A DNA stretch of 31,017 nt, from positions 1 to 31,017 of the IMG/VR virus record IMGVR_UViG_3300031951_017359; one strand, 5' to 3'. The translations under genes were made by a program, and so were the position numbers. A model generated the notes under the pieces. The model saw nothing but the letters and a program-made list of their open reading frames with translations, was not told the DNA's origin and did no database searches. This DNA comes from a virus. Shown here one piece after another: positions 1 to 31,017 of this stretch (the stretch's first letter is position 1; each line of letters starts with the position of its first letter).

Positions 1-2112
1 TCCAGACAAATATCCTTTGGCTTCAGTACCAGAACAGCCAGCGGTATATTGCCGACCCGGAGACAAAATTCCGGGAGCAGAAGAAAGTGTTTCGTTTTGA
101 TAACTAATTTGGTTGATTCTTACTATAAGAGCGCCTGTATAGCCTCCAGCAAAATAACCTTTAAGTGTTGCTCCATCGCTGCCAGTTAGTCCAGTAGTTG
201 GCTCTGGTAATTCTAGAGATGATATTTGAGAAACAGTATTGTTGCTGAAAACAAGACGAATCGTACTTTTTACAGATGTACCAGAGTAGGCCGTTGATCC
301 TCCACTTATATAACCACGGTAAGCCCCATCAGATATGCCAAATCCCCTGTAACGCTTAAGATCGTCTGAATCAAGAGTGCTTCTAGTCTCAGAAGAATAA
401 TCAAAAATATTTGTTTTTGTTGCCAGAGCATTGCTAGCACCACCGGAGAAATAACCTTGTGTGAAAGCCCCACTCAGGCCATGCAAATCTTGTGCAGCTT
501 GGTAAAGAGTTGCTGTGCCAACAAGAGATGCTGCATCGTTGGTAAAATCAACTTTGAAAATATTATTGAAAGCAGTAACGCCATCGGTACTTCCACCACC
601 AACATATCCATATCTGCTACAAGAATATGATCCTCCAGATGGTGGAACGGGTGGTATTGGTGATGGTGGAGTAATTGGTGGTGCAACAGGTGGCCATGGG
701 GGAGGAGAAAAAGGTGCTGCTGGCGATCCGGGTGCTAAGGGTGCCCCCGGTGCTGTTGGAGTTCCCGGTGCCAACGGAGACACAGGTGGATTAGGAACGG
801 GAGATGGTGGTATCGGTGTTCCCGGAGGGACAGGAGGTATCGGCGTTGGTGGCGTTGGAGGAACTGGTGTAGGTGGAACAGGCGTTGGCGGGACTGGCGT
901 TGGAGGAACAGGCGTTGGCGGGACTGGTGTTGGAGGAACAGGAGGAACTGGTGTCGGGGGAACAGGAGGAACTGGTGTCGGGGGAACTGGTGTTGGAGGA
1001 ACTGGTGTCGGTGGAACTGGTGTCGGTGGAACTGGTGCTGGCGGTATCGGAGGGAACGGCGTTGGAGGAATGGGAGAACAAAGACCTTCAACATAAATGT
1101 AGCTAGGAAGATTTATGCTTACAGGACTGATGCTTACTGAACTCGGTATATTTGGAGGATTTACGAAATTTACTATGCTAGGAATTATTAATGGCGGTGT
1201 GATTTTGATTACTGATGGAACAGTAATGGGTCCAAAACCCACGGGGTCTAAACATGGGAATACAATAGGTGGGAGTAAAAGTTGGTTGTTTACATTATTA
1301 GTAAATACAGATGGTAAATTTGGAAATTCAGGTATCGTAGGTACAGCAATATTCAGGTCGATTGTTACCTGCTGTGCCAAAGGTTGATTCAATACATTTC
1401 TCTTGACACCACTCACCACGCCTTCGCAATTTGTTGAAGTTACGGTTACTACTGGGTCAATTGTTGAGTTCGGAGCATAAAGATGGGTGCCACCTGTGAC
1501 GGTTGTTGTGGACTGTTCGTCTCCAAAATCTATTACAAAACTATCAAATGTGCCATTTACTTCTAGATTAAATGCTATAGTAGTTCCAACAGTTATATCT
1601 TCTGAAATTATGTAATAATTAAAATTAATTTCTGGACAGCCATAGTCATCTATTATAGCTCCCTGATTAGCAAGATTTCTTATTCTCCAATCAAGAGTAG
1701 CCTTATCTTGTGCAAGATTAATGCCCATAAAGTTTTCTGCATTAACTATCGCACGGGCAAGCTGATTATGGTGTTCGGCTAGAACAAATCCTCTTACATC
1801 TGTACCAGCAAGATTGTATTGTGGAGGTTGTCCTCCAAGATTACGAATGCAATTCAAAAGTGTATTAATTTTGCCGTTCGAGTCTTTACCGACAGCATCA
1901 TAATAAATCAATTCACCGCTTATTGTCACATATCCATTGTCTGACCAAATCTCATTTTTTTCTAGTTCAACTGGAATGATGTTTATGGTTGTTGCCCAAG
2001 CTTCCAAATTAGCGGACAAAACGGTTTCTGATGTATTGTAAACCTTGAACAGAGTACGATCTGTATCGTAGTCTAGGGGGTATACAACTTTAGGTGGAAA
2101 CGGAACAGCCAA
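1..2112 (-). CDS. Distal tail adhesin/fibre protein with proline stalk and GYxxGG repeats (partial, C-terminus beyond window)
   Basis: The reading frame is open from position 2112 to the window edge (704 codons seen) and lacks only its 3' end. I chose a TTG start at 2112 because AGAAGG lies just upstream and the N-terminus then aligns with the two upstream paralogues. Visible order: a shared N-terminal module with AEHHN at residues 112-116; a PKD-like stretch with DFGD at 195-198; a linker rich in P, I and V; a proline stalk of PVPPT-type repeats (346-492); then GY[VFIL][GSA]GG-type motifs at about 502, 553, 600, 652 and 700. The 47-52 residue spacing of these motifs is typical of beta-propeller blades. 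It is the last visible gene of the minus-strand tail block, after two related PKD proteins. Inference: a surface-exposed receptor-binding or decoration protein. The protein family is not identified with certainty. Confidence 0.8.
637..1077 (-). repeat. Proline-rich tandem repeat (PVPPT units) inside the adhesin gene
   Basis: Imperfect 15-base units read PVPPT on the minus strand, most regular between about 840 and 1060. They are followed by a looser P-x-x region with [10 protein letters not shown]-like runs and then a PPPW/PPIP segment. At the protein level this is a roughly 147-residue polyproline-type stalk between the PKD-like and propeller-like parts. Such DNA can change copy number by slippage, so stalk length may vary between relatives. 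Confidence 0.85.
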
Positions 2113-2142
2113 TTTATTACCTTCTTTTGCAAGTATCTATCG

Positions 2143-4392
2143 TTAGAAAAATCCAAAATTCCATTGATTTCCAGACGGTCTTGCTGGTAATTTAGTAAAT
2201 GTCAAATCCAAATCGTTGAATTTGATGAAGGAATTATTGGAATAATCAAAACTTAAAAAGGCTCTTCTGTCTCCATCAGTAGTTGCCAATAAAGTATTAG
2301 ATTCAGAGTCGTAATTTGTAGCGGTGGTATCTTGCAAAGTAGTAAATTCTGCTGAATTTAGTCCCGGACCACCAGTCCTCCAAACATTTGTTGTTGTATC
2401 AAAAGAAGACACAGCGCCAGTATTATTGAAGAAAAACAAACCACTATTTAGATTTACTAATTGGCCTTCATATTTGACTGGGCCTAATATATCGGGAAGT
2501 TTTTCAAACCCAGCAACAGAATAGTTGGCATCTTCATATGACGCAAAGAAAGATTTGATTTGGAAAAATGTTCCAACAGCATTGTTTTTAAGAATATAAC
2601 CTTTCCTATTTCTCCAAGCATACCTATAGGCGCTAAAGTTGCCATAAATAGCAACGCCACCTGAAAAATCAGCAGCATTGCTCAATAACTCCGAAGCACC
2701 TCCAATAAAATCTCCAGAGGATAGCGTTGCGGTATCGAGCGTATTTGTTACCAAGTCGTGTACTTGTCTTGACAAGTTTGTCAAAGAAAATCCGGGAGAT
2801 TGTGCTACGCTCAAGTTGCCGAATATAAATGTAATTTTATTTAAGAAATTTAATCCAACCCAGTTCCATGGTCGTTCAATATATGTTGGGCCAGCCAGAG
2901 GAAATGCTGTGTAGGTTTCTAAAAACCCGTTGTAACTGATGGCTTTAATCTTTTCATCCGAAATGGTCGCTCCAGAGCGTCCTGTCGCATAATGCAAAAT
3001 AGCTGTTCCTTGAAGTCCTGAAACGATTCCAGACCTTGATGCAAAAGATGTATTTCTTTTAAATTCTCTTAAAAGTTGTGTTGAATTTGTTTCCGACTCC
3101 AAAAATGTTGTTGTAATATCGAGAGTTGTAAAAGAATTTTGTTTTGTCTTGAATGTTTCAGAAATTAATCCAAATTCGGATGTTTGGATAACAGTAGTGG
3201 AGCTACCAAAAAATGTTGAAAGCCACAAATTCTGTCTTTCAACAACATTGATATAGTCTGGGAATGTTGTAATTCTATAAGCTCTACTGTCTGTATCACA
3301 TCTAACAACTACATCGTAAAGACCACCCACAGTATAAAATGCAGTAGTGTTTTGGTCATTACCATGGTTTGTATCATCTGATAGTAGCCATGTGTATTTG
3401 TTAATTGGATCAATTGGATTGCCTGATCCATCGACTTCTTCCCCAGAGTAAGTTCTCCCGGTAGCGGGGTTAATTCCAGTTGGAATCCCTAGAATAACGC
3501 TGACCCCTGTGGGTGTCTTAAATATACCATTTACAACATCCTGATTTTCCACAGCAGAAAATTCGACTACGCAGACATCTGGAGCTTCATACTTAGCATT
3601 TATAAGATCGTTGAATTCTACAGTATCTGTTCCGTATTCATTTACTACTGTCAAGGTGACAGTATATGTTCCCGGTCGAGTATAGGTTTTTTCAATCGTC
3701 CCGCCGTCTAAATCTTCAACTATAACATTGTTTACATAAGAAGGAACATCAGAAGTAGCTTCATAATAAACAACATTGGAAGAAGTATTATCTCCAAAAT
3801 TCCAAAAATACTGAATTGTATTTCCGGGAATATTAGCTCCCAATCGGATAGACTGATTTGTGAATGTTACTGTAAATGGAGCAAGGCCGATTCTTTTATC
3901 AACGCTGAACCAAGCTTTTGGTTCAAATGCCTTGGTATATAAGAAGTTGGTTCTTTCTTCGAGCTTGCCGGTATTGACAGTATTGTAATTTCCCATAATG
4001 CCTTTTTTGCCGACATAATTTTCTATTGCTATTACAGCATCTTTTATATTATTATGATGTTCTGCCATAACATTCATAACAACACTTGTAACTCTACTTG
4101 GCTTATAATGATCAAGTTCAGGATTTATAAGTGTCAAATCGCTGAAGACTGTATCTGTCCTTGAGCCATAATAAAAAGAAAGTCCTCTGTATTGGGGGTC
4201 TGAACATTGCTCGGTCAGAGTGATAATGCCGGTTGTAGGAAATAAAAGAGTTTTTTGAGTGTCTAGCTCAACAGTAATGGTTGTGTCGCCGGGATTATAA
4301 TCTTTTGCCAAAACAAGATATGCAGAATCTTTTACAACATATAAATTTGTTTCTGTGTCTAAGGTAGTTGGAAAAGTAATTTCTGGGGCCAT
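2143..4392 (-). CDS. Tail-associated PKD-domain protein (749 aa)
   Basis: Residues 1-130 are the N-terminal module shared with both neighbours, ending in AEHHN (110-114) and a following helix. Two PKD folds follow. The first (about 159-268) has the typical WNFGDNTSS strand and a closing PGTYTVTLTV. The second (about 273-385) has YTWLLSDD and a GLYDVVV close. The C-terminal 360 residues are rich in F, N, S and T, with repeated short beta-type segments; they may form a propeller or trimeric tip but match nothing I can name. The ATG overlaps the upstream stop as TAATG, and the gene ends 30 bases before the TTG of the next gene. PKD domains are known in surface adhesins, so a role in host attachment is inferred. 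Confidence 0.85.
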   Translation of the reverse strand: MAPEITFPTTLDTETNLYVVKDSAYLVLAKDYNPGDTTITVELDTQKTLLFPTTGIITLTEQCSDPQYRGLSFYYGSRTDTVFSDLTLINPELDHYKPSRVTSVVMNVMAEHHNNIKDAVIAIENYVGKKGIMGNYNTVNTGKLEERTNFLYTKAFEPKAWFSVDKRIGLAPFTVTFTNQSIRLGANIPGNTIQYFWNFGDNTSSNVVYYEATSDVPSYVNNVIVEDLDGGTIEKTYTRPGTYTVTLTVVNEYGTDTVEFNDLINAKYEAPDVCVVEFSAVENQDVVNGIFKTPTGVSVILGIPTGINPATGRTYSGEEVDGSGNPIDPINKYTWLLSDDTNHGNDQNTTAFYTVGGLYDVVVRCDTDSRAYRITTFPDYINVVERQNLWLSTFFGSSTTVIQTSEFGLISETFKTKQNSFTTLDITTTFLESETNSTQLLREFKRNTSFASRSGIVSGLQGTAILHYATGRSGATISDEKIKAISYNGFLETYTAFPLAGPTYIERPWNWVGLNFLNKITFIFGNLSVAQSPGFSLTNLSRQVHDLVTNTLDTATLSSGDFIGGASELLSNAADFSGGVAIYGNFSAYRYAWRNRKGYILKNNAVGTFFQIKSFFASYEDANYSVAGFEKLPDILGPVKYEGQLVNLNSGLFFFNNTGAVSSFDTTTNVWRTGGPGLNSAEFTTLQDTTATNYDSESNTLLATTDGDRRAFLSFDYSNNSFIKFNDLDLTFTKLPARPSGNQWNFGFF

Positions 4393-5411
4393 TATAACAC
4401 CGTAATTCCTTGCGTACTGAATACTCTTAAAACTTGCTGGCCCTCTAAGCCGATGAGAATAGAAGGGTTGTATGTCCCAGCTTTTTGGTAGCTGTGTGTC
4501 ACGACATGCTCATATGGGTCAACTGCAAAATAATTTGTGCCATCATCAAACTGCCAAAGTCTATTGGATATTTGAGCATTTGTTTGATCGATAAATGTAA
4601 AGTTAGTAACAGTTCCACCGTGTTTATCCACATATTCTTGTGAATAACCGATAGTTGGGCTAACATAGAAGAAAGGCTCTGTATATTCGTTTGAAACTTG
4701 AATGTAGCTTGTCTTGGTTGAAAATCCCTGTCCACCAAGCTCTGTTATCACTCTGAGTTGAACTGTGTAGTTGCCCTCTGTCAGATAAGTGTGCGATGGA
4801 TTTTTGTCATAAGAACTGCCACCATCACCAAAATCCCAAAAGAATCGTGTTGAGACTGAGGATGTAAAGTTATGAAAATTAACGGTCAGCGGTGCTGGTC
4901 CTTTTAAAGGATAAGCTCTGAAAAGAGCTTTAGGAGCAAGGTATCTTGCCTCTTGTTGTTTTAAAAGACCATTTAAAGTGGTAATATCTGTGCTGTCTGT
5001 TGTCCCTAAGTTAGATTCAATTTGCAAAATGGCATCTTTGAGAGAATTGTGATGTTCTGCCATGACACCGGCTTCAACTTTTGCACCGGCAGTCCAAGAA
5101 CTTTGTCTTGTGGCGCAAAAGCCTCTAATTATATCTTGAAATGTATTTGATGTCTTTTTTTGGTAGTACATCATTTCACTTGTGAGGCCATCGTAATTTG
5201 CGAGGCTTACACGAATGATGCCTTGTTCCGGGAAATTGGTCGTATCATCTACAACCATGATTTTGCCACTAAACCCAAAGTTTTGCGCCAACTTTGTCGA
5301 AGCTAAGTTTTTAGCCTCATATAAATTATCATAGCTGTCAATAGCTTGTGGATAAAGCGACAGGTCTCCGGGTAGATATCCAATGTCATAAGAAGTTAAT
5401 TTACTGGCCAT
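4392..5411 (-). CDS. Tail-associated protein with two PKD domains (339 aa)
   Basis: This is the shortest of three adjacent paralogues. The shared N-terminal module has AEHHN at 118-122 followed by a helix. PKD 1 (about 161-241) has WDFGDGGSS and a closing GNYTVQLRV. PKD 2 (about 247-339) has WQFDDGTN and a closing AGTYNPSILI, and the protein ends there. It therefore looks like the basal architecture to which the other two copies added distal parts. No clear Shine-Dalgarno sequence precedes the ATG at 5411 (upstream is AATAACTAAACT), whereas most neighbours have one. Its stop overlaps the next ATG, which implies coupled translation. Role inferred: a virion surface or fibre-base protein. Confidence 0.85.
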   Translation of the reverse strand: MASKLTSYDIGYLPGDLSLYPQAIDSYDNLYEAKNLASTKLAQNFGFSGKIMVVDDTTNFPEQGIIRVSLANYDGLTSEMMYYQKKTSNTFQDIIRGFCATRQSSWTAGAKVEAGVMAEHHNSLKDAILQIESNLGTTDSTDITTLNGLLKQQEARYLAPKALFRAYPLKGPAPLTVNFHNFTSSVSTRFFWDFGDGGSSYDKNPSHTYLTEGNYTVQLRVITELGGQGFSTKTSYIQVSNEYTEPFFYVSPTIGYSQEYVDKHGGTVTNFTFIDQTNAQISNRLWQFDDGTNYFAVDPYEHVVTHSYQKAGTYNPSILIGLEGQQVLRVFSTQGITVL

Positions 5412-5423
5412 AGTTTAGTTATT

Positions 5424-6068
5424 TCAATTGAGTAATTTTTTTGCCCCTGACATAGCATTTCCAAGTTGAATTTTCACCTGAGAATCGTCAGGCATAGCAA
5501 GAACAGATTTGATAAGTTCAACGCTAGGTGCAAAACCACACATTGCGTTTAAATTTACCTCTTCTATCAATCTTGAATTCCAATACTCAAGCTGGTTTTT
5601 TTCATCATCAATATCTATTACTTTATTATCTGGATTATACTTATTAAAAACATCAATTATTTTGGCACATTCTGCAAGAATTGCTTCTTTCCTTTCAGCA
5701 ATCTTTAGCATGGCACTTTGGAGATTTTTCAATCTTCTTTCATGCTTTCTTATAAGAATTTCCTTTTTTTGATTTGCTATCTTTTCTAAAACAACATTTT
5801 TGCGAAATGTCGGCTTGTTTTTGAAATATTCCAATTTTAATTTTGCCAATTCCAAATTATCTTGGGCTTCTTCCATTTCTAAATTGACAGCTGCTAAATT
5901 TTCTTTTCTCGAATTTAATTCACGAATACATTGCCACAATTTTCCATTTGTTGTGGTTTCCTTCCCAAGCATAAAATGTTCAATTTGAAAATTTGTGTGC
6001 TTGGGAAGGACTTTATGTTTTTCGGTCAAAGAATTTAGTTGTTCTTCGATGTTTTTATGATCAGACAT
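5424..6068 (-). CDS. Coiled-coil protein of the tail gene block (214 aa)
   Basis: I place the start at the ATG at 6068, preceded by GAGGG four bases upstream. A longer form from a TTG at 6098 would overlap the previous gene and has no better ribosome binding site. The protein is mostly charged alpha-helix from about residue 45 to 155, rich in K, E, L and N and predicted to be a coiled coil. A more compact C-terminal section contains QLEYWNSRLIEEVNLN. A LWQCIRE motif lies near residue 45. I recognise the general look of conserved phage hypothetical proteins encoded near tail fibre genes but cannot give a function. A structural or assembly-chaperone role is possible from context only. Confidence 0.75.
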   Translation of the reverse strand: MSDHKNIEEQLNSLTEKHKVLPKHTNFQIEHFMLGKETTTNGKLWQCIRELNSRKENLAAVNLEMEEAQDNLELAKLKLEYFKNKPTFRKNVVLEKIANQKKEILIRKHERRLKNLQSAMLKIAERKEAILAECAKIIDVFNKYNPDNKVIDIDDEKNQLEYWNSRLIEEVNLNAMCGFAPSVELIKSVLAMPDDSQVKIQLGNAMSGAKKLLN

Positions 6069-6075
6069 TAAACCC

Positions 6076-6594
6076 TCATATGTTGCAAGCGCCAACAATC
6101 GCTTTAAATTTTACACCATTCTGCAAAGCACGATCAGCCCATAATATTTTAGTATCTTGCAGGTCATTTCCAGACCCAAATTCACCAACCTTGTCATAAA
6201 ATGCTTTATTTATCAATATGCCATTCATGGAGCCTCTGACAAAATCATGAATCCTATTTACAACTGGAAAGAGTACATCCCTTTCATTTTCAACATATTG
6301 AGACAATTTAAGATCAATTTTTTTCTTGATTACTGAACCGGCAAAAACAATAAATGCCCATTCAGATTTCACATTTTTTAAAGCAACATCTATTAACGAT
6401 GTGACACAAAGTCCACCTTTATATATTTTTATTTCTGATGGTTCAACTTCTCTGTTTTCTGGAATAACACCTATGACTTTGTAATCTTTGGTCAAGAAGC
6501 ATGAGCTTTTTTGAGTTTTTCGTATTTTAGAAAAATCTCCATCAATACAAATAATACAAATTTCCATATCAATTGATTTGGAAACATAGAGCAT
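6076..6594 (-). CDS. Glycosyltransferase-like protein, probably non-catalytic (172 aa)
   Basis: The layout resembles a shortened GT-A (family 2-like) fold. It starts with a strand EICIICIDGD (11-20). A helix-strand pair SLIDVALKNVKSEWAFIVFAGSVI follows, at the place where the family has W-x-(hydrophobic)-D-D-D. A later NGILINKAFYDKVGEFGSGND...ADRA segment (124-155) corresponds to the acceptor-side part of GT2 enzymes. The metal-binding DxD is not visible: the strand reads IVFAGS. At 172 residues it is shorter than a full GT2 domain. It lies between a virion protein and a coiled-coil gene, so it may be a structural derivative or may modify virion proteins. Start ATG 6594 has only a weak GAG upstream; ATG 6567 is an alternative. 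Confidence 0.6.
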   Translation of the reverse strand: MLYVSKSIDMEICIICIDGDFSKIRKTQKSSCFLTKDYKVIGVIPENREVEPSEIKIYKGGLCVTSLIDVALKNVKSEWAFIVFAGSVIKKKIDLKLSQYVENERDVLFPVVNRIHDFVRGSMNGILINKAFYDKVGEFGSGNDLQDTKILWADRALQNGVKFKAIVGACNI

Positions 6595-6612
6595 TTTTTA
6601 ACTCGCTATGGA

Positions 6613-7461
6613 TTAAAGAGGAACTTCAAAATCAATCACGATAATATCATTGGCCGTAATCGGATTCAATAATGAAAATCCATTCGGTGTTCCATTTTCT
6701 GTGAATTGATTTAAAGTCCAAGAAGTCAGAGGATCAGCTGTTGGAATATAAATAGCAGGCGTTGGACTAGATGGCACTCTTACCCCATTTATGTAGACTT
6801 TCAAAGAACCAGCAGTAAAAGTTATTGGTGTAGGAGATGCTGTATAATAGTTTTGATAATCAGGTGTAAGAGAAACGCTTGCAGGTACTATATTGTCATA
6901 ATGTTGGTGAGCATTTGCCAAACTTGATACAACATCTGCTCTTACAGCTTGTCCACCTGTTGATGTCCAAGTTATGGTAGTTGAATCTTCAAAACTTATT
7001 ATACCATTATCAAAACTAAGTGGAGATGGAGTAGCATCAGGGAAGTCTATAGTGATATTTTTAGCTTCATCATCAATTAAGGCTAATTTTTCTCTCTCTG
7101 CCTGAAGCATCCTGACAAATGGTACCGGATTTGTTACAAGAGGATAGTCTGCTTGATAGGCTGAAAGCTCTCCAGAATCAACAGTAAAGCTTCCGTCAGT
7201 ATGAGCACCTATGTTGTGCAAGCTTGTGTCAACAGCTGCTGTTTTTAAATCTCCATTTAACTCAAGAGATTGATCTAGTCTGCCAGCCAAACTTCCAGCT
7301 GTGCCATATGTCGCAGCAATAGCTGCTGTGTTGGCATCAACAGCCGTATTGATTAAATCTTCACGGGCTACGAGAGCATCAATAGGCAAGTTGTCATACA
7401 CATAGTGATATGGCTGACTTGGCTGGTATCTAGGTACAGAAATGTTATTGATATCTGGCAT
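6613..7461 (-). CDS. Virion structural protein, tail fibre/baseplate associated (282 aa)
   Basis: The N-terminal half is helical and contains LKTAAVDTSLHNIGAHTDG (about 72-90) and FVRMLQAEREKLALIDDEA. The C-terminal half is beta-rich, with a segment reading GSLKVYINGVRVPS that is typical of phage fibre and head-fibre beta domains. I associate this combination with structural proteins of T4-like aquatic phages, but no precise T4 counterpart can be assigned. Upstream, AGGAAATAAATATAAT precedes the ATG, giving a rather distant Shine-Dalgarno sequence. It lies between a 159-residue virion protein and the glycosyltransferase-like gene on the same strand. Confidence 0.75.
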   Translation of the reverse strand: MPDINNISVPRYQPSQPYHYVYDNLPIDALVAREDLINTAVDANTAAIAATYGTAGSLAGRLDQSLELNGDLKTAAVDTSLHNIGAHTDGSFTVDSGELSAYQADYPLVTNPVPFVRMLQAEREKLALIDDEAKNITIDFPDATPSPLSFDNGIISFEDSTTITWTSTGGQAVRADVVSSLANAHQHYDNIVPASVSLTPDYQNYYTASPTPITFTAGSLKVYINGVRVPSSPTPAIYIPTADPLTSWTLNQFTENGTPNGFSLLNPITANDIIVIDFEVPL

Positions 7462-7479
7462 ATTATATTTATTTCCTAT

Positions 7480-7493
7480 TATAAAATTTTATA
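7480..7493. other. Perfect 14-base AT palindrome between two tail genes
   Basis: TATAAAATTTTATA is its own reverse complement and lies in the 32-base gap between two minus-strand virion genes. This is one of the few real gaps in the tail block. It has no G-C pairs, so it would be a weak hairpin. It could be a processing, operator or promoter element, or chance in AT-rich DNA. Confidence 0.3.
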
Positions 7494-7973
7494 TTATACG
7501 AATGACAAAGACCAGTTCCATGTTATTTGCATGCTGCTACTTTTTGTAATTGGTGGAAATGTCACCATGCTATAATAATCACCACTATTCAAAACCAAAG
7601 CCATCTCACTCAAACTGTATCCATTCCCATCATCATATGTTAATACTGAAGTGAAAATAGCTTGAGTTGAGTTGTCAGGATTAGCAGTTGACACTACTGG
7701 TTTAGTGGCACGGACAGTTCCAAAAAGGCCCGTTCGATTTGTTGTGACAAGTTTCGGGGTTCCACTTCCATCAACACCACCATCACCAAAAACCATTCTA
7801 TTGACAAAAAGATTGGGATAGTCACCAGTATTATTAATTAATGTATTTACTAGGGCGTTTCGTCCCAAGATAAGCACCGTATTAGGACAGCTTATTTTCA
7901 AAGACTTGCCATTGTTGTATTCAATCACACCCTCAATTGAACCCATGGCTTTGATATTATCTGAACAGTTCAT
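7494..7973 (-). CDS. Virion structural protein following the gp7-like gene (159 aa)
   Basis: This is a compact, beta-rich protein. A strand NTVLILGRNALVNTLIN is followed by the glycine-rich VFGDGGVDGSG, then TNRTGLFG and a final WNWSLSFV strand. It begins with a TAATG overlap with the stop of the upstream gene, and AGGAGAGAT gives it a strong ribosome binding site. The position directly after the baseplate wedge genes suggests a baseplate-proximal fibre connector or a small tail protein. The fold is not one I can name, and there is no identifiable catalytic motif. Confidence 0.7.
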   Translation of the reverse strand: MNCSDNIKAMGSIEGVIEYNNGKSLKISCPNTVLILGRNALVNTLINNTGDYPNLFVNRMVFGDGGVDGSGTPKLVTTNRTGLFGTVRATKPVVSTANPDNSTQAIFTSVLTYDDGNGYSLSEMALVLNSGDYYSMVTFPPITKSSSMQITWNWSLSFV

Positions 7974-10900
7974 TATATCTCTCCTGTTTCAACACGACCA
8001 TCTGCGTACTCTATCTTTATATTTATAAATTCTTGTGGCTTTATACTATCAGATATTCCCGGTTTTTCTGGTTTCATGGCTAATTGTGTCATGTTTTCCA
8101 TCATACTAAAAGAGTAATTGACAGCATAATCATAAATTTCTTGTCCTAATCGACTTACATCATAAAGTTGCTCTCCGAACAATTGTATGGATTCTTTTGA
8201 ATAACGGAAAATTTGGAATGTAGTCGGAGTTCCTGTTGCGACTCCATAATCAATAAGTGCTCCGTCTAGAACCCAATAAGTATCAGGCCCTATCGTCATA
8301 ACTTCACTTATGGCAAACAGTTTTGGAACGGCAACAAAATATTGTGCTACCAAGTAATTCCATATAAAATTATTATTATCAACAACTGCACTTGCTGGAT
8401 TATCAAAGACTGGCCATCCGGGCAACGCTTTAATCATCATTCCTCGATAACCGAAATTACCCGTTGTATCATCCACAAGTCTTTTTAGTATTTTGCCAGC
8501 AACCGTACCAGTCCCACCATTCCAGTCGTATACCAAGAAAGATTGGTTATCTCCATCTACATAGCTATAAAACTTGAACTGATCTGATGTTGAATCAAGG
8601 TAAAAATATCCACTTCCATCTATAAGTGTGTTAACATTGTTATAATTCAAACTTGGATCAATTGTTATTTTGCCTATTACTTCAACAACATAGTTTCCGT
8701 TGCTGGATGTAAGTTCAGTTGCTGTTGGACTTAACAAAGACCAGTTAACGCCTGTCGCAGAAACATTGCTTAAGGTTCCGTCATCTTCTATTATTAGAAC
8801 ATCATCATGCATATCTAATATGTCATATGTGCCTGTCGGCAAAATCACCTGCCAAGCTTGGGCAGCGTATCCGTTGTTTACATCCCAAACAGTTTTGATT
8901 GCATAATCACTCAAAACAACCGAATCATCATTTAATTTGTAAATATTTGCTTGTGCTGCTGTAAAATTGCTATCGGCTAGATTAATATTTGAAAGCCTAA
9001 ATGTAAAAGACGATTTATTCAAACTGGGAGTTTCATTTACTGGAATAGTTTGTGACACATCTATGAAATTAGCGTTCGGATTTTGAACACAATATTCTCC
9101 AGAGTTTGCTGAAGGAGACAGTACTTCTAGTAAAGTTTCTGTATCAACATCTCTTACACCAAGAGTCTGAAAATTTACTTCGGAACAAAATAATGTAATT
9201 GCTTGATTGTATGCGTCCGTGCCTTCAATAATGTACCAAGACCATTGAGTTGCCAATTCGTTCCTGTATACTGCGTTTTGATCCAATCCTAAATACATGG
9301 CCCTATTCAAAACATATTGTGCCATTCCAGCTATGCAGTAATCATCTTGGTTGTAATGAATTAATGCCTCATATTGTTCAATTGGAGGCAATATAATATC
9401 TTCGAATTTACCAGTAAAATTTAGAGTATGCAGTATTGAATGCATCGGGGTAAAATCATTAATAATACTTTGACATTCAGTTATTCTATCGTCTGATAAA
9501 TCACTTATTTCCACATCCAAGGAAAATTTTGCACTTATTCCATTACTGCAAGGTTCGATGAAGCTCTTGTCGATATCACAAGGTTTTTGCGAATCACGCA
9601 ATGATCCATTGTATTCATCCATGTTGTATACATTTTCTGAATATGGGAACTTCGTTCTGACTTTACCAAAATAAAGGTAGTCAACGAAAGGATTTTTTTG
9701 TGTGACTACCGTGCTAAAGTCAGAATTAGATTCTGATATTACTTTGGTATTCCAATCCTTGGGTGGATATTTAAAATTTCTGTCATCTCGCAAGTCAGCT
9801 AATGGCAGAGCATTAATGATGTTATATCTAGTTAACTCTGCACCAGTTGGCAAGTAAAGAAGATAAGTAATTTTTATAACTTCACCAACTTCATTTACAG
9901 GATCATAATATAATTCATCTCCAGTCCATGTCATGGTGCTTATACCACCACTCGTAGAAATAGTGATGTTTGATAAACTTTCTGTCTGATAACTTGTATC
10001 AACAGTATCGAATGGGTCTCTTTTTTCTAAGCTAAAAAATGGAGTATAAGTCACATTTGTTGGATCAAGTGAAACATAAGACAATGTAAAATTATAACTT
10101 CCTGTAAACTCAAAAGTCTCGGTAAAAACTGCATTTGTTCTACATTGCCAAAGTTGGGAATAGTTCAGCAACCCTATGCCTGCATTAGATAATGCTTCTT
10201 TGAGCCCATCATAAGTTCCTTTTTTCTTGCACAAAGGTATTGCTGTTTTTATTTGCCTTCTCCAAAGTGTCACATCTGTGGACCTGAGAGGCATACCAAA
10301 GAAATTGGCTAAATATCCTAAAATCGGTTCCTGAGTTGCATTTGCATCCGTTATGTCAACAAGCTGAACACCAAGGTTATCTAGTACGGTAAATCCATCA
10401 CCTATTGCATAGTTTAATTTATCTAATGTTGGTACTGTTAGATCATCTTTTGCATATGACATTTTGTACATCTCTGGGAGGTATGAATCCAGAAGATTTT
10501 TGTACTTATTTGGATCAACAATATGCGCTGGGCTGGTAACTTCATTTGATATGTTGCTATTTACATAAAAATGCAGGTAGGCAGAAAACCTGTCACCAGC
10601 TAAGTTTGGAGCCCATGTCCAGCATAAATAAAAATCACCTTCCCTGATAGTTCCGTTTGGTGACCAGATAAATTTGAAATGACCGTTTTGGACTTCTCCG
10701 CTTGCTCCAGTAATTTTAGAAATAATTGAATCAGTATTTGGACCAGCAGCAGTCCAAACTGGATAAGTTGAAGTTCCAACATTGAAAATTATGTCTGCTT
10801 GGGTATACCAAGTGCTGTTATAGATGCTCGTAGCTTCGAATTGTTTTTTTAATTTAAAGGCATTTGCAATATTTGTTTCAGTCGGATCATCACAAGCCAA

Positions 10901-11119
10901 TTGTTGAGCGTCTAAATATTCTTTTTGTTTAGAAACATCAAATTGATCAACCAAAGAAAGTGTATCTTTGGTACCATTGAGATTTCTTTCAACAAAGTAA
11001 ATTTTGATGTTTTCAACGGCATAAGGATCAGCAAAGAAGCAACCATCTGCGTCTGGAGTATAGAAATCAAATTCAATCTGGTCAGTTACCTTCGGATTGT
11101 TGTAATATAAAATTGCCAT
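7973..11119 (-). CDS. 7: Baseplate wedge protein, tail protein I / gp7-like (1048 aa)
   Basis: Residues about 207-326 match the tail-protein-I pattern. A LLDSYLPEMYK stretch is followed by an EPILGYLANFFGMPL segment, then WRRQIKTAIPLCKKKGTYDGLKEALSNAG, where the KGT and 'LKEAL..AG' signature sits in this family. Total length (1048) is close to T4 gp7 (1032), far longer than a minimal P2-type gpI. Gene order (gp25-like, gp6/J-like, then this gene) is the conserved myovirus wedge order. The remaining N- and C-terminal parts are beta-rich and unassigned. Start ATG 11119 has GAGGAG upstream. Assignment to gp7 is an inference from order, size and the internal domain. Confidence 0.75.
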   Translation of the reverse strand: MAILYYNNPKVTDQIEFDFYTPDADGCFFADPYAVENIKIYFVERNLNGTKDTLSLVDQFDVSKQKEYLDAQQLACDDPTETNIANAFKLKKQFEATSIYNSTWYTQADIIFNVGTSTYPVWTAAGPNTDSIISKITGASGEVQNGHFKFIWSPNGTIREGDFYLCWTWAPNLAGDRFSAYLHFYVNSNISNEVTSPAHIVDPNKYKNLLDSYLPEMYKMSYAKDDLTVPTLDKLNYAIGDGFTVLDNLGVQLVDITDANATQEPILGYLANFFGMPLRSTDVTLWRRQIKTAIPLCKKKGTYDGLKEALSNAGIGLLNYSQLWQCRTNAVFTETFEFTGSYNFTLSYVSLDPTNVTYTPFFSLEKRDPFDTVDTSYQTESLSNITISTSGGISTMTWTGDELYYDPVNEVGEVIKITYLLYLPTGAELTRYNIINALPLADLRDDRNFKYPPKDWNTKVISESNSDFSTVVTQKNPFVDYLYFGKVRTKFPYSENVYNMDEYNGSLRDSQKPCDIDKSFIEPCSNGISAKFSLDVEISDLSDDRITECQSIINDFTPMHSILHTLNFTGKFEDIILPPIEQYEALIHYNQDDYCIAGMAQYVLNRAMYLGLDQNAVYRNELATQWSWYIIEGTDAYNQAITLFCSEVNFQTLGVRDVDTETLLEVLSPSANSGEYCVQNPNANFIDVSQTIPVNETPSLNKSSFTFRLSNINLADSNFTAAQANIYKLNDDSVVLSDYAIKTVWDVNNGYAAQAWQVILPTGTYDILDMHDDVLIIEDDGTLSNVSATGVNWSLLSPTATELTSSNGNYVVEVIGKITIDPSLNYNNVNTLIDGSGYFYLDSTSDQFKFYSYVDGDNQSFLVYDWNGGTGTVAGKILKRLVDDTTGNFGYRGMMIKALPGWPVFDNPASAVVDNNNFIWNYLVAQYFVAVPKLFAISEVMTIGPDTYWVLDGALIDYGVATGTPTTFQIFRYSKESIQLFGEQLYDVSRLGQEIYDYAVNYSFSMMENMTQLAMKPEKPGISDSIKPQEFINIKIEYADGRVETGEI

Positions 11120-11128
11120 TACTCCTCA

Positions 11129-12682
11129 TTACTCATATTGGAAATCAATCTGAATGTTGTCTGGTCGAATTATTTCATAAAACTTGGTGGTTACCTGAGA
11201 GCCACTATTATTCGGATCAGATGTAGTCAAGTTTACCTCATAACGATATGGTTCAGAAATATTTGACAAAGCTTTTATAACATCCGTATTTCTTAGAATC
11301 TGACCATAATCCCAGTTATTCAAGTTGAAGAAAATAGCAAGGTTTCTTTCTATTTTGGCCCTGATATTTTCCTCAAATGTTCTGTAGTATTTGTCCAAGA
11401 CAACATCTATTGATAAGGATGTAAGAACTATAACACCATCTTTGATACAAATAAAATCTGTCAACATTTTTTTGGTGTTCAGATAGTCGGTAAGTTCTGC
11501 CTTGAACTGTGACGAAGCCAAGGTCAGCCCATTATCACCTTGCTTAACCAGAGCGTAAATATCAACAATATTTGCAGCACATCCGTTATGTCTTAATGCA
11601 GCAGTTGATTTTCCCATTACACCATTATATGGTGTTACAAAATTATCACACAATGTCTTATAGTCAGAACCTGTTACTGCCCTATCTTGTGTCCTATTAT
11701 AGTTAGGAAGTTTTCTCCTAATATCTTCTACTGTATCTCCGTTATACCCGAACTCACCACGGGTATAATTACTCAGATTGACCAGTACGCTAAAATCCTG
11801 ACCTTCAATAGGAATCAAAGTTTCTACATTTGCAAAATTCGTAACTATATTCCCGTTTGTACCACCACCCACACGATAAGTGACTGTGATCACGGCTCCA
11901 GCGGGAGGGATCAATCCAGCACGATTGTTGCCAAATATGATGAAAGCGCTGTAATCAGATGTGTACTCAACACGATATTCTCTTCGGGGTTGTGAATCCG
12001 TAAAGAAAGGAACTTGTTCCCATCTTTGTCCATCAACATCAACTCGTATGGAATCCATAAGTACTGGTCTAAAATTTAACAAACTATTTTGGTTAATTTC
12101 TCCTGTTCCCACAAAGGTATCGGTAAATGTCTGACCCTCTACTCCAACAATATTCGAATTGGTGATTGCACCAGCTGGGATGATAATAGGTTGGTCAAAA
12201 ATAGGTCTATTGAAGACATCGGCTGGAAATAGTTCGAAATTAACCCCAGCACCGTTGTTTACCAAGCTTACATCGAAAGGAGTTGGAATTGTGAGGTCGA
12301 TTGTTTGGGGTGCATTTATTCTTGCTGTCCACAGACATTTAGAAGCTATAGGTGGCATGGGTTGGTAGCCAACAAGTTTTGCCAACCTAAATGCATTCTC
12401 TATTTCTGTGACAGTATCGATAAAAACTTCATTTGCAATTTGATCGATTTTGAATGAAAGAGTATCTGCAATAAAAGACCAGTTCTCGATCAACATCAAA
12501 GCAAGGCTTGATTCTACAAAATCATTGAACTGATCGCCAAATCTTTCTTTTATGAATGTTATCAATCTGGCTTTCATAGACCAGAAATCTTGGTTGGTAT
12601 AGTTTAGATTTACAGGCGTGGGGCGATTCTGTATATTCGTAGACTTATACGGTAAAACTTCAAAAGGACATGTTTCTGCCAT
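11129..12682 (-). CDS. 6: Baseplate wedge protein, gp6 / baseplate J-like (517 aa)
   Basis: The N-terminal part, LITFIKERFGDQFNDFVESSLALMLIENWSFIADTLSFKIDQIANE, is typical of gp6/J wedge proteins. The middle and C-terminal parts carry the J hallmarks: a glycine-rich GNNRAGLIPPAGAVITVTYRVGGGTNGN stretch, then 'NYNRTQDRAVTGSDYKTLC' and a beta-alpha domain ending in FQYE. In myoviruses this protein dimerises to form the wedge ring around the hub. It starts one base after the stop of the gp25-like gene and is followed after 9 bases by the gp7-like gene. Length is intermediate between P2 gpJ (about 300) and T4 gp6 (660). Confidence 0.88.
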   Translation of the reverse strand: MAETCPFEVLPYKSTNIQNRPTPVNLNYTNQDFWSMKARLITFIKERFGDQFNDFVESSLALMLIENWSFIADTLSFKIDQIANEVFIDTVTEIENAFRLAKLVGYQPMPPIASKCLWTARINAPQTIDLTIPTPFDVSLVNNGAGVNFELFPADVFNRPIFDQPIIIPAGAITNSNIVGVEGQTFTDTFVGTGEINQNSLLNFRPVLMDSIRVDVDGQRWEQVPFFTDSQPRREYRVEYTSDYSAFIIFGNNRAGLIPPAGAVITVTYRVGGGTNGNIVTNFANVETLIPIEGQDFSVLVNLSNYTRGEFGYNGDTVEDIRRKLPNYNRTQDRAVTGSDYKTLCDNFVTPYNGVMGKSTAALRHNGCAANIVDIYALVKQGDNGLTLASSQFKAELTDYLNTKKMLTDFICIKDGVIVLTSLSIDVVLDKYYRTFEENIRAKIERNLAIFFNLNNWDYGQILRNTDVIKALSNISEPYRYEVNLTTSDPNNSGSQVTTKFYEIIRPDNIQIDFQYE

Positions 12683-12683
12683 C

Positions 12684-13103
12684 TTATGCCTCGCCTATTG
12701 GTACTTGCAATGTTAAATCTTCAACTACATCAATATTATTAAAGGTGCTGAACTTTATTTTTATATACAAAAAATTCTCAAGGTTCTGTTTTGGATCACC
12801 AGATGGAAATGTAGCATTGGTTGCGCTGTTCTCAACATCTATTGAATCTACTACTATTCTTGGCTCCCATTGCTGAATTGCCTGAATGATAGCAGACCTT
12901 GCAGTATCAGCTAACATCGTAGTATTTGGTTCAAAAAGAAGTCTTCTAAGTGGTGTGCCATATGTAGGCAACATTACTCTATCACCGGGATTTGTAAGTA
13001 GCAGCTGAATCAAATCTCCCTTGATACCAGTCAATCCCGTGGTGGGAGCTAAAAGGCCAAGTGGGGTTTTTACTATTGGAAACGGTGCTGCTAATAAATC
13101 CAT
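12684..13103 (-). CDS. 25: Baseplate wedge protein gp25-like (139 aa)
   Basis: The family core is clear: a loop GDRVMLPTYGTPLRRLLFEPN (41-60, with the usual G-x-R/P-G-x-L-x-x-L-F-E pattern), a helix TARSAIIQAIQQWEPRI, then a beta segment VVDSIDVE and a terminal beta hairpin. Length agrees with T4 gp25 (132 aa) and the P2 gpW / GpW-gp25 family. Known role: the small wedge component that contacts the sheath and nucleates its assembly. It has a strong AGAGGAG ribosome binding site and is tightly followed by gp6/J, as expected. This is the most secure assignment of the cassette. Confidence 0.92.
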   Translation of the reverse strand: MDLLAAPFPIVKTPLGLLAPTTGLTGIKGDLIQLLLTNPGDRVMLPTYGTPLRRLLFEPNTTMLADTARSAIIQAIQQWEPRIVVDSIDVENSATNATFPSGDPKQNLENFLYIKIKFSTFNNIDVVEDLTLQVPIGEA

Positions 13104-13114
13104 AGCTCCTCTAA

Positions 13115-15220
13115 TTATCTTGGATTAACATAAGGTCTCATGTTATATATGGATACAGTCGGAGCTTGTGGAGAACAACTGGCAAATATTCTGTCACTTA
13201 TTTTAAGCACTCCACCACCATTACTTCCGGGTACAAACACGACTACTGGAAAACAACCCGGACCTTTCCCTTGAGGCTTTCCGTTCTTATCCTTTGGCAG
13301 ATCATAGTCTCGACCAGAAAGCAAGATGATGTCTCTTTGTGCATTATATATAACTCTGTTGGCTCCTGTATATGAGTAGTCTTTGATCTGTTCATATTTT
13401 TTATCTGAAACAAATGTTATTTTGCTAGCTGGATTATCAACAAACTTTCCATCTTTTTGCTCATAGCCCACAAATTCTACTGAATTATCACAACTAGACT
13501 GAATTAAATTGCCACCGGCTCTCAAATAAAGAGTCCCCGGTCCAGTAGGTTGTTCAGCCATTAACATGAAATGTGGCCCACGCTTAGTATTGTCTCTTTG
13601 TGGAGAAATTAAACGCATATATTGAAATTGTGTTTTTTCTTGCGATCCATTATCAACCAAATCAAGAGTCATCCCATATCCAGTTCTTACAACAATATAT
13701 CCAAAACTAGCTTTATTAACTGGAGTTCCACCTTCTTTACGGCATGGAATAGGCCTTTTGTTTCCTTTATCTGACATCTTGATAATATTGTTACTTGTGC
13801 TTCTTATTAAAACGCCTTGATTTTCAGTTGCCGGTGATGGGCAATTTGGCCCTTCTGAATCATCACAAAGAAAAAGTTCATTTCCTAAAGCAGTTTTTAG
13901 TCTAATACCGTTGTTGGCCCCACGGGTTTGCTTGGTGTCTCCACCTTTTTCAACATCATTTAATTCTATTGTATGTCCAGTTGCAGACTTCCAGTATGTT
14001 CTGCCCAGATACATATCGGTACAACCAAAATCAAACGGTTTGGTGCTTCTATTCCACTCCATGTTTCCTTGAGGGTCTTTAACTGAGTCATCCATCACTA
14101 AAGTGTGTCCAGAAATTGATAATATTTGGACACCAGACTGTGGTAAGTCACATCTATTATTTTGTGGTGTTTGCGGACCTTTGTATGGCCTGCATTCGTT
14201 TGCATGTTTGAAAAAAGGATTAGAACCTTTTTGTGTAGTTTTACCTTGGTAATCGGGTGACCCACCAATTATGTTGCCGTTACAAGTAGGGTTTTCAGTT
14301 TTTTTTGTTTGAAAATTCAAGACATCAATTTCATCTGGTATAATATCTGCATTTGCATAGTCTGCAAACAAAGTAACATCTTCAGCACTCCTTGGTGCTG
14401 GATTAGGAACGCCTTCTACACAACTTGTATCTCCCGCACGGACTCCACAATCAGGGTGCGCCCATTGACCAGCGTAGTGCAGATGGTCATCTTTGAAAAT
14501 CATCCAGTTGCCGTTGCCAGACATGATTTCTAATCTTTTCCACTTCCTATTGCACTTGGCATCTCCATCGACCATCTTCACCATGTGTTTTTCTGGAGTT
14601 TTGAATCCATAAATATTTGGGTAAGTCAGTCTTTTTGCTGCATTTGGAGAGTTTTCTAAATCTTGAATGCTAGTTATATCAAATCCGTTATAGCTTTCTG
14701 TATTCCATGGTGGCAAAACCTGTGATCCATCGTTAGGGCCACATAAGTAGCCACCTCTTCTTCCCTCATATATTTCTTGATATTCAGGTATTGGAATCGG
14801 GAATTTATGTTGTCCATCTGGTCCCCTATCTCTAGACCAAGTAGTGCCAAGATAATAGCCTACGGACCTATTTCCAGCTTCAAAAACCAACATAACAGTA
14901 CTGCCTGCTGGTGGAACCCATGACGATCCGCTGTCATCAAAACCTCCCAAAGTAGATATAGGGTAGGCAAAAGGTAAGGATTTGTAAGGTGAATTAGGAT
15001 CATGAAGCTGTGGTGAAAAAAACCGTATTCTATTTTGTTTATAAACATCCAAAGTATCAATACAAAGAGCAGAGTAAACCCCGTAAACAGATTGCTTTTG
15101 TTTTAATAAGCGCACATTTTGTTTTTTTGGACCGCCTTTCATGGCTTTGTCTAGCCCCAGCGATTTCATATAATTTTCAAGCTGTGATACTTTAGCTTCT
15201 AAATCAGCAAGTTTTTTCAT
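13115..15220 (-). CDS. 5: Baseplate central spike, gp5-like with OB fold (701 aa)
   Basis: An N-terminal short coiled coil (1-25) precedes an OB-type domain (about 45-130). That domain reads VYGVYSALCIDTLDVYKQNRIRFF, then LPFAYPISTLGG, WVPPAGSTVMLVFEAGN and GYYLGTTW, the same strand order as gp5/gpV spikes. A long Gly/Asn/Asp-rich beta region follows, with repeated 'SGHTLVMDD', 'TGHTIELND' and 'SNNIIKMSD' segments. This resembles the repeated strands of a spike beta-helix. No lysozyme catalytic motif is visible, unlike T4 gp5. The extreme C-terminus is YNMRPYVNPR. It starts directly after the hub gene and precedes gp25. Role: the membrane-piercing tip of the tail tube. Confidence 0.82.
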   Translation of the reverse strand: MKKLADLEAKVSQLENYMKSLGLDKAMKGGPKKQNVRLLKQKQSVYGVYSALCIDTLDVYKQNRIRFFSPQLHDPNSPYKSLPFAYPISTLGGFDDSGSSWVPPAGSTVMLVFEAGNRSVGYYLGTTWSRDRGPDGQHKFPIPIPEYQEIYEGRRGGYLCGPNDGSQVLPPWNTESYNGFDITSIQDLENSPNAAKRLTYPNIYGFKTPEKHMVKMVDGDAKCNRKWKRLEIMSGNGNWMIFKDDHLHYAGQWAHPDCGVRAGDTSCVEGVPNPAPRSAEDVTLFADYANADIIPDEIDVLNFQTKKTENPTCNGNIIGGSPDYQGKTTQKGSNPFFKHANECRPYKGPQTPQNNRCDLPQSGVQILSISGHTLVMDDSVKDPQGNMEWNRSTKPFDFGCTDMYLGRTYWKSATGHTIELNDVEKGGDTKQTRGANNGIRLKTALGNELFLCDDSEGPNCPSPATENQGVLIRSTSNNIIKMSDKGNKRPIPCRKEGGTPVNKASFGYIVVRTGYGMTLDLVDNGSQEKTQFQYMRLISPQRDNTKRGPHFMLMAEQPTGPGTLYLRAGGNLIQSSCDNSVEFVGYEQKDGKFVDNPASKITFVSDKKYEQIKDYSYTGANRVIYNAQRDIILLSGRDYDLPKDKNGKPQGKGPGCFPVVVFVPGSNGGGVLKISDRIFASCSPQAPTVSIYNMRPYVNPR

Positions 15221-15222
15221 CT

Positions 15223-16860
15223 CTACCTTCTTTGATTGGCTATTGGCGACGATAATTTTAATGTAGTCTGATATCCACTTTCATCAATCTTATGTGCAAC
15301 ACTTTGTATCATGTAATTAGTCCGTGAAAAAAACTCGTTTACATTTGGATAGGCAACCCAGTCGCAGTCTCCAACATTATTCCTAATGGCATAAGGATTT
15401 AAATAAATAATTCCTATATTTAATCCTATGCATGATATGATATCAAGATATCTTGGGTCGCCTTCGACTACTAAATCTGATTCTACTGGTGCGCTTACTT
15501 CATACATTTTGGAAGCAGCTGAATTGGCCCAAATACTCTTAAATTCCTTCGCATTTGCTTGTGCTGGAGTTCTGAAATTGAGATTCGAACCGGGAATAGA
15601 CATCGAAGTTTCAACACCCTTGCGATTCAATTCTCCCTTATAACACTTATTTGAATTCTTGCTTGATGTTGCATTATTTCCAGTCGCTGTGTTTGGTTGC
15701 CCATTTGTAGTATTCATACTAGTTGGGTTGGGACCAACATTTGTTGTAGGCTCAATAAACACCAGTTGAACGGATGGTTTAAAATCGAGCACAGGAGAGC
15801 AGTTGCCACCGTTTACGATGTAAACCTTTTTCGGTTTGTCCTCATTACCAGCACATTCTGTGCTAATGATACAGGGGTCTTGTGGGTTTTCCATTACCAT
15901 CAATACAGGTCTTTTCTCCCGCACATCGCTTACCATGACCGTTCCTAGATTTCTGTCAGTCTCGAAGGAATTGAGCCATTTTCTTGATGCTGAAAGAGGG
16001 TCTTGCTGTTCTGGTGCCCATACGCTCTTCGGGCCATTCTTTCCACCATCTGAATTTTTGAAATTGAAGTCTTCTAATATTCTTTGGCTACCACCAGAAC
16101 CACCGCCACCACCGTTACTTTTAGTGACTCGAACAAACTTTACTTTAGCATCATCAACAAGCTTTTCTTGTTGATTTGAGGTGAAATAGTTTTTGCATGA
16201 TTCTTTTAAAGCTGTTTCTATGGCTGTTTTTAACTCTTGTTTCTGATCGTCTGCGCCGATTGCTTTTGAGTCTTTAGTATATGGAGCAGAAGATTGCATC
16301 ATCGACTCAAGCTTAAGTTTGTATTCCCAAATGCCTCTAGACTCAGTCACGGTTATTGTGGTAAGCATGAACCAAAGATAATTTCCAGCTTGAACTGCGC
16401 CCTTATCGCTTGTCGTAACATCTATGATGGAGTCATCGTAGCTTGCTTCTATGCTGCCGTATTTCTGATAAACACCATTGCAATCCTGAAAAATCCAGCC
16501 AAATTCTACGCCCACAATCGAATAACTTCCCTTTTGAGGATCACATTCCTTGCTTGGCATGATGGTCATAAAATTAGCAAAATCACTACCTGATGTATCG
16601 ACAATTGTAGCTTCAACGCCTGCTCCGTTGGAAAAAGAATATGTAAAAGACTTTACAAATGCTGTTCCCACATTTGCAATATCTTCAAGCCCAGCAATAC
16701 TGGCAGAATTTGAAGATTTGTTCCCTACGGTAACTTGTCTTTGTCCTTTGAAAAAAATCATATTAACAAATGGTGATTTTACTGCTCCGGGCATAGGCTG
16801 AGCTATAGGCCCGCAAGCATATTTTTTTGCTTCAAATGGTAGGTTGCATGTTGTTGCCAT
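15223..16860 (-). CDS. Baseplate hub protein, gp27/gpD-like (545 aa)
   Basis: Assigned from the C-terminal pattern LVVEGDPRYLDIISC ... NPYA ... NYMIQSVAHKIDESGYQTTLKLSS, as seen in hub proteins of the gp27/gpD type, and from its position immediately before the OB-fold spike. The N-terminal third has beta segments, VNMIFFKGQRQVTVG and 'FVKSFTYSFSNGAGVEATIVD'. A Gly-rich linker GGGGGSGG lies near residue 250, and low-complexity N/T/S segments near 380-400 suggest flexible insertions. T4 gp27 is 391 residues, so this one carries extra material. The ribosome binding site is weak. It ends two bases before the spike ATG, whose GAAGGTAGAG lies inside the end of this gene. Confidence 0.65.
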   Translation of the reverse strand: MATTCNLPFEAKKYACGPIAQPMPGAVKSPFVNMIFFKGQRQVTVGNKSSNSASIAGLEDIANVGTAFVKSFTYSFSNGAGVEATIVDTSGSDFANFMTIMPSKECDPQKGSYSIVGVEFGWIFQDCNGVYQKYGSIEASYDDSIIDVTTSDKGAVQAGNYLWFMLTTITVTESRGIWEYKLKLESMMQSSAPYTKDSKAIGADDQKQELKTAIETALKESCKNYFTSNQQEKLVDDAKVKFVRVTKSNGGGGGSGGSQRILEDFNFKNSDGGKNGPKSVWAPEQQDPLSASRKWLNSFETDRNLGTVMVSDVREKRPVLMVMENPQDPCIISTECAGNEDKPKKVYIVNGGNCSPVLDFKPSVQLVFIEPTTNVGPNPTSMNTTNGQPNTATGNNATSSKNSNKCYKGELNRKGVETSMSIPGSNLNFRTPAQANAKEFKSIWANSAASKMYEVSAPVESDLVVEGDPRYLDIISCIGLNIGIIYLNPYAIRNNVGDCDWVAYPNVNEFFSRTNYMIQSVAHKIDESGYQTTLKLSSPIANQRR

Positions 16861-16863
16861 ATT

Positions 16864-17190
16864 TTACACTAAGTTAGTTGGTATCCTTATATTTAGTCCA
16901 GCCTTGAAGTCATAAACATCGGCAATTTGATTAAATTCTAAAATCTTCCACCAATAATCTGGCGTTCCGTATGCACGGTAACTTACCAGATCAGGTCTAT
17001 ATTCAATGGGCTTGGTTACTGTTAAAAATGTGTCTGTTTCAGATTGAGGTATTTCATTTCTCTTATAAGTTGTAAATGTGGTCTTGCGATCATCTCCATA
17101 AAAAATGACATCGGATGTTTTGTACCTGCTTGTAAATGTCACATAGCTTGAAGCTTTTAACCGTGTGTCATAATCAATTGCGTTAGCCAT
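16864..17190 (-). CDS. 53: Baseplate wedge protein gp53-like (108 aa)
   Basis: The key segment is YRAYGTPDYWWKILEFNQIADVYDF followed by GLNIRIPTNLV. It matches the LysM-like pattern of gp53 and related wedge proteins: a 'YG.P.LYW.IL..N.I.D' core and a short C-terminal 'G..I.IP'. It is shorter than T4 gp53 (196 aa), lacking its C-terminal extension. It lies between a tube-junction candidate and the hub gene, with a one-base gap upstream and AGGTAAT as ribosome binding site. Known role: clamps wedges together around the baseplate. Confidence 0.75.
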   Translation of the reverse strand: MANAIDYDTRLKASSYVTFTSRYKTSDVIFYGDDRKTTFTTYKRNEIPQSETDTFLTVTKPIEYRPDLVSYRAYGTPDYWWKILEFNQIADVYDFKAGLNIRIPTNLV

Positions 17191-17191
17191 A

Positions 17192-17728
17192 TTACCTGCC
17201 TAATGATAAAATTCTTTGTTGTCCGGGTAAATCAGCTGAATTATAAACAACTTTAAAAGATAGCTGACAGTTGAATTTATACGGTATATATCCATATTGA
17301 ACATCAGACCATGCCACATCTGTAGGCCAGCTTACTTGTATGTTTTCCAAAATCACACATAACTCTTGGTCAGCCAACAATGATCCACATTTTATTTTCA
17401 AAATTTTTGGGGGTAAGAATGGCACATTTCCACCAGTATCAACAGGGTATGTGCAACTCATAAGTAGCCTATAATAGTTTAAATTTTGCCTTAATCCAGA
17501 ATCTCCTTCTGATACAAATGTTATGTCCCAGCTGATTGCTCTGTCCCCACCGTTCGAAAATGTCCTTGTTGGCATAGAACGACCGATGCCATTCTCTGGA
17601 TTGTAGTTTGCACCATGAGAATCCGAAATGCTCGGCAAAGATTTCATGTAAATAACATCATTGCCAACTCTGATGTAGCAATCAGATAGTGCTTGCAAAC
17701 TTCCATTTAAACTAGTAGCTCTTGCCAT
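17192..17728 (-). CDS. Putative tail-tube/baseplate junction protein (178 aa)
   Basis: The protein is beta-rich. It contains ITFVSEGDSGLRQNLNYYRLLM and then PPKILKIKCGSLLADQELCVILENIQVSW, a 'P-P-hydrophobic ... G ... W' pattern reminiscent of tube-initiator and LysM-type tail proteins. It closes with FNCQLSFKVVYNSADLPGQQRIL. It sits directly after the tape measure gene, where T4 carries genes 48 and 54, so a tube-initiation role is a reasonable guess. I cannot show sequence identity to gp48 or gp54 from the sequence alone. Its ribosome binding site is GGTGAACC. Confidence 0.6.
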   Translation of the reverse strand: MARATSLNGSLQALSDCYIRVGNDVIYMKSLPSISDSHGANYNPENGIGRSMPTRTFSNGGDRAISWDITFVSEGDSGLRQNLNYYRLLMSCTYPVDTGGNVPFLPPKILKIKCGSLLADQELCVILENIQVSWPTDVAWSDVQYGYIPYKFNCQLSFKVVYNSADLPGQQRILSLGR

Positions 17729-17738
17729 GGTTCACCAA

Positions 17739-20700
17739 TTATAGATTAGTTACTTCTCTGATGCTGCTTTCATTAAAATTGCCTGTTGGCAATTTAAAAT
17801 AATTATCTGTTCCTCCAGTTGCAGTCTTTGCTGGTGTAGCTGCACCACCGCCACCACCACCAGAAGACAAGCTTGCCAAAATCTTGCCAAGCAAATCGAC
17901 CTGCTGTTTTGCGTATTCGAGTTCGCTTTGTCCTACCTTGGCTAAATCTCCTAGGCCTCCAACAGTTGGACTCATGGTTACAGCAGCAGTACCTGTTTTT
18001 GTCGCTGCCATGTTTTGGTACGGAGGAACCATGGGTCCAGACATGCTTGGTGCAGCTGAGACAGCTGGTCCTCCGGGTGTCGCTGGTGTTGCTGTCGCAC
18101 CCGGAGTAGCTGGCATTGACAATTTATTTCTCTCTAGGTCTTGATTCAAAGACTTTTGCATCTCAGCAGCTTTAGCCGGATCGACTTGTCGCATCGTTTC
18201 AATCTGCTTTTGGGCCTCCATAATCATCGATCTCTGCTGCAAAGCAGCTTGTCGTTGTTGGAGCATATTCTGTGTCTGAGAACTCTTTTGTGCTGCCATC
18301 GCTGCATTTTGCTGTGCTTGTTGGAGAGCCAAATTGGTTGTCCCTTTTGCAGCGCCTGCTGCTTCCGCAAAAGCGCCAGTAGGTGTTGGCGCTGTTGGTG
18401 GAGCAGCAGCTGCTGCTGCTGCTCCCGTGGGAGCAGCTTCTTCAGTAGACTCTCCAACAAGATATTTTCCTACTACGGGTATTTTTGCAGCTACTGATTT
18501 GATCCATTTCCACAGGTTCGGCCCCCAGCCACCTAGCCAATCATATATTTTTTTGAATGGATACATGATCGTGTCCATAAGCCAACTGCCGATTTCACCA
18601 AGCTTAGTTCCTACTACTCCGAATTTTTCTGCTATTGGATTGTAAATCCAATCCATGAAGAATGTTCCTATAGATGTGCCAACCCATCCCCAGAATTCAG
18701 CAAAAGGTGTCCATATGTAGTCCATAAACACCCCGCCTATTGCGGTGCCACCAAGCCAAGAAAAGAATCCAAGCATGGGATTCCAAATATAATCCATGAA
18801 TAAAGTGCCTATGCTTGAACCAACCCATCCAAAAAATCCCGCTAAAGGAGTCCAAATATAGTCGTAAAGGAATCTTCCCACACTCTTTCCGAATCCTATT
18901 ATCGCATCAATCAAAGGTTTTATGATATAATCATATGCTAAGGCTCCAAATTTACTTCCTGTAATCATTCCTATAACACTTCCGACTATTCCACCTAAAG
19001 CTGGACCGAGAGGCCCTAATATCGGTATCAAAAACGATCCAGCAGCAGCACCTATTTTTGCACCAGCCACACCACCTGCGAATGTTCCAACGCCACCAGC
19101 AGTAGCTTTGCCGACACCTTCTCCAGCTGCAAGCCTTCTGCCAAAATCGACTACGCCTCCAATTAAAGGCAGTCTCCTTGTGACAGCATTTAGAACCCCC
19201 GCCATAGATGTAGCAAGACCTGTTCCCTTGAGTGCGCCTGTTACTGCTGATAATAAATATCTTGGTAGTGCTAATATACCTTGAAGAATATTGCTTAAAA
19301 AGTCATTTGCAATCATTGATTGTACTATATATTCGGCTGCTGAAGCAGCAATCATACCTTGGTAACCCAATGCGTCTGCTGCCATGTTGCCAGCTTCTTG
19401 TGCATATCCAGCTATTTTGTCATTCAACTTAATTAGTTCATATTCTGCCTGCAAAGAAGGATCACTCATTGCTTTTTCTTTGGCAGCTGCTTCTTGATCA
19501 AGTTTTTGCATAGTATCTTGCAAAGCTTGGAACTTATCTTTGTCTTGCATAGCTTCAGCAATCATCTCAGGACTTAATGATTTTTCAGATAAGCCTACTT
19601 TTGCAAGCTTCTCGTTTAAGCCTTTCATGCCAACTTCCATAGCCAAGCCCAGAGATTGTTCTCCTGTCAGAGGACCGGCCATTCCTTTTTGTGCTGCTAA
19701 AGCGCTTATAGAATCTTGTAAGTCTTTGCTTCTTGCATCGCCTTTGGTTAGGGCAGTATTAAACTTTTCCATGGCTTTCTGCATTCCAGCTGCGCCACCT
19801 CCAGCACCCTTTAGGGATTCTTCAAATACATTTACTAATCCGCTGCTTGCTTCTTGAAGTAAGGCAGACTTTTTTATTTCTGCTTGTTTTTTTGCTTCTA
19901 TGTCTAATTGTGTGTTTCCATTTTTTTGGAGTTGTTTATCAATTTCCTGAAGTCTTTCTCCATACCCTTTTGCTCCATCTTTCAATGCCTTTGCAGACCT
20001 CATGAATTCACCAAGGTCCATTTTGTAAACAGACTGAAGTTGAATATTTAGCCTTGCCTTGGCTTCATCAGACATGTTTTCAATCGCATCAACACCATCG
20101 ACACCGAATCTTTTGAGAATGTTGTCCATTCCCATACCAAGTTCTTTCATGCCTGTTTTACTTTTAAGTAAAACACCATTTTGTAAATCAGCTATTCTTC
20201 CAACTGATCCAGCAGCCTGAAAAAGTAATGTTTTTGTTTCGGCAGATGCCTTGAGGAATATGTTGGAACTTGATGATGCTGCGTTGAGCAAAGTGCTTAA
20301 TTGTTCAGTAACACCAAGTTTTTGTGCTTCTGCCATAACTGCGTTAACATTTTTAATTGCATCGGCTGTTAATGTTGTGGCATTTTTCATGTTCTGCAAA
20401 ATGCCTTTGCTACTATCCATAACCCTTTTTAGCTCATTACCAGAAAGTCCGCTGCTCCTTGCGACATCCATCATGCCTTTTGCGGTTTGGTTAATTTGCC
20501 CTTTAGTAAATCCAGCTTCTTGGTGAAGCTTTAGAAAATCATCTCCCAATGCTCCAGCCTCTAATCCAAGTTGTTTTTCAGCGGATGCTGTTGCTACTGT
20601 AATGTCTTTTAATAAACTTTGATTCTTCACGCCCATTCTTTGGAATTGCAATAATCTTTTTTGTAGCTCAACTCTGCTGACACCAGTCCTCATAGAGGTT

Positions 20701-21743
20701 TCTTCAGTAACCAGATATTCTTTTTGAAGTTCTCTAGTGGCACCAGTTATTCCAGCTGTTTCATAAGCTATTTGACGAGCTTCTATAGTAATTTTTCTTT
20801 GCTCATTCATCATGCCTGCAAATGCTTCAGCGGGGCTTCCTTCATGGCCTCCCATGACCGTATCTTTTATAGATGGAGCAGCAGTAACCTTGGTTGCAAT
20901 ACCAGCAGCTTTTGCAATTATGTTTAATACACTTACTGGATTAGACTTTCTTATCTGGTCTCTAGTTTTTTCAGCATCAATTATTGCTCGTTGATGATTA
21001 ATATCTGCTCTCTTAGCGGCCAAATCAGATTTGCTGATGATGCCTTTATGATAATCGGAAATTGCTTTTGTTAACTCAATGTTTAATTGAGCTAATCTGT
21101 AATCATGAGTATAAATACTACCTTTTTTTAGCCCATGAGTTGCTAATTCAGATAATTTACCGCCATGTACTTTTTCTAAAGCAGCTGCTGATTTTTCATT
21201 TTTGTTTAAGTCAGCTAATTCTTTTGATGCTATTTTTCCAAATCCTGAATCAGCCCCAGCACCACCTCCTCCTCCCATTTGTTTCAAAGCAGTACCCATA
21301 ACAGCCCGTAACATTCCTGTCACAGAAGACATAGTTTTGTCTAATTTAGATATATTTTGTCCATAAGTTCTCATAGCCTGAGTAGTATTTTCAAGACCAC
21401 CAGACAAGACACTCGTTTTCTCAGAAAGCGACAAAGAAAATTTTTCTATATTCGAACCCAAAGATTTATTTGAATCTCCACCAGAGCCTGAATTCCTTAC
21501 TAAATTGATCACCTGATCCAAATATGCTTTTTGCTGTGAAAAGCTTTGGGACAAGTTTGTATTTATTTGTTTGAGAAGATCGTATGTTTCTTTGGCAGCA
21601 GCAGATTTGTCCGGTGTTTTTGCAGAATCAGGAACAGGTTGTGCAGTTGTTTTCCCAGACATCAAAGATGAAAGCATTCCTTTTAAATCAGATAGCGACA
21701 TACCTCCTGTATCAACTGAACGACCTAGTGAATCTTCTATCAT
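17739..21743 (-). CDS. Tape measure protein (1334 aa)
   Basis: This is the longest gene in the window, and it lies before the baseplate genes. The N-terminal 560 residues are helical and charged, with long coiled-coil stretches and A/K/Q/E-rich runs. Residues around 820-935 carry hydrophobic, Gly/Ala-rich segments (VGTFAGGVAGAKIGAAAGSF and following) of the membrane-active kind seen in tape measure proteins. Residues 935-1074 are a tandem aromatic repeat, listed separately. The C-terminal part is low-complexity A/P/T/Q with a poly-Ala run and a GGGGGG segment. Known role: sets tail length, and is ejected ahead of the DNA. At about 1.5 angstrom per residue, 1334 residues suggest a tail near 200 nm. 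The ATG overlaps the upstream stop (ATGA); AGGTTG is the ribosome binding site. Confidence 0.92.
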   Translation of the reverse strand: MIEDSLGRSVDTGGMSLSDLKGMLSSLMSGKTTAQPVPDSAKTPDKSAAAKETYDLLKQINTNLSQSFSQQKAYLDQVINLVRNSGSGGDSNKSLGSNIEKFSLSLSEKTSVLSGGLENTTQAMRTYGQNISKLDKTMSSVTGMLRAVMGTALKQMGGGGGAGADSGFGKIASKELADLNKNEKSAAALEKVHGGKLSELATHGLKKGSIYTHDYRLAQLNIELTKAISDYHKGIISKSDLAAKRADINHQRAIIDAEKTRDQIRKSNPVSVLNIIAKAAGIATKVTAAPSIKDTVMGGHEGSPAEAFAGMMNEQRKITIEARQIAYETAGITGATRELQKEYLVTEETSMRTGVSRVELQKRLLQFQRMGVKNQSLLKDITVATASAEKQLGLEAGALGDDFLKLHQEAGFTKGQINQTAKGMMDVARSSGLSGNELKRVMDSSKGILQNMKNATTLTADAIKNVNAVMAEAQKLGVTEQLSTLLNAASSSSNIFLKASAETKTLLFQAAGSVGRIADLQNGVLLKSKTGMKELGMGMDNILKRFGVDGVDAIENMSDEAKARLNIQLQSVYKMDLGEFMRSAKALKDGAKGYGERLQEIDKQLQKNGNTQLDIEAKKQAEIKKSALLQEASSGLVNVFEESLKGAGGGAAGMQKAMEKFNTALTKGDARSKDLQDSISALAAQKGMAGPLTGEQSLGLAMEVGMKGLNEKLAKVGLSEKSLSPEMIAEAMQDKDKFQALQDTMQKLDQEAAAKEKAMSDPSLQAEYELIKLNDKIAGYAQEAGNMAADALGYQGMIAASAAEYIVQSMIANDFLSNILQGILALPRYLLSAVTGALKGTGLATSMAGVLNAVTRRLPLIGGVVDFGRRLAAGEGVGKATAGGVGTFAGGVAGAKIGAAAGSFLIPILGPLGPALGGIVGSVIGMITGSKFGALAYDYIIKPLIDAIIGFGKSVGRFLYDYIWTPLAGFFGWVGSSIGTLFMDYIWNPMLGFFSWLGGTAIGGVFMDYIWTPFAEFWGWVGTSIGTFFMDWIYNPIAEKFGVVGTKLGEIGSWLMDTIMYPFKKIYDWLGGWGPNLWKWIKSVAAKIPVVGKYLVGESTEEAAPTGAAAAAAAPPTAPTPTGAFAEAAGAAKGTTNLALQQAQQNAAMAAQKSSQTQNMLQQRQAALQQRSMIMEAQKQIETMRQVDPAKAAEMQKSLNQDLERNKLSMPATPGATATPATPGGPAVSAAPSMSGPMVPPYQNMAATKTGTAAVTMSPTVGGLGDLAKVGQSELEYAKQQVDLLGKILASLSSGGGGGGAATPAKTATGGTDNYFKLPTGNFNESSIREVTNL
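18522..18941 (-). repeat. Tandem 23-24 residue aromatic repeat in the tape measure protein
   Basis: Four clear units run from residue 957 to 1049. The pattern is (T/G/R)-x-F-(M/L)-(D/Y)-(Y/W)-I-(W/Y)-(T/N)-P ... F-(F/W)-x-W-(V/L)-G ... (S/A)IG, and the units are 23, 24, 23 and 23 residues long. A degenerate copy flanks each end (935-956 and 1050-1074). The DNA has diverged while the amino acids are conserved, so this is selected protein structure and not recent slippage. Confidence 0.88.
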
Positions 21744-22261
21744 GTTTCAACCTGTGGCATATTAGGCATGGTTTGCTGTACTGTTCTTTGCATTTGTTCT
21801 TTGATGGTGTCTGCTATCGCTTGGATTTCTTGCGGGTCTATAGCTCTCACAGAACCCATCACATTTAAAACAAAGTCACAGTTTAGGATTTTCAATCTTC
21901 GTACACCGATTCTTTTGTATCTTCTAAATGCTGTTTTTATATATTCGTCTTGTTTTATATTATTCTTATAGTTAAAAAATGGATTATTACACGCATTTAA
22001 TCCAGACTTTTGCAATATTTTTTTGATCGCAGGGAATGTCAAATAATGAAGATTTAATCCACGAAAGTATTTGACATTTACATCTGTAAGAATAACTAGA
22101 GGTGTTCTATCCGTTATTCTGCTTCCTTGCAGATCATAAGTAAATTGAACCAAAGCTCCCGGTCTTAAATCACGAATACTTGGGCCAAATTGATTGGCCC
22201 TGACCGTTGTCGGTAAATTACCAGAAATTTCTGCAAAAAGTTGCTGTGCGGTTTCTGCCAT
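21740..22261 (-). CDS. Conserved-looking phage protein upstream of tape measure (173 aa)
   Basis: The distinctive segment is TPLVILTDVNVKYFRGLNLHYLTFPAIKKIL (about 53-84). A 'PLVI..DV......GLNLHYL' pattern of this kind occurs in small proteins of T4-like phage structural regions. A basic stretch, FRRYKRIGVRRLKIL, and an acidic/Gln-rich C-terminal helix follow. Function is unassigned. Its position just before the tape measure gene suggests a virion or tail-assembly protein. There is no good Shine-Dalgarno sequence before ATG 22261. The stop overlaps the tape measure ATG as ATGA, so the two are probably translated together. Confidence 0.7.
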   Translation of the reverse strand: MAETAQQLFAEISGNLPTTVRANQFGPSIRDLRPGALVQFTYDLQGSRITDRTPLVILTDVNVKYFRGLNLHYLTFPAIKKILQKSGLNACNNPFFNYKNNIKQDEYIKTAFRRYKRIGVRRLKILNCDFVLNVMGSVRAIDPQEIQAIADTIKEQMQRTVQQTMPNMPQVET

Positions 22262-22285
22262 ACAGTATGTATGACAGCCAGAATA

Positions 22286-22792
22286 TTATCGCCTGTTTGT
22301 GCTATAAATCTGGTTTGAATAATCCGTGCCCGTGTTGCGGATTATTATTTGACCAGCACCATCAGAACCTTCAGGGCTACGCAATTGTGACTTTAGAACC
22401 TCGTCTTCGGCCTTCTTGGACTTTCTGAAAAAATCACGCATATTCTTGCATAGTTTTTTGCAAAGCGTAGCTAAAGCTTTCTTTTTGTCTTTTTCGTTGT
22501 AAAGCAGGTCATCGTAGATACCTTGCATGTCTATATTGTAGGCTGCACCATAAGGTTGTGAATCTTCATATCTTTGAGCCCTGAATGCTAAGATATCTCC
22601 TTTTTTGTAGACTGTCACGCCTTGAAAGCTAAGATCGTCCAAAGGATTAAAAACATAAATGTATGGCTCTCTTGCATCGCTAAAGAACTCATGGACTTTC
22701 AGACCATCATTCCTTAGAATTGTGGTCAATAATCCCAAGTTTTCTACTTGCTGGTCATCCTTGACATTTACAAATTCTAGAAAGGTTTTCAT
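22286..22792 (-). CDS. Unassigned protein of the tail block (168 aa)
   Basis: I prefer the ATG at 22792 because GAGGA lies seven bases upstream. An ATG at 22819 would overlap the preceding gene and has no ribosome binding site. The N-terminal half has alternating beta segments, including EPYIYVFNPLDDLSFQGVTVYKKGDILAFRAQ. The middle is a very basic helix (KDKKKALATLCKKLCKNMRDFFRKSKK) with two cysteines, and the C-terminus is S/N/G-rich. No known family is recognised. The basic helix may contact nucleic acid or an acidic partner. Context suggests tail or neck assembly. Confidence 0.72.
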   Translation of the reverse strand: MKTFLEFVNVKDDQQVENLGLLTTILRNDGLKVHEFFSDAREPYIYVFNPLDDLSFQGVTVYKKGDILAFRAQRYEDSQPYGAAYNIDMQGIYDDLLYNEKDKKKALATLCKKLCKNMRDFFRKSKKAEDEVLKSQLRSPEGSDGAGQIIIRNTGTDYSNQIYSTNRR

Positions 22793-22812
22793 TAGGTTTT
22801 CCTCAATCCTAT

Positions 22813-24138
22813 TTAGCATTGTCGCAAGATAATTTCAGTTGCGCTTGGAACACATCGCATCAGATTTTGCAAATCACTCGGATTTCCTGTGAATGGAAGT
22901 TCTTTCACAACAAGACCTTGGAACGATGTTGCTGCGTCCTTGATGGTTTCCAAGCTTGCTGTGAAGAATAGAATACCATCTTTTCTTGTAATAAACTCAA
23001 GTTCTTGTGTTTCAGGTTTTCCAGAAGCATCAACTTTTCCGGTTTCTTTGGTATACATCACCTTGATGTCTACCAAGGAGACAAGTTCTCCATCGGTATC
23101 GTACATAGCTTCAGAGTTTTCACACTCATCAATTTTCACGACTAATTTGCCACTTGTATAAGCCTCTTTTAGAGAGTTGGAAAGGTCTAGACCTAAAAAG
23201 AAGACAGTACCGTCATTGTTGACAACATTAATCATGAAAGCTCTTTTTCTGAAATACTCAGAAACGCTTTCCAGAATTACTCTCTTGCGTAGAACTTCTC
23301 TCTCGTCTGGACTACCGTCTTGGAGCCTCTCTTGCTCTGGCTCACTCAAGTATTGTTCTTGGTCATCTTTCTTGAGAGTCCATCGGCCAATATCAATCAA
23401 CCCGAATCTTGAATTTAATCTTGTGGAAATTTTGATAGAGTATTCTCTTTGGTTGAGGATCAAATCTTCAGACTGTCCTCCGCTTCCAACTTGAAGTGCC
23501 CCCAGCAGAGCGGAAAGAAATTTTCTGTGCATGTCAGCTTTGTTGCTGTACAGACCCATCATTTTGATAAAAACTTGTGAAAGCTCTGGCATGGTCTGCA
23601 AGGTTGCAACCATATGCTGGGATATGCTGACAGCGGGATTGTTCTTGTCAATTTGCTCACGAATAGATTTTCTAATTTCTTGTGAAGCCTTATCGATATT
23701 TGCATTTTGTCTCAAGAATAGAACTTGCAGATTGTCCTCTACAAACTTTCTTGGATATGCGTCTAGCTGGTCATTTCTTACATTTTGAACCATATCGATC
23801 ATGGCATTAACATCACCCTTGATGCTTTCCTTGAAAAACTTGGCCTTCCATTCCTCGAAATTGAGGTCTTGTTTTTCATCTGGCATATCGGGAGTATCTG
23901 GATCGTCCATGGCCTGAGTTGGGGCAGCAGGCGGTGTATTGCCAGCAGAGGGTGCTGGTTGTGTCAAAGGATTTGGTTCTTGGGGAACATCGGCAGGGGG
24001 GCCAGCAGCACCGGCTCCGGGCATTCCGGGAGGACCGGAATCAGCTGGAGGGCCACCAGCAGCGGGGTCTAGTGCAGGGGCTAGCACATCCTCTTCTTTT
24101 AAAAGCCAGTCGCTGATTTGTATCCAATGTGCGCTCAT
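22813..24138 (-). CDS. Large unassigned protein with Pro/Ala/Gly linker (441 aa)
   Basis: A short N-terminal amphipathic segment (1-18, HWIQISDWLLKEEDVL) is joined by a disordered P/A/G-rich linker (about 20-90). A helical domain (92-230, with NFEEWKAKFFKESIKGDVNAMIDMVQ) follows. A mixed beta domain then contains TVFFLGLDLSNSLKEAYTSGKLVVKI and ILFFTASLETIKDA. An N-terminal peptide on a flexible linker suggests docking to another virion component. I do not recognise the family. It may be a tail or neck structural protein, or an assembly factor like those encoded upstream of tape measure genes. A strong GAAGGTGTAAA precedes the ATG, which overlaps the upstream stop. Confidence 0.8.
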   Translation of the reverse strand: MSAHWIQISDWLLKEEDVLAPALDPAAGGPPADSGPPGMPGAGAAGPPADVPQEPNPLTQPAPSAGNTPPAAPTQAMDDPDTPDMPDEKQDLNFEEWKAKFFKESIKGDVNAMIDMVQNVRNDQLDAYPRKFVEDNLQVLFLRQNANIDKASQEIRKSIREQIDKNNPAVSISQHMVATLQTMPELSQVFIKMMGLYSNKADMHRKFLSALLGALQVGSGGQSEDLILNQREYSIKISTRLNSRFGLIDIGRWTLKKDDQEQYLSEPEQERLQDGSPDEREVLRKRVILESVSEYFRKRAFMINVVNNDGTVFFLGLDLSNSLKEAYTSGKLVVKIDECENSEAMYDTDGELVSLVDIKVMYTKETGKVDASGKPETQELEFITRKDGILFFTASLETIKDAATSFQGLVVKELPFTGNPSDLQNLMRCVPSATEIILRQC

Positions 24139-24569
24139 TTTACACCTTCTTCAGATTCTGATTTAACCTTTTTCAGATTATTTATAGTTTCCAGCAAATT
24201 ACGCTTGTCTGTTATATGTATATGGTTTGTTTGATTAGCTGTCAATTTTGAGACAGATTTATCTTTTAATCTTAAAGTTGTCATAAGATCGGCAATTTTG
24301 GTCTTCTTATCTGCAATGTCTGATTTAACTTTTATTAGATTGACAACAGCTTCTTTTGAGGCTGAACTACTATCACCTTCATTCATGACCATCTCAACGA
24401 AGTTATTCAAAAGGCAATCTATTTCTTTTCTGTCATTCCGTAGATCACCCATAATTTCTGAATATATGTTCAGAAGGTCGTTGTCATTGATAGGAGACTC
24501 AGTCGAATTGGGGTTTCCAACCATTAAATTCATAGGTGGAACTTGCAATGTTTGTGTATTTTCATCCAT
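24135..24569 (-). CDS. Small helical protein opening the tail block (144 aa)
   Basis: The N-terminus is P/N-rich and probably disordered. Two long helices follow (about 30-60 and 70-110) with heptad-like I/L/V spacing in VVNLIKVKSDIADKKTKIADLMTTLRLK, and the C-terminus is charged. It is the first gene of the leftward operon. No Shine-Dalgarno sequence precedes ATG 24569; the upstream bases are AATACTAT. The stop overlaps the next ATG (ATGA). Function is unknown; position and coiled-coil nature fit a tail assembly chaperone or small structural protein. Confidence 0.7.
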   Translation of the reverse strand: MDENTQTLQVPPMNLMVGNPNSTESPINDNDLLNIYSEIMGDLRNDRKEIDCLLNNFVEMVMNEGDSSSASKEAVVNLIKVKSDIADKKTKIADLMTTLRLKDKSVSKLTANQTNHIHITDKRNLLETINNLKKVKSESEEGVK

Positions 24570-24616
24570 ATAGTATTTAAGTATTTATTTTTGTTTTTGC
24601 AAATCTAAATAGATTT
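24570..24616. promoter_or_regulatory. Divergent promoter region between the tail block and the rightward genes
   Basis: These 47 bases are very AT-rich and separate two divergent ATGs. On the minus strand AATAAATA lies at 24589-24582, 12 bases before ATG 24569. On the plus strand CTAAATA lies at 24605-24611, five bases before ATG 24617. Both resemble the T4-family late-promoter core TATAAATA. If they are used, the transcripts would be nearly leaderless, which fits the missing Shine-Dalgarno sequences. This is pattern only, in a region where AT-rich matches are easy. Confidence 0.35.
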
Positions 24617-25132
24617 ATGGCTCCAGCTAATAAAAATGATGATGCTTGTCCCATCCCCTCTGTACATAATCAGATAATAACTTCTATAACAGAGGTTACA
24701 CAAGCTACCATTCGTTTAGAGGAGAAATTAACAACTTTATTCAACACGCATACTTCTCTTGCCCAGAGATTTGAAAAGCTTTTAGATAATTACAACGCAT
24801 TGCTTGAGCGTGTTATTAATATAGAAGCTCAAGATGTTGAAAGTATTCATGATAATTTAACTGATATTGCAAGGGATGTTGACTCATTTGAAAGAACAAT
24901 ACAGGAAATTGAAAGAAGACTGAATTCTTTATCTCGTTACAAAGACGAAAGTGAAAAGAAGTTTCGTGATCTTGAAATCCAAGGTGTTCATATGGGTGTT
25001 TTCAAACAATCAACAGAAACCAAATTTTCAACGATATTGCAATTTTCACTACAAATAATTATGGGACTTTTACTTGCATATATAAGTTACAGGCTAAGTA
25101 TTCCGGTGCAAAACACACCAGACTTTAGATGA
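24617..25132 (+). CDS. Coiled-coil protein with C-terminal membrane anchor (171 aa)
   Basis: An N-terminal stretch with one Cys (11) precedes a long coiled coil from about residue 25 to 120 (ITEVTQATIRLEEKLTTLF and a second heptad run around 85-115). A single hydrophobic helix lies at about 139-160 (ILQFSLQIIMGLLLAYISY), followed by an 11-residue tail. There is no signal peptide. The topology is that of a tail-anchored membrane protein. No lysis-gene motifs are visible, so a holin or spanin is only one possibility. It is followed after six bases by the nucleotidyltransferase gene, probably in one operon. No Shine-Dalgarno sequence precedes ATG 24617. Confidence 0.75.
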   Translation: MAPANKNDDACPIPSVHNQIITSITEVTQATIRLEEKLTTLFNTHTSLAQRFEKLLDNYNALLERVINIEAQDVESIHDNLTDIARDVDSFERTIQEIERRLNSLSRYKDESEKKFRDLEIQGVHMGVFKQSTETKFSTILQFSLQIIMGLLLAYISYRLSIPVQNTPDFR

Positions 25133-25138
25133 GGAAAA

Positions 25139-26569
25139 ATGGAAGATCAAGAACCAAATTACATCGTTTCGAAAGTGCGTTTGAAAGATTCAGACAAGGG
25201 TGGTGAATTCCGTCCATTCATAATCGATTACAAATCGAATCCAAGTTTGAGAACAATCGTCAAAGCTTTCGCTAATTCCGGTGAAATTAAGGTTGGATAT
25301 TCAACAATCATCAAAGGCAAAGGAATTCAGCATCCTACATTGAAGAGGAAAAGCCTTTACTTGACTGGAGGGTCTCTCAGAGATCATCTTAAAAACCAAA
25401 CGGTTGTTGAATATGACTGTGCTACGGACGCATCACCAGATGAAATTCGAATGATTTTGTCTACAGAAGCTGCGGACCTCAAGGAAGTAAAACCTTTAAT
25501 TGAAGATATTGAGATTCTTAGCAAATATAAAAGTCTTCCAGAAATAGAAGGCAAGAAAAAAGTATTTTTTGCGAGTAGATGGGATAGTGAAGGTCATGAA
25601 ATGGAGTTTACTGTGATGGTAGATTCCCAAAAGATTTTCATATCAACTTTCAACAAAAATACTAAAAACCGCATGTTGATTCCAAAGAAACGAGTCTTTG
25701 CAACAACTCCAGAAGAAGATGCCCAATCGAGAGACCTTACCATAAACGCTTTGTATTTGGCTCTCAAAAATGATGAGGGCGAGAACACAGAGTTGATTGA
25801 CCCGCTAGGTGGTATATTTGACCTGAAGAATGGCAAAATAGTTCTTATATCAGAGAGAGAACAACCATTCGAAAAAGACCCATATCTTCCCTACAGGATC
25901 GCTAACCTATCTGCAAGATATGCGTTTGATAAAAAGATACCTGCTGATATAAATGAAAAGATTAGGAATTATGATCATTCTAATTATGATGAAGACAAAA
26001 AGGTTTTGAAAAGGTATTATATCAGCGCTGTTGAAAATATTAATATACCAACTCAAGACTATATTAACAACTTAATTCATTCTCATCTTGTAAAACATAT
26101 TTTCCCAGATTGTGTCATTGAACATCCTACTGCCGATTTAACTAACAATAGAATTTTAGCAACAGGATATATCTTGCAGAAAAATATGGCAGGTCATGTT
26201 GCTAATGTTTTAGAAAAAATGGGCTGGTCTAAACATGATATAGAAAACATTACAAAGTTTATTAAATTAGCACAATTTTGCAGAGGCAATTTTATTAATC
26301 CTTCATTGCTTTATGACTTCTTTGCCAAACCATTTACTATGCCAAATTCAACAATTAAAACATTTTTGCAGATTATGAATTGCTCCGAGATTTATGATAA
26401 AATTTTCACACATGATTTCACAAATGTGATGCGAAAGTATGTTGATTATCAAGGCAGTCGTGAAGTTAATCCTCTCTACACAAAATTTTTAGGGAGAGTT
26501 CCTAGGACTGACGAATTTGAAGATATTCGCAAAAAATTATTTGATGCTGAAGTCAAAAAAATTGTTTGA
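25139..26569 (+). CDS. CCA-adding / poly(A)-polymerase-type nucleotidyltransferase, divergent (476 aa)
   Basis: This has a class II nucleotidyltransferase head. The nucleotide-binding loop is LTGGSLRD (75-82). The metal strand VVEYDCATDASPDEI (89-103) carries E91-x-D93 where the family has D-x-D. The strand KIFISTFNKNTKNRML corresponds to 'yEvTTFR.d...R'. Then come EEDAQSRDLTINALYLAL (192-209, the conserved RDFTINA motif) and IDPLGGIFDLKNGKI (220-234). The following region, EKDPYLPYRIANLSARYAF, replaces the usual EDxxRxxRAxRF. A helical 200-residue C-terminal part is hard to match. Known family reactions are CCA addition to tRNA or polyadenylation; which applies here, if either, is uncertain. 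GAGGAAAA precedes the ATG. Confidence 0.82.
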   Translation: MEDQEPNYIVSKVRLKDSDKGGEFRPFIIDYKSNPSLRTIVKAFANSGEIKVGYSTIIKGKGIQHPTLKRKSLYLTGGSLRDHLKNQTVVEYDCATDASPDEIRMILSTEAADLKEVKPLIEDIEILSKYKSLPEIEGKKKVFFASRWDSEGHEMEFTVMVDSQKIFISTFNKNTKNRMLIPKKRVFATTPEEDAQSRDLTINALYLALKNDEGENTELIDPLGGIFDLKNGKIVLISEREQPFEKDPYLPYRIANLSARYAFDKKIPADINEKIRNYDHSNYDEDKKVLKRYYISAVENINIPTQDYINNLIHSHLVKHIFPDCVIEHPTADLTNNRILATGYILQKNMAGHVANVLEKMGWSKHDIENITKFIKLAQFCRGNFINPSLLYDFFAKPFTMPNSTIKTFLQIMNCSEIYDKIFTHDFTNVMRKYVDYQGSREVNPLYTKFLGRVPRTDEFEDIRKKLFDAEVKKIV

Positions 26570-26599
26570 TTTTAAATTTTAAACAATTACAATTCTGGC

Positions 26600-27235
26600 A
26601 TGAAAAACTACATGCAAGTTGACGGAAGAATTCGTTGCAAGCCATCTGATCTTGGTGTATCAGCACCCGTAATCAGAGTGAATAAAGCTTTCAACTATGA
26701 GATGGTTGAAAAGTTCTCTGATGATTTTAATCATGCATTAGAAAAGAAACCAAAAATTATACCGATAGTTATAGATTCATACGGTGGAGAAGTATACTGC
26801 CTCCTCGAAATGGTAAGCCTAGTCAAATCCTCTCCTGTGCCGGTTGCAACTATTTGCAACGGAAAAGCCATGTCTTGCGGAGCCTTGCTCTTCATGTTTG
26901 GCACGAATGGATTGAGATTCATGTCAGACCAAGCCACTATTATGTTGCATGAAGTCAGTTCCGGTTCATATGGCAAGGTTGAAGAAGTCAAGGCAAACGC
27001 CAACGAAACGGATAGACTTAATAAGATGATTTTTGAAATGGTAGCAAAGCATATCGGTTTTCCTGAAAATCATTTTCTTGAAATGCTTCATAGACAAAAC
27101 CATGCCGAAATATTCATGGATGCTAAATCAGCTAAAAAACATAAAATATGTAATCATATCGGTGTCCCAGAACTTGTTACAGAAGTAAATGTTGAGTATA
27201 AGTTTAAGCTTAATAATAAGGAAATAGAAATTTAA
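26600..27235 (+). CDS. ClpP-like serine peptidase (211 aa)
   Basis: The ClpP/crotonase core is clear: IPIVIDSYGGEVYCLLEMV (substrate-binding GG strand, 54-72), PVATICNGKAMSCGALLFMFG with candidate nucleophile Ser92, and ATIMLHEVSSGSYG with His117. E. coli ClpP carries its catalytic Asp in the 'ERDRFLSA' segment; the equivalent here, AEIFMDA, offers Glu170. At 211 residues it is the length of a bacterial ClpP precursor, with no obvious N-terminal axial-loop signature. Phage members of this fold can be prohead proteases (lambda C-type) or stand-alone ClpP-like proteins; no capsid gene is nearby to decide. No clear Shine-Dalgarno sequence lies before ATG 26600; ATG 26612 is an alternative. Confidence 0.85.
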   Translation: MKNYMQVDGRIRCKPSDLGVSAPVIRVNKAFNYEMVEKFSDDFNHALEKKPKIIPIVIDSYGGEVYCLLEMVSLVKSSPVPVATICNGKAMSCGALLFMFGTNGLRFMSDQATIMLHEVSSGSYGKVEEVKANANETDRLNKMIFEMVAKHIGFPENHFLEMLHRQNHAEIFMDAKSAKKHKICNHIGVPELVTEVNVEYKFKLNNKEIEI

Positions 27236-27240
27236 GGATA

Positions 27241-27248
27241 TATAAATA
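27241..27248 (+). promoter_or_regulatory. TATAAATA late-promoter-like element
   Basis: An exact match to the T4 late-promoter core TATAAATA lies 12 bases before ATG 27261. AAGGTG lies between it and the start codon. By T4 geometry transcription would begin near 27254, cutting into that ribosome binding site, so either the geometry differs or the match is fortuitous. Confidence 0.35.
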
Positions 27249-27260
27249 CAAAGGTGAATT

Positions 27261-28103
27261 ATGAAAAAGAAAAATGAAAGCCATCATAGTGGCAGTTATA
27301 TGGTTCGCAGAAATCTTCATTCAATTCGTAAATTTGCTGATATGCTCATGCAAATGATTGATGAAAATGATGAAATCGAAAGCTGGATGGAACACAAAAT
27401 TTCTGTAGCTAAAGCAGCCATGAGTGATGTCAAGGATGCTTTTATGTATGATAAAGAAGAGCATGATGGAGAACACCATCATGATGACCATGAGGAGCAC
27501 GATCACCCCCATCTGAAGATCGCCATTCTCAAAAAACCAGATCAAGTTCACGACGATTTTGGTCTAAATAAAATGATGGGTGGTTGCGGTGCAGCAAATG
27601 AAGGCAGGGGATTCTTAGGTTCAGCTACAATAAACGAGAATAAGAAAATTATTGCTCATAATCTGAAAAAGAAAATTTTTGTTGAATCTGCTGAACAATT
27701 TGGAAACATGATCAGAGTAAAAACTAAAAGAGGCGAGACTTTCGAGTACATTCCATACCTTGGCGCAGAAGTCGAGCTTTTACGCTGTGAGCAATACGGT
27801 GTAAAAGTCAAATCTCTTCAAGAGAATGATATGAATGTTGATGATTCAAATATGATGACTATCCAACAAGATAAAATGGGAAGTCTTCATATATGGAAGG
27901 GCAAGCAAGATACCGCCCAGCACGACACATATCTTTTCACAACTAAAGACGGGAAAAGACCAGATTTTGTTGTCAAGGAAGAAGGAAATGTGTCAAAAAT
28001 CCTAAACCATTTGCCAGCAGCAGATAAGGGGCATGTAGAGCTAGGATATAGACTGGTTACTGACAAAGTGCCTGTATCAGCACTAAGTGGTTTAGAAGAC
28101 TAA
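27261..28103 (+). CDS. Virion- or scaffold-like protein with His/Asp/Glu-rich segment (280 aa)
   Basis: The N-terminal helices (14-62, RRNLHSIRKFADMLMQMIDENDEIESWMEHKISVAKAAM) are of a type I associate with conserved domains in T4-like aquatic phage proteins, often structural or core-like. Residues 65-84 form a His/Asp/Glu cluster with eight histidines, likely metal-binding or disordered. A Gly-rich MMGGCGAANEGRGFLG segment follows. The C-terminal 150 residues are mixed alpha/beta with GRGFLGSATINENKK and 'MIRVKTKRGETFEYIPYLG'. It follows the ClpP-like gene by 25 bases and ends just before a strong terminator. A substrate or scaffold relation to the ClpP-like protein is conceivable but unproven. 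AAGGTG is the ribosome binding site. Confidence 0.75.
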   Translation: MKKKNESHHSGSYMVRRNLHSIRKFADMLMQMIDENDEIESWMEHKISVAKAAMSDVKDAFMYDKEEHDGEHHHDDHEEHDHPHLKIAILKKPDQVHDDFGLNKMMGGCGAANEGRGFLGSATINENKKIIAHNLKKKIFVESAEQFGNMIRVKTKRGETFEYIPYLGAEVELLRCEQYGVKVKSLQENDMNVDDSNMMTIQQDKMGSLHIWKGKQDTAQHDTYLFTTKDGKRPDFVVKEEGNVSKILNHLPAADKGHVELGYRLVTDKVPVSALSGLED

Positions 28104-28120
28104 ATATAAATCAGAAAAAT

Positions 28121-28152
28121 AAAAACCCCAGTCATTTTTGACTGGGGTTTTT
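28121..28152. terminator. Bidirectional intrinsic terminator
   Basis: A 14-bp perfect stem (AAAAACCCCAGTCA / TGACTGGGGTTTTT) closes a TTTT loop. The T run on one side and the A run on the other let it serve both strands. It lies between convergent genes ending at 28103 (+) and 28132 (-). The last codons and the TGA stop of the minus-strand cupin-like gene are inside the hairpin. Confidence 0.93.
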
Positions 28153-28410
28153 TTCTACCAAAATGTTCAAATCTGTTGTTCCCCGAATGACTCTGTGCCA
28201 AACTCCTTCTTTAATAAAAATTTTTTTATTGATAGGTATTGGAAGCTGATTATCTTCTTGATACTGCCAGTCGTTATCGTTAAGAGGAACAACTAAACGA
28301 TCTTCCCTGTCTCGATGCCACTTAAGGTCTTCTATATCAACATCTGGTTTAAACAAACGAATAACACAGTTCTCATGTGTTATTTCTTTATATGGCTTTT
28401 TATCACTCAC
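28132..28410 (-). CDS. Small cupin-like phage protein (92 aa)
   Basis: A short beta protein with the pattern LKWHRDREDRLVVPLNDNDWQYQEDNQLPIPI (29-60), then KIFIKEGVWHRVIRGTTDLNILV (63-85). This resembles a minimal cupin barrel with a WHRD motif (H32) and a GVWHRVI motif (H72), the places where cupins hold a metal. I associate small proteins of this look with many T4-like phages, but their function is not established to my knowledge. The start is GTG at 28410, overlapping the stop of the small membrane protein gene by eight bases, so translation is probably coupled. The coding end forms one arm of the terminator. Confidence 0.78.
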   Translation of the reverse strand: MSDKKPYKEITHENCVIRLFKPDVDIEDLKWHRDREDRLVVPLNDNDWQYQEDNQLPIPINKKIFIKEGVWHRVIRGTTDLNILVEKNPSQK

Positions 28411-28540
28411 TTTTCGGAGCAGCCCAACTTCTTATTTTGGAAACCGCTAGGTCATAGAGAGCTTTGACCCATGCTGGCTGTGGAAGAACATTCCAGCCAA
28501 CAATTAAGCCAACTAAGAAAAAAACTAGATTATCTAACAT
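28403..28540 (-). CDS. Small single-pass membrane protein (45 aa)
   Basis: An ATG at 28540 follows a strong GGAG site (CTGGAGTGAAAT). The 45 codons encode a hydrophobic helix at residues 5-18 (LVFFLVGLIVGW), then NVLPQPAWVKALYDLAVSKIRSW and a charged end. The 'GW-N-V-L-P-Q-P-A-W-V' pattern after a membrane helix is one I associate with short proteins in T4-like phages. It fills the gap between the RARHKC gene and the cupin-like gene and overlaps the latter by eight bases. Function is unknown; an inner-membrane location is inferred from the helix. Confidence 0.82.
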   Translation of the reverse strand: MLDNLVFFLVGLIVGWNVLPQPAWVKALYDLAVSKIRSWAAPKSE

Positions 28541-28559
28541 ATTTCACTCCAGTTATAAA

Positions 28560-29114
28560 TTACCAAGAAGCACTAGAACTCAAACCAACTTGTTTGGCGT
28601 ACCTGCCAATCCTGCATGCCCAGTACCCCGGCTTGGTTTTATCGTTTTTCAAATGACATTTGTGCCTTGCTCTGAAACTTTTTGCTCGTTTTGGGTCTTT
28701 GTTCTTGACGGAAAGAGACCTATCCCCAAAACCAATTTTCTTCGCAACCACCCTGCCTTCAGCATTTTTTCTTCCGCTGTTTACATAAACCACAAACTTT
28801 TTTGGGCCAGAGGTTGCTCTTCGAGGCGAGTCTAAAGCGACAGATTTACCCTGATATAAACCAGTTCGGCCAGCCTCAGTCATCAAAATAAACTCATCAT
28901 TTTCATTGACTTCAATCATTCCTTGCTCATAAAGATTTCTCATCTCATTTACTAGTTCCATCCATGCGTCTGAGCCTAAACGAAACACAGTATTGCTCAG
29001 ACTCAAATTGTTTTTTAGGTGATAGTCTAAATGCTCAGAAAACTGTTGACCTTCTGTCAAAACTTTAATAGGCCTTGAACCTTCCATCATTTCATAGTAG
29101 CCCAAGTCTTCCAT
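28560..29114 (-). CDS. Basic phage protein with RARHKC motif (184 aa)
   Basis: The N-terminal half (1-90) is acidic to neutral and helical (DAWMELVNEMRNLYEQGMIEVNE). The C-terminal half is strongly basic, with SPRRATSGPKKFVVYVNSGRK, then IGFGDRSLSVKNKDPKRAKS, FRARHKC (147-153) and GYWACRIGRY (163-172). The paired Cys/His/Cys residues (H151, C153, C167) suggest a small metal-bound knuckle. I recall such C-terminal 'FRARH.C....TK..YW.C' segments in conserved T4-like phage proteins, but their role is not certain to me. GAGGTG is the ribosome binding site. It is the most downstream of the large genes in the small minus-strand group before the membrane-protein/cupin pair. Confidence 0.8.
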   Translation of the reverse strand: MEDLGYYEMMEGSRPIKVLTEGQQFSEHLDYHLKNNLSLSNTVFRLGSDAWMELVNEMRNLYEQGMIEVNENDEFILMTEAGRTGLYQGKSVALDSPRRATSGPKKFVVYVNSGRKNAEGRVVAKKIGFGDRSLSVKNKDPKRAKSFRARHKCHLKNDKTKPGYWACRIGRYAKQVGLSSSASW

Positions 29115-29169
29115 ATTGCACCTCTATTATTTTATCAGATGTTTAATTCCAAAAAACTGTTTGCATTAT

Positions 29170-29454
29170 TTAGTAATTTATAGGCAAATATTTAGTTTCA
29201 TCTTGTTCCATGTATTCAAGAACATATTGGTTTTCACCATAGCTTATATGTTTTTTGATTATCTTAATTTGATCATCATGTATTTTCCTATGGTGATTAG
29301 CGCAAACACATACACAGTTTCTGCTATCATAAATTCCACCTTTATAGCCTTCAAATATTCGGTGGATATCTAAAACAGCGTAATCTTTTTCATCACAGAA
29401 TGCACACTTGCCTGCAAATTTTTTAAAAGCAAATTTGCTACGAATAAGTGCCAT
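29170..29454 (-). CDS. Small HNH-type zinc protein (94 aa)
   Basis: The zinc and catalytic pattern is CAFC (17-20), then AVLDIHRI with the His of the beta hairpin (H31), GGIYDSRNCVCVCANHHRKIHDD with Asn46, and the final H54-H55...H59. This is the order of HNH endonucleases. At 94 residues it is little more than the core, with no DNA-recognition domain. It might act as a stand-alone nicking enzyme, a packaging-associated HNH protein or a non-catalytic zinc protein. Its ATG overlaps the stop of the SpeD-like gene by one base (TAATG), which points to coupled translation. Confidence 0.82.
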   Translation of the reverse strand: MALIRSKFAFKKFAGKCAFCDEKDYAVLDIHRIFEGYKGGIYDSRNCVCVCANHHRKIHDDQIKIIKKHISYGENQYVLEYMEQDETKYLPINY

Positions 29455-29825
29455 TAGATGAGTTTTAATTTGGTTTCGTTTCTGTCAATCAACAGATAAT
29501 CAGATTCAACAATCCCCATGGTGCTATCAACAAAAGAAACAACTTGTTCTGCATTAAAATCTTTACAAGAATAGACATCCATTCTGATGTAAGGTTTTGG
29601 AAGTTGTGGCCAAATATGAATGCTCATATGGCTAGTTGTGATTACTACGGTTCCTGTCACACCTTCATTACCGGGAATATCACAGTATTTTGAATGTGGA
29701 GGTATGAGGATTTCCATGTTTACAATTTCAACAAGTTTTTGCAGCCACTCATTGCATGAAACTTCATCATTAATCGGATTTTTGACGACTGCGTTTAATA
29801 TAAGATGTTTGTGATTCTTTTCCAT
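29454..29825 (-). CDS. speD: S-adenosylmethionine decarboxylase-like protein (123 aa)
   Basis: The core GVTGTVVITTSHMSIHIWPQ (55-74) followed by YIRMDVYSCKDF (79-90) matches the AdoMet decarboxylase pattern 'ESH..iHtWPE ... vDvftC'. Ser65 (the pyruvoyl-forming position), His70 and Cys87 are kept. The residue before the serine is Thr64 where classical SpeD has Glu, so self-cleavage is uncertain. Length is close to prokaryotic SpeD (about 120-130). Known family role: making decarboxylated AdoMet for spermidine synthesis, here in the infected host cell. GAGGATCAA is the ribosome binding site. It diverges from a methyltransferase gene. Confidence 0.78.
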   Translation of the reverse strand: MEKNHKHLILNAVVKNPINDEVSCNEWLQKLVEIVNMEILIPPHSKYCDIPGNEGVTGTVVITTSHMSIHIWPQLPKPYIRMDVYSCKDFNAEQVVSFVDSTMGIVESDYLLIDRNETKLKLI

Positions 29826-29851
29826 TTGATCCTCAAAGTATTGTAATCTAA

Positions 29852-29859
29852 TATAAATA
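29852..29859 (+). promoter_or_regulatory. TATAAATA late-promoter-like element upstream of the methyltransferase gene
   Basis: An exact TATAAATA lies in the 126-base divergent region, 92 bases before ATG 29952. T4-type late transcription would start near 29865 and leave a leader of nearly 90 bases. This is the best-placed of the late-promoter-like matches in the window, though the surrounding DNA is very AT-rich. Confidence 0.35.
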
Positions 29860-29867
29860 ATAAATTT

Positions 29868-29896
29868 TTGAAATTTTTTAAAATATCCAATAAATT
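29868..29896 (+). promoter_or_regulatory. Possible host sigma-70 promoter for the methyltransferase gene
   Basis: TTGAAA at 29868-29873 (five of six to the -35 consensus) is separated by 17 bases from TAAATT at 29891-29896 (four of six to the -10). Transcription would start near 29903, about 50 bases before ATG 29952. The spacing is ideal, but AT-rich sequence makes chance matches likely. Confidence 0.35.
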
Positions 29897-29951
29897 TTTA
29901 TTTTAAAACAAGTGAAATGCTCGGCCCATATATATTTCAATAGGTGTAAAT

Positions 29952-30830
29952 ATGAATCAATCTGAAATACTCGGCAAAATACAAAAGCTACGAAACATGA
30001 TTACGGACTTGGAGAATGCCGTTCGTGGTGAAGGTGAAAAAGCATTAGCTTCTGTTAAGAGTGATTTTGACGAACTTAAAAAACTCGTCTTTTCAGACGA
30101 GTGGCCAGAGGCTGTTCCTTCTGATCTGATTTGTGATGAAAAAAGTGAAGTTGATAAAACAAATAGAGCAGAGGGTGTCGTGGAGGTATTAGTTTCTGAA
30201 CCTGTTGATGGCAAAAGATGTTTAGATTTTGGTACTGGTGAAGGACATGTAACAAGAGAACTTGCAAAACATGGTGCTGCATATGCTATGGGATATGATA
30301 TAGTCAATAATTTCATGAAGCAGGGACCAAATATGCAATTCACAACAGAATGGAAATCTGTTCAAGATCATGGCCCGTATGATGTAATTCTGATTTCAGA
30401 TGTTTTAGATCACCTCGTTGACCTTGATCCAGTTGAAGCCCTGAAAAGAGTAAAGTCTGTATTGAACACAGATGGCAAAGTTTATCTTAGAAGACACAAT
30501 TATATGTCCAGACATGGAACCCACTTATACAAACAACTTAATAAGGCTTTCTTACATTTAGTATTCAACGAAGCTGAAATAGCTGAACTGATAGAAAATC
30601 CTGATCCTCTGCCAACTTACAAGTATTATTTCCCAGTAAAAACATATACCGATCAAATTGGCCAATCTGGTTTAGTGATAAAGTCGGATTTTAGGACTAC
30701 CACTCCGGTAGAAGGCCTTTTCGAAAGAAGAGAAATACTTGACAGAATATTTGAAAATACTCCTTACAAACATTTTCCAAGACTTCAAATGGAAATAGAT
30801 TTTGTAGATTTTGTTCTAGCACATCAGTAA
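29952..30830 (+). CDS. Class I SAM-dependent methyltransferase (292 aa)
   Basis: A helical, partly coiled N-terminus (1-48) and a WPEAVPSDLICDE segment precede the Rossmann domain. Motif I is KRCLDFGTGEGHVTREL (88-104). The acidic end of strand 2 is GYDIVNNF (D116). Strand 4 is GPYDVILISDVLDHL (141-155), and the post-strand motif is VLNTDGKVYLRRHNY. The remaining 100 residues are a mixed domain with several Tyr/Phe. The substrate is unknown; the family covers small molecules, nucleic acids and proteins. It shares a divergent promoter region with the SpeD-like gene, so both use SAM. TAGGTGTAAAT is the ribosome binding site. Its last bases overlap a convergent minus-strand gene. Confidence 0.85.
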   Translation: MNQSEILGKIQKLRNMITDLENAVRGEGEKALASVKSDFDELKKLVFSDEWPEAVPSDLICDEKSEVDKTNRAEGVVEVLVSEPVDGKRCLDFGTGEGHVTRELAKHGAAYAMGYDIVNNFMKQGPNMQFTTEWKSVQDHGPYDVILISDVLDHLVDLDPVEALKRVKSVLNTDGKVYLRRHNYMSRHGTHLYKQLNKAFLHLVFNEAEIAELIENPDPLPTYKYYFPVKTYTDQIGQSGLVIKSDFRTTTPVEGLFERREILDRIFENTPYKHFPRLQMEIDFVDFVLAHQ

Positions 30831-31017
30831 AGATTCTGATTGCAAACTGTTATGGCGGGGACATAGGCTTCACTAACAGATTTGTAGTCATTTCCATTCA
30901 AGATGGTAAGGACTCCGTCTTGCTTGCGTAGAAGTTTCATGCCTAAATAACCACCAGCAGATGCACAATAGTAGTCTTTGGCAGCAGCTACTGGATTAGC
31001 CGTTTTCGAATTGTAAG
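30824..31017 (-). CDS. C-terminal end of an unidentified gene (partial)
   Basis: An open frame enters from the right edge and ends at TGA (30826-30824), with 64 codons visible. The end is Ala/Tyr-rich (NPVAAAKDYYCASAGGYLGMKLLRKQDG) and then reads LTILNGNDYKSVSEAYVPAITVCNQNLY. It looks like a folded domain end with two Cys, but I cannot place it in a family. It overlaps the 3' end of the convergent methyltransferase gene by seven bases, and no terminator is visible between them. Confidence 0.65.
   Translation of the reverse strand, partial: YNSKTANPVAAAKDYYCASAGGYLGMKLLRKQDGVLTILNGNDYKSVSEAYVPAITVCNQNLY

What the first reader, a model, noticed from the sequence alone, without database searches (positions are those of the whole stretch)
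1..5411. Three consecutive genes share an N-terminal AEHHN module and PKD domain but differ in their distal parts
The proteins ending at 4392, 2143 and beyond position 1 each begin with a similar 120-140 residue module closing in (V)(M/L)AEHHN...(A)(I/V)...E...(G). Each continues into at least one PKD-type domain (WDFGD, WNFGD, IDFGD). After that they diverge: one stops after PKD 2, one gains a 360-residue beta tip, one gains a proline stalk and propeller-like repeats. This looks like tandem duplication of a virion-anchoring module with exchange of receptor-facing ends, a modular adhesin array.
Basis: partly seen in the sequence, partly recalled or inferred. Interest (0 to 1): 0.65.

Follow-up and report, generated by a model that had tools for sequence, protein, structure and literature searches.

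The report
Three-fibre baseplate cassette of huge phages
Three neighbouring genes of an uncultured huge-phage relative make tail proteins that start with the same attachment module; the first two are conserved throughout the family and only the outer end of the third varies, so the likely host-contacting part can be pinned to one protein.

Summary
The N-terminal ~155 residues of the three minus-strand genes A (4392-5411, 339 aa), B (2143-4392, 749 aa) and C (from 2112 off the window edge) are homologous well beyond AEHHN: profile-profile probability is 99.2-99.6%, and 96-97% for the beta part alone. A and B carry two PKD-type domains each; C carries a divergent one. B's '360-residue beta tip' models as a kelch-like beta-propeller.

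Duplication of a shared module is supported, but it is old. The order A-B-C holds in 97 fetched loci, never rearranged, one array per long record. In 40 nonredundant loci the distal parts of A and B diverge at nearly the rate of their modules (identity ratios 0.98 and 0.87), so they are not exchanged. Only C's distal part is replaced or resized (608-3048 aa, ratio 0.61, half alignable), and C is itself re-duplicated in eight loci.

C's conserved collar holds an apparently undescribed 11-12-residue repeat (IPSxIxIxP): 4 copies here, up to 118 in relatives.

Best reading: a baseplate fibre cassette with two fixed proteins and one variable adhesin. Assembly and receptor binding are inferred. It works like the Ackermannviridae branched complex, but no sequence relationship was found.

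The parts
4392..5411 (-). Protein A, 339 aa: module + two PKD-type domains
   Evidence: ORF; Pfam PKD_4 1.6e-20, 2 stretches; median length of orthologues 342.5
4938..5411 (-). Module of A (residues 1-158)
   Evidence: hhalign to B and C modules 99.6%; AlphaFold beta strands 37-114 then helices 120-134 and 146-158
5004..5060 (-). AEHHN helix of A (residues 118-136), heptad 3-4-3-4 pattern
   Evidence: hydrophobic in 99/99/90/99% of 73 family sequences at +3, +7, +10, +14; low monomer pLDDT
4692..4928 (-). PKD domain 1 of A (residues 162-240)
   Evidence: Pfam; Foldseek ColG PKD TMt 0.84-0.85 for the A model
4395..4679 (-). PKD-like domain 2 of A (residues 245-339)
   Evidence: second Pfam stretch; hhalign to PKD1 97.6%
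2143..4392 (-). Protein B, 749 aa: module + two PKD-type domains + kelch-like propeller
   Evidence: ORF; AlphaFold mean pLDDT 85
3928..4392 (-). Module of B (residues 1-155)
   Evidence: hhalign to A 99.6%, to C 99.2%
4009..4065 (-). AEHHN helix of B (residues 110-128)
   Evidence: motif alignment
3223..3921 (-). Two PKD-type domains of B (residues 158-390)
   Evidence: Pfam PKD_4 6.7e-11, 2 stretches; hhalign of B PKD1 to A PKD1 99.2%, B PKD2 to A PKD1 93.6%
2146..3222 (-). Conserved beta-propeller head of B (residues 391-749)
   Evidence: Foldseek: designed kelch-type propeller SAKe6BE TMt 0.62, BcepSaruman kelch protein TMt 0.61; last 300 aa form one cluster in 40 of 40 nonredundant loci
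1..2112 (-). Protein C, first 704 aa (cut by window edge)
   Evidence: ORF with TTG start preceded by AGAAGG; relative L006 gives a 2090-aa complete form
1663..2112 (-). Module of C (residues 1-150)
   Evidence: hhalign; tree
1723..1779 (-). AEHHN helix of C (residues 112-130)
   Evidence: motif alignment
1393..1641 (-). PKD-like domain of C (residues 158-240)
   Evidence: 10 of 20 orthologues hit PKD_4, best 1.4e-4; hhalign to A PKD1 93%
1078..1221 (-). Four IPSxIxI repeats, 12-13-residue spacing (residues 298-345), conserved collar
   Evidence: conserved P and S columns in 20 orthologues; counts and spacing in 41 C proteins
631..1065 (-). Proline-rich stalk of C (about residues 350-494), variable length even in near-identical phages
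   Evidence: alignment of window C with L004 and L006
1..630 (-). Start of the kelch-like GYFAGG repeat region of C
   Evidence: PHROG 19111 1.2e-15; repeats counted; continues in L006 into RCC1 repeats
5424..6098 (-). 224-aa protein upstream of A (looks coiled-coil rich), conserved neighbour
   Evidence: homologue upstream of A in 37 of 39 testable loci; PHROG 1409 1.3e-6
6613..13103 (-). Baseplate genes: gp25, gp6-like, gpI-domain 1048 aa, collar-fibre-N-like 159 aa, 282 aa
   Evidence: Pfam/PHROGs; synteny, e.g. gpI protein 12/12, 159-aa protein 35/35 testable loci

Best explanation
A-B-C is the tail-fibre cassette at the end of the baseplate operon of a family of uncultured huge phages. 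Each protein begins with the same module: a small beta-domain of the kind found near the N-terminus of giant cyanophage gp7 proteins, followed by a short heptad-patterned helix (AEHHN...). I infer that this module oligomerises and docks each protein on the baseplate or on its neighbour. A (module + 2 PKD) and B (module + 2 PKD + kelch-like propeller) are fixed parts, probably an adaptor and a conserved fibre head. C (module + PKD + IPSxIxI collar + shaft + distal repeats) is the variable adhesin: its outer part is replaced, lengthened or shortened, and the whole gene can be re-duplicated (A-B-C-C). Shown: homology, synteny, fixed versus variable parts. Inferred: docking, oligomeric state, receptor contact.
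For: Module homology. Order A-B-C in 89 loci plus A-B-C-C in 8, no other order. Exactly three module copies in each of five long records of 340-595 kb. Position next to gp25/gp6/gpI genes, with conserved neighbours. Distal/module identity ratio A 0.98, B 0.87, C 0.61 in 780 pairs of 40 nonredundant loci; distal C aligns over only 49% of the longer protein. The last 200 aa of C fall into 6 clusters against 1 cluster each for the ends of A and B. In near-identical phages the proline stalk of C already differs in length. Second C copies group inside the C clade, one as sister of its own C with 99/97 support. Cyanophage gp7 resemblance of the beta part: PHROG 2885 E 6.9e-8 for A, 16 of 59 modules match. 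Heptad pattern.
Against: No direct evidence of docking or oligomer formation: complexes were not modelled. In one clade (L021, L085-L087, L092, L113) B has a long Pro-rich or adhesin-like stretch fused in frame before the module, so the module need not be the N-terminal, anchored end. Many C proteins of relatives show no recognisable globular tip, only IPSxIxI repeats to near the C-terminus, so binding by a 'tip' may hold only for some clades. Low pLDDT over the helix may mean disorder rather than an unmodelled oligomer. Shuffled C distal parts still give identity 0.26 because of biased composition and forced global alignment, so the C ratio is approximate.
Confidence: 0.68

Rival explanations
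1. Full modular adhesin array: each of the three proteins is an independent receptor-binding protein whose tip is exchanged between phages.
For: Shared module with different distal parts; kelch-like propeller on B and kelch/RCC1 repeats on C.
Against: Ends of A and B are not exchanged in 40 nonredundant loci; they form one cluster each. A has no tip beyond two PKD domains.
Confidence: 0.1
2. Structural cassette without a direct receptor role: A, B and C build whiskers, collars or a baseplate extension, and the true receptor-binding protein lies elsewhere, e.g. the 159-aa collar-fibre-like or 282-aa proteins.
For: A and B evolve like structural proteins; the beta part occurs in cyanophage gp7 baseplate proteins; many C proteins lack a recognisable globular tip.
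Against: C's distal part is the least conserved and most length-variable of the parts compared, stalk length varies between near-identical phages, and C re-duplicates, as expected for a host-contacting fibre.
Confidence: 0.2
3. Chance or low-complexity resemblance: AEHHN and PKD motifs recur independently.
For: PKD domains are common and mobile; window C shows no PKD match in a single-sequence Pfam scan.
Against: Profile-profile probabilities 96-99.6% with and without AEHHN; conserved order in 97 loci.
Confidence: 0.02

Closest known systems
Branched tailspike complex of Ackermannviridae (CBA120 TSP1-4; T4 gp10 XD domains), PMC8825819
   Same: Several receptor-binding proteins whose N-terminal parts assemble on the baseplate and with each other, and whose outer ends determine specificity.
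   Different: No match of the module profile to any PDB chain below E 0.1; no TSP4-N or gp10 among the 50 listed Foldseek matches of A or B (PKD and propeller parts dominate those lists). Here two of the three proteins have fixed ends. Ends are PKD, propeller and repeat shafts; no enzymatic tailspike was detected.
Giant gp7-annotated baseplate protein of T4-like cyanophages (P-HM1 gp7, S-RIM32, Sf-CH1b; PHROG 2885)
   Same: The beta half of the module occurs near the N-terminus of this protein, encoded right after gp25-gp6.
   Different: In cyanophages it is one small part of a protein of thousands of residues; the AEHHN helix and the PKD domains of A/B/C are not aligned there.
PKD domains (Pfam PF18911/PF00801), clostridial collagenase ColG/ColH PKD
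   Same: Sequence and fold match.
   Different: Here part of phage tail proteins; the PKD of C is strongly diverged.
Kelch-like beta-propellers, e.g. BcepSaruman kelch-motif protein
   Same: Fold of B's distal domain (TMt 0.61-0.62).
   Different: No Pfam kelch match in B; about 10% sequence identity.
Trimeric viral fibre shafts with short repeats (e.g. triple beta-spirals)
   Same: Short Pro-containing hydrophobic repeats that could set shaft length (idea from general knowledge).
   Different: The 11-12-residue IPSxIxIxP repeat matches no Pfam or PHROGs family and no convincing PDB chain; its fold was not modelled.

Membership tests
Ackermannviridae/CBA120-type branched receptor-binding complex | N-terminal anchor and XD1-XD3 domains homologous to T4 gp10/TSP4-N | tested here: not met
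   Module profile against all PDB sequences: only two chance hits at E 0.11; no such entry among the 50 listed Foldseek hits of the A and B models
Ackermannviridae/CBA120-type branched receptor-binding complex | Several adjacent genes with shared N-terminal modules next to baseplate genes | tested here: met
Ackermannviridae/CBA120-type branched receptor-binding complex | Proteins bind one another through N-terminal domains | not testable with these tools
   no complex modelling available
PKD domain | Pfam PKD profile above gathering score (A, B) | tested here: met
   A 73.4 and B 42.5 bits against cut-off 27
PKD domain | Pfam PKD profile above gathering score (C) | tested here: inconclusive
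   window C no hit; 10 of 20 orthologues hit at E<=0.1, best 1.4e-4; profile match to A PKD1 93%
Kelch-like beta-propeller (B tip) | Propeller fold | tested here: met
   pLDDT mostly about 90 over the domain; Foldseek kelch/propeller hits TMt 0.61-0.62
Kelch-like beta-propeller (B tip) | Kelch sequence motif in Pfam | tested here: not met
   no Pfam kelch hit
Cyanophage gp7-type beta-domain | Profile match of the beta half | tested here: met
   PHROG 2885 E 6.9e-8 (A), 16 of 59 modules at E<=0.01; alignments (E-values there are for a set of six proteins)

The most novel reading that the evidence does not exclude
The IPSxIxIxP 11-12-residue repeat of protein C is an undescribed fibre-shaft element whose copy number (4 in the window, 3 to 118 in relatives) sets the reach of the fibre. 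It is mounted by a dedicated module on a baseplate cassette found so far almost only in uncultured huge-phage contigs, with B's fixed propeller as a common first-contact head and C as the exchangeable one.
Probability: 0.4. Interest if true: 0.6.

Novelty: new variant of a known kind. Interest (0 to 1): 0.45.

Why it matters
It gives a conserved, recognisable tail-fibre locus for a widespread group of uncultured huge phages (188 stretches encoding C-type relatives in IMG/VR). It separates fixed from variable fibre parts, so the likely host-range determinant can be read from one gene. The repeat shaft of C offers a clean case of shaft-length evolution.

Tried and rejected
(1) Tip exchange in A and B: rejected by full-length conservation. 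(2) Homology to solved baseplate anchors: no sequence match. (3) Cultured relatives: only LR756511 (595 kb, uncultured, unannotated) matches A, B and C in the phage collection; weak cyanophage hits cover only the beta part. (4) Bacterial genomes: a single hit, a contig in a Neisseriaceae MAG that carries A-B-C, more likely a co-binned phage contig than a host clue. (6) Literature searches for huge/jumbo phages with PKD and for RCC1/kelch tail fibres found nothing in the held library. (7) L004's 923-aa C ends in a sequence unlike L006 just after a shared stretch; treated as a possible frameshift and not used as the full-length form.

Full report
WHAT THE WINDOW IS. The window is a 31,017-base virus record. 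Its minus strand carries a myovirus tail operon: an OB-domain baseplate protein (Phage_base_V, 13115-15220), gp25 (12684-13103), a gp6-like wedge protein (11129-12682), a 1048-aa protein with a Tail_P2_I domain (7973-11119), a 159-aa protein resembling a collar-fibre N-terminus, proteins of 282, 172 and 224 aa, and then A, B and C. The only record of the phage collection matching A, B and C is LR756511, an unannotated 595-kb uncultured phage. Relatives in IMG/VR include contigs of 299, 511, 527 and 533 kb. I therefore call the group huge phages; the window itself is only a fragment.

THE OBSERVATION. The three N-termini are homologous. Single-sequence local scores far exceed 1000 shuffles. Without the AEHHN segment A-B and B-C remain significant and A-C does not. 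With family profiles all three pairs exceed 99%, and reach 96-97% with only the beta part. No other ORF of the window (80 aa or more) carries the module at E<10. PKD domains: two stretches each in A and B by Pfam; the C domain is diverged but recognised in half of its orthologues and by profile comparison.

ANATOMY. AlphaFold of A (26-sequence alignment) gives mean pLDDT 72.6: a beta module (strands 37-114), helices 120-134 and 146-158, and two beta domains; the model matches collagenase PKD domains at TMt 0.8-0.85. B (21 sequences) gives mean pLDDT 85, with a propeller-like distal domain whose best matches are kelch-type propellers. In both models the AEHHN helix has low confidence as a monomer. 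In 73 family sequences its positions +3, +7, +10 and +14 from the second H are hydrophobic in 99, 99, 90 and 99%, a 3-4-3-4 heptad spacing that suggests, but does not show, a coiled coil.

RELATIVES. 45 loci were found with A and 79 with C. Classified by A-, B- and C-specific profiles, 89 loci read A-B-C and 8 read A-B-C-C. The rest are partial views cut by locus or contig ends, or the clade with inserted sequence described below; no other order occurs. Some loci are overlapping views of the same contig, so 97 is not a count of independent phages; the 40 nonredundant loci below are the fairer number. Five long records (340-595 kb) hold exactly three modules each. Upstream neighbours are conserved: 224-aa protein 37/39, 172-aa 36/38, 282-aa 34/36, 159-aa 35/35, gpI-domain 12/12 of the loci where they could be seen. 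In the module tree A is one side of a branch (99/97), C-type copies including second copies are another (100/98), and B is one side with weaker support (70/88). The split into three is therefore older than the sampled family.

THE DECISIVE TEST. In 40 nonredundant loci (A below 90% identical; 780 pairs) mean identities are: A module 0.50, A distal 0.49; B module 0.53, B distal 0.46; C module 0.53, C collar (module end to residue 345) 0.43, C distal 0.33 over the aligned 49%. The shuffled baseline for C distal is 0.26. Lengths: A 322-485, B 647-969, C 608-3048. The last 300 aa of B and the last 100 aa of A each form one similarity cluster; the last 200 aa of C form six, one of which holds 29 of the 40. 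So two of the three proteins are fixed and one is variable, and within C much of the variation is in the length and make-up of the part between collar and C-terminus.

PROTEIN C. C has a PKD-like domain and a collar of IPSxIxI repeats. In the window there are four, 12-13 residues apart. In relatives the repeat runs up to 118 copies (L090; lag-11 self-identity 0.61) and makes up most of the distal part. L090, L066 and others match no Pfam or PHROGs family over this part, and the L090 repeat finds no convincing PDB chain. In the window's own clade the collar is followed by a proline stalk, kelch-like GYFAGG repeats and, in L006 and L029, RCC1 repeats. The stalk differs in length between the window and L004, which is otherwise identical over the compared stretch; assembly error in repeats cannot be excluded. 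Second C copies: L024 D is 71% identical to its own C over 868 columns, L029 D 55% over the N-terminal 302 and L009 D 52% over 345.

A COMPLICATION. In one clade the ORF after A is not an ordinary B. In L021 it starts at A's stop codon, as B does in the window, but has about 810 Pro-rich and Cys-rich residues before the module. L085, L086, L087, L092 and L113 show the same kind of in-frame stretch, open at the locus end. In L013 two giant ORFs without a module follow A. The module can thus be internal, which weakens the simple picture of an N-terminal anchor.

FUNCTION. Inference: the cassette encodes baseplate-attached fibres. The beta half of the module resembles a part of giant cyanophage gp7 proteins encoded right after gp25-gp6, which fits a baseplate location. 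Fast change and re-duplication of C fit a host-contacting adhesin. Oligomeric state, docking partners and receptor are unknown.

COMPARISON. The organisation resembles the Ackermannviridae branched tailspike complex, in which N-terminal domains assemble several tailspikes on the baseplate (PMC8825819, abstract read). Membership is not claimed, as no relationship to its anchor domains was found. Phage proteins with Ig-like or PKD domains acting as adhesins are known in the literature (PMC13370021, list entry only).

VERDICT. Real and informative, but a variant of a known kind of organisation. The most novel part is the IPSxIxIxP repeat shaft, which needs a structure.

Noticed in passing
L090 (C protein, locus 9989-16135); also L036, L066, L088, L089, L096: 11-12-residue IPSxIxIxP repeats in up to 118 copies; L090, L066 and L036 find no Pfam or PHROGs family for them, L090 no convincing PDB chain.
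   Followed up: partly
L021:3842-8284, L085, L086, L087, L092, L113: Long Pro-rich or Cys-rich adhesin-like stretch fused in frame before the module of protein B.
   Followed up: partly
L013:11020-17760 and 17776-21015: Two giant ORFs after A with GYFAGG kelch-like repeats but no module; the same repeat type sits at the end of window C.
   Followed up: partly
window 29454-29825 (-): S-adenosylmethionine decarboxylase (AdoMet_dc, 3.7e-16), a possible auxiliary metabolic gene.
   Followed up: no
window 26600-27235 (+) and 25139-26569 (+): ClpP-like protease (6.2e-24) and a PolyA_pol/CCA-adding-type nucleotidyltransferase (6.1e-20), divergent from the tail operon.
   Followed up: no
window 29952-30830 (+): Methyltransferase (Methyltransf_23, 1.3e-15).
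   Followed up: no
L133 (RXKI01000071.1, Neisseriaceae MAG AWTP1-37): A-B-C cassette on a 25-kb contig binned in a bacterial MAG; probably a phage contig.
   Followed up: no
L004:9493-12264: C protein of a near-identical phage ends at 923 aa in a sequence unlike the 2090-aa L006 C; possible frameshift.
   Followed up: no
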